Source: Candidatus Poribacteria bacterium
GTDB lineage: Bacteria > Poribacteria > WGA-4E > GCA-2687025
Assembly (NCBI GenBank): GCA_016866785.1
Contig: VGLH01000021.1
Location: 1-38,845 of the forward strand
Reading direction: 5' to 3'
DNA length: 38,845 nucleotides
Below, piece after piece: positions 1 through 38,845 of this stretch (within the stretch, counting starts at the first letter, position 1; each line of letters begins with the position of its first letter). Below the pieces are notes generated by a model. That model searched no databases. It saw nothing but the letters and a program-made list of their open reading frames with translations, and was not told where the DNA came from. A program made the position numbers and the translations under genes.

Positions 1-1
1 C

Positions 2-622
2 GCGTTCGACACCGGACCCGGGAACTGCCTGATCGATGCGACTGTCTCCGCCGTGACCGGCGGCAGTCAGACGTTCGACCTCGACGGAGCCATCGCGAAG
101 TCGGGACGAGCCAGTGACGAGATCGTGGCGTCACGGCTTGGCGACGCGTACTTCGCGCTGGCTCCCCCGAAGAGCACCGGACGAGAGCTGTTCAGCGCGG
201 ACTATGCGAATGCCATCATCGAGGAGGGACGTCGCCGAAGCCTGTCGGATGCCGATCTCGTGGCGACGGTCACGGAACTGACAGCGCGATCGATCGCCGA
301 CGCGTATCGCCGGTTCTTGGCGCATCGAGGCTCGATCGATGAGGTGTACGTCGCCGGCGGAGGGGCGAGGAACCCCGAGCTCATGCACCGACTGCGAATC
401 GCCCTCATCGACAGCGGGATCGTCGCCGATGCCCAGAGCCCCTCGGACATCGGAATCCGATCCGAGTCGAAGGAAGCGGTTGCGTTCGCCGTCCTCGCGC
501 GAGAGACGCTGCGCGGCGTGCCGTCTAACCTTCCAGGTGTCACCGGGGCGTCCTTCCCCGTGGTCCTCGGATCGGTGACGCCGCCGCAGCGCAGAGACAG
601 GACGGGGTGGCGAACATCTTGA
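2..622 (+). CDS. anmK: Anhydro-N-acetylmuramic acid kinase, C-terminal part (5' end outside window)
   Basis: The frame is open from the window edge, so only the last ~206 residues are visible; the family is ~370 long. The first residues read AFDTGPGNCLID, the sugar/nucleotide-binding FDTGPGN motif of AnmK. Later come VYVAGGGARNPELM (the adenosine-side glycine motif of the ASKHA fold) and SKEAVAFAVLA near the C-terminus. The enzyme phosphorylates and opens 1,6-anhydro-MurNAc released during cell-wall turnover, giving MurNAc-6-phosphate in the cytoplasm. The stop codon lies inside the promoter of the downstream tRNA-Glu. An internal GTG at 53 is not the true start, because the motif begins before it. 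Confidence 0.93.
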   Translation, partial: AFDTGPGNCLIDATVSAVTGGSQTFDLDGAIAKSGRASDEIVASRLGDAYFALAPPKSTGRELFSADYANAIIEEGRRRSLSDADLVATVTELTARSIADAYRRFLAHRGSIDEVYVAGGGARNPELMHRLRIALIDSGIVADAQSPSDIGIRSESKEAVAFAVLARETLRGVPSNLPGVTGASFPVVLGSVTPPQRRDRTGWRTS

Positions 623-647
623 CACCGGCTGCGAAGGCCTCCATAAT
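619..647 (+). promoter_or_regulatory. Sigma-70 promoter for tRNA-Glu
   Basis: TTGACA (619-624), a 17-base spacer and CATAAT (642-647) sit just upstream of the tRNA at 659. The -35 box overlaps the anmK stop codon. The same spacing recurs upstream of the other tRNA genes in the window. Confidence 0.7.
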
Positions 648-658
648 AGGGGCGTTGA

Positions 659-733
659 GGCGCTATCGTCTAGGGGTTAGGACGGGTGGTTCTCAGCCAT
701 CAAACCGGGGTTCGAATCCCCGTAGCGCTACCA
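659..733 (+). tRNA. tRNA-Glu (anticodon CTC), CCA encoded
   Basis: A full cloverleaf can be drawn: acceptor GGCGCTA/TAGCGCT (first pair G-T), D arm GTC...GAC, anticodon stem GGTGG/CCATC with loop TTCTCAG giving CTC, and T arm CGGGG-TTCGAAT-CCCCG. The discriminator base is A and CCA is encoded at 731-733. Confidence 0.96.
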
Positions 734-748
734 TTTCTCACGACTCCG

Positions 749-789
749 AGACGCCCCAGGCGCGATCTCGACAGCGCGATGGGGCGTCT
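749..789 (+). terminator. Hairpin downstream of tRNA-Glu, possible terminator
   Basis: AGACGCCCCA (749-758) and TGGGGCGTCT (780-789) form a perfect 10-bp inverted repeat around a 21-base loop. Only two T follow, so it may be a processing or weak termination signal rather than a classical intrinsic terminator. Confidence 0.5.
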
Positions 790-841
790 TGCCGTACGGT
801 GAGTCGACGCCACCCCGCGCGCACTCAGAGAGCGCGCCGAC

Positions 842-2278
842 ATGCCACACACTTCGGGTCCTATCGACGCTCCTGACGACGGTCGAGCCTCGCGATGGGG
901 AGCTCGACTCCCCACAGCGGTGGTCTGGTCGGCGACCATCGGTTGCGCCCTCGCCATCGGTGTCGCGGCGGGCAGGAACGCGACGACGCTGGTCCTCCCA
1001 GGGCTGGTCGCGGCGCTCGTCTGCCTGATCGCCGTCGTCGCTCCACACGCGTGTCTGCATCTGCTGGCGGTCGGTCTGCCCTTCTCGTTCCGATTCCTGC
1101 TGCCGAACCGCTCCGAGGTACAGGTTCCGTCCGAGCCGCTCATCGCCGCTCTGGTCGCGGCGCTGGTCTTGGATGCCCTTGCAGCGCGGGCACGACACAA
1201 CCGGTCGGACCCCTTTCCACTGCGAGCCCCCGTCACTGCATTCGTCGTCGCCGTGCTGTTGTCGATGATCCCAGCGGCGTTCTCGATGGGGGCCGTCAAG
1301 GGAGGAGCTCGATCCGTCGCGTACACGCTGGTACCGTTCGTCGTCTGGTCGCTGCTGCGCGACCGCGCGGCGTTTCTGCGCGTCGTGCGCTTGTCTTACG
1401 CGGCTGGTGTCATCGCGGCTATCGCGATGATCGCCCTGCTGTCAGGTAGACTTGGCGACTTGGCGCACACGACGGCGTACGTCGGTTCTCTGTTCACCAA
1501 CTACGCCGTGTACGGCGGCTACTTGACCGTGTTCCTGCTGCCGCTCCTGTCGCGGACGTTGTACGATTCGAGCGCGCGTCTCGCGGTTCCGCATCACGCG
1601 TTGCTGGCGGTCTTCGGCATGGCGATGCTCCTGTGTCTCTCTCGAGGGGCGTGGGTGTCGCTGCTGGGCGGGATGGGCTATCTGTTGGCTCAGAGATCGA
1701 GAGCCGTGCGAACCCGTAAGTGGGCGATCATCGCCGTGGGAGTCGCCGGCTTGGTGCTGCTCTTGGCGGTGCCAGGAGTCTACTCGTCGATCATGTCTCG
1801 CGCCTCGACGGTGCTGGACATGGACTACGCCTCGAACCGCACGCGCCTGCTGCGATGGGGCCACGCGCTCATGATGTTCGCGCAGAATCCGATCCTGGGC
1901 GGCGGCTTCGGCGCGTTCGCGCAGCAATACGAGAACGAGTCCTTCCTGGGAGAAAACGCGCGGTTCCAGCTAGGCGCGCATTCGGAGCACCTTCAAGTGC
2001 TCGCGGAGATGGGCGCGGTCGGGTTCCTATCCTGGATCTGGCTCTTGACGGCGTTCTTCGTCTACGGTCATCGGCTCCAGAAGCGGCTCACCGACACGTT
2101 CTGGCGGTCTGCCGTGCTGGGGATCCTCGCCTACGAGGCGGCGTTCGTCGTCCACTTCGTCGTCGGCAACTTCCTCGCAGGCGACCGCCTCTCCGTCCCG
2201 TTCTGGTTCGGGATCGGGGCGCTGCCGGTCATCGAGCGCATCGCACGTCAGGAGTCGGCGTCCGAACCGGGCTCCTAG
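842..2278 (+). CDS. O-antigen ligase/polymerase-like polytopic membrane protein (Wzy_C type)
   Basis: A 478-residue protein rich in hydrophobic segments, with about 10-12 predicted membrane spans by eye. The diagnostic part is the periplasmic loop around residues 335-390: NPILGGGFGAFAQ, then GAHSEHLQVLAEMGAVGFLSW. This is the H-x3-L-x4-E-x-G pattern of the O-antigen ligase/polymerase superfamily. Such proteins join undecaprenyl-linked glycans to lipid A or polymerise repeat units in the inner membrane. The substrate is unknown. The ATG at 842 has a poor ribosome site, so the start is uncertain. The stop shares a CTAG with the convergent murA stop (2275-2278), leaving no room for a separate terminator. 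Confidence 0.85.
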   Translation: MPHTSGPIDAPDDGRASRWGARLPTAVVWSATIGCALAIGVAAGRNATTLVLPGLVAALVCLIAVVAPHACLHLLAVGLPFSFRFLLPNRSEVQVPSEPLIAALVAALVLDALAARARHNRSDPFPLRAPVTAFVVAVLLSMIPAAFSMGAVKGGARSVAYTLVPFVVWSLLRDRAAFLRVVRLSYAAGVIAAIAMIALLSGRLGDLAHTTAYVGSLFTNYAVYGGYLTVFLLPLLSRTLYDSSARLAVPHHALLAVFGMAMLLCLSRGAWVSLLGGMGYLLAQRSRAVRTRKWAIIAVGVAGLVLLLAVPGVYSSIMSRASTVLDMDYASNRTRLLRWGHALMMFAQNPILGGGFGAFAQQYENESFLGENARFQLGAHSEHLQVLAEMGAVGFLSWIWLLTAFFVYGHRLQKRLTDTFWRSAVLGILAYEAAFVVHFVVGNFLAGDRLSVPFWFGIGALPVIERIARQESASEPGS

Positions 2279-3540
2279 TCGGCGACGCGTCGGATGTCCG
2301 CCCCCACGGACGAGAGCTTGTGCTCGATCCGCTCGTAGCCACGATCGATGTGGTAGACCCGCGAGACGACCGTCTCTCCCTGCGCCGCCAACGCTGCCAA
2401 CACGAGCACGACGCCAGCCCGCAGATCCGATGCCATCACGGGCGCGCCGCTCAGCGAACGGACGCCGGACACGAGTGCCGCGTTGTCGTCCAGAGCGATC
2501 TGCGCACCCATACGCTGGAGCTCCGGCACGTGCATAAACCGCTCGATGTAGATGTTCTCGGTGATGCGGCTCGTGCCCTGCGCGAGACACATCAAGCCCA
2601 TGAACTGCGCCTGCATGTCCGTTGGGAACCCGGGATAAGTCTCCGTGCTGACATCGACCGAACGAATGCCGTTCGGGACCGTCACGCGGCAGTCCTTTCC
2701 GTCCCAGTCGAGCCATACATCCGCTTCGGTGAGCTTTCCCAGAACGCTCGACAGGTGCTGCCGACGCGCGCCGCGAACGCGGATATCGCCGCGAGTGATC
2801 GCGCCGGCGAGCAGGAAGGTTCCCGCCTCGATCCGGTCCGGGATGATCGTGTACTCGACGCCCTTGAGAGACGGGACGCCTTCGACCACGAGCGTGTTCG
2901 TGCCGGCTCCGGTGATGCGCGCTCCCATGGCGTTGAGGAAATCGGCGAGATCGACGATTTCGGGCTCCGCTGCGGCGTCATGGATCGTCGAGGTCCCTTC
3001 GGCGAGAACCGCTGCCATGAGCACGTTCGCTGTCGCGCCGACGGACGTGCCGTGCGGGCCCATCAGCGACATCTCGGCGCCGCGCAGACGACCCGCCTCG
3101 GCGATGATGAAACCGTGTTCCACCCGAACCGTCGCGCCTAGGGCCTCCATGCCTCGCAGGTGAAGATCGACGGGACGGGGTCCGAACGCGCATCCTCCGG
3201 GGAAGGAGACTCGCGCCTGTCCGAACCGCGCCAGCAATGGGCCCAAGACGTAGATCGACGCGCGCATCTTGCGCACCAGGTCGTAGGGAGCCTCGATGCC
3301 CAGCGAATCGCTGGCGCCGATTGAGAGCGAGCCATCGTGGTAGGAGGTACGGACGCCGAGATGCTCGAGAACGCCGCAGAGCGTCTCGATGTCTTTGAGA
3401 TCGGGAACCCCGTGGATGCGGCTGTCCGTCGTGCCGAGGATGCCGGCGGCGACGGCGACCGGAAGTGCGGCGTTCTTCGAGCCGCTGACCTCGAGGACGC
3501 CTTCGAGAGGAATGCCGCCGTTGATGACGAATCGGTCCAT
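2275..3540 (-). CDS. murA: UDP-N-acetylglucosamine 1-carboxyvinyltransferase
   Basis: A full-length 421-residue MurA, the first committed cytoplasmic enzyme of peptidoglycan synthesis (enolpyruvyl transfer from PEP to UDP-GlcNAc). SGSKNAALP gives K22 and N23 of the active site. The mobile loop FPGGCAFGPRPVDLHL carries the catalytic Cys117, the residue attacked by fosfomycin. The C-terminal inside-out alpha/beta barrel half is complete (PTDMQAQFM; DLRAGVVLVLAAL). AGGAG lies 7 bases before the ATG at 3540. It lies 72 bases downstream of prmC on the same strand, an arrangement known in many bacteria. Confidence 0.97.
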   Translation of the reverse strand: MDRFVINGGIPLEGVLEVSGSKNAALPVAVAAGILGTTDSRIHGVPDLKDIETLCGVLEHLGVRTSYHDGSLSIGASDSLGIEAPYDLVRKMRASIYVLGPLLARFGQARVSFPGGCAFGPRPVDLHLRGMEALGATVRVEHGFIIAEAGRLRGAEMSLMGPHGTSVGATANVLMAAVLAEGTSTIHDAAAEPEIVDLADFLNAMGARITGAGTNTLVVEGVPSLKGVEYTIIPDRIEAGTFLLAGAITRGDIRVRGARRQHLSSVLGKLTEADVWLDWDGKDCRVTVPNGIRSVDVSTETYPGFPTDMQAQFMGLMCLAQGTSRITENIYIERFMHVPELQRMGAQIALDDNAALVSGVRSLSGAPVMASDLRAGVVLVLAALAAQGETVVSRVYHIDRGYERIEHKLSSVGADIRRVAD

Positions 3541-3612
3541 CGGAGTGCTCCTGGATCGGTGCGAACGCGAGGCAGTTGGGAGAACGCTGTGCGAAGCGCG
3601 CGTTCAGTCGGC

Positions 3613-4509
3613 TCAGTCGTCGGATCGACGCGCGACGACGACCCGCTCAACCCCTGCCAGGTCCTTGACGGTCGCCACATCGACGAATGCCTGAGTCGCG
3701 CGGACCATCTCGACGACAAGGCTGGATTGACCCGCGCCAACCTCGAGTGCCAGCCAGCCGCCGCCAACGATGCGCGCTGGCGTTTTTTCGACCAGACGCC
3801 TCAGCAAGCACAAGCCGTCAGCGCCGCCGTCCAGCGCAAGCCTGGGCTCGTGCTCGGCGATCTCCGGCTCGAGGTCGGCGCAGTCAGCGCTTGGGATATA
3901 AGGTAAGTTCGACACGACAGCCGTGAAGGTTTCACGCGGATGGAGCGCGCCGAACAGGTCGCCGCATCGGAAGGCGATGCGCGATTCGACGCCATGCCGC
4001 GAGGCGTTCTTGCGAGCCACCGCGAGCGCGCCTGCGGAAATGTCCGCGGCGACCGCTTCCATGCGGTCGGGTCCGATCTCGCGCGCGATGGCGATGACTA
4101 TGGCTCCGCTGCCAGTGCCAACGTCGAGCACTCGGATCGGCGCTCCGGCAGGACGCTTCTGCAGACAACCGACCACGGTTTCGACCAGCGTCTCCGTGTC
4201 GGGTCGAGGAACGAGGACGTCGCGCGTGACCCAGAACGGCAGCCCCCAGAACTCCTTCTCGCCGACGATGTAGGCAACGGGTTCTCTCGCGGCGCGACGG
4301 CGCACGAGCTCTCGGTACACGTCGAGCACATCGGCAGGCACGATCTGCTGGAACCCGACGTAGAGGTCCATCCGGCTCTTGCCTGAGGCATGCGCGAGCA
4401 GCAACTCGGCGTCCAGCCGAGGCGTCGAGACGCCCCGCTGTCCGAGATACTCACTGACGGACCCGATCAGCTCGAGCGTCCGCCATTGCCGATCAGCGCG
4501 GTCGGTCAT
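3613..4509 (-). CDS. prmC: Peptide chain release factor N5-glutamine methyltransferase
   Basis: PrmC/HemK methylates the GGQ glutamine of release factors using SAM. The N-terminal helical domain is followed by PRPDTE (101-106), the SAM-binding DVGTGSG (129-135), and SNLPYIP (200-206). That last motif is a variant of the usual NPPY, with Leu in place of the first Pro. The start chosen is the ATG at 4509 (298 aa), because GGAGG at 4520-4524 lies 10 bases upstream. The longer frame from a GTG at 4536 has no ribosome site. It is probably co-transcribed with murA. No release-factor gene is visible upstream, where a repeat region lies instead. Confidence 0.94.
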   Translation of the reverse strand: MTDRADRQWRTLELIGSVSEYLGQRGVSTPRLDAELLLAHASGKSRMDLYVGFQQIVPADVLDVYRELVRRRAAREPVAYIVGEKEFWGLPFWVTRDVLVPRPDTETLVETVVGCLQKRPAGAPIRVLDVGTGSGAIVIAIAREIGPDRMEAVAADISAGALAVARKNASRHGVESRIAFRCGDLFGALHPRETFTAVVSNLPYIPSADCADLEPEIAEHEPRLALDGGADGLCLLRRLVEKTPARIVGGGWLALEVGAGQSSLVVEMVRATQAFVDVATVKDLAGVERVVVARRSDD

Positions 4510-4627
4510 CGAGCCACGTCCTCCAGGTCTCGTCACGGGCGGGCGCTGGGTTGGGCGTCCGAGTTCTTAGGCTCCGTGCGAGATGTCGGCAGACTGAGTG
4601 GTTCATTTCGAAAACCGGTTACGATTC

Positions 4628-4689
4628 GTAGGGGCGACCCGACAGGTCGCCTTCGTCGTGAAACGGGCGACGCCCCGCGTCGCCCCTGC
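4628..4689. repeat. Intergenic inverted repeat (GTAGGGGCGAC family)
   Basis: The segment starts GTAGGGGCGAC and ends GTCGCCCCTGC, so the whole 62 bases can fold back on itself. Inside is a smaller hairpin, GGCGACC/GGTCGCC. A related hairpin lies at 38050-38077. The surrounding 4510-4750 gap contains no gene. Weaker inverted ends (ACTGAGTGGT at 4593-4602, ACCACTGAGA at 4730-4739) may mark a ~147-bp element. Confidence 0.6.
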
Positions 4690-4750
4690 TCCACGCCGTC
4701 CGTTGATTCGGCGGATATCTACACGACCGACCACTGAGACGGTCCAGGGT

Positions 4751-6958
4751 TCAACGCCCACCCAGGTAGGTGATCCGCTCGCGCGCGATCTCGGCGTGGT
4801 TCCCGTCTGGATCGAGCGCGATGAGCTGATGCCATCGCTCCAAAGCGCCCCCGATGTCGCCGGATGCCTCCAGAGCCAACGCCAGGTTGTACAGCGCGAG
4901 CTCCGAACGTGGATCGAGGCTGACGGCTCTTGTCAGGTACGGGAGCCCTTCGTCAGACCGTCCGATGTTGTGCAAGCCGTAACCATAGTTCATCAGCGCT
5001 TCTGGATCGTCCGGGGCGAGCTCGACGGCTCGCCCCAGCGCATCTAGCGCCTCGGAGCGTACCGCGCCCTCGCCATGCCGCAGACCGAGGAAACCGAAGT
5101 CCTTGAGCACTTCAACATCGTCGGGAGCGCCCTTCACTGCCCGTCGAAGCATTTCGAGAGCGCGGGTTCCTTGATCGGAGTTGGCGTAGACATCCGCGAG
5201 GTACAGAAGCCCCTCGATCCCCATGAAGCCGAGCTCGTCAGCCCGCTCGAACGCGCGCGTCGCCTCTGCCGTGGAAGACTGGCGTTTGTAGGCGACTCCG
5301 AGCGCGTAGTGCGCGCCGCCGAGGCTCGGATCCAATGCGACGGCGCGGCTCAGATGCTTGAGGGCGTCTTCTGGGTCGTAGAGCCGCACGAACCCCGTGT
5401 TTCCCATCGTGAAGTTGAGGAGGAAGACGCCCCATCGATAGTAGAGCTTCGCGTTCGTCGCGTCGAGCTCGGACGCCTCCTGATAGAGCCGCAGGGCTTT
5501 CAACTGCCCCAGGTCGTCGTAGATGGTTCCCAGACGGAACCGCCATTCGGCATTGCTGGGAACCAGGGCGACCGCTCGTTCGTACGCGCCAGCCGCTTCA
5601 CGCAGATGAGCCCGCCATGCGTCCTTGTCGCCGGCATCGCGCGCCGCTTTCGCGAGCTGGACCAGACCGTCGCCGAGTTCCGCCTCCTTCTGCGGCATGT
5701 CGGGGGATGTCGCCAAGAGCTGTCGCGTCGTCTCGACGTACGCTTCCGTGTTTCCTTCGCGTCGATAGACCTCCGACAAGGGAGCCAAGACGCTCGGATC
5801 CGCGTCTGCGCCGGCGCTGGCGGCAGCGGCTTTGAGCTCTTCCGCAGCCTGCTCCGGGGCTTCTTGCGAAAGCAGAACCGCCAGTTCGGCTCGTGCAGCG
5901 GCGTTCGACGGATCGGCTGCCTTGGCGAGTTCGAATCGGCGTCGAGCGGCGGCTCGGTCGCCGGTCTTGAGGAGGAGCTTGCCGACGAACAGCTGCAGAT
6001 GGGCGTTGCCGGGTTCTCTCTCCAGGGCTCGCTCCAGCGTCGGCAGCGCCTTGAGTGTGGTTGAGCCCTTCAGCTCCTCGACGACATCGGCGTACCGCTT
6101 GTCGAGCGCCAACGCGCTCCGTATCGACAGGATCGCGTACCGACCGTTGTCGTTATCCAGGAATATGTTCGCCAACTCGTAACGGGACCTGGCGTTGTCG
6201 GGATCGTACGTCCGCGCGCGGCGGTACATGTCCACCGCCTTGTCCGACTCGTTCTGGTGAGCGTAGATTTTGCCCAGCGCGTAGTAGATCGCAGGCGACC
6301 GCTGCCGATGACGTAGCGCGATCCCGAGGTGTTCAGCCGACTCGTCGTACCGTCCCTTGATGCGCAGCACTTCCGCCAGTCGCAAGCGAGAATCCACGTC
6401 GTCGGGCTCGTGGTCGAGAATCTCGCCGAGGACCACCTCCGCCTGTGTATAGTCCCGGCTCTGTAGATGGACGTTCGCCGCGATATGGCGCGCTTCGGCG
6501 TCGTACGTCGGCTCGTCATCCGACGCCATCGCCGGGTCGAGCAGGGGTCTCAGAGTCTCCAACGCTGTCGCGCTGTCGCGCAGCGCGTAAGCGGCTTCGG
6601 CGACCCGTCGTCGGGCTTCGGCGTCTCCCGGTAGGAGAGCCATCGCCGCTTGCAGATGCTCGAGCGCCTGCTCCATCTGGCTCGTAGTCACGCCCGGAGT
6701 TGACAGACGTCGGAGCAACTCACCGTATCCATATCGAGCCAGCGCGTCGTCAGATGATGCATCGACGCGGCTCTGGAGGTACGCCAGCGCCTCGGATGCC
6801 TGGCTTGCCTTCGTGATACGGTCGAGCGCCGCACGGTAGCCGGCGCACGTTTGGGCGGTCTCGGCGAACGCCTGAGCGACGCTCATCGACGCCGCCTCGG
6901 ACGCCTTTCCCGCCGCCAGCATAAGCAGTACCGCTGCCGCCACTGCGACGCGTCCCAT
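4751..6958 (-). CDS. Exported tetratricopeptide-repeat protein
   Basis: A 735-residue protein. A short hydrophobic signal sequence (MGRVAVAAAVLLMLAAG) is followed by roughly fifteen or more TPR units to the C-terminus. Clear units are PDDVDSRLRLAEVLRIKGRY, YYALGKIYAHQNESDKAVDM and ALYNLALALEASGDIGGALE. TPR proteins are helical scaffolds for protein assembly; the partner here cannot be named. The start at 6958 is chosen over an upstream extension to 7141 because GAGGAA precedes it and the signal peptide begins there. The longer frame would also overlap the upstream gene. It lies 17 bases downstream of the 6976-7890 gene, so the two probably form one transcript. Confidence 0.85.
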   Translation of the reverse strand: MGRVAVAAAVLLMLAAGKASEAASMSVAQAFAETAQTCAGYRAALDRITKASQASEALAYLQSRVDASSDDALARYGYGELLRRLSTPGVTTSQMEQALEHLQAAMALLPGDAEARRRVAEAAYALRDSATALETLRPLLDPAMASDDEPTYDAEARHIAANVHLQSRDYTQAEVVLGEILDHEPDDVDSRLRLAEVLRIKGRYDESAEHLGIALRHRQRSPAIYYALGKIYAHQNESDKAVDMYRRARTYDPDNARSRYELANIFLDNDNGRYAILSIRSALALDKRYADVVEELKGSTTLKALPTLERALEREPGNAHLQLFVGKLLLKTGDRAAARRRFELAKAADPSNAAARAELAVLLSQEAPEQAAEELKAAAASAGADADPSVLAPLSEVYRREGNTEAYVETTRQLLATSPDMPQKEAELGDGLVQLAKAARDAGDKDAWRAHLREAAGAYERAVALVPSNAEWRFRLGTIYDDLGQLKALRLYQEASELDATNAKLYYRWGVFLLNFTMGNTGFVRLYDPEDALKHLSRAVALDPSLGGAHYALGVAYKRQSSTAEATRAFERADELGFMGIEGLLYLADVYANSDQGTRALEMLRRAVKGAPDDVEVLKDFGFLGLRHGEGAVRSEALDALGRAVELAPDDPEALMNYGYGLHNIGRSDEGLPYLTRAVSLDPRSELALYNLALALEASGDIGGALERWHQLIALDPDGNHAEIARERITYLGGR

Positions 6959-6975
6959 CGCACTTCCTCGGATTC

Positions 6976-7890
6976 CTATCGACCCGTCCGCCTCGTACGA
7001 GACGAACGATGTTCGTCGCCTTCGGTTGACGTGTCGCCCGGAAGCTGGAACACGCTCGTGCCCCGGCCTCGCCTCAGCGAGCTCCCTTGAGCGTAGGCTT
7101 CCAGTGCGCCGAAGATTGCCTCGTGAGTCAGTGCCTCCCACGGGTGGATCGTGGCGTAGAGCGACGAAAACGCTTCGATGGCGGCGGTCGGTCCCAACGT
7201 GGTCAACAGCCTTCCGATACTCTCACGGAGCCATCCCTCCAGGTCGTCGTATACGCGCGAGGCGTCCAGCCGCACGGGCGGCTTGGAGGTCGGGACCCAC
7301 TGACCGGATTGCCGCTTGAACCGCGCCCGACCCCAACTGCGGGGCTCACGGGCGGGCTCACCGATCTGAATGATCTCCCGATCCAGGAGGATGTACTCGA
7401 CCACATCCATGGGGAGCCCGTGATGGAACCGCACGATGTCTTCGGTTTCGCGGACGTAGTGGGTTCCGATTTCCGCGTCTCGCCGGTCGATGACGACGAC
7501 GACCATCCCGGAGCCTGCTCCGTACAGGCGCGACCTGCCACGCGTGTACCCATGGGCGATCCGCGGCTCGAACGTCGTCCAGAGCCCACCCTTGCTGAAC
7601 AAGCCGTGCTCCGCGATACGCTCTGCGCGTTCCCCGGTCGTGCCGTGCCACAGGACCCATGCGTCGGAACCGAGCTCGGCGTAGCGGGCGCTGCCAGAGA
7701 CGCCGTGCATGGTCGCCCACAGGTTCAGGTCCGCTACGCCGGCGATTTGTCGACGAGTGCTGAAAGCCAGAGCCCCCAGAGTCGCGTTCCAGGAGGTCTT
7801 TCCACGCGGCAGGTAGTCTAGATCGCCGAACCCGTCGCGAGCCGCGTGCCGGTTCTTCTGCCATATGGTCGGGTTGTCCGCGACGTGCAC
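6976..7890 (-). CDS. Uncharacterised protein with ADP-ribosyltransferase-like (Tpt1/PARP-like) features
   Basis: A 304-residue soluble protein I do not recognise by name. Residues 80-135 read LWHGTTGERAERIAEHGLF, then GGLWTTFEPRIAHGY and GMVVVVIDRR. This resembles the H-G-T ... helix-G-L ... x-T/S-x-x-x-x-A-x-x-Y ... beta-strand layout of ART-fold enzymes, with H82 and Y115 as candidate NAD-binding residues; the third catalytic residue is not obvious. The C-terminus is basic and low in complexity. The start is a GTG with only a weak ribosome site (AAAGGG), so the N-terminus is uncertain. It sits downstream of tRNA-Val and tRNA-Asp on the same strand and upstream of the TPR gene. Function is inference only. 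Confidence 0.7.
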   Translation of the reverse strand: MHVADNPTIWQKNRHAARDGFGDLDYLPRGKTSWNATLGALAFSTRRQIAGVADLNLWATMHGVSGSARYAELGSDAWVLWHGTTGERAERIAEHGLFSKGGLWTTFEPRIAHGYTRGRSRLYGAGSGMVVVVIDRRDAEIGTHYVRETEDIVRFHHGLPMDVVEYILLDREIIQIGEPAREPRSWGRARFKRQSGQWVPTSKPPVRLDASRVYDDLEGWLRESIGRLLTTLGPTAAIEAFSSLYATIHPWEALTHEAIFGALEAYAQGSSLRRGRGTSVFQLPGDTSTEGDEHRSSRTRRTGR

Positions 7891-7994
7891 GGGAGTGCCC
7901 TTTCGCGACTTCGAGACGTGCGTGCGCCTCGTCCTGAAGGTAGCGTCGCAGAACGATGGGGTGCAACGAGGGTCGTCGGTCGGGGTGGCGGGGA

Positions 7995-8073
7995 TGGCGG
8001 ACCTGACGGGATTTGAACCCGCGATCTTCTGCGTGACAGGCAGATGTGTTAGGCCAGGCTACACCACAGGTCC
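7995..8073 (-). tRNA. tRNA-Asp (anticodon GTC), CCA encoded
   Basis: On the minus strand: acceptor GGACCTG/CAGGTCC, D stem GTGT/ACAC, anticodon stem TCTGC/GCAGA with loop CTGTCAC giving GTC, and T arm GCGGG-TTCAAAT-CCCGT. The discriminator is G, as expected for Asp, and CCA is encoded at 7995-7997. Confidence 0.96.
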
Positions 8074-8094
8074 GCAAGCGCCTGAATCGGGAAG

Positions 8095-8169
8095 TGGTGA
8101 GCGGAACAGGATTTGAACCTGTGACCTACGGTTTGTAAGACCGCCGCTCTACCCCTGAGCTACCCGCTC
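8095..8169 (-). tRNA. tRNA-Val (anticodon TAC), CCA encoded
   Basis: On the minus strand: acceptor GAGCGGG/TCCGCTC, D stem GCTC/GAGC, anticodon stem GCGGT/ACCGT with loop CTTACAA giving TAC, and T arm ACAGG-TTCAAAT-CCTGT. The discriminator is A and CCA is encoded. It is the first gene of a Val-Asp tRNA transcript, 21 bases upstream of tRNA-Asp. Confidence 0.96.
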
Positions 8170-8209
8170 GTACCGTGGCGTGCGCCCCGGTTCCCGAATG
8201 CCAGTATGA

Positions 8210-8238
8210 AGTGTAGTCGGCTCGACTTGGGGTGTCAA
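8210..8238 (-). promoter_or_regulatory. Sigma-70 promoter of the tRNA-Val/tRNA-Asp operon
   Basis: Read on the minus strand, TTGACA (8233-8238), a 17-base spacer and TACACT (8210-8215) place the start ~35 bases before tRNA-Val. It faces away from the ssrA promoter at 8886. Confidence 0.72.
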
Positions 8239-8255
8239 GCGAATCGCAGCGTTCG

Positions 8256-8875
8256 GGACGGCCATTTCCTGAATGGGAGGGACGGCGGCATCATGATGAT
8301 TACTGGTCTCCATAGGAGTCATCATGATGGAATCGCTGCCGTCCCTCGCGTTCATGCGATCTCGGGTTCCCGATGCGCCAGCAGTCGAAAGTCACTCATT
8401 CGCTCCCGTCGTTGCTGCTTCACGCGATCATGGCAACGTTGTGCGGATGTCGTGGTCCGACGGCGATGGCTCAGTGGGGTCGCCTTCACCCGGAACTGGT
8501 CCGCGAGATGGCGTATCCGAGCGGCACGATGCCGTGCGCAGCGACGTTCTGCCGTGTCTTTGCCCGTCTGGACTGGCACAGCCTTGTCACAGCGATGGGG
8601 GAATGGGCGGAAGCATGGCTGCAGCGAGAAGAGCCTGCCGCCGAGCGTTCCCTCGAGCGTTCCTCGGTGCTGCAAGGATTGGCTGTCGATGGCAAGACGC
8701 TTCGGGGAAGCCGCAAGCGCGGAGGCAAGGACTGCCATACGTTGACGACGCTGACCCATGGGCTAGGTCTGACGCTAGGTGAATCTGCGGTGGATGATCG
8801 GACCAATGAGATACCCGTGGCTGTGGCTCTACTGCAACGATGGCTAGGGATCTGTCGCTCGTGAAATGGCCGTGC
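8256..8875 (+). mobile_element. Internally deleted ISAs1-family insertion element with both ends kept
   Basis: The left end GGACGGCCATTTCCTGA (8256-8272) and the inverted right end (8859-8875, reading GCACGGCCATTTCACGA) match at 14 of 17 positions. A 7-base direct repeat, GCGTTCG, flanks the element at 8249-8255 and 8876-8882 and fits a target duplication. Inside is an ISAs1-type transposase remnant whose second half is missing. A further inverted repeat inside the left end pairs CATCATGATGA (8289-8299) with TCATCATGATG (8319-8329). The element separates the divergent tRNA and ssrA promoters. Confidence 0.8.
8324..8864 (+). pseudogene. ISAs1-family transposase remnant, frameshifted and C-terminally truncated
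   Basis: The visible frame from 8373 gives ~163 residues against the family's usual ~370. It shows the N-terminal associated domain (HSLPSLLLHAIMATLCGC) and the first DDE aspartate region LAVDGKTLRGSRK, then VDDRTNEIPVAVALLQ. It ends abruptly: the stop codon (8862-8864) falls within the right terminal repeat, so the later DDE residues are gone. The expected N-terminus (MESLPSLAFMRSRVPD, from ~8327) is in another frame and joins the main frame near 8373, implying a small indel. It cannot encode an active transposase. Confidence 0.85.
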
Positions 8876-8885
8876 GCGTTCGTTC

Positions 8886-8914
8886 TTGTAATGGGTCAAC
8901 GGGCGCGGTATCAT
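8886..8914 (+). promoter_or_regulatory. Sigma-70 promoter of ssrA
   Basis: TTGTAA (8886-8891), 17 bases, then TATCAT (8909-8914). The predicted start lies ~30 bases before the mature tmRNA end at 8952, leaving a short leader for RNase P removal. Confidence 0.6.
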
Positions 8915-8951
8915 CTCCGGTGAGAGCTCCCGAATAGGGCTCCTCCGGTGT

Positions 8952-9305
8952 GGGGGCGTACCGGTTTCGACGGGAGTGTAGGTCGGGCAGGTTGCGTGTC
9001 GAGGTCTCCGCAGGCCTCGTTAAACAGGCGGAAACATTACAACTGCCAATACCGAACTGGCACTCGCAGCCTAGATAGGCTGCCGTCCGGCGCTGAAGCG
9101 CCTACCGGAGGCGACCCGGGCGACGCATTCGTAGGCTAGGTGACACGGCGATGTCCCGACGTCATGTCACGACAACTCAGGGACTGGCGGCACGACTCCC
9201 CGCCCACGGGGACACGTCGCCGCGAGAACCAAACGTGGGAAACACACGTAGTGACCCGTTCGGCGACGCTTTCGGACGCGAGTTCGACTCTCGCCGCCTC
9301 CACCA
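8952..9305 (+). ncRNA. ssrA: Transfer-messenger RNA (tmRNA), one-piece
   Basis: The 354-base RNA rescues stalled ribosomes. The ends pair as an alanyl-tRNA-like acceptor, GGGGGCG with CGCCTCC, followed by discriminator A and encoded CCA (9303-9305). The T arm is GCGAG-TTCGACT-CTCGC. The tag frame ends in codons for NTELALAA and a TAG at 9072-9074. If GGC at 9027 is the resume codon, the tag is GGNITTANTELALAA. An in-frame TAA at 9021 limits how far upstream it can start. The ...ALAA end is the typical ClpXP-type degron. Confidence 0.96.
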
Positions 9306-9455
9306 TCCCCCTTCGCAGCGGCTCGACAGGTTCCGGTGTCGTGCCGCAGCGAGTATGTGAGGATTCTCCCGAATCCCATTGAACGCGACTCCCAAGACGG
9401 CTATTCTCGGGCTCGTATCCGATGTGGGCGAGCACGCCCGCGGGGGCAAGCGTCT

Positions 9456-10061
9456 GTGGACTTCCTGAAGGAATTGATGCGACCAGCCGAACTCGTGTAC
9501 GTGGTGCCGATCGCGATCGCCGCCATGCTCGTGATCCTGCGCCGCGTAGGGTTCGAGGTCGACATCATGGGCGCTTTGGACACGCTCGGCGGACCCAACG
9601 GCAAGGGCAGTTGGTTCGCATCCGTGCGCCGCCGTCTGTTCCCTACCGGCGGCATGTTGGTTCTGCGAGGGGCGCTGTTCGCGTTCGGATGGGCGACTAC
9701 AGGTATTGGGCTCAATCACGGTCTGGGTGAGATCCATACTCCGTGGTTCCACGTGCTGATCTTCGCGCTCGCTTGCACCATCGGGTTCTGGTCCGCATGG
9801 ATCGGTTCCCGCGTGTTCTTCCTCTTCCTACCCAGCGAGCAGAAGACGACCTCGCTGGAGGACTTTGTCGGCGGAACCGCGACGGTCATCAGCGAGCGGA
9901 TCGACGGCGACCACGGTCGGGCGAGGATCGTCGACGAGCGACGTAACACGGTCACCGTCTACTGCCGGCACGTCGGCGAAGGAGAGTCGCCGAAGCTGGG
10001 CGAAGCCGTGAAGCTCGTGCGCTACGATCCGAGCCAACGCGTGTTCGACGTGATCCGATAG
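9456..10061 (+). CDS. YqiJ/NfeD-like inner-membrane protein with C-terminal OB fold
   Basis: A protein of about 201 residues. It has an N-terminal hydrophobic segment (ELVYVVPIAIAAMLVIL), two more spans (GGMLVLRGALFAFGWATTGI and FHVLIFALACTIGFWSAWIG), and a soluble C-terminal domain from ~140 (FVGGTATVISERIDGDHGRA ... AVKLVRYDPSQRVFDVI) resembling the OB fold of YqiJ/NfeD proteins. These often act beside flotillin-like proteins in membrane organisation, but no flotillin gene is nearby. The start is either the GTG at 9456 or the ATG at 9477 (AAGGA 4 bases upstream). I prefer 9456 because it gives a normal N-terminal helix. The longer frame to 9336 begins right after tmRNA and looks non-coding. 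Confidence 0.75.
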   Translation: MDFLKELMRPAELVYVVPIAIAAMLVILRRVGFEVDIMGALDTLGGPNGKGSWFASVRRRLFPTGGMLVLRGALFAFGWATTGIGLNHGLGEIHTPWFHVLIFALACTIGFWSAWIGSRVFFLFLPSEQKTTSLEDFVGGTATVISERIDGDHGRARIVDERRNTVTVYCRHVGEGESPKLGEAVKLVRYDPSQRVFDVIR

Positions 10062-10163
10062 ATGCGTCTTTCGCGCCGGTTGTCTGCGAGTCGGGACGCT
10101 GGCTTGCGATGGGATGTTCTAGGCGTCGAAGCGTGCCGCACTCAGGCGGCGTCAGGGAGGCAT

Positions 10164-10700
10164 ATGCCGGGTCAACTCCGAATGGAGCGGACGCACTACG
10201 AAGGGATCGCTCCAATCGAGCCTCCGCCGGGACATGGACTCCGCACGTATGAGCCCGGCGACGAGGAACACTGGGCGCGCATCGTCAACAGCGTCGAGTC
10301 GCTCGGACGGTGGGACGTGGACAGCACCCGGCGCGACCTGACCGGCAAGCCGCAGTTCGATCCGAAGGGTCTCTTCTTCGCGACGGCGGATGATGTGCCA
10401 GTCGCGACTGCGTGCGCATGGCGCGATACTCCTGGCGACACGGCACGAGGGCAGCTCCATATGGTGGCGGCGGACCCGGCGCATCGCGGCAAGGGGCTCG
10501 GCGCGCTAGTTAGCCGGGCAGTGCTGCGCTACTTCGAGGCGCACGGAGTTCGGGAAGTCTACCTGTTCACAGACGACTTCCGCCTTCCGGCGGTCAAGAC
10601 CTACCTGGACATGGGATTTCAGCCGCTGTACCCGGAAGCGGATCACCACGAGCGCTGGCGGCGGCTCTACGACGTGTTGGGATACGCGCCGAAGCCGTAG
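10164..10700 (+). CDS. GNAT-family N-acetyltransferase
   Basis: A 178-residue protein with one GNAT fold. Motif A is [19 protein letters not shown], the acetyl-CoA pyrophosphate loop. The C-terminal part [20 protein letters not shown] is motif B, with the usual A-x-x-x-Y-x-x-M/L-G-F ending. The substrate is unknown. The start is the ATG at 10164, preceded closely by AGGGAGG. The frame stays open back to 10062, but that stretch overlaps the end of the previous gene's spacing and has no ribosome site. It stands alone between the YqiJ-like gene and the sugar-nucleotide decarboxylase gene. Confidence 0.85.
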
Positions 10701-10774
10701 GCAGCGACCGTTGCGGTTCCCGTGGAGCGTGTCGGGTTCGGCTGGTTCCCAGTGCGATGCGGAGGACAATCCCG

Positions 10775-11710
10775 ATGGCGGACAAGCGCATCGTGATCGC
10801 AGGCGGCGCCGGCTTCTTGGGCTCCCATCTATGCGATCTGTTCCTGTCGAGAGGGTTCCGCGTCACGAGCGTGGACAGCTTCGTGACGGGGAGCCCACGC
10901 AACATCGAGCACCTTCGGGACCACGCGCGATTCGAGTCCATCGGAGCGGATATCGTCGAGCCGGTCGCGGTAGACGGCGATGTGGACTACGTTCTCAACT
11001 TCGCCAGCCCTGCCAGCCCGCCCGATTTCGCCCGGATTCCGCTGGAGATCCTGCGCGTCGGCGCGTGGGGCACGTACCACCTGCTGGAACTGGCGCGCGA
11101 CAAGGGCGCCGTGTTCATGCAGGCGTCCACGTCCGAGGTCTACGGCGATCCCAACGTGTCGCCGCAGCCGGAAACCTACTGGGGCAACGTGAATCCGGTG
11201 GGTCCACGGAGCGTCTACGACGAGGCGAAACGCTTCGGCGAGGCGATGACAATGGCGTACCACCGGACGCACGGGCTTCAGACTCGCATTCTGCGCATCT
11301 TCAACACCTATGGACCCCGTATGCGACCCGACGACGGGCGCGCGATCCCGAACTTCATCGCCCAAGCGCTGCGCGGCGACGACATCACCGTATACGGCGA
11401 CGGTTCCCAGACGCGGAGCTTCTGCTACGTGGACGACGAGGCGGAGGGCATCTACCGGCTGCTGATGTCCGACGTGACCGATCCCGTAAACATCGGGAAC
11501 CCAACCGAATCGACGATCCTCGAGTTGGCGGCGGCGATCATCGAGTTGACGGGCAGCCGGAGTCGGATCGTCCATCGCGAACTGCCGCAAGACGACCCGA
11601 AGCAGCGGTGTCCCGACATCGCTCGGGCGCGCACGCTGCTCGGATGGGAGCCCAAAACGGCTTTGCGCGAAGGAATCGCAGCGACGGTCAAGTACTTCCG
11701 CAGCCTGTAG
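10775..11710 (+). CDS. UDP-glucuronate decarboxylase-like NAD-dependent sugar epimerase/dehydratase
   Basis: A 311-residue extended short-chain dehydrogenase. The NAD motif GGAGFLG is at 10-16. The substrate and catalytic region [20 protein letters not shown], then [12 protein letters not shown] (YxxxK), is the typical signature of UDP-xylose synthase, which converts UDP-glucuronate to UDP-xylose. [14 protein letters not shown] and [10 protein letters not shown] are also family hallmarks. The start is the ATG at 10775, 9 bases after GGAGG. An ATG at 10757 overlaps that ribosome site. It may supply pentose for surface glycans together with the O-antigen ligase-like protein; that link is inference. 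Confidence 0.92.
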
Positions 11711-11727
11711 CGCGAAGGGCGGCTCGG

Positions 11728-14325
11728 CTAGACCGGAAGCTCTTCACCCGCCCAGCGTACCAGACCCAGTTCCAGGGGATGGCTCAGGTCGGGATGCGTC
11801 GGCAGTAGCCGGACGGTGATGCCGACGTGCCCGCTCAGATTGCAGACGAAACTGCCCTCGAAGGCGACGAGACTTCCCGACGCCGCGACCGACCGGAGCT
11901 CGGTGTAGGTCACCGCGTCGAGCGGGGCGCTGATGTCGCTGAGGTTGAGCAAGCCGACGGCGACCTGCGCCGTGACGTCCGAGGGTTGGAGCCCGTCGAG
12001 CTCCGCCTGGACCCGTATCCGCACCGGCGTGCCGGCGACGACCGTCTCTCCCGCGTCGGTTTCCACGCTCTTGATGACGACCTTCTGCCACTGCGTGCGG
12101 ACGCGATCCTTCCATTCGCCCAGCGCGCGAGCGCGGCGCTGGTTGTGGGCTGTCAGCTCCGATGTTCGCGCAGCCGCAGGCAGGTAGGCGTCCTTGGTGT
12201 AGTCCATCACCATGCGGTGCGTGTTGAACCGGGGCGCCAGCAGGCGGATGCTTCGCTTCATCCTGCCGACCCACTCGCGAGGGATGTCGTCGGCTCCGCG
12301 TTCGTAGAACAGCGGGACGATCTCGCGTTCGAGGACCGAGTAGAGCGCAGCGGAGTCCAGTTCAGCCGCCTCGTTCTCGTCGCGCTTCTCGGAGCCGCCG
12401 TTCCCGATCGCCCATCCGATCTCGCCGAGACCCGCATCCTCCGTGTCGCCGTATGCCTCGTCCCACCACCCGTCGAGGATGCTCGCGTTGAGCACGCCGT
12501 TGAAGGCGGCTTTCATACCGCTCGTGCCGCTGGCTTCGTGGGGTCGCAGCGGCGTGTTCAGCCACACGTCCACGCCCGCGACCAACAGGCTCGCGAGGTG
12601 CATGTCGTAGTCCTCGAGGAACACGATGTGGTGGCGCACCTCTGGACGCTGCGCGAACTGCGCGAACTCGCGGATGATGTCCTTGCCAGGCTGATCGTCG
12701 GGATGCGATTTCCCAGCGAACAGGAGTTGCACGGGACGCGATGGGTTCGTGAGGATCGCGATGAGACGCTCCGGGTTCCGCAGGATCAGCGTGGCGCGCT
12801 TGTAGGCGGCGAACCGGCGCGCGAATCCGATGGTGAGCGTCGAGGGATCCAAGACCTCCGAGGCGGCGCGGAGTTCGCTCGCGCTGGCGTAGCGCATGGA
12901 GAGTTGCCGTTCGAGTCGCTTGCGAGCAGCCCCGACGAGGCGCTCGCGCGAGCGCTCATGAGCGCGCCAGAGCTCGGGCGCAGGGATCTCGTCAACGCGT
13001 GACCATACGGAATGGTCGGCGGGTTCGGTGCGCCATCGCGGATCGAGGTAGGTGTCGTAGACGTCCGCCATCTCGTCGGAGACCCACGTCGCGACGTGTG
13101 TTCCGTTGGTGACATGGTAGATGGGCGTCTCCGCGAGCGGAACGCCTCGCCACACCTTCTCCCACATCTGCCGCGCGACTTCGCCGTGCAGGCGGCTGAC
13201 GCCGTTTGCGTAGGTCGAGAACCGAAGGCACAGAACCGTCATCCCGAACTCGCCGACGCCGGCTTCTGCCTGACCCCAGTGGAGGAAGTCCTCCCATCGG
13301 ATGCCGCACTCTCGGAGGTACGGCGCCAGATGGTTCTGGACGAGATCGACGGCGAACGTCTGATTGCCGGCCGGAACCGGAGTGTGCGTCGTGAACACGT
13401 TCGACGCCTGTACGATCTGGGTCGCCGTCGAGAGTGGGATCCCCCGAACGACGTACTGCCGCAGCCGTTCCACGACCAGAAACGCCGCGTGTCCCTCGTT
13501 GAGGTGGTAGACGGACGGACGTATGCCCATCGCCTCCAGGGCTCGGATGCCTCCCACGCCCAGCACCAGCAGTTGGGCGATCCGTCGCGAGGCGTCGCCG
13601 ACGTAGAGGCGGTCGGTGATGCTTCGCAACTGGGGTGGGTTCGCCGCGATGTTCGTGTCTAGCAGGTAGAGCGATATGCGCCCGACATTCACGCGCCACA
13701 CCTGAGCCCGCACGGTCTCGTCGCGGATCAGGACTTCGACGAGCAGCGGCTCGCCTCCCGGTTGGCGGACGATCTCCATCGGAAGCTGCGTCGCGTCCTT
13801 GAACGGGTAGCCCTCCATCTGGGCTCCGTCGTGCGACAGCCGCTGTTGGAAGTAGCCCCGATGGTAAAAGAGCCCGACCGCGACGAGCGGCACGCCGAGA
13901 TCGCTGGCTGCCTTGAGGTGGTCGCCCGCGAGAACGCCCAGTCCTCCGGAGTAGATGCGGAACCAGGCGGTTAGCCCGTATTCGGCGCAGAAGTAGGCGA
14001 TCTGAGGCTGGTGGCTCTCTCCCGGATGCGTTCGAGCGAACCAAGTGGGTTCCTCGAGGTATTGTCGCAGCGCAGCCACTTCGCGATCGACGCGGAAGAT
14101 GAAGGAATCGTCATTGGCGCGCGCGGCGAGGGCTTCAGGGCTGAGGCGGCTCAAGAGCGCGACCGGATTGTGCTCGACCTGCTCCCAGAGGTCGGGATCG
14201 AGGGCGCGGAAGAGCTCAGCCGTCGTGTGGCTCCACGACCACCAGAGATTGTGAGCCAGCAATCGAAGCCCGTCGAGCTTGTCTGGAATCTGCGGGACGC
14301 TGCGAAACGAACGAAGCGGCTTCAT
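11728..14325 (-). CDS. glgP: Alpha-glucan (glycogen/maltodextrin) phosphorylase, GT35
   Basis: An 865-residue protein of the shorter bacterial alpha-glucan phosphorylase type with an N-terminal DUF3417-like domain (LAHNLWWSWSHTTAELF). It cleaves alpha-1,4-glucan with phosphate to give glucose-1-phosphate, using pyridoxal phosphate. Core motifs are YFCAEYGLTAWFRIYSGGLG, VYHLNEGHAAF, FTTHTPVPAGNQ, GFARRFAAYKRA and EASGTSGMKAAFNGVLNASI, the last holding the PLP-binding lysine. The C-terminal ~150 residues form an added beta-rich region. It converges on the UDP-glucuronate decarboxylase gene with a 17-base gap and faces away from the Rrf2 regulator. No clear ribosome site precedes the ATG. Confidence 0.95.
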   Translation of the reverse strand: MKPLRSFRSVPQIPDKLDGLRLLAHNLWWSWSHTTAELFRALDPDLWEQVEHNPVALLSRLSPEALAARANDDSFIFRVDREVAALRQYLEEPTWFARTHPGESHQPQIAYFCAEYGLTAWFRIYSGGLGVLAGDHLKAASDLGVPLVAVGLFYHRGYFQQRLSHDGAQMEGYPFKDATQLPMEIVRQPGGEPLLVEVLIRDETVRAQVWRVNVGRISLYLLDTNIAANPPQLRSITDRLYVGDASRRIAQLLVLGVGGIRALEAMGIRPSVYHLNEGHAAFLVVERLRQYVVRGIPLSTATQIVQASNVFTTHTPVPAGNQTFAVDLVQNHLAPYLRECGIRWEDFLHWGQAEAGVGEFGMTVLCLRFSTYANGVSRLHGEVARQMWEKVWRGVPLAETPIYHVTNGTHVATWVSDEMADVYDTYLDPRWRTEPADHSVWSRVDEIPAPELWRAHERSRERLVGAARKRLERQLSMRYASASELRAASEVLDPSTLTIGFARRFAAYKRATLILRNPERLIAILTNPSRPVQLLFAGKSHPDDQPGKDIIREFAQFAQRPEVRHHIVFLEDYDMHLASLLVAGVDVWLNTPLRPHEASGTSGMKAAFNGVLNASILDGWWDEAYGDTEDAGLGEIGWAIGNGGSEKRDENEAAELDSAALYSVLEREIVPLFYERGADDIPREWVGRMKRSIRLLAPRFNTHRMVMDYTKDAYLPAAARTSELTAHNQRRARALGEWKDRVRTQWQKVVIKSVETDAGETVVAGTPVRIRVQAELDGLQPSDVTAQVAVGLLNLSDISAPLDAVTYTELRSVAASGSLVAFEGSFVCNLSGHVGITVRLLPTHPDLSHPLELGLVRWAGEELPV

Positions 14326-14418
14326 GGGTCGGAGAGTGCCCTTTCGCGGTCGAACGTCGGTTCACGTCAGTCGGCGTGGCTATATTACCACATCGACCAC
14401 AATCTCCTCGGAACCCCC

Positions 14419-14447
14419 TTGCGCGAAATGGGGTCGAGTGGTATATT
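14419..14447 (+). promoter_or_regulatory. Candidate promoter of the Rrf2-molybdoenzyme operon
   Basis: TTGCGC (14419-14424), a 17-base spacer and TATATT (14442-14447) lie 54 bases upstream of the regulator start. It is the only good promoter-like sequence I see before the seven-gene operon. Confidence 0.55.
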
Positions 14448-14460
14448 CATACTAACGACT

Positions 14461-14470
14461 CCGATATCGG
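14461..14470. promoter_or_regulatory. Palindrome at the start region, candidate operator
   Basis: CCGATATCGG is a perfect 10-base palindrome, just downstream of the predicted transcription start and before the regulator's ribosome site. It is a possible autoregulatory site for the Rrf2 protein, by position only. Confidence 0.35.
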
Positions 14471-14501
14471 GTTTGGGCGCGGAGTCTACCGGAGGTTGGA
14501 A

Positions 14502-14972
14502 GTGATCTTCTCGCGGTCATGTGAGCACGGAATCAACGTCGTGCTCTACCTGGCGGTCAGCGGTCGCGAGGGATTTATCCCCGTGCGTACGCTTGCCCAA
14601 AGGTGCAGCATCCCATTTCACTTCCTCGGGAAGATCTGCGGGCAACTGACGCATAGCGGCATCCTCCAGTCGCACAAAGGTCCCAACGGCGGCGTCGCAC
14701 TGGGACGACCGATGTCGGGCATCACCTTGCTGCAGGTCGTCGATGCCATCGACGGGCTGGAGCAGTTCGACGGCTGTGTGCTGGGTCTGGAACCGTGCAG
14801 TTGCGTGAATCCGTGTCCCGTCCATGAACACTGGGCTGCGATCAAGGCGAGTATCCAGACGATGCTCGCCTCCAAGACTCTCGACCAACTCGCCAGCGAG
14901 TTGGCACAAGGCAAGAAGACGTTGAAGACGTCGTTCGGTGGGGTTCCCAAAGGACGTTCCGTAGTCGTCTAG
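14502..14972 (+). CDS. Rrf2-family Fe-S transcriptional regulator
   Basis: A 156-residue protein. An N-terminal winged helix (YLAVSGREGFIPVRTLAQRC, then FLGKICGQLTHSGILQSHKG and PNGGVALGRP) is followed by the dimerisation helix (ITLLQVVDAIDGL) and a cysteine-rich segment with C92, C99, C101 and C105. Rrf2 regulators such as IscR and NsrR carry an Fe-S cluster there that senses redox state, iron or nitric oxide. This spacing (C-x6-C-x-C-x3-C) has four cysteines rather than three. The start is the GTG at 14502, with GGAGG 6 bases upstream. It is the first gene of the operon, 12 bases before the zinc-ribbon gene, and probably controls it. Confidence 0.9.
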   Translation: MIFSRSCEHGINVVLYLAVSGREGFIPVRTLAQRCSIPFHFLGKICGQLTHSGILQSHKGPNGGVALGRPMSGITLLQVVDAIDGLEQFDGCVLGLEPCSCVNPCPVHEHWAAIKASIQTMLASKTLDQLASELAQGKKTLKTSFGGVPKGRSVVV

Positions 14973-14984
14973 CGAGTTGGCGCG

Positions 14985-16034
14985 ATGTCAGACAGCAATT
15001 CTCTGCGCGGGCTGAACCGTCTGTTTCATCAGTTCCCGATACCAGAGTCTTCGGTCGCCATTTGGGTGGAGAAGCGGTTCGTCGAAGTGCTGGTCGACGA
15101 CGCCATCCATCGCCGGCGGGATCGCGGCGATGCCTCCGCCTATGACGCCTACCACGAAGAGGCGGACGCGATCTACGACATGCCCGCCGCATCTCGCGAC
15201 GAAGCCTTTTCTGTGCTGCACGCGGCGTTCTTCGTCAAGCTGGGGCTGCATCAGCCGTTCGTGACGGTCGTGCGCGAGTTCCCGACCTGCCCAGGGCAGG
15301 CCGCCGCGCTGCTGGTCGCCCAGGTGCGTTCCGCGCAGGACGAGTCGGTCGATCTCGAGCGACGAAGCGGCGATGCCGCTCAGGCGCGCAACATCGGCGT
15401 TCGGATTCGAGCCGAGCGATTCGTCGATCTGCAGGGGCTGGCCCGCCACCTGCGTCAGGAGATGATGCCCGTCGCAGACCTCCTCGACCCCGCGTTCCAG
15501 TCCGACGTGCGTCCCAGTTGGCGCGTGCAGTCTCCGACAGAAGAGAACCTGCTCCGCGATCGGTATCGATCTCTGTGGTGCGTGAACATCAGCGGACGCC
15601 TGGAGCGACGCCAAGTCCAGGGAACCCAGACGCGGGCGATGGTGCGCGCCGAGTTCGACCGGTTGTTCCGCAGGCTGCCGGAGAACTCGCGCGACCGGGC
15701 ATTCGAACGCCTCTGGGCGGCGGATTCGATCACGCACCCGGACCTCATGACGTTGTGTGCGAGTGTGAAGGCGCTGGGGTGGTATGCCGACGACGGGAGC
15801 ATCGTGGCGTCGCCGGAAACCGCCGAGGCTGTCGTCGTGGAGCCCGTGGACGGGGCTCCGTGTCCGTTGTGCCGGTTCCCGACCTTCCGATGGGTCCTGC
15901 CCGGGGAGATGGTCGGGGAGCGCATGGAGGGCGTTGTCGCCCGGGTCCGTTCGCAATTCCGTGACTGGCGACCGGAACAGGGCATCTGTGAGCGATGTCT
16001 CGAACGCATGGAAATGGACGTGCTGGCTAGTTGA
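14985..16034 (+). CDS. Uncharacterised protein with C-terminal zinc ribbon, in molybdoenzyme operon
   Basis: A 349-residue soluble protein that I do not recognise. The body is mostly helical and charged. The last ~57 residues carry two CxxC pairs (C293/C296 in CPLCRFPTF, C335/C338 in ICERCLERM), a probable zinc ribbon or small Fe-S site. No signal peptide is seen, so it should be cytoplasmic. It lies 12 bases after the regulator and 35 before the catalytic subunit, so a role in regulation, cofactor insertion or maturation of the complex is plausible but unproven. The ATG at 14985 lacks a strong ribosome site and may be coupled to the upstream gene. Confidence 0.8.
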   Translation: MSDSNSLRGLNRLFHQFPIPESSVAIWVEKRFVEVLVDDAIHRRRDRGDASAYDAYHEEADAIYDMPAASRDEAFSVLHAAFFVKLGLHQPFVTVVREFPTCPGQAAALLVAQVRSAQDESVDLERRSGDAAQARNIGVRIRAERFVDLQGLARHLRQEMMPVADLLDPAFQSDVRPSWRVQSPTEENLLRDRYRSLWCVNISGRLERRQVQGTQTRAMVRAEFDRLFRRLPENSRDRAFERLWAADSITHPDLMTLCASVKALGWYADDGSIVASPETAEAVVVEPVDGAPCPLCRFPTFRWVLPGEMVGERMEGVVARVRSQFRDWRPEQGICERCLERMEMDVLAS

Positions 16035-16069
16035 CCCGCCGTCGCGGGCCCAACTCTGAGGAGAGCAAC

Positions 16070-19000
16070 ATGGCGATCACTCGCCGCAGGTTCCTGCAAG
16101 CCGCCGGGGTCGTCGGCGGAACGACGCTCATCGGCGAGATCGGATGCCGCACACGGCGGCTCAAGTCCGTCGTGTCGGTCGATAACCCGCTCGACGTCTA
16201 CCCGAACCGTGGATGGGAGACGATCTACCGCGACCAGTACGCGTATGACCGCAGCTTCGCGTGGGTCTGCTCGCCCAACTGCACGCACCAGTGCCGGCTG
16301 CTCGCGTTCGAGCGGAACGGCGTCGTAACGCGCATCGAGCAGAACTACGACATCGGCAGGTACTCGGACCTGTACGGGAACCAGGCGACCGTGAATTGGA
16401 ACCCGCGCGGCTGCAACAAGGGATACACGTTCCATCGTCGCCTCTACGGACCCTACCGCCTGCGCTACCCGATCGTGCGCAAGGGATGGAAGCAGTGGGC
16501 GGACGATGGGTTCCCGTACCTGACCGATGCCAACCGGTCCAAGTACAAGTTCGACGCGCGCGGCTCGGACACCTTCACGCGCATCTCGTGGGACGAGACG
16601 TTCGACTATATCGCCAAGGGTCTCACGAGCATCTCCAAGACGTACAGCGGACCCGAAGGCGCGAAGCGGCTCGCGGAGCAGGGCTACGAACCCGAGATGA
16701 TCGAGGACATGGGCGGCGCGGGAACGCGGACGCTCAAGTTCCGTGGCGGCATGGGGCTGCTGGGGGTCATCGGGAAATACGGCATGTATCGCCTGTCCAA
16801 TTCGATGGCGCTCGTGGACGCCAAGATACGGGGCGTCGGCGAGGAAAAGGCGCGCGGCGGCAGGAACTGGTCGAACTACACCTGGCATGGCGACCAAGCG
16901 CCGGGACATCCGTGGGTGCATGGGCTCCAGACGAGCGATACCGACTTCAACGACCTGCGCTCGTCCAAGCTCATCATCATGTCGGGCAAGAACCTCGTCG
17001 AGAACAAGATGGCGGACGCGCACTTCTTCATCGAGTGCATGGAGCGCGGCGCGAAGATCGTCGTCATCAGCCCGGAGTACGGCGCGCCGTCCACCAAGGC
17101 GGACTACTGGATTCCGATCCGCCCCAACAGCGATACGGCGCTCTTCCTGGGCATCACGAAGTGGCTCATCGACAACAAGCGCTATGACGCCGACTTCGTG
17201 AAGCAGTTCACCGACTTCCCGCTGCTCGTCCGCACGGACAACCTGAAGCGCCTCAAGCCGCAGGACATTGTCGCCGGGTACAAGAACCAGAACATCTCGT
17301 CGGGACCCAGTTACAAACACCACGGTCTGAAGGACGAGCTCCGCGATAAGATCGGCGACTTCGTCGTTTGGGACGGCAAGACGAACAAACCGGTGGCGAT
17401 CACGCGGGACGATGTCGGCAAGACCCTGGTGTCGAAGGGCGTCGATCCCGTCCTCGAAGGGAAGTTCACGGTCAAGACCGTGGACGGCAAGTCCGTCGAG
17501 GTGATGACGCTGTTCGAGATGTACAAGACCCACCTGCGGGACTACGACCTCGACGCCGTCGAAGAGATCACGCGTGCGCCCAAGGACCTTGTCCTGCGGC
17601 TCTGCGAAGACATCGCGACGACGAAGCCGTTCGCGATTCACCAGGGAGAGGGGATCAACCACTGGTTCCACGCGACGCTGGCGAACCGAGCTGCCTATCT
17701 GCCGGCGATGCTGACCGGCAATGTCGGGCGCAAGGGCGCGGGCGTCCACACGTGGGCTGGGAACTACAAGGCGGCGTTGTTCCAGGGTTCCGCTTGGTCT
17801 GGACCCGGGTTCAAGGGATGGGTCGCGGAGGACCCGTTCCATTTGACGCTTGACGGCACGGTGCATGGCAAGGAGATCAAGGCGCACGGCTTCACCAAGG
17901 ACGAGGAGCCGGCGTACTGGAACCACGGCGACCGTCCGCTGATCGTCAAGACGCCCAAGTACGGGCGCAAGGTCTTCACCGGCAAGAGCCACATGCCGAC
18001 GCCGACGAAGGCGATGGTGTTCAGCAACGTGAACCTCATCAACAACGCCAAGCATGCCTACGACATGCTCAAGAACGTGAACCCGAAGGTCGAGATGATC
18101 GTGTCGGTCGATATCCAGATGACCGCCTCGGTCGAATACGCCGACTTCGGGCTTCCCGCCAACTCGTGGGTCGAGTTCGAGGGGAAGGAGATCACGGCGG
18201 CGTGTCAGAACCCCTTCCTCCAGATTTGGGGCGGCAAGGACAACGCGATTCCGCCGCTGTTCGACAGCAAGGACGACGTGGAGGTTCTCGCCGGAATCGG
18301 ACGCGCCCTCGCCAAGGTCAACGGCGATCAACGTCTGGCGGACATGTGGAAGTTCGTCAACGACGGGAACCGCGACGTCTATATCCAGCGCTTGCTGGAC
18401 ACCTGCACGACGACGGCGGGCTACCAGCTCGCGGACGTCATGTCGGGCAAGTACGGCGAGCCGGGCGCGGCGCTGATGCTCTTCCGCACCTACCCGCGCA
18501 TCCCGTTCTGGGAGCAGGTCGAGGACAATCTGCCCTTCTACACGGATCACGGGCGGCTCGCGGCGTACAGCGACCTCGACGAAGCCATCGAGTATGGCGA
18601 GAACTTCATCGTCCATCGGGAGGGTCCCGAAGGCACGCCGTACCTGCCCAACGTCATCGTCAGCTCGAGCCCCTACATCCGTCCTGACGACTACGGAATC
18701 CCGGCGAGCGCGATGCACTGGGACGAGCGCACCGTCCGCAACCTCAAGATGCCGTGGAGCCGAGTCAAGACGAGCAAGAACCCGCTGTGGGATCGGGGAT
18801 ACCAGTTCTTCTGCCTCACGCCCAAGACGCGCCACCGCGTCCACTCGTCGTGGAGCGACACGGACTGGCATCTGATCTGGGACTCCAACTTCGGCGACCC
18901 GTACCGCATGGACAAGCGCATGCCGGGCGTCGGGGAACACCAGCTCCATATGAACCCCCAGGCGGCGAAGGACCTGGGCATCGAGGACGGAGACTACGTC

Positions 19001-19528
19001 TACGTCGACTCGAACGCGGCGGACCGTCCCTACAGGAACTGGGACCCGTCAGACCCGTTCTACAAGGTCGCGCGGTTGATGCTCCGCGCGCGGTACAACC
19101 ACGCCTATCCGTACAACGTCGTCATGATGAAGCACGCGCCGTACATCGCCACGGAGCGGAGCGTCAAGGCGCACGAGACGCGGAAGGACGGCAGGGCGCT
19201 GTCCGAAGACACCGGCTATCAGTCGAACCTGCGGTACGGCTCGCAGCAGAGCGTGACCCGCAACTGGCACATGCCGATGCACCAGACGGACACGCTCTTC
19301 CACAAGTCGAAGGCGTTCATGGGATTCATGCTGGGTGGTGAGGCGGACAACCACGCGATCAACACGGTGCCCAAGGAGACGCTCGTCAAGGTCGTCAAAG
19401 CCGAGGACGGCGGGCTGGGCGGCAAGGGCATCTGGAACCCCAAGAAGACGGGATTCGCACCGGAGACCGAGGATGAGCACATGCTGAAGTACCTCGCCGG
19501 CACGCTGGTCGACGTGAGGAAATCGTAG
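16070..19528 (+). CDS. NxrA/NarG-like molybdopterin catalytic subunit, Tat-exported (type II DMSO reductase family)
   Basis: A 1152-residue Mo-bisPGD oxidoreductase. A twin-arginine signal (ITRRRFLQAAGVVGG) sends it to the periplasm with its partners. The FS0 [4Fe-4S] site has C67, C71, C75 (CSPNCTHQC) and C115. Asp275 in WHGDQAPGHPW aligns with the Mo-ligand Asp of NarG, placing it in the type II group. The length and motifs such as KFRGGMGLLG, TFHRRLYGPYRL, LGIEDGDYVYVDS and KAEDGGLGGKGIW resemble the periplasmic nitrite oxidoreductase/nitrate reductase clade of Nitrospira and anammox bacteria, as I recall them. Whether it oxidises nitrite, reduces nitrate or uses another oxyanion cannot be decided. 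GAGGAG lies 7 bases before the ATG at 16070. An upstream start at 16031 would precede the Tat motif and lacks a ribosome site. Confidence 0.93.
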   Translation: MAITRRRFLQAAGVVGGTTLIGEIGCRTRRLKSVVSVDNPLDVYPNRGWETIYRDQYAYDRSFAWVCSPNCTHQCRLLAFERNGVVTRIEQNYDIGRYSDLYGNQATVNWNPRGCNKGYTFHRRLYGPYRLRYPIVRKGWKQWADDGFPYLTDANRSKYKFDARGSDTFTRISWDETFDYIAKGLTSISKTYSGPEGAKRLAEQGYEPEMIEDMGGAGTRTLKFRGGMGLLGVIGKYGMYRLSNSMALVDAKIRGVGEEKARGGRNWSNYTWHGDQAPGHPWVHGLQTSDTDFNDLRSSKLIIMSGKNLVENKMADAHFFIECMERGAKIVVISPEYGAPSTKADYWIPIRPNSDTALFLGITKWLIDNKRYDADFVKQFTDFPLLVRTDNLKRLKPQDIVAGYKNQNISSGPSYKHHGLKDELRDKIGDFVVWDGKTNKPVAITRDDVGKTLVSKGVDPVLEGKFTVKTVDGKSVEVMTLFEMYKTHLRDYDLDAVEEITRAPKDLVLRLCEDIATTKPFAIHQGEGINHWFHATLANRAAYLPAMLTGNVGRKGAGVHTWAGNYKAALFQGSAWSGPGFKGWVAEDPFHLTLDGTVHGKEIKAHGFTKDEEPAYWNHGDRPLIVKTPKYGRKVFTGKSHMPTPTKAMVFSNVNLINNAKHAYDMLKNVNPKVEMIVSVDIQMTASVEYADFGLPANSWVEFEGKEITAACQNPFLQIWGGKDNAIPPLFDSKDDVEVLAGIGRALAKVNGDQRLADMWKFVNDGNRDVYIQRLLDTCTTTAGYQLADVMSGKYGEPGAALMLFRTYPRIPFWEQVEDNLPFYTDHGRLAAYSDLDEAIEYGENFIVHREGPEGTPYLPNVIVSSSPYIRPDDYGIPASAMHWDERTVRNLKMPWSRVKTSKNPLWDRGYQFFCLTPKTRHRVHSSWSDTDWHLIWDSNFGDPYRMDKRMPGVGEHQLHMNPQAAKDLGIEDGDYVYVDSNAADRPYRNWDPSDPFYKVARLMLRARYNHAYPYNVVMMKHAPYIATERSVKAHETRKDGRALSEDTGYQSNLRYGSQQSVTRNWHMPMHQTDTLFHKSKAFMGFMLGGEADNHAINTVPKETLVKVVKAEDGGLGGKGIWNPKKTGFAPETEDEHMLKYLAGTLVDVRKS

Positions 19529-19534
19529 CTCGCG

Positions 19535-19556
19535 GGCGGGCCCGCACGGGCCCGCC
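19535..19556 (+). promoter_or_regulatory. Perfect GC hairpin between catalytic and small-protein genes
   Basis: GGCGGGCCCG (19535-19544) and CGGGCCCGCC (19547-19556) form a perfect 10-bp inverted repeat, just after the catalytic-subunit stop. With no T-run it is more likely an mRNA-stability or partial attenuation element than a terminator. Confidence 0.55.
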
Positions 19557-19577
19557 GGCACTCAGGGAGTCGCATCG

Positions 19578-19952
19578 ATGCCCAAAGATGAAGTCGCCCT
19601 CACCGATCCGATGGAGCTCTCCGGGATGCTCGGGCCCGCGATGACGCCCGAGGACATCGCGGAGATGACCCGCTGCATCGTGGACGAGTACGTCCGCATG
19701 GGGCTCGACGATGCGGAGGTCTACGAGCTCTTCAGCGATCCGAACTATCCGGTCACGCACGCCATCCTGCGGAGCCACGGCGAAGGCTACGTGCGAGAGG
19801 CGATCGCGGAGATACGGGCGCGTTGGGGAGGCGTCTGGCGGTTCCGCACCGAGATGGAGCCCGGCGCCGACGAGATCGAGGATGACATCGACGCGCTGCT
19901 CGAAGACGAGTACATCCCCGCCAGCACGATCAGCAAGTTCGACTGGGCGTAG
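19578..19952 (+). CDS. Small acidic protein of the Nxr-like operon, unknown function
   Basis: A 124-residue acidic protein with no recognised domain, signal peptide or membrane span. It is helix-rich (MTPEDIAEMTRCIVDEYVRM, VREAIAEIRARWGGVW) and ends in an acidic stretch (ADEIEDDIDALLEDEY). GGGAG lies 8 bases upstream of the ATG, and only 11 bases separate it from the Fe-S subunit gene, so it is translated as part of the operon. Its place between the two main subunits suggests an assembly factor or an extra small subunit. With no signal it would have to act in the cytoplasm or be carried out with the Tat-exported complex. Confidence 0.8.
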   Translation: MPKDEVALTDPMELSGMLGPAMTPEDIAEMTRCIVDEYVRMGLDDAEVYELFSDPNYPVTHAILRSHGEGYVREAIAEIRARWGGVWRFRTEMEPGADEIEDDIDALLEDEYIPASTISKFDWA

Positions 19953-19963
19953 AGGAGAACCAC

Positions 19964-21232
19964 ATGCCACAGGTCTACAACTGGCAGCTCGGCAGGGAGA
20001 TGAGCTATCCCTACGAAGCTCGCCATCCGCAATGGCAGTTCGCGTTCGTCTTCAACATCAACCGGTGTCTCGGCTGCCAGACGTGCACCGTCGCGTGCAA
20101 GTCCACATGGACCTTCTCCAAGGGGCAGGAATACATGTGGTGGAACAACGTTGAGACGAAGCCCTACGGCGGCTATCCGCAGTTCTGGGATGTCAAGGCG
20201 CTCCGACTGCTCGAAGACGCCAACCCCGGCGGGCAGACGTGGACGGAGAAGGCGGGCGACGCGAAGGCTCCCTACGGAACGTACGACGGCATCACGCTCT
20301 TCGAGGGAGCCGAACGGCGCTTCGGGGACGACGGTTCCCGCCGCGTGCTGGGATACATGCCCGCCGACGATGAATGGACCGCTCCGAACATCTACGAGGA
20401 CACGCCCAAGGGCGAGAAGGGCGTGCGGAACCAATTCCGCCACGGCTCGGCGATGCTGCCGTCGCACGATACGTGGTTCTTCTACCTGCAGCGGCTGTGC
20501 AACCACTGCTCCTATCCGGCGTGTCTCGCCGCCTGCCCGCGCAAGGCGATCTACAAGCGGCAGGAGGACGGGATCGTCCTCATCGACCAGAATCGCTGCC
20601 GTGGCTACAAGAAGTGCGTCGAAGCCTGCCCATACAAGAAGTCGCTCTACCGAGGCACGACGCGCGTGTCGGAGAAGTGCGTCGGCTGCTACCCGCGCGT
20701 CGAGGGGAAGGACCCGATGTCCGAAGGTGCGCCGATGGAGACGCGCTGCATGGCGGCGTGCATCGGCAAGATCCGGATGCAGGGCTTGGTCGCGGTGAAC
20801 GAGGACGGGAGTTGGACCGAGGACAAGTCGAACCCGCTCTACTACATGGTGAAGGTCGCCAAGGTCGCCCTCCCGCTCTATCCGCAGTTCGGGACGGAGC
20901 CGAACGGCTACTACATCCCGCCGCGCTGGGTTCCTCGTCCCTACCTGCGGCAGATGTTCGGGCCCGGCGTCGATCAGGCGATCGAGCAGTACACGGCTCC
21001 ATCGCGCGAACTGCTCGCCATCATGCAGTTGTTCCGCGTCTCGCGCCGGATCATCTTCAAGTACGAGATCGAAGAGGGCGAGAAGGTCTACGAGACGACG
21101 ATCAACGGCAAGCCGTGGGCGATGTACAACGACACGGTCATCGGATTCGGCAAGGACGGCAAGGAGATCGTCCGCACGACGGTCGAGGAACCGCTCCACG
21201 TCCGTCCCGACAAGCACGCGAACGCGATCTAG
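19964..21232 (+). CDS. NxrB/NarH-like four-cluster iron-sulfur subunit
   Basis: A 422-residue electron-transfer subunit, close to the ~430 I recall for Nitrospira NxrB. Cluster ligands are visible in four groups: C35/C38/C41/C45 (CLGCQTCTVAC), CNHCSYPACLAACP, CRGYKKCVEACP and CVGCYPR with ETRCMAACIGKIR. In the third group Tyr sits where a cluster cysteine would be, the pattern known to give a [3Fe-4S] centre in NarH. So three [4Fe-4S] and one [3Fe-4S] are expected. Strongly conserved stretches are MWWNNVETKPYGGYPQFWD and FGTEPNGYYIPPRW. There is no signal peptide, so export probably rides on the catalytic subunit's Tat signal. GAGGAG precedes the ATG. Confidence 0.95.
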   Translation: MPQVYNWQLGREMSYPYEARHPQWQFAFVFNINRCLGCQTCTVACKSTWTFSKGQEYMWWNNVETKPYGGYPQFWDVKALRLLEDANPGGQTWTEKAGDAKAPYGTYDGITLFEGAERRFGDDGSRRVLGYMPADDEWTAPNIYEDTPKGEKGVRNQFRHGSAMLPSHDTWFFYLQRLCNHCSYPACLAACPRKAIYKRQEDGIVLIDQNRCRGYKKCVEACPYKKSLYRGTTRVSEKCVGCYPRVEGKDPMSEGAPMETRCMAACIGKIRMQGLVAVNEDGSWTEDKSNPLYYMVKVAKVALPLYPQFGTEPNGYYIPPRWVPRPYLRQMFGPGVDQAIEQYTAPSRELLAIMQLFRVSRRIIFKYEIEEGEKVYETTINGKPWAMYNDTVIGFGKDGKEIVRTTVEEPLHVRPDKHANAI

Positions 21233-21260
21233 GAGCGCCAGAGCGCACGGAGGCGGGTCG

Positions 21261-22046
21261 ATGACAGTTGCCGACCGGATCGCGACAAACATGGCGCGAA
21301 GCCAGATCCATCGCTACCTTGCGGACGCGTTCGACTACCCGGATGCCGAGCTCGCCGAATCGGTCCGCTCCGGTCGGCTGCAGCAAGGGATCGCCGGCGC
21401 TGCGGCGCAGTTGCCGGAGATCAAAGGCGAGGACCCCGCCGCCGAAGCGGCGTGTCTCGAGGCGGTCGCGTGGCTCACGTCCCACGCGGGCGAGATCACG
21501 CTAGATCGCCTCGACACGGAGTACGGCGCGGTGTTCGGGCACGCGCTCTCGCGGGACTGCCCGCAGTATGAGACGGAGTATGTCGGTGAGCACATCTTCT
21601 ACCAGTCGCAGGAGCTGGCGGACATCTCCGGGTTCTACCGGGCGTATGAGCTGGACGTGTCGGAGACGGCTCACGAACGTCTCGACCATGTGAGCGTCGA
21701 GCTGGAGTGGATGCACGTGGTCGCAGCGCGCGAGGCGTACGCGCTCCAGGAGGGGAAGTCGGAACAGGCGGAAGTGTGCCGCGACTCACAGCGACAGTTT
21801 GTCGAGGCGCACATCGGTCGATGGGGTTCCTACTTCGCGCGGCTGGTCGCCTCCGCTGCGCCGGACACCGTGTATCGTCGGTTCGCGGATGTTCTGCAGT
21901 GGTTTTTGGAATATGAGACTCGATCTCTAAACGCGTCACCGGAGCAGGTCGTTGCCATTCGCCCCGTCGAGACCTTCGACGAGGAGGCAGAGGCGGCGCG
22001 CGCGCCGGGTTCTGACGTCCAGTGGGTAGGAGACATGACACGATGA
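21261..22046 (+). CDS. TorD/NarJ-family molybdoenzyme maturation chaperone
   Basis: A 261-residue all-helical protein. Family motifs are CPQYETEY (100-107), ELADISGFYRA (118-128) and DHVSVELEWM (142-151), the TorD hallmark. These cytoplasmic chaperones hold the apo catalytic subunit, guard its Tat signal and help insert the Mo cofactor. Its position directly after the Fe-S subunit fits that job for the 16070-19528 product. GGAGG lies 8 bases before the ATG. The stop overlaps the next start as ATGA (22043-22046), so the two are translationally coupled. Confidence 0.92.
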   Translation: MTVADRIATNMARSQIHRYLADAFDYPDAELAESVRSGRLQQGIAGAAAQLPEIKGEDPAAEAACLEAVAWLTSHAGEITLDRLDTEYGAVFGHALSRDCPQYETEYVGEHIFYQSQELADISGFYRAYELDVSETAHERLDHVSVELEWMHVVAAREAYALQEGKSEQAEVCRDSQRQFVEAHIGRWGSYFARLVASAAPDTVYRRFADVLQWFLEYETRSLNASPEQVVAIRPVETFDEEAEAARAPGSDVQWVGDMTR

Positions 22047-23632
22047 AGCGCGGAGTATGGATGTACGTCATCCCGGCGGTGTTGTTCGTCGCCGTTGCCG
22101 CCGGCGCGGTGTGGCTCCTGCGCAATCGACCGCAGGGGGACCAAGGGGCGAAGGGTCCGCTGACGGCGGCGCAGAAGCTCTACAACCGGGAGTGCCTGGT
22201 CTGCCACGGACCGACGGGCGAGGGGAACGGGCAGGCAGCCTACCTGCTCTATCCCAAGCCGCGAGACTTCACCAAGGGGTGGTTCAAGGTCCGGTCGACG
22301 CCTTCGGGTCAGTTGCCGACCGACGCAGACCTGCTCGCCGTGCTGAAGCGCGGCATGCCGGGATCGGCGATGCCCAGCTTCGCGCACCTGTCCGACGAAG
22401 AGCTGAACCTGCTCGTCAGCGTCGTGAAGGGGTTCGCGCCGGCGTTCGCGGAGCGTCAGCCGACGGAGGGCATCGCGCCCCCGGCTCCGCTGCCTCAGAC
22501 GCCTGAGAACATCGCGCGCGGCAAAGAGGTCTACGCCCAGATGCAGTGCGCCGCCTGCCACGGCGAGATGGGCAGAGCCGACGGCTTGTCGTCCGCGATG
22601 CTCACGGACGACTGGGGTCTGCAGATCAAGGCGAACGACTTCACGCGCGGCATCTACAAGGGCGGCGGGCGCGACGAGGACATCTATCTCCGGTTCCGCA
22701 CCGGTATGACCGGAACGCCCATGCCGTCCTATGAGGGACTGCTGCCGGACAACGACATCTACGCGGTCGTGCAGTACGTGAAGTCGCTCGCGGGGGATGT
22801 GCCGGAGGCTGTGCAGCCCCAGCAGGCGTCGTTGACGGCGGCGAAGGTCGCCGGAGCGGTTCCCGAAGATCCGCTGAGCCCGGCGTGGGGTTCCGCGCCA
22901 TCGACGTCGTTGCCGCTGATGCTGCTTTATCAGCGTCGCGAATCGTCGGCGCACGTTGACGTCAAGGCGGTTCACAACGGCAAGGAAGTCGCCATCCTGA
23001 TGGAGTGGAGTGACGCTGCCGTGAACGCCGAAACGATCCGGCCGCAGGACTTCAGCGACGGCGGCGGCGTGCAGTTCGCGTTGAGATCCGACGTGTCGCT
23101 GGAATCCCTGACGATGGGAGCCGCGACCACGCCGGTCAACATCTGGTACTGGCGCGCGAGCCGACAGATGGACCTGGTGGCGTACGCCGACGTCGAGGCG
23201 GTCTACCCGAACGTAGCCCCGGATGGGTACCTTCAGGCGAAGCCGTTCGACCCGAAGGAAGACGAGAGCAAGCGGCATGACATTCCTGCTGCCGCGAGCT
23301 ACGACAAGACCTATCTGACGGCGCTGGCGGCAGGGAACCCCGTGTCGAACCCGACGCGGACGGTTCCGATGGAAGACCTCAACGCAGAGGGATTCGGTTC
23401 GCTCACGACGCAGCCCGACGCGAGCCAAAACGTCCGTGGCGCGGGCGTCTGGGACAACGGCAAGTGGAAGGTTGTGTTCGTTCGCCCGTTGGCTTCGCCG
23501 GATCAGACCGATGCCAAGCTGACGGCTGGCAAACAGGTTCCGGTCGCCTTCGCTGTGTGGGACGGCGGACAAGGCGACCGTAACGGTCAGAAGTCCGTGA
23601 CCAACTGGAATCTTCTGACACTCGCCCCTTAG
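22043..23632 (+). CDS. NxrC-like subunit: anchored dihaem cytochrome c fused to ethylbenzene-dehydrogenase-type haem domain
   Basis: A 529-residue protein. One N-terminal membrane segment (5-25) is followed by two class I cytochrome c domains: CLVCH (51-55), with GMPGSAMPSF downstream as the likely Met-ligand loop, and CAACH (169-173), with TGMTGTPMPSY. Residues ~280-520 form a beta-rich domain of the ethylbenzene dehydrogenase/DMSO reductase gamma (haem b) type. In relatives the gamma subunit takes electrons from the Fe-S subunit. Here they could flow Mo to Fe-S to haem b to two haems c and on to a periplasmic carrier or quinone. Fusion of both modules in one chain is the unusual point. It is the last gene of the operon, followed by a strong terminator. 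Confidence 0.9.
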   Translation: MKRGVWMYVIPAVLFVAVAAGAVWLLRNRPQGDQGAKGPLTAAQKLYNRECLVCHGPTGEGNGQAAYLLYPKPRDFTKGWFKVRSTPSGQLPTDADLLAVLKRGMPGSAMPSFAHLSDEELNLLVSVVKGFAPAFAERQPTEGIAPPAPLPQTPENIARGKEVYAQMQCAACHGEMGRADGLSSAMLTDDWGLQIKANDFTRGIYKGGGRDEDIYLRFRTGMTGTPMPSYEGLLPDNDIYAVVQYVKSLAGDVPEAVQPQQASLTAAKVAGAVPEDPLSPAWGSAPSTSLPLMLLYQRRESSAHVDVKAVHNGKEVAILMEWSDAAVNAETIRPQDFSDGGGVQFALRSDVSLESLTMGAATTPVNIWYWRASRQMDLVAYADVEAVYPNVAPDGYLQAKPFDPKEDESKRHDIPAAASYDKTYLTALAAGNPVSNPTRTVPMEDLNAEGFGSLTTQPDASQNVRGAGVWDNGKWKVVFVRPLASPDQTDAKLTAGKQVPVAFAVWDGGQGDRNGQKSVTNWNLLTLAP

Positions 23633-23651
23633 GGCGTGTAAGCACGAGGAC

Positions 23652-23686
23652 GTCCCGCCGAGTTTTGCAGGCTCGGCGGGACTTTT
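23652..23686 (+). terminator. Intrinsic terminator of the Nxr-like operon
   Basis: GTCCCGCCGAG (23652-23662) pairs perfectly with CTCGGCGGGAC (23672-23682), with a 9-base loop, then TTTT. It ends the rightward operon 20 bases after the last stop and may also serve the convergent aldo/keto reductase gene. Confidence 0.88.
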
Positions 23687-23708
23687 CGCTTCAGACAGCG
23701 AACCATCG

Positions 23709-24617
23709 CTACCGGAGTTCGAGCCAAGCGAGCTCTTCCGGCGTGAGCTCGACCTTCTCGGCTTCGAGGCACGACGACAGCTCGTCGCGGTTCGCGGGAC
23801 CAATGAGCGCAATCGCCGGGAAGTCCTGATCCAGAACCCACGCGAGGGCGATCTGGATCGCCGACACCCCCTTCCTCCGACCGAGTTCCTCGGCGCGTCG
23901 CAGCTTCTCGAAGTTCTCGTCCGAGTAGTAGACGCGCACCATGTTCGCGTCGGACGGGTCGTCGGGGCGGAACCGACCGCTGAAGAACCCCCTCGCCTGC
24001 GACGACCAGGAGAAGAGCGGCATCTGCGAGCGGCGGTACCAATCGCGGTCCTCCTCGGTGACCCAGATGCAGCCGCGCCACATCGCGTCCTTCGCCGTCG
24101 CCAGGCTCAGATGGGGGCTGGAACCTGCCATGCCCATCAACCCGTGGCTCTTGGCGTAGTCGTTCGCCGCTTGGAGCCGGTCGGTTCCCCAGTTGGAGCC
24201 GCCGAACGCGCGGATCCGACCCGCGCGCACCTCGGCGTTGAGGACGTCGACGATCTCGCCGGCGGGAACCTGGGGATTGTCGCGGTGGAGCATCCACAGG
24301 TCGATGTAGTCGGAACCGAGCCGTTCCAGGTTGCCCGCGATGGCTTTGGGAATGGCTTCGGGCGTCACCTTCTCCGTCGCGTCGAGCGCTTTATCGAGCA
24401 CGACGATATCGACTCGGTTCCCACGGCTGCGAATCCACTCGCCGACGGGACGCTCGGAGCCATAGACCTCCGCCGTGTCGAGCAGGTTCCCTCCCGCCGC
24501 GACGAAGGCGTCCAGCATGTCGTCCGTGAAGGACTGCTCCGCGCGGGAGAAGACCATGGTGCCCATGCACAGCCGCGACACGTGCCGGTTCAGTTCCGGG
24601 ATGGGGATCGTCTTCAC
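23709..24617 (-). CDS. Aldo/keto reductase
   Basis: A 302-residue (beta/alpha)8 NADPH-dependent oxidoreductase. The full catalytic tetrad is visible: D47 and Y52 in LLDTAEVYG, K76 in VVLDKALDA and H111 in WMLHRDNP. GGSNWGTDRLQ and the C-terminal IALAWVLDQDFPAIALIGPAN fit the cofactor-binding end. The start is a GTG at 24617 with GGAG 5 bases upstream. It is the last gene of a probable operon with the dioxygenase (34-base gap) and the ThuA-like gene. The substrate is unknown; a sugar or sugar-derived ketone is a guess from the neighbours. Confidence 0.9.
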   Translation of the reverse strand: MKTIPIPELNRHVSRLCMGTMVFSRAEQSFTDDMLDAFVAAGGNLLDTAEVYGSERPVGEWIRSRGNRVDIVVLDKALDATEKVTPEAIPKAIAGNLERLGSDYIDLWMLHRDNPQVPAGEIVDVLNAEVRAGRIRAFGGSNWGTDRLQAANDYAKSHGLMGMAGSSPHLSLATAKDAMWRGCIWVTEEDRDWYRRSQMPLFSWSSQARGFFSGRFRPDDPSDANMVRVYYSDENFEKLRRAEELGRRKGVSAIQIALAWVLDQDFPAIALIGPANRDELSSCLEAEKVELTPEELAWLELR

Positions 24618-24651
24618 GCAGACTCCATCTTCTCACCCATGCCTGTCCGAC

Positions 24652-25470
24652 TCACGTCGCCTTCAGTCGCGGACGCGCCAGAGACTTGAGGCGCGCCAGC
24701 GCGGCGGCTTCTTCGTCGATCCACGGGCGATGGGCAGGCTGGCTCCGCTTCTGCGGAGGGGCGTTGAACACGTTGATATAGGCGCGTCGGGCATGGTCGG
24801 TCGCGTTCGGGGCGGCGTAGTGGAGCGTCCGGCAGTGGTGGAACGTCGCGCCGCCGGGGTCGAGTGGGCATGCGACCGCCTCCGACGGATCGACATCGTC
24901 CGTGACGAGCCCGTGGACGGTCGGGTCATTGTCGATGTGCCGATGGACGCGCACCTCCCTTGCCAGATGTGACCGTGGGATGAACTGCAGGCATCCGCTA
25001 TCGACCGTCGCCGGGTCGAGGGACATCCAGACGCTGAGCCCGTGATGGAGAACCTGGGGTCCCCAATAGGCTTCGTCTTGGTGCCAGGGCGTCGCGCTCC
25101 CGTACCGAGCGGGCTTGAGGATCATGTGTCCACCGCCGTTCACTTGATCGAGCGGCATGCCCAGCAGCTTCGCGGCGATGGTTCGTCCGTTGCGGAAGTA
25201 AGCCGTCTCGCGGAGCTCCGGGAACGTGCGCTCGGGTCCGAGCACTTGCGGAAGCGTCTCGCGTCCGTCGTGGGCGCGGGGCCCTGCGAGGTCAAAGTAG
25301 GCTCCCTGCTCCTCGCCCGTGCGATTCCCGAAGAGCTCGTCGTAGATGCCCTTGAGCCAGCCCACTTCCTCGTCGGACGTGATGCGCTCGATGCGCAGGT
25401 ATCCCTCTTCGCGGAAGAACGCTATCTGATGGTCCGTGACGTCCGCGACGAAATCGGGCGTCGGTCGCAC
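24652..25470 (-). CDS. Phytanoyl-CoA dioxygenase (PhyH) family Fe(II)/2-oxoglutarate oxygenase
   Basis: A 272-residue cupin-type oxygenase. The metal triad is H130 and D132 (WHQDEAYW) and the distal H217 (CRTLHYAAPN); an Arg after it (DHARRA) would bind 2-oxoglutarate. These enzymes hydroxylate lipids, amino acids or natural products. Poribacteria-like genomes carry many of unknown substrate. The GTG start at 25470 follows a GGAGGAGGAG run. It lies between the ThuA-like gene (40 bases upstream) and the aldo/keto reductase. Confidence 0.88.
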   Translation of the reverse strand: MRPTPDFVADVTDHQIAFFREEGYLRIERITSDEEVGWLKGIYDELFGNRTGEEQGAYFDLAGPRAHDGRETLPQVLGPERTFPELRETAYFRNGRTIAAKLLGMPLDQVNGGGHMILKPARYGSATPWHQDEAYWGPQVLHHGLSVWMSLDPATVDSGCLQFIPRSHLAREVRVHRHIDNDPTVHGLVTDDVDPSEAVACPLDPGGATFHHCRTLHYAAPNATDHARRAYINVFNAPPQKRSQPAHRPWIDEEAAALARLKSLARPRLKAT

Positions 25471-25510
25471 GTCGCTCCTCCTCCGTTGTCACCCGTGCTG
25501 TTCGCGCCGG

Positions 25511-26173
25511 TTAGGCGAGCCTGCCAGCCCACTTGAGGCATCCGACGATGTGTTCGCGGAACCAGGGCTTGTACCAGAGCTCGTCGGGATGACCCAGCCC
25601 CGTGTAGATGACACGCCCCTTGCCGTAGTCATGGCACCAGCCGAGGGCGTAGTCGTGGTCGGGGCGGTTGCCCTTGGACAGATCGACTGACGCGTTGTCG
25701 AGCCGCATCAGGACGTGCGTCTTCTTCCGATCCCAGTTCTTGAACGTGTAGATCTCGTCGACGACCTTGAAGGACGATCCGAGGGGCTTCGTCGCCGGAT
25801 GGTTCGGGTCCTCGACGATGACGTTCACTTCCTGGTGCCACGGATGCCCGGCGAAGTATCCGCCGACCATCTCGCCGTACTCAGCCCATTCGTAGAATGT
25901 GTCCGTGGCGTTGTGGATGCCGACGAACCCCTTGCCGCCGCGCACGAAGTCGAGAAGCGCGCGCTTCTGCACGTCCGTGATCGGGAGCGTTCCCGTCGTG
26001 GCAAACGCGAGGACGTCGACGTTCGCCAGGTTGTCCGCCGTGATTCCGTCGCAGCGGTGCGTCGTGCGGACGCGCCATCCGTTCGTCTTGCCGATCTCCT
26101 TGAACGTGACTTCCGCGTCGGGCAGGTAGGTGTGCTCGAATCCGCCGGAGTAGCGCACCATCAGGATATTCAT
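25511..26173 (-). CDS. ThuA-like (trehalose-utilisation, GATase-like fold) protein
   Basis: A 220-residue protein with the ThuA flavodoxin/GATase-like fold. It starts MNILMVRYSGGFEHTY and contains VLAFATTGTLPITDVQKRAL, GGKGFVGIHNATDTFYEW and GGYFAGHPWHQEVNV, typical for the family. Its role is ill-defined, often linked to sugar metabolism and sometimes to keto-trehalose handling. The start is the ATG at 26173, 7 bases after GGGAG. An in-frame extension to 26308 has no ribosome site and crosses the predicted promoter. It is the first gene of the ThuA-PhyH-AKR operon. Confidence 0.87.
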   Translation of the reverse strand: MNILMVRYSGGFEHTYLPDAEVTFKEIGKTNGWRVRTTHRCDGITADNLANVDVLAFATTGTLPITDVQKRALLDFVRGGKGFVGIHNATDTFYEWAEYGEMVGGYFAGHPWHQEVNVIVEDPNHPATKPLGSSFKVVDEIYTFKNWDRKKTHVLMRLDNASVDLSKGNRPDHDYALGWCHDYGKGRVIYTGLGHPDELWYKPWFREHIVGCLKWAGRLA

Positions 26174-26197
26174 GCAGGGACTCCCTTCGGGTACGGT

Positions 26198-26227
26198 ACA
26201 GTATGGCGAGTCTCCGTCATCCGTCAA
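26198..26227 (-). promoter_or_regulatory. Candidate promoter of the ThuA-PhyH-AKR operon
   Basis: On the minus strand, TTGACG (26222-26227), an 18-base spacer and TACTGT (26198-26203), 25 bases before the ThuA-like start. Confidence 0.45.
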
Positions 26228-26309
26228 GAGAGCCGTCGAGAGGCGTTGGTCGTTCGCTTGTGCTGCAGAGGCGCATGGCAAGATGAGTTCATGCAGTAGT
26301 CCTGCCACC

Positions 26310-26338
26310 TTGCGCCCAGAGAGGGATTTCTGTATTCA
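26310..26338 (+). promoter_or_regulatory. Weak candidate promoter for the sialate esterase operon
   Basis: TTGCGC (26310-26315), 17 bases, TATTCA (26333-26338). The -10 box is poor. The 200-base gap between the divergent genes holds nothing else I can name. Confidence 0.3.
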
Positions 26339-26373
26339 CGTGCCCCGCGACGACCACACGATGAGGAGACAAC

Positions 26374-27858
26374 ATGCTGCGCCGGGGAGCTTGGGTGAGG
26401 ACGGTTGGGGTGCTGGCCGGGATCGGTGTTGCCGCCTGGATCGGCGGCGAGTCGGTGGCGATGGGGGCTGCACTGGTCGGGTTCCTTCTGCTCGCGGCGA
26501 CGCCGCGTGAAGCGCAGGCGGATGTCAAGCTGGCATCCGTGTTCAGCGACGGAATGGTGTTGCAGCGCGACCGGACGCTGGCGGTCTGGGGCACGGCGGA
26601 CGCCGGGGAATCGGTCAGCGTCTCTTTGGCTGGAAATCAGGCGCAAACGGCAGCCGACGGCGACGGCGCGTGGTCGGTGCATCTGCCGGCGGCTGCAGCC
26701 GGCGGACCCCACGAGCTCGTCGCCAAGGGCAAGAACGCCATCACACTCAAGGACGTCCTGGTGGGCGAGGTGTGGGTCTGCTCGGGTCAGTCGAACATGC
26801 AGTGGCCCCTCTCGGAGTCTCTCAACGCCGCTGAGGAGATCGCTGCCGCCGACCATCCGACGATTCGGCTGCTCCAGGTTCCCGCGACCATCTCCGACGA
26901 ACCGCTTGCGAACCTGTCGATGCGATGGCAGCCGTGCTCGCCCTCGACGATCCCCAACTTCTCGGCCGTCGGGTACTTCTTCGGCAGGAAGCTGAACGAG
27001 GACTTAGGCGTGCCGGTGGGGCTCATCAACTCGTCGTGGGGCGGGACGTGCTCCGAGGCATGGACGAGTCGGGAGTCCCTCGCACCCGAGTTCCCGGCGC
27101 TGTTGGCGCGGCAGCACGGGCTCGATGACCCCAACAAACCGACGGTTCTCTTCAACGGGATGGTCTCGCCGCTGCTGCCGCTCACCGTGCGCGGCGCGAT
27201 CTGGTATCAGGGCGAGTCGAACGCGGATCGGGGCTACCAATACCGGTCGCTGTTCCGCACGCTCATCCGCGACTGGCGGCATGCCTGGGGCGACCCGGAC
27301 TTCGCGTTCTTCTTCGTCCAACTGGCGAACTTCGGAGAACCCTTGGCGGAACCCGGTGATAACCACTGGGCGGAGCTCCGCGAGGCGCAACTCATGGCGT
27401 TGGCGGAACCGAGGACCGGCATGGCGGTCGCCATCGACATTGGCGAGGCGAACGACATCCACCCGCGCAACAAGCAGGACGTTGGCAAGCGTCTGGCGCT
27501 GTCTGCGCTCGCGGGCATCTACGGCAGGGATGTCGTCAGTTCGGGTCCCCTCTACGACGGCTGCATCGTCGAGCAGGGCAAGGCGCGGGTCCGGTTCCAG
27601 CATGTGGACGGCGGACTCAAGACGAGCGACGGCAAGGCTCTGCGCGGCTTCGCCATCGCCAGCGAGGATCGCCGGTTCGTCTGGGCGGACGCCGTGATCG
27701 ACGGCAATGCGGTCGTGGTCAGCAGTCCGGACGTCGCACACCCGGCGGCAGTGCGCTACGGCTGGCATCACAACCCGGACGTGAACCTCGTCAACAGCGC
27801 TGGGCTGCCTGCATCGCCGTTCCGCACCGACGATTGGCATGGACTCTCGCCACGGTAA
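26374..27858 (+). CDS. Sialate O-acetylesterase-like SGNH hydrolase, exported
   Basis: A 494-residue protein with a hydrophobic N-terminal export region (~10-47, ending near AQA). A beta domain (VFSDGMVLQRD) is followed by the SGNH esterase core: nucleophile S140 in CSGQSNMQW, GAIWYQGESNA, and the His of DIHPRNKQDVG. Family members remove O-acetyl groups from sialic acids or other acetylated sugars. Acetylated glycans of a host or of marine polysaccharide are likely targets, by inference. GAGGAG lies 7 bases before the ATG. The stop is 5 bases before the next start, so they form an operon. Confidence 0.9.
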   Translation: MLRRGAWVRTVGVLAGIGVAAWIGGESVAMGAALVGFLLLAATPREAQADVKLASVFSDGMVLQRDRTLAVWGTADAGESVSVSLAGNQAQTAADGDGAWSVHLPAAAAGGPHELVAKGKNAITLKDVLVGEVWVCSGQSNMQWPLSESLNAAEEIAAADHPTIRLLQVPATISDEPLANLSMRWQPCSPSTIPNFSAVGYFFGRKLNEDLGVPVGLINSSWGGTCSEAWTSRESLAPEFPALLARQHGLDDPNKPTVLFNGMVSPLLPLTVRGAIWYQGESNADRGYQYRSLFRTLIRDWRHAWGDPDFAFFFVQLANFGEPLAEPGDNHWAELREAQLMALAEPRTGMAVAIDIGEANDIHPRNKQDVGKRLALSALAGIYGRDVVSSGPLYDGCIVEQGKARVRFQHVDGGLKTSDGKALRGFAIASEDRRFVWADAVIDGNAVVVSSPDVAHPAAVRYGWHHNPDVNLVNSAGLPASPFRTDDWHGLSPR

Positions 27859-27863
27859 CGAGC

Positions 27864-28652
27864 ATGGCTGGTCTATCAACTCAGGAACGCGCCGGCTTCC
27901 GCGAACGCGGGTTCGTGGTCGTCCGGCGCGCCTTGTCTCCCGACCGGATCGCCACGTACCGATGCGCGGCGGATCGCGCCGTGGCGATGGCTCGCGCCGG
28001 GCTCTATGCCCGCGTGCGCTGGACGGACGCGGGGCGCACCGACTTCGCGGGCGTCAACGACGTTCTCTATCCCGACGCTCGCTCAGCGGGCTTCATCGAC
28101 TCGCTGTCGGATCCGTCGATCATGGGACCCGTCGCCGACCTGGTGGACGGCAGCGTGCGATACCGCATCTGTACGCTGCTGGTGAACAGCATCCGCTATT
28201 CGTACGCCATCGGGTGGCATCGCGATCTGCCGCCGCCTCCGGGCGTCGATGAGATCGAGCACTTGGAGCGCACGAGCGGGATCGTCCAGCTCAACGGCGC
28301 GCTCGTGGATGATACGTCTCTGTGGATCGTGCCCGGGAGTCATCGGAGAGAGGCAACCGACTCGGAGCGCGTCGCGATGTCGAGCCGCGACCATTCGCTG
28401 CTGCCCGGAGAGATGCAGGTCGTTCTGAACGCTGGCGACGTCGCGTTCTACAACCCGTGCCTGATCCATCGGGCGGCGAACCGTCCCGGAAGGCTCCGGC
28501 GGACGCTCCACTACGCGTTCGAGTCGTCCGCGATGGACTCGGTGGCTCCGGCGGTTCAGCCGTGGATCGACGCCGCGTTCGTGGACTCGCTGCCCGAACC
28601 GGCGCGTCCGATGTTCCACCGGTGGTTCGAGCTGATGCGGTCGCGCGGATGA
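27864..28652 (+). CDS. PhyH-like Fe(II)/2-oxoglutarate dioxygenase
   Basis: A 262-residue protein. The metal motif is H119-x-D121 in IGWHRDLPPPP and the distal His is H202 in CLIHRAANRPGRLRRTLHY, where the following Arg binds 2-oxoglutarate. The start at 27864 is preferred over an in-frame start at 27834, which overlaps the previous gene. The protein then begins with LSTQERAGFRERGFVVVRRA, the usual family N-terminus. It differs clearly from the PhyH at 24652. The substrate is unknown. Confidence 0.87.
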   Translation: MAGLSTQERAGFRERGFVVVRRALSPDRIATYRCAADRAVAMARAGLYARVRWTDAGRTDFAGVNDVLYPDARSAGFIDSLSDPSIMGPVADLVDGSVRYRICTLLVNSIRYSYAIGWHRDLPPPPGVDEIEHLERTSGIVQLNGALVDDTSLWIVPGSHRREATDSERVAMSSRDHSLLPGEMQVVLNAGDVAFYNPCLIHRAANRPGRLRRTLHYAFESSAMDSVAPAVQPWIDAAFVDSLPEPARPMFHRWFELMRSRG

Positions 28653-28666
28653 CCGCCCAATGCGGC

Positions 28667-28695
28667 TTGACAACTCGCCTGGCGGGGTCTATGCT
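28667..28695 (+). promoter_or_regulatory. Sigma-70 promoter for tRNA-Ser
   Basis: TTGACA (28667-28672), 17 bases, TATGCT (28690-28695), 36 bases before the tRNA. It begins just after the dioxygenase stop. Confidence 0.7.
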
Positions 28696-28731
28696 TCCTC
28701 ACGCCAGCAGGCATGCCTGCCGCCCGAATGC

Positions 28732-28821
28732 GGAGAGATGCGGGAGCGGCTGATCCGGCGTGACTGGAAATCACGTGTGGGGGCAACCTCACCGAGGGTT
28801 CGAATCCCTCTCTCTCCGCCA
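28732..28821 (+). tRNA. tRNA-Ser (anticodon GGA), CCA encoded
   Basis: A class II tRNA with a long variable arm (GTGTGGGGGCAACCTCAC region). The acceptor is GGAGAGA/TCTCTCC, the anticodon loop CTGGAAA gives GGA, and the T arm is GAGGG-TTCGAAT-CCCTC. The discriminator is G and CCA is at 28819-28821. Confidence 0.95.
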
Positions 28822-29142
28822 TCAGAACTTCTTCCGCGCCACGATGACCTGACGCCGCGCCGTGTGATCGTACGGCGTTCCCGACAGATGCCCATACGCT
28901 TCCGCCTCGGCGAACCCGCAGTCGAGCGCCAGGTCTTTGAGCTCCTTCGCCGAATAGAGCCGATGCCCCAGGTCGTAGTCCGACCGCTTGCCGTCGCGGA
29001 TGATCGACCACGTGTTCTCGATCCACGACCAGTCCTGGCAGACGCGCCGCTCTTGGAGCAGGACGACCGGCACGCCATCGGTTGTCGTCTGCTCCCAGTC
29101 GCGCCGACGCTGAATCGGCTCACGTCCGTCGCCGTCGCGCAC
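28822..29142 (-). pseudogene. C-terminal fragment of a SAM-dependent methyltransferase
   Basis: The last ~95 residues look like a class I methyltransferase tail: DWSWIENTWSIIRDGKRSDY, then GHRLYSAKELKDLALDCGF and YDHTARRQVIVARKKF. The SAM-binding half is missing, and no start or ribosome site is convincing. Its stop directly abuts the tRNA-Ser CCA end. It is cut off near 29100-29145, where an unrelated plus-strand gene tail begins. Confidence 0.65.
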
Positions 29143-29145
29143 TCG

Positions 29146-29442
29146 GAGCCGGTTCCCGATCGCGCGAAGCCGCTCGCGGCGGAGTCGTATCTCAAGTCGG
29201 TCGAAGGCGTCGAGTGGGTCGCGGGATTCCTCAAGGACGAGGCGGGAGCCGAGTACCTCTACATCGTCAACCGGAACCTGCGCGCGTCGGCGGCTCTGAC
29301 GCAGGAGTTCGATGGGAGTGTGCGAGGTGTCGAAGCCGTTTCGCGCGGGAACGCGAGCGATGCGGCGGTGTCATTCGCGGGCGGACGCGCGACGGCGACG
29401 CTGGCGGCCGGAGACGCGGTTCTCCTGCGCGTCGCGCGTTGA
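29146..29442 (+). pseudogene. C-terminal fragment of a probable secreted glycosidase-like protein
   Basis: The final ~95 residues form a beta-sandwich-like tail: GVEWVAGFLKDEAGAEYLYI, VNRNLRASAALTQEF and ATATLAAGDAVLLRVAR. This style of ending closes many bacterial glycoside hydrolases and similar secreted enzymes. There is no start or catalytic part. The open frame upstream runs antisense through the methyltransferase fragment and the tRNA, so it is not genuine there. Confidence 0.5.
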
Positions 29443-29480
29443 CGCAGCGCGTCACGACCACTCATCGGTGAGACGGATAG

Positions 29481-29634
29481 CTAGTGGTCAGTTACTTTGG
29501 AGACGTCGTCTTCCCCCCACCTCAATCCTCCCCCACGCTTCGCGGGGGAGGAGGCTATGTCCCCTCCCCCTTGCATGGAGGAGGGTTAGGGTGGGGGTTG
29601 GACAAACCGACAATTCACTGTCACTGACCACTAG
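29481..29634. mobile_element. MITE-like repeat with 12-bp perfect terminal inverted repeats
   Basis: CTAGTGGTCAGT (29481-29492) and ACTGACCACTAG (29623-29634) are perfect inverted ends of a 154-bp non-coding element. It is filled with C-rich/G-rich palindromic blocks (CCTCCCCC...GGGGGAGG). No transposase is present. The right end supplies the stop codon of the pentapeptide protein (29631-29633, minus strand). Confidence 0.7.
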
Positions 29635-30221
29635 AACCGCCGGAACTGGGCGTTAGGCTTCCTGTCGACGCGCCGGGCGCGTTCGTCGATGCGCCAGTAG
29701 ACCATCCCCGCCTCGAACGGATCGAGCGTCTCCGGCAGGATGGTGTAGGCGTCGAAGACGGCTCCCGTGAGGTCCGTCTGGGTCAGGTCCGTTTCGCGAA
29801 GGTCAGCCCGTTGGAGAAACGCTCCGCGCAGGTCGGTTCCCTTGAGCCGGGCGTCTTGCAGGCGCGCCATGCGGAGGTCCGCCTGGGACAGGTCAGCGCC
29901 TTCGAGCTTCGCGCCGCGCAGATCGGCTCCGAACAGGTTGGCGCGGTAGACCTGAGCGCCGGTGAGGTCGGCTTCGCCCAGGTCGGTTCGGTAGAAGCTG
30001 GCGTATTCGAGCGTCGCCCCCGCCAGATTTGCGCCGTGCAGATTGGATCGTGACAAGACGACGTTCGAGAGATCGGCTCCAGCGAGCTTGGTGTCGGGAG
30101 CCGACGTGCGACGCATGACATCGCCCGGAAGCACGCGCCGCTTCCCCGCCACGGTCGTTGCCGCGCATCCTGCCGATACTCCAACGGCGACGATGAGTGC
30201 GCCGATCACGAAGCTGCGCAT
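29631..30221 (-). CDS. Pentapeptide-repeat lipoprotein
   Basis: A 196-residue protein. The signal sequence MRSFVIGALIVAVGVSAGC suggests a lipoprotein, though the lipobox VSAGC is imperfect. About 20 tandem A(D/N)LxX units follow (LSNVVLSRSNLHGANLAGAT, DLSQADLRMARLQDARLKGT), which fold as a right-handed quadrilateral helix. A short tail (YWRIDERARRVDRKPNAQ) follows. Function is unknown; such proteins are often binding scaffolds. AGGAGGG lies 7 bases before the ATG at 30221. The stop comes from the adjacent MITE-like element, so the original C-terminus may have been longer. Confidence 0.85.
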   Translation of the reverse strand: MRSFVIGALIVAVGVSAGCAATTVAGKRRVLPGDVMRRTSAPDTKLAGADLSNVVLSRSNLHGANLAGATLEYASFYRTDLGEADLTGAQVYRANLFGADLRGAKLEGADLSQADLRMARLQDARLKGTDLRGAFLQRADLRETDLTQTDLTGAVFDAYTILPETLDPFEAGMVYWRIDERARRVDRKPNAQFRRF

Positions 30222-30262
30222 CGTCGAACCCTCCTGAACCTGCGGTGATTCCTGCGGCGGAC

Positions 30263-30291
30263 TTGACGGGTTCCCAAAGCCCTGCGATGCT
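30263..30291 (+). promoter_or_regulatory. Candidate promoter of the lyase/beta-helix operon
   Basis: TTGACG (30263-30268), 17 bases, GATGCT (30286-30291), 45 bases before the next start. Confidence 0.4.
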
Positions 30292-30335
30292 CGGGGCGCG
30301 TTTCCGACCAGCCGGCACATCCCGAGGAGCCGTGG

Positions 30336-31505
30336 ATGCCCCAGGGCGATCTGTTTCCCAGCGAAGCCTCGCCGACCCGCGATGACGTAACGGGCGTCGT
30401 CGTCTGGCAGATGACGCGCCAGGCGTCCGTCCACCACAACCTCTACTTCCTGACACCCTCGATGACGCCGGACAGCCGCCACGTCGTCTTTACATCATAC
30501 CGTACGGGGGAACCCAACTTCTTCATGGCGCGGTTCCCCGACGGCGATCTCGTCCAGTTGACAGACGAATCGGGCATCCACGGATACTCGGGAACGCTCT
30601 CCGATGACGGGCTGACGCTCTACTACACCTGCGGATCGCGCGTGCGAGCCCTCGACATCGTGACGTTGGGAACGCGCACGCTCGCCGACTACGACGGCGG
30701 ACAGCTCGGCGAATGCAGCCTGAACGCCGATGGGTCGCTGATCGTGACCGCGATGAAGCGCGACGGACGCGCCCGGATCGCTGTCACCCGCACCGACGGC
30801 TCCGGCGGCGATGTCATCCACGAGTCCCCGCGCACGATCATCCATCCGCAGTTCCACCCGACCGATCCGACGCTCATCGAGTACGCCGGCGATCCCGCGC
30901 CGCGCATGTGGATAATCCGCGCCGACGGCTCCGAGAACACCCTCCTGTGGGAGCACGACAACGACGAGTTCCTCGTCCATGAGACGTTCCTGCCGGGAAC
31001 CGACGACCTGATCGTCGTCCGGTGGCACTACGCCCTCCAGCGGTTCTCGCTGAGAACGCGGCAGATGAGCGCCATCGCGGCGTTCAACGCGTGGCACATC
31101 GCCCCGACACGCGATGGGCGGTTCGTTCTCTGCGACACGGCGCACCCCGACATCGGGCTGCAGATCGTCCACGTCGGGACGGGCGAGCGGCGGACGCTCT
31201 GCCACCCGCGAAGCTCCAACGGCGGAACCCAGTGGCGCAAGAACCGGTACGCGCTCGCGGAAGACTTCGCCGCCGCGTCGAAGGCGGTCGCGGACGAGCG
31301 GGGCAGAAGCCTGTCGTGGATGGAGATGAAGATCGAGCCGGTCTACGGGCCCCAGTGGTCGCATCCGCACCCGTCGTTCTCGACGGACGAACACTACGTC
31401 GTCTTCACGTCGGATCGGACGGGTCAGGCGCAAGTCTACATCGCGGGGATACCCGACGGCTTCTTCGAGGCACTGGCTCGCACGGCAGAAGGAGATCGCC
31501 AATGA
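30336..31505 (+). CDS. Oligogalacturonate lyase-like (PL22) beta-propeller protein
   Basis: A 389-residue propeller of TolB/WD40-like repeats. Features typical of oligogalacturonide lyase are the early HHNLYFLTPSMTPDSRHVVF, then PRTIIHPQFHP, NAWHIAPTRDG and WSHPHPSFSTDEHYVVFTSD, giving several conserved His that could bind the catalytic metal. Such enzymes split di- and oligogalacturonates in the cytoplasm; no signal peptide is seen here. The exact substrate is inferred. GAGGAG precedes the ATG. The stop overlaps the next start as ATGA. Confidence 0.8.
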   Translation: MPQGDLFPSEASPTRDDVTGVVVWQMTRQASVHHNLYFLTPSMTPDSRHVVFTSYRTGEPNFFMARFPDGDLVQLTDESGIHGYSGTLSDDGLTLYYTCGSRVRALDIVTLGTRTLADYDGGQLGECSLNADGSLIVTAMKRDGRARIAVTRTDGSGGDVIHESPRTIIHPQFHPTDPTLIEYAGDPAPRMWIIRADGSENTLLWEHDNDEFLVHETFLPGTDDLIVVRWHYALQRFSLRTRQMSAIAAFNAWHIAPTRDGRFVLCDTAHPDIGLQIVHVGTGERRTLCHPRSSNGGTQWRKNRYALAEDFAAASKAVADERGRSLSWMEMKIEPVYGPQWSHPHPSFSTDEHYVVFTSDRTGQAQVYIAGIPDGFFEALARTAEGDRQ

Positions 31506-32686
31506 TTCGCGCTGCATTGGCGCTCGCGGTACTCGTCGTGCCGTGTGCGATGGCATCTGAGACGATCGTCCGCGACCGGAACGCGCTCCAGGCTGCCGTC
31601 GCGTCCGCGAAGCCCGGCGACCGCATCCTCATCGCGCCGGGAACCTATGAAGGCGGGCTCTACTTTCGCGGCGTGACCGGCGAGCCTGGGAACCGCATCG
31701 TCATCGCCGCGCTGGACTCGACGAACCCGCCGGTGTTCGACGGCGGGGGACAGGCGATGCACATCGCCGGAGCGTCGCATCTGGAGCTCCGCGACCTCGT
31801 CTCGGCGAACATGACCGGCAACGGCTGGAACCTCGACGACGGCGGGAACTTCGGTTCCGCGCGCGATATCGTCCTGAGCGGCATCCGCGTCCGCGACGTA
31901 GGGCCCGAAGGCAACCGGGATGGCATCAAGCTGTCGGGACTGAACGGCTTCGTCGTCGAGAACTGCGTCGTCGAACGGTGGGGAACCGGCGGGTCGGGGA
32001 TCGACATGGTGGGCTGCCACAACGGTTTGATAGCCGGCTGCCGTTTCGAGACGACGCCGACGCAGACGAGCGAGGGCGTCCAGATGAAGGGCGGAACCGC
32101 CGATGTCGTCGTTCGCGGGAACCGGTTCGTCAACGCGGGAAGGGGCGTGAACATCGGAGGAAGCACGGGCTTGGAGTTCTTCCGTCCGGCGCTGAATCTC
32201 GACGGGAGCATGGAGAACTCCGAGGCGCGCGCGATCGTCGTCGAGGGCAACACGTTCATCGGGAGCGGTGCGGCGGTCGCGTTCGTGGGTGTCGACAGGG
32301 CGGTCGTGCGATACAACACGATCTACCGCCCGGGTCGGTGGGCGCTTCGCATCCTACAAGAGAACCGCAGCGAGACGTTCGTGCCGTCGCGGAACGGCGT
32401 GTTCGAGCGCAACCTGATCGCCTTCCGGTCGGACGCTTGGGCGTCGAGCGGGGTCAACATCGGACCGAACACGGCTCCGGAGACGTTCCGGTTCGCGTCG
32501 AACTGGTGGTACTGCCTCGATGCCCCGGCAAGGAGCCACCCCGACCTGCCGACGGAGGAGGCACACGGGACGTACGGTGTCGATCCGGCGCTCGCGGACC
32601 CGGAAGCCGGCGATTTCGCGCCGAAGGCAGGAAGCCCCGCTGCCGGGGTCGGGGCTCACGCGCTGCCGTCGAAAGCGACGCCCTAA
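31502..32686 (+). CDS. Exported right-handed parallel beta-helix protein
   Basis: A 394-residue protein with a signal peptide (MIRAALALAVLVVPCAMA). Beta-helix coils follow, with repeated V-x-N/G-x-x-F/I patterns (GFVVENCVVERWG, ADVVVRGNRFVNAGRGVNIG, AIVVEGNTFIGSG). The opening LQAAVASAKPGDRILIAPGT is the usual N-terminus of pectate-lyase-like and NosD-like proteins. Catalytic residues cannot be assigned, so it may be a polysaccharide lyase or a binding protein. It is coupled to the lyase-like gene and preceded by AAGGAG. Its stop overlaps the convergent DUF4838 stop (32683-32686). Confidence 0.82.
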   Translation: MIRAALALAVLVVPCAMASETIVRDRNALQAAVASAKPGDRILIAPGTYEGGLYFRGVTGEPGNRIVIAALDSTNPPVFDGGGQAMHIAGASHLELRDLVSANMTGNGWNLDDGGNFGSARDIVLSGIRVRDVGPEGNRDGIKLSGLNGFVVENCVVERWGTGGSGIDMVGCHNGLIAGCRFETTPTQTSEGVQMKGGTADVVVRGNRFVNAGRGVNIGGSTGLEFFRPALNLDGSMENSEARAIVVEGNTFIGSGAAVAFVGVDRAVVRYNTIYRPGRWALRILQENRSETFVPSRNGVFERNLIAFRSDAWASSGVNIGPNTAPETFRFASNWWYCLDAPARSHPDLPTEEAHGTYGVDPALADPEAGDFAPKAGSPAAGVGAHALPSKATP

Positions 32687-34374
32687 CTCGCGGGTAAGCC
32701 GACCCGCTCACGCAGAGCCGGGAACGCGTCCTCGACGCTCTGGTGCTCCGAGACGCGCGTCATGCCGTGCTTCCCGCACAGGGCGATGTAGTCGAGAACC
32801 AACTGCTTCAGCTCGTCGCCTTCGAGCCCGCCCGCGTCGATCAACGCCCGATACGCGGCGATGGAGCCCTTCTCGACGCGCATCCGCGCGTCGTCGCTGT
32901 CGGCTTCCCCCAGCGCCGACGCCCACAGGTCGAACGCCCGTCGCGCCGTCTCGGGATTCAGCCCGACGTCCTCCGGCTTCGGGAAGCAGCCCGGATGCAC
33001 GCCCTTCGATCCTGCGTTGTCGTGGAGCCAGTTCACGTACTCCAGGACGCGGTCCGCCGCCGCGCCGTAGTGGAGCCGCACGAACTCCTCGCACACCGCG
33101 CGGTCGTCCAGCGACGGGTTCCACAGCATCCGCGAGATGAGGTGGTTCCGCAGGTCGCACATCTCGCCGGAGCGCCCGTTTCCGTTCGCCTGCATGAAGA
33201 TGCCCTTCGCGCCGTTCCGCAGGAAGTAGCGCACGTTGGGTCCGATGCTCCGCAGATTCGGGAAGGGCAGGTCGTAGAACCGGAAGTTCGTGTTGTAGTT
33301 CCAGACCCAGATGTCGTCGCTCACCTCGCCCCACTCCGCCATGTCGCGGCAGAACGCGCGGTTCGTCTCGCAATCGGGATCGTCGATGGCGTGGAGCGTG
33401 CAGCACTCGATCGAGCAGAGCTGAATCTGGACATTGTGCTGGGGACGCATCGTCTTGGGGCGTTGGCGCGTGTACCAGTAGGCGAGCGTTCCCACCTTCG
33501 CGTCGGGATGGCGCTCCTCGATGAGCTCCGCGACGGCGTTCACGAACTGGAGGTTCGAGCCCATCGGCGTTCCCTCCCGCTCGTTGACCGCCTCGCACGC
33601 CTCGCAGTGGCAGTAGCGGTTCGTGTCCGCCTGGCTGACGCTCACGTTCTTGATGCCCGGATGCGAATCGAGATACGCGATGGCGGAACCGGCGGCGATC
33701 CGCACGATGTCGGGGTTCGTCACGCAGAGCTGGGGTCCGCCGCCGTGCGTCTCCGTATCGCGTTTCCCGTCCACGACCGCGTAGTACTCCGGGTGCGACT
33801 CGCCGTACTGGTCGTAGGGAACCAGCCAATGGAACGAGTGGTTGATGAGCTGCTGGCGGACTCTCCCGCCGAGTCGCGGTTCGTCGCTCACGGTGTTCAC
33901 GCGCAGCCGCGCGGCGAACGCCGGTTCGTCCGAGTTCTCCCGGTAGTAGCTCCACCGGAACGCGAAGGGCGTCGCGTAGGCGTGTTCCCCGCACGGAATC
34001 GACACGCCCGACGCGTCCGGGATGTGCTCGTGATCGACCGTCAGGAACCGCACGCCCAGGTACTGCTCAGCGAACTCGTAGACCGCGTAGAGGACGCCGC
34101 GCGGCAAGCCGCCCGCCAGGACGATCGCGTCCGGCGCGACCTGGAGGCGCACGCCCTCCTCGCCCAGCGATGCGTCCTCCGACCCGTGGACGCGTATCTG
34201 CCGGCTCGACTCCGGCGCGTTTTGCCGAACCTCCAGCCGCAAGCCAGCCGACGCTTCGAGCAGACGCTGAAGCTCCTCGGCGGCGTAGGTCTCCGACGGC
34301 GACGCGTCCTTCCGCGTGCAGATCGTCCAGCCGCGCAGCTCCGCGACCGGAATCGAACGGTTATCTGCGCTCAC
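32683..34374 (-). CDS. DUF4838 protein, glycosidase-like
   Basis: A 563-residue protein. The N-terminal alpha/beta domain (SETYAAEELQRLLEASAGLR; GGLPRGVLYAVYEFAEQYLG) resembles the domain that precedes the barrel in alpha-glucuronidase and hexosaminidase enzymes. The DUF4838 core follows, with VSQADTNRYCHCEACEAVNE, LAYWYTRQRPK, WVWNYNTNFRFY and LISRMLWNPSLD. Action on acidic glycans is inferred. The start is a GTG at 34374 with GGAG 7 bases upstream; the longer frame would overlap the upstream gene. It lies 28 bases after the Gfo/Idh/MocA gene, in the same operon. No signal peptide is seen. Confidence 0.85.
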   Translation of the reverse strand: MSADNRSIPVAELRGWTICTRKDASPSETYAAEELQRLLEASAGLRLEVRQNAPESSRQIRVHGSEDASLGEEGVRLQVAPDAIVLAGGLPRGVLYAVYEFAEQYLGVRFLTVDHEHIPDASGVSIPCGEHAYATPFAFRWSYYRENSDEPAFAARLRVNTVSDEPRLGGRVRQQLINHSFHWLVPYDQYGESHPEYYAVVDGKRDTETHGGGPQLCVTNPDIVRIAAGSAIAYLDSHPGIKNVSVSQADTNRYCHCEACEAVNEREGTPMGSNLQFVNAVAELIEERHPDAKVGTLAYWYTRQRPKTMRPQHNVQIQLCSIECCTLHAIDDPDCETNRAFCRDMAEWGEVSDDIWVWNYNTNFRFYDLPFPNLRSIGPNVRYFLRNGAKGIFMQANGNGRSGEMCDLRNHLISRMLWNPSLDDRAVCEEFVRLHYGAAADRVLEYVNWLHDNAGSKGVHPGCFPKPEDVGLNPETARRAFDLWASALGEADSDDARMRVEKGSIAAYRALIDAGGLEGDELKQLVLDYIALCGKHGMTRVSEHQSVEDAFPALRERVGLPAS

Positions 34375-34402
34375 GCGATGTCTCCTCTCTGCGAGTGTCG
34401 CT

Positions 34403-35353
34403 CTACGCCGTGACGGTGATGATGCCGCGCTCTCGCCGTAGGACGGCGTCGTAGAACCGCATCGTGCCGACGCAGTCACGAATGCTGGCGACCGGCTCCC
34501 TGCCCTCGCGGATCGCGGTCGCGAACTCCGTCAGGCTGAACCCGTCGCCGGTGAGCTCCCCGTTGCGCTGGTCGGAGTAGTTGTCTGTGAACCGGTTCCC
34601 GTCCTGCGTGTAGTGCTCGATTGCCCAGAGCCCGTCGAGGACGAGGTACTCGCCTTCGCCGGTGATCTCGATCCGGTCGTAGTTCCGGCTCCAAAGGCGC
34701 TGGCTGTTGAGCTGCATCGTCCCGACCGCGCCGTTGACGTACTCGACGGCGCACGCGAACGATCCCTGCCCGTTGATGTCGTTGTGGAACGTGGAGACCG
34801 TGGCGACCTCGCCGACCAGATGGCGCGCCAGGTCGAAGTGGTGGATGGCGAAGTCGAGCAGGTAGGTTTCCAGCGACGGGTACTTGCCGCTGCAGAACGA
34901 GAAGTGCGCCTGGGAGATCTTCCCGAAGGTCGGTGTTGCCATGACCTTGCGGGCTTCGCGCGCTCCGAGGCTGAATCGCCGCTGGAAGTTCACCATGAGC
35001 GTCTTGCCCGTGCGCGCCGACGCCTCGGCGAGTTCCTCCGTCTCCGCCAGCGACGGAGCCGGCGGCTTCGGCGTGATGACGTGGAACCCAGCTTCGAGCG
35101 CGTCGCGGACGAGCCCTTGCCGCGCGGCGGGCCCCATCGAGATGATGAGCGCCTCGATGTCCTCCGCCTCGACCATCTTCCGCCAGTCGGTGTACCACCT
35201 GCCCGACCCGAACTTCCCGGCGGCGGCGCGCGCACGGGCTTCGTCCATGTCCGCCACCGCCTGCAGCAGAACCGGAGCCATGTGGAGCGCGGGGTAGATC
35301 GTGTGGCGGGCGAATCCGCCGGCTCCGATGGATCCAACGCGGAGCGGGTCCAT
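34403..35353 (-). CDS. Gfo/Idh/MocA-family oxidoreductase
   Basis: A 316-residue NAD(P)-dependent sugar/cyclitol dehydrogenase. The Rossmann motif GSIGAGGFA is at 8-15. The usual EKP becomes TPKPPAP with K96 kept, and FAIHHFDLARHLVG carries the catalytic-site His. The C-terminal beta domain is complete. The start is the ATG at 35353, 5-6 bases after GAGGAGG. An in-frame extension to 35458 is non-coding. It is the first gene of the pair with DUF4838 and faces away from the ceramidase-like gene. Confidence 0.9.
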   Translation of the reverse strand: MDPLRVGSIGAGGFARHTIYPALHMAPVLLQAVADMDEARARAAAGKFGSGRWYTDWRKMVEAEDIEALIISMGPAARQGLVRDALEAGFHVITPKPPAPSLAETEELAEASARTGKTLMVNFQRRFSLGAREARKVMATPTFGKISQAHFSFCSGKYPSLETYLLDFAIHHFDLARHLVGEVATVSTFHNDINGQGSFACAVEYVNGAVGTMQLNSQRLWSRNYDRIEITGEGEYLVLDGLWAIEHYTQDGNRFTDNYSDQRNGELTGDGFSLTEFATAIREGREPVASIRDCVGTMRFYDAVLRRERGIITVTA

Positions 35354-35572
35354 ATCTGCCTCCTCGTCGCGTGCGTCGGTATCCGGTCGTTCCGGTCGCC
35401 TAGCATACGCGGGATCGACGCCGGAGTGAAACCGCCTGCAGCGCCACGCGTCCTCCATCCGTCGCTCCCGCGAGCACGGGAATGACGAGTGGAGGAGCGC
35501 TTGACAGGAGGCGCGCCGTCACGTCCAATGCCTCACGGGGCCGGCTCGCACGATCAGGAGAGGAGACCCACG

Positions 35573-36877
35573 ATGGCAGCACCCGTCAGTATCGGCATTG
35601 CGCGCGCGGACATCACGCCGCCCGTCGGCATCCCGATGGTCGGATTCGCTGGGCGCGGCGTCTCGACCGCCGTCCACGACCCCCTGCTGGCGACCGTCCT
35701 CGTCGCCTCGACGGACGACCGCACGCTGGTTCTCGTGACCAACGACCTACTCCAAGTGCGCGGCGAAACCGTCTGCGAGTACCGCGCCGCCATCGCCGCG
35801 ACGACCGGGGCCGCCCCGGCGGACATCGCGATCTCCTGCGCCCACAACCACTACGGGCCCGACGTGGACCGCTCCGAGTCGCCGCTCGTGTCGACGTACC
35901 GCGAGCACGTCAAGCACGTCCTGGCGGGCGTCGCCTCCGAAGCGATGAGTCGGCGCGTTCCTGCCCGCATAGGGCTCGCGTGGGGCTCCTCCGACATCGG
36001 CATCAACCGGCGGGAACGTCGCCCGGACGGGGTCATCATCCTCGGCAACAACCCGGACGGTCCCGTCGACCGCGAGGTCGGGCTCGCCCGCATCGAGGAC
36101 ATGGACGGCAAGCCCATCGCCTGCCTGGCGAACTTCGCCTGTCATCCCGTCTGCCAGGGCGGTGGGCAGCGCGAGCTCTCCGCCGACTTCGTCGGTTCCG
36201 CCCGAGGCGTGTTCGAGCGGATCGCGGGCGTGCCGTTGCTCTACGTGCAGGGAGCCAGCGGCAACATCAACCCGATCCGCATGGAACCGACCTACGAACC
36301 GGCGCGCAGCCTCGGCGTGCGGCTCGGATGCGAGATCACGCGGCTCTGGGAGACCGCCAAGACGGAATCCATCGACGGACTCGACGCCGCGTCGCGCACC
36401 ATCGACCTGCCGCGCTACCGCTACGGCTCCGAGGAACAGGCGCGCCAACTCCTCGACGAGCTCGACGCCCAAATCGCCCGAATGGAAGCCCAGGGCGGTT
36501 CCGAAGGCTCTCTCTGGTGGGCGAAGCTGCGACGCCAGCGCGCCAACGACGCCGTCGAAAGCTGGGCGGGAACGCGCGCCCTCGAACCGGTGTCCGCCGA
36601 GATGCAGGCGCTGCGGATCGGCTCCTTGACGATGGCGACGGCTCCTGCCGAGGTGTTCAACGAGAACGCGACGCTCGTCAAGCGCGAGTCGCCGACGCCC
36701 GGCGCGACCTTCTTCTCCGGCTACACGAACGGGTCGGTCGGCTACATCCCCACCCGACCCGCCTACGACGAGGGCGGCTACGAAGTGACCCACGCCTGCC
36801 AGGTCGATCCCGACGCCGGCGACCTGATGAACGAGGCGTCGCTGGAACTCCTGCGCCAAGTCGCCGCGTCTGTGTAG
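35573..36877 (+). CDS. Neutral/alkaline ceramidase-like (non-lysosomal) hydrolase
   Basis: A 434-residue protein. It begins VSIGIARADITPPVGIPMVG, the standard start of the ceramidase-like N-terminal domain. The zinc site includes H91 and H93 in SCAHNHYGPD and the His of ANFACHPVCQ; VQGASGNINPIR is the oxyanion/serine-region motif (GxSGDx in true ceramidases, here GASGNI). It is shorter than classical ceramidases (~650-700) and has no signal peptide, so the true substrate may not be ceramide. GGAG lies 7 bases before the ATG at 35573. Confidence 0.85.
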   Translation: MAAPVSIGIARADITPPVGIPMVGFAGRGVSTAVHDPLLATVLVASTDDRTLVLVTNDLLQVRGETVCEYRAAIAATTGAAPADIAISCAHNHYGPDVDRSESPLVSTYREHVKHVLAGVASEAMSRRVPARIGLAWGSSDIGINRRERRPDGVIILGNNPDGPVDREVGLARIEDMDGKPIACLANFACHPVCQGGGQRELSADFVGSARGVFERIAGVPLLYVQGASGNINPIRMEPTYEPARSLGVRLGCEITRLWETAKTESIDGLDAASRTIDLPRYRYGSEEQARQLLDELDAQIARMEAQGGSEGSLWWAKLRRQRANDAVESWAGTRALEPVSAEMQALRIGSLTMATAPAEVFNENATLVKRESPTPGATFFSGYTNGSVGYIPTRPAYDEGGYEVTHACQVDPDAGDLMNEASLELLRQVAASV

Positions 36878-36906
36878 GCGGATCGGCGCGAGGAAGGAGC
36901 GGACAC

Positions 36907-37113
36907 ATGGGCTTTACCGGCATTCCCGTTCCGAAGGAACCGGTGCGCGTCGCCGTCGTCGGGGCGGGCAGCAGGGCGCGCGGGCAATCTCTGCCACTCT
37001 ACCCGCACCTGGCGCCGTGGATCGCGCCGGTCGCGGACGCGCTCCGGCGGCAGTACGGCGTCGATCCGATGGACGTGGATGGCATGCTGTTGGTCAACTA
37101 CGCGAAGCCGTGA
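36907..37113 (+). pseudogene. N-terminal remnant of a Gfo/Idh/MocA oxidoreductase
   Basis: Only 68 residues. MGFTGIPVPKEPVRVAVVGA with GAGSRARG is a clear Rossmann start of a sugar oxidoreductase, and AAGGAG before the ATG is intact. After PLYPHLAPWIAPV the expected NAD domain stops and an unrelated short tail leads to TGA. It looks like an internal deletion that removed most of a ~350-residue gene, lying between the ceramidase-like and TIM-barrel genes. A real short protein cannot be excluded. Confidence 0.7.
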
Positions 37114-37145
37114 TCGCTCTACTTGAACCGGTGAAGGAACCACCC

Positions 37146-37982
37146 GTGAGCGTTCTGCCCACCGTCCCACTGGGACCCCATCGCATCAGCCGCCTCGTCA
37201 TCGGCGACAACCCCATCTACGGCTACTCGCACTTCAACCAACTCCTGTCGCAGCACCAGAGCGGGTTCCACTCGACGGAGCAGGTCATCGCGACGCTCAA
37301 ACGGTGCGAGGAGGTCGGCATCACGGCTTGGCAGAACACGGTCACCGACCGGTCGCTGTCCGACCTCCGCGCCTACCGCGAGGCAGGCGGAACGATCCAG
37401 TGGCTCTGCCTCAGCACGGGTCGGTGGTATGACGACCCATCAGGCATCGCCGAGGTCGCTGCGCACGGGCCCATCGGGATGGCTCCGCACGGAGGCGGCG
37501 TCGCGGATCGCTGCTTCCGCGAGAACCGGTTGGGTCATCTGCGCGACATCCTCAAGCGGATCCGTGACACGGGAACGCTCGTCGGACTCTCGACGCACGA
37601 TCCGCGCCTGCTCGAAACCGTCGAGTCGGAAGCGTGGGACATCGACTACTACATGACGGCGCTCTACAACCTGCGGGGCGGGAGGGAGGAGTTCGAGCAG
37701 CGGTTCGGCTACGCGCCGCTGGGAGAGATCTACCTGCGCGAGGACCGCGACCGGATGCTCGCCCTGATGCGGCAAACGTCGAAGCCGTGCATGGCGTTCA
37801 AGGTGCTGGCGGCGGGGCGTCTCATCGGTTCGCGCGACCAGATTCGCAGCGAGTTCGCCTACGCGCTCAAGAACTCGAAGCCGACGGATTCGCTGTTGAT
37901 CGGGATGTATCAGCAGTTCGGGAACCAGGTCGGGGAGAACGCGGCGGCGGTCGCAGACATCTGTCGCGAGCTGAGCGGCTGA
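37146..37982 (+). CDS. Aldo/keto reductase-like TIM-barrel protein, divergent
   Basis: A 278-residue protein. LGPHRISRLVIGDNPIYGYS resembles the first strand of aldo/keto reductases. Regular alpha/beta units follow (EQVIATLKRCEEVGITAWQ, GTLVGLSTHDPRLLETV, KPCMAFKVLAAGRLIG). The normal D-Y-K-H tetrad is not recognisable (HDPRLLE is not WxLH), so it may not be a standard reductase. The GTG start at 37146 has AAGGA 7 bases upstream. The longer frame to 37017 overlaps the remnant gene. Function is unknown. Confidence 0.75.
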   Translation: MSVLPTVPLGPHRISRLVIGDNPIYGYSHFNQLLSQHQSGFHSTEQVIATLKRCEEVGITAWQNTVTDRSLSDLRAYREAGGTIQWLCLSTGRWYDDPSGIAEVAAHGPIGMAPHGGGVADRCFRENRLGHLRDILKRIRDTGTLVGLSTHDPRLLETVESEAWDIDYYMTALYNLRGGREEFEQRFGYAPLGEIYLREDRDRMLALMRQTSKPCMAFKVLAAGRLIGSRDQIRSEFAYALKNSKPTDSLLIGMYQQFGNQVGENAAAVADICRELSG

Positions 37983-37998
37983 CGAGAGGCACGACCAT

Positions 37999-38021
37999 GG
38001 GGCGGGTTTTAGACCCGCCCC
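37999..38021. terminator. GC hairpin between convergent genes, possible bidirectional terminator
   Basis: GGGGCGGGT (37999-38007) pairs with ACCCGCCCC (38013-38021) around a TTTAG loop. It lies 16 bases after the TIM-barrel stop, without a T-run, in a 113-base convergent gap that also holds the next repeat. Confidence 0.5.
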
Positions 38022-38049
38022 GCTCTTCCGGCGCAACTACCAGCATGCC

Positions 38050-38077
38050 GTAGGGACGACTCGACGAGTCGCCCCTA
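38050..38077. repeat. Intergenic hairpin repeat (GTAGGG-CGACTC family)
   Basis: GTAGGGACGACTC and GAGTCGCCCCTAC form a 13-bp inverted repeat with one mismatch. It shares the GTAGGGgCGAC...GTCGCC core with the repeat at 4628-4689. Confidence 0.55.
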
Positions 38078-38095
38078 CCTAACACAGCGCTCCGG

Positions 38096-38845
38096 CTACT
38101 TGTGGATGACCATCCTCCGCGTCTCGCGGAAGGAGCCCGCGCGGAGCTCGTAGAAGTACACCCCGCTCGCGACCCGCTCCCCGAGCTCGTTCCGACCGTC
38201 CCAGTACGCCGCCTCTGCTCGCGACGTGTAGTAGCCCGAATCCCGGTAGCCCACGTCGAGCTTGCGAACGAGAGCCCCCGCCACGTCGTAGACGTTCACC
38301 GTGACGGCGGAACTCTCCTTGAGCTCGAAGGGAATCCACGTCTCCGGGTTGAAGGGATTGGGGTAGTTCGCCATCAGGCGGCTTCGGGACGGCGGCGTGA
38401 AGGTCAGACGCGCCGTGAAGATGTGCTTCCCGGCGTCGAGGCGCATCGACCCATCGCGGCTGAGGTCATGGCGTTCATCGCCCAACTCGACGATGATCCG
38501 GTAGCCCTGCGGAAGCGTCTGAGCCGTCCAGCGGAGCGTTCCCGCTTCCGCCAGGTTCGCCGAGAGCTCCCACGTCGCCTCGCGCTGATTCGACGGCAGG
38601 ATGCTGCGGCTCATCCGCTCGACCGGATCGTCCGTCTTGGCGAAGAACTCGGAGTAGCTGCGAATCGGCGGAGCCGGAGGCAGACCCACGTCGTAGGCGT
38701 CGAAGCCCACCTGCGCCTTGGAGCCGCTCCCGAGCTCGACCGTCTTGAGCGCCCCGCTGTCGAGCGAGATGGTCAACGGCGCGACCCAATCCGGCGACGG
38801 AGCCGCGCGCTGGACGATCGCCGGAGCCGTCGGCGTTTGGCTGAT
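38096..38845 (-). CDS. Secreted protein with C-terminal FlgD/type-A sorting domain (5' end outside window)
   Basis: The last 249 residues of a larger protein, open to the window edge. The upstream part is a beta-rich region. The final ~85 residues are a C-terminal domain: LMANYPNPFNPETWIPFELK, AVTVNVYDVAGALVRKL, AYWDGRNELGERVASGVYFY and ETRRMVIHK. This FlgD-Ig-like, T9SS-style domain marks proteins for export and attachment in Bacteroidetes-like systems and is abundant in Poribacteria-type genomes. The catalytic or binding part lies outside the window. Confidence 0.9.
   Translation of the reverse strand: MSQTPTAPAIVQRAAPSPDWVAPLTISLDSGALKTVELGSGSKAQVGFDAYDVGLPPAPPIRSYSEFFAKTDDPVERMSRSILPSNQREATWELSANLAEAGTLRWTAQTLPQGYRIIVELGDERHDLSRDGSMRLDAGKHIFTARLTFTPPSRSRLMANYPNPFNPETWIPFELKESSAVTVNVYDVAGALVRKLDVGYRDSGYYTSRAEAAYWDGRNELGERVASGVYFYELRAGSFRETRRMVIHK

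Follow-up and report, generated by a model that had tools for sequence, protein, structure and literature searches.

An internally deleted ISAs1-family remnant between the predicted divergent promoters of a tRNA pair and ssrA

In the insertion sequences (IS) IS10 and IS50, structures in the start region provide protection against read-through. A fold blocking transposase translation has likewise been described in ISPpu9 (PMC8450116). For the ISAs1 family, our literature searches retrieved no description of start-region folds, and the consulted portions of PMC5006887, PMC3606827 and PMC4265352 contained nothing on ISAs1 structure. Here we describe a relic of this family that lies between two housekeeping RNA units in a Candidatus Poribacteria contig; the window that we analysed is the whole stretch of 38,845 nucleotides. 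The relic is flanked by the following features:

7995-8073, minus strand: tRNA-Asp(GTC) gene
8095-8169, minus strand: tRNA-Val(TAC) gene
8210-8238, minus strand: predicted tRNA-Val/tRNA-Asp promoter, TTGACA-17-TACACT
8886-8914, plus strand: predicted ssrA promoter, TTGTAA-17-TATCAT
8952-9305, plus strand: tmRNA gene ssrA, tag ANTELALAA

Directly downstream of tRNA-Asp, an ORF of 304 aa (window 6976-7890, minus strand) had no Pfam match.

The 1.5 kb that we scanned for promoters contained three promoter-like matches, against 0.2 in shuffled sequences, and two of them were the promoters listed above, the ssrA one being the weaker match (9/12). The tRNA-Val/tRNA-Asp pair is kept in three related genomes (G002, G004 and G005), and all three have a promoter before it at a similar distance (TTGACA-17-TAAGAT in G004 and G005, TTGACC-17-TATCTT in G002); this equivalent layout supports the left promoter. 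Upstream of ssrA, a sigma70-like TTGCCC-17-TATAAT occurs in G004 and G005. The two -35 boxes of the window are now 647 bp apart, and removal of the element together with one 9-bp duplication leaves exactly 20 bp, in agreement with the ~20 bp estimated in the sequence-only reading of this locus. That reading had also placed the insertion between divergent promoters without damage to either, and both predicted boxes are indeed complete, so that the predicted promoters on the two sides are intact despite the insertion. Insertions hitting either of them would presumably have been selected against.

The element occupies 8257-8874 on the plus strand (618 bp), its ends having been placed by homology with intact relatives (tips CAGGGC...). 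Those relatives measure 1213 bp in C13, a copy in the remnant's own genome, and 1228 bp in G003, a genome from the same family of organisms as the window's host. Their transposases have 383 aa in both cases, and that of a third intact relative, in G004, has 396 aa. The ORF at 8373-8864 matched the N-terminal domain DDE_Tnp_1_assoc (PF13808) with 61.8 bits, well over the cut-off of 32.3. The ISAs1 transposase model NF033564 gave 69.1 bits for the remnant fragment, 0.9 bit short of its cut-off of 70, and 211-217 bits for the three intact relatives (G003, C13 and G004). Pfam searches found both PF13808 and the DDE catalytic domain (PF01609) in these three proteins, and no PF01609 in the remnant fragment. 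Since PF01609 has been deleted, the remnant is a relic of the ISAs1 family and not a working member of it; it is internally deleted and has kept both ends, as first proposed from the sequence and now supported by comparison with the relatives. Its parts are:

8248-8256: left copy of the target duplication, 9-mer AGCGTTCGG, core GCGTTCG at 8249-8255
8257-8274, plus strand: left terminal inverted repeat, tip GACGGCCATTTC
8277-8347, plus strand: predicted hairpin, arms 8277-8299 with 8319-8329 and 8336-8347
8324-8864, plus strand: pseudogene of the transposase, beginning at 8324 or 8327, with a frameshift near 8375 and its stop at 8862-8864
8857-8874, minus strand: right terminal inverted repeat, tip CACGGCCATTTC
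8875-8883: right copy of the target duplication, 9-mer CGCGTTCGT, core at 8876-8882

As first aligned, the outer repeats match at 14 of 17 positions, with GCGTTCG adjoining them at 8249-8255 and 8876-8882. Such an arrangement (an inverted repeat of 14/17 or better with an exact 7-bp repeat outside it, 300-1600 bp apart) is found once in the window, compared with a mean of 0.03 per window in 60 random windows drawn from a dinucleotide model. This 14/17 match stands, and the boundaries drawn in the sequence-only reading had to be moved, as the element starts one base further in at each side. The left (GACGGCCATTTC) and right (CACGGCCATTTC) ends are each identical to those of G003 at 14 of 18 positions; their tips, GACGG and CACGG, differ from the CAGGG start measured in the relatives of the class and seen in G003. 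In C13 the tips are 18 bp long and identical at both ends (CAGGGCTGTTTCACGAAT).

The pseudogene carries two lesions. The segment 8376-8840 corresponds to residues 18-164 of the G003 transposase (59% protein identity) and is followed, at the junction LLQR/WLGICRS (8840/8841), by an in-frame deletion that skips residues 165-376, a stretch of ~0.6 kb including most of the catalytic domain. In addition to this deletion, the start of the gene is frameshifted: the first codons, MESLPSLAFMRSRVPD, read from 8327, are in a different frame from the rest of the ORF, which places the frameshift near 8375. The stop codon lies inside the right repeat, and the transposase had accordingly been described from the sequence as cut off there; we rejected truncation of the ORF by the repeat, since the intact G003 copy stops at the same place, inside its own right repeat, and this is the normal position. 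The remnant resembles the ISAs1 family in its N-terminal transposase domain, its end positions, the stop codon inside the right repeat, the expected full length of ~1.2 kb and probably also the 9-10 bp duplications made by relatives of the class, and departs from it in the deleted middle of the transposase, the frameshift and the decay of both tips and duplication.

The flanking 9-mers, AGCGTTCGG and CGCGTTCGT, agree in register at seven of nine positions, that is, not perfectly. Across 32 loci of the class, among which one copy was examined twice, exact duplications were present at 18 (16 of 10 bp and 2 of 9 bp) and none was detected by the exact-match test at the other 14. C13 has a perfect duplication of 9 bp (GTTGGTTAC), the G004 element has nine of ten duplicated bases and G003 no clear duplication. 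Because relatives give duplications of 9-10 bp, we read the 7-bp repeat as probably what is left of a 9-bp duplication that has decayed at its edges, a genuine 7-bp duplication being the less likely alternative; GCGTTCG is present on both sides as originally noticed, and it is the length of the original duplication that probably differs. The register of these 9-mers also bears on whether the two flanks were ever contiguous. They could instead have been joined by recombination between two IS copies, and ssrA and the tRNA pair do lie on different contigs in all three family relatives in which both were found (G002, G004 and G005). We consider this origin very improbable, as a recombinant would show the 7/9 agreement in register by coincidence alone, the chance of seven exact bases being ~1 in 16,000.

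In the host genome assembly (95% complete, 291 contigs) we found this deletion in no other copy and detected no intact member of the subgroup with the same ends. The members of this subgroup that we identified were all non-intact: a left-end piece with different deletions on C199, a broken C-terminal piece on C37 and, on C63, a 34-bp right end identical to that of the remnant. This 34-bp end adjoins part of a different DDE transposase (PF13586, PF01609), at the contig end in C63 (locus L008 of G000, positions 1-208). The sole intact ISAs1 element of the genome, C13, is divergent, its tips matching the ends of the remnant at 12 and 13 of 18 positions. A DNA search of 97 genomes gave matches only in the own genome and in G003 (a full-length homologue, 63%), and a scan of the genome_contigs collection with the fragment produced 41 stretches fitting a pattern, none of which was confirmed. 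Repeats often break contigs and the assembly is a draft, so these absences are not final.

These data are pertinent to the suggestion, made in the sequence-only reading, that the element may be mobilised in trans by full copies, to be sought by their identical ends. With neither a copy of the same deletion nor an intact partner of the same subgroup in the own genome, and with C13 ending differently, such mobilisation is not supported. A related scenario is that the element arrived already deleted, as a MITE-like non-autonomous unit moved by an intact ISAs1. Like non-autonomous internally deleted IS and MITEs, the remnant keeps both ends around an internal deletion, most of a duplication remains, the identical right end on C63 indicates that the subgroup had several copies, and one intact ISAs1 (C13) resides in the genome. 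However, the remnant is single-copy, the pieces on C199, C37 and C63 are all broken and the tips of C13 fit its ends poorly, which leaves this scenario unlikely.

We regard it as very probable that an ISAs1 element inserted into the ~20-bp gap between the promoters, was tolerated there and, then or earlier, suffered the deletion and the frameshift that have left it as an immobile spacer. An ISAs1-family IS would have transposed into the interval between the -35 boxes of tRNA-Val/Asp (left) and ssrA (right), producing a duplication of ~9 bp without damage to either promoter. This would explain why the insertion was tolerated; we infer that it was close to neutral. The loss of ~0.6 kb (transposase residues 165-376), in frame, may have preceded or followed the insertion, and a frameshift would have broken the start of the gene, the order of these events being likewise inferred. 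The result would be an immobile spacer devoid of a demonstrable function of its own. It might alternatively have been co-opted, for instance to insulate the promoters or, as upstream sequence, to alter tRNA or ssrA output. Polymerase footprints at promoters 20 bp apart are expected to crowd each other, and the remnant separates promoters that would otherwise lie at precisely that distance. Nevertheless, it bears no sign of conservation, with its gene frameshifted and its duplication decayed, and this genome was the only one in which we saw the tRNA-remnant-ssrA arrangement, making co-option very unlikely. No empty site was found in the relatives searched, none of them a congener, and a pattern scan of the genome_contigs collection for a close ssrA gave no match. 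The remnant is old, dead and ordinary genome debris in a tolerated gap, and its insertion is an example of survivorship, in which two housekeeping RNA units tolerate a mobile element that sits in the bases of neither promoter.

A more useful by-product of this analysis concerns the left end of the element, where the start codon ATG and some of the sequence adjoining a ribosome-site-like GGAG fall within the 3' arm of the predicted hairpin. The RNA fold of 8257-8370 had a z-score of -5.6, and none of 200 shuffles was as stable. We aligned the left ends of four elements only, those of the window, C199 (L007), G003 (L057) and C13 (L010); G004 (L078) was left out because it could not be aligned. 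In this four-sequence alignment 93.5% of the 92 cells were paired over 23 pairs, and seven of the 23 pairs had changed on both sides, a number reached by one of 500 shuffles. Six slid controls, with the 3' partner shifted by 1-3 columns either way, gave no two-sided change, a comparison that favours the tested structure, since this derives from the fold of the window itself. Several of the changes affect the third base of codons in the coding arm (those for LPSL/VPSL), with matching changes in the non-coding arm. The hairpin is probably a translation-sequestering fold, a known strategy of IS.

We then compared the energy needed to open the start region across ISAs1 elements, in 40 rows obtained from 45 loci after dropping seven (those without a 5' end or whose start could not be located) and adding the window and C199 by hand; some elements are included twice (L078/L093 and L143/L158). 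Opening was as costly in at most 2 of 60 shuffles for 20 of the 40 rows. It was not exceptional for C199 (22/60 shuffles as high), G003 (12/60) or C13 (6/60), and it fell below the shuffle mean in six rows; these cases count against the hairpin reading. The 40 rows averaged 11.5 kcal/mol; 57 other ORF starts, used as a control, had a mean of 8.3 (sd 3.9, maximum 26) kcal/mol. Of twelve plasmid-borne elements that we also compared, L170 had an internal annotated start and was excluded; in five of the remaining 11, at most 2 of 60 shuffles were as hard to open, and three of the 11, from Stanieria, Nostoc and Ruminococcus, showed no start-region effect. In many of the other ISAs1 elements, though not in every one, a hairpin of a different design conceals the ribosome site.

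Two further features of these elements were observed in passing. Ten loci from other families in the class (L082, L083, L085, L086, L087, L089, L090, L092, L117 and L127) have, in addition to the hairpin at the ribosome site, another long and nearly perfect one upstream of it, in most cases immediately preceding a TATACT-like box. In L141, L143, L156 and L157 (G200, G134 and G208), the ISAs1 frame changes at the same place in several contigs, at an A-run/G-run (AAAGGGG..CAC) near position 160 of NF033564; slippage, a programmed frameshift or mere run-length variation are possible causes.

The folds of the remnant and of the other elements can be brought together in one proposal, which we advance tentatively, at somewhat under even chances. 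ISAs1 elements at large may silence themselves by a left-end hairpin that covers both the ribosome site and the start codon, and the 5' arm of which would track changes in the coding sequence; read-through transcripts from outside would stay translationally silent, those initiated within the 5' arm at an internal promoter would escape, and the relic would simply have kept the fold. A covarying start-codon hairpin in ISAs1 is likely a small novelty, the evidence for it extends across a little-studied IS family, and it makes the self-control hypothesis a simple and directly testable one. As in ISPpu9, IS10 and IS50, a stable predicted fold encloses the ribosome site and the start codon in the remnant; compared with the folds of those elements, that of the remnant reaches across the start codon as far as the first codons and appears to have been kept by matched changes in its two arms.

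Follow-up and report, generated by a model that had tools for sequence, protein, structure and literature searches.

The nitrite oxidoreductase (NXR) of Kuenenia stuttgartiensis (NXR-ABC, 7b04) is biochemically characterised and bidirectional, and its catalytic subunit has Asp71 as a ligand of the cluster FS0 (PMC8387239). FS0 in NXR and NAR is reported as 'either 3Cys/1Asp or 3Cys/1His', and residue differences between the two enzymes are listed in PMC12300631. An alternative NxrC with two c-haems, TorD, and a zinc finger protein belong to the gene set common to Kuenenia, Nitrospira, and Nitrospina (PMC3578206). Putative nxr clusters are also present in MAGs of Methylomirabilota, Acidobacteriota, Omnitrophota, and Planctomycetota (e.g., PMC10732223), with NxrA 67–72% identical to that of the locus described here; as comparable clusters are found across many phyla, the type as such is not new. 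Earlier comparative work on 62 poribacterial genomes reported genes for dissimilatory nitrate reduction as absent and denitrification genes as undetected (PMC8546597), and a limited literature search revealed no earlier report of nxr in the uncultured phylum Poribacteria.

The window, which is the whole stretch of 38,845 bp analysed, codes for seven co-directional genes on the + strand (14502–23632), with third-position GC of 0.75–0.90 and all ORFs at the positions given in the sequence-only reading (Table 1). The genes are arranged in the order Rrf2 regulator, zinc-ribbon protein (znr), NxrA, small protein (sm), NxrB, TorD, and NxrC, and are followed by a terminator. Gaps between the genes are 11–49 bases long, and the single overlap, of 4 bases, is that of torD and nxrC. 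A single transcript unit with a strong terminator had been proposed before. The seven genes and the 14-pair hairpin were confirmed, but the common transcript is inferred from gene spacing, because the scan gave five terminator-like sites in total, equally many as in shuffled sequences, and no sigma-70-like promoter was found in the promoter scan. The regulator gene was recognized by Pfam/NCBIfam models at E = 1.8e-25. Homologues of rrf2 are also contained in some related nxr loci.

Table 1. Features of the nxr operon in the window
Feature	Coordinates	Strand	Evidence or description
Rrf2/IscR-type Fe-S transcriptional regulator	14502..14972	+	PF02082 90 bits, TIGR00738 91 bits
NXR-cluster zinc-ribbon protein	14985..16034	+	two invariant CxxC pairs
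NxrA, Mo-bisPGD catalytic subunit, Tat signal, one [4Fe-4S] (FS0)	16070..19528	+	Kuenenia match, tree, conserved residues
nxrA codon 71	16280..16282	+	TGC (Cys) where Kuenenia NXR has the FS0 Asp ligand
Small conserved nxr-cluster protein	19578..19952	+	124 aa (MPKDE..DPMEL)
NxrB, four-cluster Fe-S subunit	19964..21232	+	Kuenenia NXR-B (7b04_A) 632 bits, full length
TorD/NarJ-type Mo-cofactor chaperone	21261..22046	+	TIGR03482 3.2e-24, PF02613 5.5e-18
NxrC (alt_NxrC type)	22043..23632	+	PF09459, PF00034, 6h5l_B 176 bits, 7b04_C 111 bits
Intrinsic terminator	23652–23682	+	terminator scan; hairpin of 14 pairs, then TTTT

NxrA matches Kuenenia NXR-A (7b04_B) with 1854 bits over residues 1–1149, whereas perchlorate reductase PcrA, the next best, scored 230, EbdA 153, and NarG 117–123 bits. 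The model of type II DMSO-reductase alpha subunits TIGR03479 was matched at 8.9e-111. A Tat-type sequence TRRRFLQ is present near the N terminus, where TAT_signal models score slightly under their cut-offs. Two trees were built, for which Brocadiaceae sequences and the PDB match to Kuenenia served as anchors, without Nitrospira and Nitrospina sequences. NxrA was placed inside the NXR clade beside anammox sequences, with 100% SH-aLRT support in one tree and, in the other, which had NarG and ClrA as outgroups, away from these two; it also lies apart from haloarchaeal enzymes. This analysis, which the sequence-only reading had called for and which was run for NxrA, together with the full-length Kuenenia matches, bears out its assignment of both main subunits to the Nitrospira/anammox-type NXR clade. 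The NXR-type residues Asn70 (substrate), Asp275 (Mo ligand), Asn312, Glu527, and Lys919 (the NXR-type Lys917) are kept. Among three related genomes, nxrA has dN of 0.16–0.17 and dS of 0.73–1.37, i.e., it is under purifying selection across genera. Judged by sequence, the enzyme of the operon is closely related to anammox nitrite oxidoreductase and would be periplasmic.

NxrB, with its full-length Kuenenia match, scored only 211 bits with PcrB, 200 with EbdB, and 178 with NarH, and matched TIGR03478 of type II DMSO-reductase beta subunits at 5.4e-76. NxrC consists of an N-terminal hydrophobic helix (anchor or signal), a dihaem cytochrome c module with motifs CLVCH at 51 and CAACH at 169 (two cytochrome c domains matched), and a C-terminal haem-b domain (TIGR03477, 6.7e-43; EB_dh, 1.8e-33). 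Its haem-b ligands Met358/Lys517 align with Met155/Lys305 of Kuenenia. Two CXXCH motifs are likewise found in nearly all intact NxrC homologues. Those of nxrC are the only ones in the window ORFs, and no NXR-T-like monohaem cytochrome is encoded there.

The zinc-ribbon protein matched no Pfam/NCBIfam model and has homologues in about 60 related nxr loci. Its C293, C296, C335, and C338 are invariant across 43 homologues, and HExxH, present in 35 of 59 alignment rows, is degraded to QEMMP in the window protein. It probably represents the 'putative zinc finger' of NOB and anammox NXR clusters (PMC3578206). An AF2 model (pLDDT 91) gave a zinc metallopeptidase as the best fold in PDB, which is not significant (E 0.58). 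An FdhE-like maturation factor was rejected, because Pfam gave no hit to FdhE and the sequence had no counterpart in PDB. The small protein has homologues in about 40 related loci, of which 34 were aligned, and a helical core predicted at pLDDT >90; no Pfam/NCBIfam match and no sequence or fold match in PDB was found.

Full-length NxrA and NxrB, Asp275, Asn70, and the haem-b Met/Lys pair are shared with Kuenenia NXR, and the accompanying torD and zinc-ribbon genes with anammox Brocadia nxr. Unlike in Kuenenia, the dihaem cytochrome c is fused in NxrC, residue 71 is Cys, there is no NXR-T-like cytochrome, and the organism is not an anammox bacterium. With the Nitrospina and Nitrospira clusters (PMC3578206), likened by description and not by sequence, the window shares a Tat-exported NxrA, an alt_NxrC-like subunit with two c-haems and haem-b, TorD, and a zinc-finger protein, but lacks cupredoxins, a bd-like oxidase, and separate cytochromes in the operon. 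Its content resembles the gene set shared by Kuenenia, Nitrospira, and Nitrospina. In the clusters from other phyla, nxrC is mostly located before nxrA, unlike in the window; the window's order znr-A-sm-B-torD-C recurs unchanged in L037, L057, and L041. E. coli NarGHI has in common the type II DMSO-reductase family, a four-cluster beta subunit, and a NarJ/TorD-type chaperone, but it is cytoplasmic, with His49 as FS0 ligand and a quinol-oxidising membrane NarI. These hallmarks are absent here, as NxrA has Cys67 and not a His ligand at FS0, the operon is without NarI, and the tree separates the enzymes.

The Asp-to-Cys change at FS0 is what is new here. Of the 105 distinct relatives in the sample, 100 retain Asp71, while the window lineage has Cys. 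Among the sampled clusters of other phyla, Cys71 was found in two Methylomirabilota/Rokubacteria genomes only, with an independent origin on the NxrA tree. Every other ligand examined, at the active site or of the haems, is conserved. The 3Cys/1Asp ligation, a conserved although not clade-defining trait of the NXR clade, is therefore absent from the window NxrA, and its FS0 is predicted from sequence to be all-cysteine (4-Cys). Because of Cys71 and this predicted ligation, the enzyme is a non-canonical variant within the NXR clade. Such an FS0 should have a lower potential than the 3Cys/1Asp cluster of Kuenenia NXR, and catalysis may become biased or slower in one direction. The sequence-only reading had the clade right, but overlooked this change, the fused dihaem NxrC, and the occurrence of the cluster in many phyla. 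One poribacterial genome has both Asp and Cys forms of NxrA. An FS0 variant that occurs in nature, has Asp-type enzymes among its close relatives, and shares one genome with the Asp form is a direct test case and makes testable what sets the direction of this enzyme.

The function is most likely a reversible conversion of nitrite and nitrate coupled to periplasmic cytochrome c, and the operon more probably than otherwise makes a periplasmic NXR-type NxrABC, probably membrane-anchored. This is supported by the full-length match to the bidirectional Kuenenia NXR, the tree, the kept residues, the NxrC ligands, the cluster content, the oxidases of the genome, and purifying selection. NxrA would fold around FS0 and Mo-bisPGD with assistance of TorD and leave the cytoplasm through the Tat system, taking NxrB with it. 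Oxidation of nitrite, or reduction of nitrate, would take place at the Mo site (Asp275, Asn70). Electrons would pass through FS0, the four NxrB clusters, the b-haem of NxrC, and the two fused c-haems to or from a periplasmic cytochrome c pool. Under oxic conditions, two aa3-type oxidases could drain this pool, with nitrite most likely an auxiliary donor for a heterotroph; at low oxygen, the enzyme could reverse as nitrate reductase. Points counted against the proposal are that RuBisCO and CdhC were not found, the NrfAH of the same-family genome G010, the lost FS0 Asp, and the absence of an NXR-T-like cytochrome and, in a family search of the window genome, of an FNT-family formate/nitrite transporter.

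A possible, though less probable, reading is that the enzyme is in vivo chiefly a periplasmic respiratory nitrate reductase, where a cytochrome c or bc-type complex feeds NxrC and nitrite is released or passed on. With artificial partners, nitrate reduction by Kuenenia NXR is about 25 times faster than nitrite oxidation (PMC8387239), the expected lower potential of an all-Cys FS0 would point the same way, and NrfAH, encoded in G010 along with a Cys71 NxrA, fits nitrate reduction. RuBisCO and CdhC, the two markers of CO2 fixation that were searched for, were not found in the window genome, which is a further point for this reading and lends no support to an autotrophic NOB lifestyle. Against the nitrate reductase reading, the operon has no quinol dehydrogenase of NarI, NapC, or NrfH type, and the Met/Lys haem-b ligation with c-haems is the NXR arrangement. 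The gene content of the window genome, known from family searches and a few stretches, includes two CtaD/CoxA-type (aa3) oxidases, whereas NirK gave no hit above the cut-off, NirS none that convinced, and NrfA none at all, a combination that mildly favours nitrite oxidation. In support of the NXR proposal, the search of this genome for PF00384 members revealed no oxyanion-type enzyme other than NxrA. The remaining members are a formate dehydrogenase and the product of a short gene next to nuoH, which is probably NuoG.

It is speculative, and doubtful as a whole, that free-living Poribacteria conserve energy from nitrite by this NXR, that the Asp-to-Cys switch alone retuned catalytic bias, in parallel with the independent change in Rokubacteria, and that the genome with both forms keeps them for opposite directions. 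Still less probable is a Cys71 enzyme catalytically crippled or repurposed. The all-Cys E. coli mutant NarG-H49C of Rothery et al. 2010 is reportedly inactive, and the changed ligand and the HExxH lost from the zinc-ribbon partner would agree with such a fate; however, nxrA is under purifying selection, reading frames are intact with all other checked ligands conserved, and Cys71 has two separate origins and has been retained.

Perchlorate, chlorate, selenate, ethylbenzene, or dimethyl sulphide as the substrate is very improbable. The superfamily is the same and the haem domain of NxrC is of ethylbenzene-dehydrogenase type, but NxrA scores many times higher with Kuenenia NXR-A than with PcrA or EbdA, has no His ligand at FS0, keeps the NXR-type active site, and lies inside the NXR clade. 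Perchlorate, chlorate, and hydrocarbon enzymes were rejected by scores and tree, in comparisons that covered PcrA, PcrB, EbdA, EbdB, and ClrA.

A binning error that brought in an operon from another phylum is hardly credible, even with a MAG of 291 contigs and 3.4% contamination and with nxr clusters scattered over phyla, since full-length NxrA of G010 and G008 from the same family are 78–79% identical and form a single clade with the window, G007 of this family has a further Cys-type copy, and the glycogen-phosphorylase gene next to it has its nearest counterparts in this family as well (54–60%, against about 48% to the remaining phylum). The poribacterial origin suggested before is thereby corroborated. 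Genes for nxr were found in four of six genomes of the window's family and in none of 79 other poribacterial genomes, i.e., in one of ten families. The NXR-type enzyme in this family would put Poribacteria among candidate nitrite/nitrate converters. The relevance for sponges, also suggested before, was not sustained, as nxr is confined to that one family, and the family with most genomes (f8), which appears to be the sponge-associated group, has none. Two members of the nxr-bearing family are the Poribacteria MAGs 'casp150' and 'ARS61'.

Comparison with all PDB chains placed NxrA nearest to the alpha subunit of Kuenenia nitrite oxidoreductase (NXR), matched over its full length with 1854 bits; perchlorate reductase, ethylbenzene dehydrogenase, and NarG scored 230, 153, and 117–123 bits, respectively. 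NxrB matched Kuenenia NXR-B with 632 bits, versus 211, 200, and 178 bits for PcrB, EbdB, and NarH. In a tree of 81 NxrA sequences, the window lies inside a set of 17 rows (SH-aLRT 100), together with Brocadiaceae anammox NXR and sequences of NC10, Acidobacteria, Chloroflexi, and Rokubacteria. When NarG of E. coli and Thermus, ClrA, and haloarchaeal enzymes were added as outgroups, it stayed within the NXR core, with the branching order inside altered: anammox Brocadia branched earlier, and the window clade was sister to an Omnitrophota/Phycisphaerae group. The position of Nitrospira and Nitrospina, both outside these trees, relative to the window clade is taken from PMC3578206 and PMC10203281. 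The scores of both main subunits and the NxrA trees thus support the NXR clade proposed in the sequence-only reading, and its seven-gene operon was confirmed as well (table). The intergenic spacing is 11–49 bases, and torD and nxrC overlap by 4 bases. Because a promoter scan for the operon detected no sigma-70-like promoter, we can only infer co-transcription of the seven genes.

Coordinates of the nxr operon and of loci discussed in the text
Feature	Source	Position	Strand	Remark
rrf2, znr, nxrA, sm, nxrB, torD, nxrC	window	14502-23632	+	all seven confirmed
Zinc-ribbon gene znr	window	14985-16034		HExxH lost
Small gene sm	window	19578-19952		between nxrA and nxrB
NxrC dihaem module	window	22043-22800
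Terminator, 14 pairs	window	from 23652		3' of nxrC; terminator scan
Octahaem cytochrome c	L134 (contig C111, same MAG)	1251-3867		beside b-type cytochrome gene
NrfA and NrfH-like genes	L137 (genome G010)	2741-4811		complete
NxrA copies, Asp71- and Cys71-type	L140 and L139 (genome G007)	8996-10274 (L140)		Cys71-type copy interrupted by contig end
Haloarchaeal plasmid enzyme	L184	1501-4710		outside NXR core

The most interesting result is a natural ligand switch at FS0, the [4Fe-4S] cluster of NxrA, within NXR and in a gene evolving under purifying selection. Three Cys and Asp71 hold FS0 of Kuenenia NXR, and its ligation across NXRs and nitrate reductases (NARs) was considered likely 3Cys/1Asp or 3Cys/1His (Chicano et al., PMC8387239). 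Codon 71 of the window nxrA is TGC, giving Cys; with Cys67, Cys75, and Cys115 also present, an all-Cys cluster is predicted. Asn70, Asp275, Asn312, Glu527, and Lys919 are all retained. Among 82 aligned NxrA rows, 78 have Asp71 and four Cys71; a search of the phylum of locus L106 gave, after removal of duplicates, 23 further distinct loci, among them members of a paralogous clade (about 40% identity), with Asp in 22 of the 23 and Cys in one. Asp is therefore found in 100 of 105 distinct loci, and Cys in the window, two relatives of its family (G010 and G008), and the genomes L106 and L160, both from the Rokubacteria/Methylomirabilota phylum. A second nxrA copy in the family member G007, additional to these five, is also Cys-type, and the first copy, adjoined by two consecutive dihaem-NxrC genes, is Asp-type. 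The NxrA tree requires two Asp/Cys changes. An all-Cys NarG mutant, H49C, reportedly had a far lower FS0 potential and was inactive. Predicted all-Cys FS0 clusters are not unknown outside the NXR clade, as the haloarchaeal protein L184 (33% identity) carries CHPNCTQSC. A second NxrA-like paralogue of Methylomirabilota (about 42% identity; L150, L151, L164, L168-L176) has Asp71 but Thr312 and Met527, a combination intermediate between those of NXR and NAR.

NxrC has a dihaem cytochrome c module and a haem-b domain as in Kuenenia NXR-C, with axial Met and Lys kept, and two c-haems are present in nearly all intact homologues. The PDB chain nearest to the dihaem module is 6h5l_B, a "conserved hypothetical cytochrome protein" that partners an HAO-like enzyme of Kuenenia. 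Such a module may therefore be common to nitrogen-oxide redox enzymes. The simplest electron route would run from Mo through FS0, the four NxrB clusters FS1-4, haem b, and haems c to a periplasmic cytochrome c. The window NxrC resembles the alternative NxrC of Nitrospina (PMC3578206).

As to direction, nitrite oxidation by the window enzyme is plausible. The MAG encodes two CtaD/CoxA-type oxidases, one formate dehydrogenase, and probably NuoG; in family searches of it, no NirK passed the cut-off, NirS had no convincing match, and NrfA, an FNT transporter, RuBisCO, and CdhC were not found, such absences in MAGs being weak evidence. This gene content mildly favours a heterotroph that oxidises nitrite and passes the electrons to cytochrome c oxidase, and only mildly because Kuenenia NXR operates in both directions in vitro (PMC8387239) and G010, the nearest relative with Cys71, has NrfAH, which suggests nitrate-to-ammonium reduction there. 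An octahaem cytochrome c of the MAG (Multi-haem_cyto, weak HDH similarity) is a candidate for nitrogen-oxide chemistry and, with the neighbouring cytochrome b, may form a redox complex linked to nitrogen oxides or quinol. The MAG could therefore have some other type of nitrite reductase.

The window is part of contig C21 of a 4.35 Mb MAG, 95% complete. Misbinning is unlikely, since the glycogen-phosphorylase gene adjoining the operon has its nearest relatives in the same family. MAGs named "Candidatus Poribacteria" (casp150-mb.226, ARS61) have nxrA sequences identical to those of G010 and G007, two members of this family. Four of the family's six genomes carry full-length nxrA; none of the remaining 79 of the phylum does (best match 57 bits). 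The suggested sponge connection is not supported by this confinement to one family; the largest family, f8, is nxr-free and would be the sponge-associated one.

One genome-collection scan found 240 stretches with NxrA relatives, the best 80 from Omnitrophota, Planctomycetota, Acidobacteriota, Methylomirabilota, Verrucomicrobiota, and others. The order znr-nxrA-sm-nxrB-torD-nxrC is identical in two Methylomirabilota loci (L037, L057) and one of Acidobacteria (L041), and in Poribacteria locus L048 with sm not detected; most other clusters have nxrC first. The cluster kind is already known, putative nxr of this clade having been published for Planctomycetota (PMC10732223); Poribacteria as carrier appears new, as the literature searched contained no report of nxr there. 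About 40 loci of various phyla have, between nxrA and nxrB, a gene for the sm protein (MPKDE..DPMEL), which matches no known family or fold. Of 59 alignment rows of the znr protein, 35 show a metallopeptidase-like HExxH motif, anammox Brocadia among them.

Follow-up and report, generated by a model that had tools for sequence, protein, structure and literature searches.

Nitrite oxidoreductase (NXR) makes nearly all environmental nitrate. A contig of a Candidatus Poribacteria bacterium (VGLH01000021.1, positions 1 to 38,845, all 38,845 nucleotides of which were analysed and are here denoted the window) carries an nxr operon whose last gene encodes a dihaem cytochrome c joined in one chain to an ethylbenzene-dehydrogenase-type (EB_dh) haem-b domain. 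The locus raises the question of whether this fused protein is the gamma subunit of the enzyme, and whether its c haems would give electrons a way out of haem b. In the NXR of Kuenenia (KsNXR), electrons that arrive at the NXR-C haem b "cannot travel further" inside the solved structure (PMC8387239). We consider it probable that the fused protein serves as gamma subunit (NxrC) in a periplasmic NXR of the Kuenenia/Nitrospira type in this Poribacteria relative, wiring haem b through the c haems to a respiratory partner.

The nxr operon and its last gene

The operon has the order orf349-nxrA-orf124-nxrB-torD-nxrC, with all genes on the + strand, short gaps between them and a terminator after nxrC. 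Its features, including the gene upstream, are:

14376..14972, + strand: Rrf2-family regulator (TIGR00738, 3.7e-25), co-directional, 12 bp 5' of orf349
14985..16034, + strand: orf349, conserved NXR-cluster protein with C-terminal CxxC...CxxC
16070..19528, + strand: nxrA, catalytic molybdoenzyme subunit with Tat signal; the ORF opens at 16031, the MAITRRRFL start is at 16070
19578..19952, + strand: orf124, small conserved helical protein between nxrA and nxrB
19964..21232, + strand: nxrB, four-cluster Fe-S subunit (TIGR03478, 5.4e-76; narH, 4.7e-54)
21261..22046, + strand: TorD-like molybdoenzyme chaperone (PF02613, 5.5e-18; TIGR03482, 3.2e-24)
22043..23632, + strand: fused nxrC, encoding an N-terminal hydrophobic segment, dihaem cytochrome c and EB_dh haem-b domain
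23652..23682, + strand: intrinsic-terminator-like hairpin of 14 pairs with a T tail, 20 bp past the nxrC stop; it has the longest stem, while terminator-like sites overall are no commoner than in shuffles

The Rrf2-family protein possibly regulates the nxr operon. Neither orf349 nor orf124 matched a profile in Pfam or NCBIfam. Homologues of orf349 adjoin nxrA at five other loci from several phyla, and the gene may correspond to the "putative zinc finger" protein mentioned for NXR clusters (PMC3578206). Homologues of orf124 sit between nxrA and nxrB at six loci; an alignment of seven sequences from nxr operons yields the motif DPMEL...EEY.R.GW...LFxDPfY, the predicted structure is helical (pLDDT 73), and the protein is a candidate assembly factor.

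The catalytic subunits are of the periplasmic NXR type

NxrA matches Kuenenia NXR-A (7b04_B) over its full length (residues 14-1162) with 1853.8 bits, as against about 230 bits for perchlorate reductase-type enzymes and about 122 bits for NarG in the same comparison. The protein opens with a twin-arginine TRRRFL start and has the Mo-site motif Y-4x-D-11x-Q and the FS0 motif C..N.TH.C; the Mo-ligand Asp and the substrate Asn of NXR-A are both present. The full-length match, the twin-arginine start and the Mo-site motif together point to a periplasmic enzyme, and judged from these features the alpha/beta pair is a periplasmic NXR of the Kuenenia/Nitrospira type. NxrB is 64-74% identical to the NxrB proteins adjoining other fused genes.

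The FS0 motif lies at 16268-16294. The position of Asp71 in Kuenenia NXR-A is Cys in the window and in two further genomes, G003 and G005 (CSPNCTH[QA]C; L071, L072), and Asp in the other NxrA-type operons where the motif was found. The KsNXR paper describes FS0 as having three Cys plus Asp or His only, in an alignment remark and not as a strict definition (PMC8387239). FS0 may thus be ligated by four Cys in these three NxrA proteins, which are otherwise NXR-like, and this is not proof against NXR.

Within the window genome, a metagenome-assembled genome about 95% complete, this is the one NxrA-type enzyme. Other molybdopterin matches belong to a protein with 2Fe-2S and NADH-G domains (contig C14) and to a fragment by a complex-I-like gene (contig C124). 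As the preliminary description had noted, there is no NarI-like gene in the operon; NarI (PF02665) has no match in the fused protein either, and none genome-wide. The same description held that the fused protein replaces a NarI-type subunit, which is the wrong comparison: periplasmic NXR and ethylbenzene dehydrogenase enzymes use EB_dh gamma subunits, so that nothing of the NarI type has been replaced. Like NarI of membrane nitrate reductase, the fused protein would link the Fe-S subunit electronically to the respiratory chain, but NarI is a multi-span membrane dihaem-b quinol subunit unrelated to it.

The fused gene fills the gamma-subunit slot of the operon, and no other EB_dh gene lies near nxrAB. 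A single further EB_dh protein is encoded in the genome, at another place and with no CxxCH; since the assembly is about 95% complete, another gamma subunit could be missing from it. That second protein (contig C124; L044 3676-4779) is lipoprotein-like and has a CxxxCH sequence (CQVTCH). In a set made up of the window genome and 58 relatives, four genomes have NxrA, and these four alone have the operon-type fusion. The gamma role first proposed for the gene is supported by both operon position and homology. The two parts of the fused protein co-diverge (r=0.93), and each tracks NxrB (r=0.69 for the c domain, 0.61 for EB_dh) more closely than NxrA (0.47); this fits an interface with NxrB and does not prove one.

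Two c-type haem sites and an EB_dh domain in one chain

The fused ORF runs from an ATG at 22043, which overlaps the stop codon of the torD-like gene, to a stop at 23632 and encodes 529 amino acids, with these features:

22064..22120, + strand: N-terminal hydrophobic segment (residues 8-26), likely an uncleaved anchor
22193..22207, + strand: c-haem 1 site CLVCH (residues 51-55), probable distal ligand Met110; kept in 14/14 relatives
22547..22561, + strand: c-haem 2 site CAACH (residues 169-173), probable distal ligand Met227; kept in 14/14 relatives
22883..23596, + strand: EB_dh haem-b domain (residues 281-518), predicted ligands Met358 and Lys517

Coordinates and domain order are as the preliminary description gave them. 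The protein has two CxxCH motifs, each inside a cytochrome c domain (PF00034 in two stretches, 1.5e-20; PF13442, 3.1e-20), as expected of the dihaem protein proposed there. The gamma-type haem-b domain anticipated at residues 280-520 is likewise present: residues 281-518 match EB_dh (PF09459) at 1.8e-33, with 116.9 bits against a cut-off of 33.3, and the type-II heme b subunit profile TIGR03477 scores 146.4 bits, under its cut-off of 169.85. In sequence comparison, residues 43-250 resemble the dihaem chain 6h5l_B of the Kuenenia Kustc0457/0458 complex (1.3e-50), residues 305-527 resemble Kuenenia NXR-C (7b04_C, 6.8e-31), and EbdC (2ivf_C) is also matched (3e-20). The AlphaFold model recovers the same three chains as fold matches (8.6e-20, 9e-17 and 2.5e-13, respectively) at moderate quality (AF2, 14 sequences, mean pLDDT 65.7, pTM 0.51); it is weakest at residues 374-456, and inter-domain haem distances taken from it are not reliable.

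Across the 14 relatives of the same architecture, C51, C54, H55, M110, C169, C172, H173, M227, M358 and K517 do not vary. This conservation makes Met110 and Met227 the probable distal ligands of the c haems. In the alignment with 7b04_C, Met358 falls at position 155 and Lys517 at position 305; the haem-b ligands in the KsNXR structure are Met155C and Lys305C (PMC8387239). From the invariant ligands and this alignment, two His/Met c haems and one Met/Lys haem b can be expected in the fused NxrC.

Electron route and direction

We infer as follows how the protein assembles with NxrAB, by what route and in which net direction electrons move, with which partner they are exchanged and whether the anchor is retained. 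NxrA would be exported by the Tat pathway, with NxrB probably carried along. At the Mo site of NxrA, two electrons would be taken from nitrite, or given to nitrate, in a reversible reaction. They would pass between the Mo site and the Met/Lys haem b of the EB_dh domain by way of FS0-FS4, the NxrB Fe-S chain included, and from haem b to the two His/Met c haems in the same chain. The c haems would then exchange electrons with a respiratory partner, for example a soluble cytochrome c or an aa3-type oxidase. The idea of a built-in wire, put forward in the preliminary description, is plausible.

The same complex could run in the opposite direction as a periplasmic respiratory nitrate reductase, its c haems feeding respiratory-chain electrons to NxrAB, and we give this a substantial though minority chance. 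KsNXR catalyses both directions (PMC8387239). RuBisCO, the sole carbon-fixation marker looked for, was not found in the genome, and the neighbourhood in the window holds genes for carbohydrate esterase and oligogalacturonate lyase, pointing to a heterotroph. Against this, aa3-type oxidase genes are present, so that nitrite oxidation to O2 is possible, and the Mo-site motif is of the Kuenenia NXR type, yet direction is beyond what sequence can settle. A NirK-like match in the genome is sub-threshold only.

The probable N-terminal anchor is a lineage feature

The single N-terminal membrane helix of the preliminary description has its counterpart in one hydrophobic helix (KD19 2.34 at residue 8) that is followed by RNR and, by eye, has no convincing cleavage site. 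No C-terminal transmembrane helix follows; the best KD19 after haem 1 is 0.78. In the window species the helix would probably hold the complex against the membrane on its periplasmic side. All proteins compared were judged cleaved or uncleaved by inspection, and on that basis a signal-peptide cleavage site is plausible in about 10 of 15 relatives, and a membrane anchor in about three of the 15 proteins. The anchor proposed earlier therefore stands for the window protein as a hydrophobic helix, and falls as a conserved design, because the N-termini of most relatives look cleavable. Long hydrophobic N-termini ending in basic residues are confined to a few proteins, those of the window, G003 and Acidobacteria (RNR, RYFRGRK and QRRRS), so that the tether appears to be a lineage feature outside the core design of the fused NxrC.

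The cleavable-looking relatives also favour the reading that the window segment is itself a cleaved signal peptide and the complex soluble and periplasmic, as in most of them. We regard this as unlikely, if not negligibly so, since the segments of the window, G003 and Acidobacteria proteins are longer, more hydrophobic and basic-ended and show no obvious site.

The fusion recurs beside type-II alpha and beta genes in other phyla

A search for the same domain order in other genomes, which the preliminary description had called for, found it adjoining type-II alpha and beta genes in records of eight phyla: Poribacteria, Nitrospinota, Elusimicrobia, Desulfobacteraceae, Nitrospiria/Nitrospirae, Methylomirabilota, Planctomycetota and Acidobacteria. 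The fusion is the sole EB_dh protein found in the Elusimicrobia, one Methylomirabilota and the Acidobacteria genomes. Desulfobacteraceae UBA2156 (L019, L078) has two nxr operons whose NxrC differs, being stand-alone in one and dihaem-fused in the other, which indicates that both forms occupy the same slot and provides a natural comparison pair.

At two loci of Nitrospiria/Nitrospirae (L020 1547-5593 and L021 3122-7171), a fused gamma accompanies a type-II alpha about 26% identical to NxrA, suggesting that fused gammas work with catalytic partners of different kinds. In Nitrospinaceae and Nitrospira (L032, L033, L034), a dihaem cytochrome module of the type seen in the window protein is fused C-terminally to a large membrane oxidase-like protein of about 940-990 amino acids with three CxxCH. 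The matches listed from the plasmid collection involve only the c domain, and no record covers 80% of the query; one match, from Sinorhizobium, falls where the record is unannotated.

In a tree of EB_dh domains, the operon fusions, stand-alone NxrC and EbdC, and the Nitrospinaceae fusions lie on one branch (98/100), with the clade of C-terminally anchored proteins apart; order inside the NxrC side is largely unsupported, and long branches are flagged in the C-anchored clade. The Nitrospinaceae fusions examined form their own clade (100/100), and those with surroundings read lie away from nxrAB. The operon fusions do not form one supported clade (3 changes), although their c and EB_dh domains co-diverge.

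Relation to alternative NxrC proteins and other known systems

The dihaem-EB_dh architecture is already known in nitrite oxidisers as "alternative NxrC": proteins with c-type haems and an EB_dh domain were described from Nitrospina in 2013 (PMC3578206) and Nitrospira in 2019 (PMC6606698). The window protein resembles alt_NxrC_2 of Nitrospira moscoviensis and its homologues in having a dihaem cytochrome c and EB_dh in one chain. It differs in having no C-terminal transmembrane helix, in belonging to a separate clade (98/100) and in its neighbours, nxrAB-torD in place of the bd-like membrane complex beside which alt_NxrC_2 is encoded, away from nxrAB (PMC6606698). On these three counts we rejected identity with alt_NxrC_2. 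Proteins 2 and 4 of the alternative NxrC set of Nitrospina gracilis are likewise periplasmic, with c-type haem sites and a DMSO-reductase-type haem-b domain, but unlike the window gene are encoded outside the nxrABC operons (PMC3578206).

Dihaem-EB_dh proteins with a C-terminal transmembrane helix, 570-640 amino acids long, occur in 47 genomes of the window's class, all without NxrA; the count rests on a similarity search, with about seven of the proteins read directly. One locus of this type is L047 7879-9618. In G041 the neighbours are an octahaem cytochrome and three membrane proteins: a monohaem cytochrome, a dihaem protein and one with 11 spans. The surroundings of the N. defluvii homologue (L074) are similar, in line with the description of alt_NxrC_2 (PMC6606698). 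Because the C-anchored type is so widespread without NxrA, its naming as an NXR subunit is doubtful, and the alt_NxrC_2 type need not be one.

In N. moscoviensis, a soluble single-haem NxrC matches the expression of nxrAB, and the dihaem alternative is expressed at about 4-fold lower level (PMC6606698); this tells against the core-gamma reading, in that the core gamma of that species may be something other than the dihaem form. We think it improbable that the window protein is instead an electron carrier or docking protein distinct from the core enzyme and encoded alongside NxrAB. Such a role has been proposed for the Nitrospira alternative NxrC proteins of like architecture, which are considered docking points (PMC6606698), and the C-anchored versions in NxrA-less genomes might suggest it too; but the window protein lies on the NxrC side of the tree, holds the gamma position with no rival EB_dh gene nearby and has no C-terminal helix.

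We return to the fused protein as the gamma subunit. Its closest counterpart among solved NXR subunits is NXR-C (Kustd1704) of Kuenenia stuttgartiensis (7b04), with the EB_dh fold, Met/Lys haem-b ligands in register and a close NxrA homologue as partner; NXR-C differs in being soluble, without a c-type haem domain, and the genes of the anammox cluster differ from those of the window operon. EbdC of ethylbenzene dehydrogenase (2ivf) is likewise the haem-b gamma of a periplasmic type-II molybdoenzyme, but has a single domain, no c haems and a different substrate.

For the c domain, the closest solved homologue is chain B of 6h5l (42% identity in the fold match), from the HAO-like Kuenenia complex Kustc0457/Kustc0458, a separate polypeptide that serves an octahaem nitrite reductase and is not fused to EB_dh (PMC12485887). 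NXR has been suggested as an electron donor for nitrite reduction by this anammox complex (PMC12485887). The kinship of the c domain with 6h5l_B as a link to the anammox HAO-like nitrite reductase is suggestive only. That the fusion reveals the electron acceptor of NXR, joined to it covalently in the phyla with the fusion, with anammox NXR passing electrons to a dihaem cytochrome of the 6h5l_B family and the fused enzyme being a self-contained form of the same route, is a speculative proposal that we think has a small chance of being correct.

Significance

In the literature searched, outside which most subscription papers lie, we found no paper describing a Poribacteria NXR or a fused gamma within an nxr operon. 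What is new is an operon-encoded fusion of the NxrC clade that is the only nearby gamma candidate, occurs in many phyla and is distinct from the C-anchored clade. The term "alternative NxrC" accordingly covers two things: a fusion of the NxrC clade that accompanies NxrA, and a protein with a C-terminal anchor found in many NxrA-less genomes. An NXR gamma subunit with two c haems of its own, encoded in the nxrAB operon, would be a concrete candidate route for electrons leaving haem b, and nxr operons in Poribacteria add to the organisms that are candidates for nitrite oxidation or nitrate reduction.
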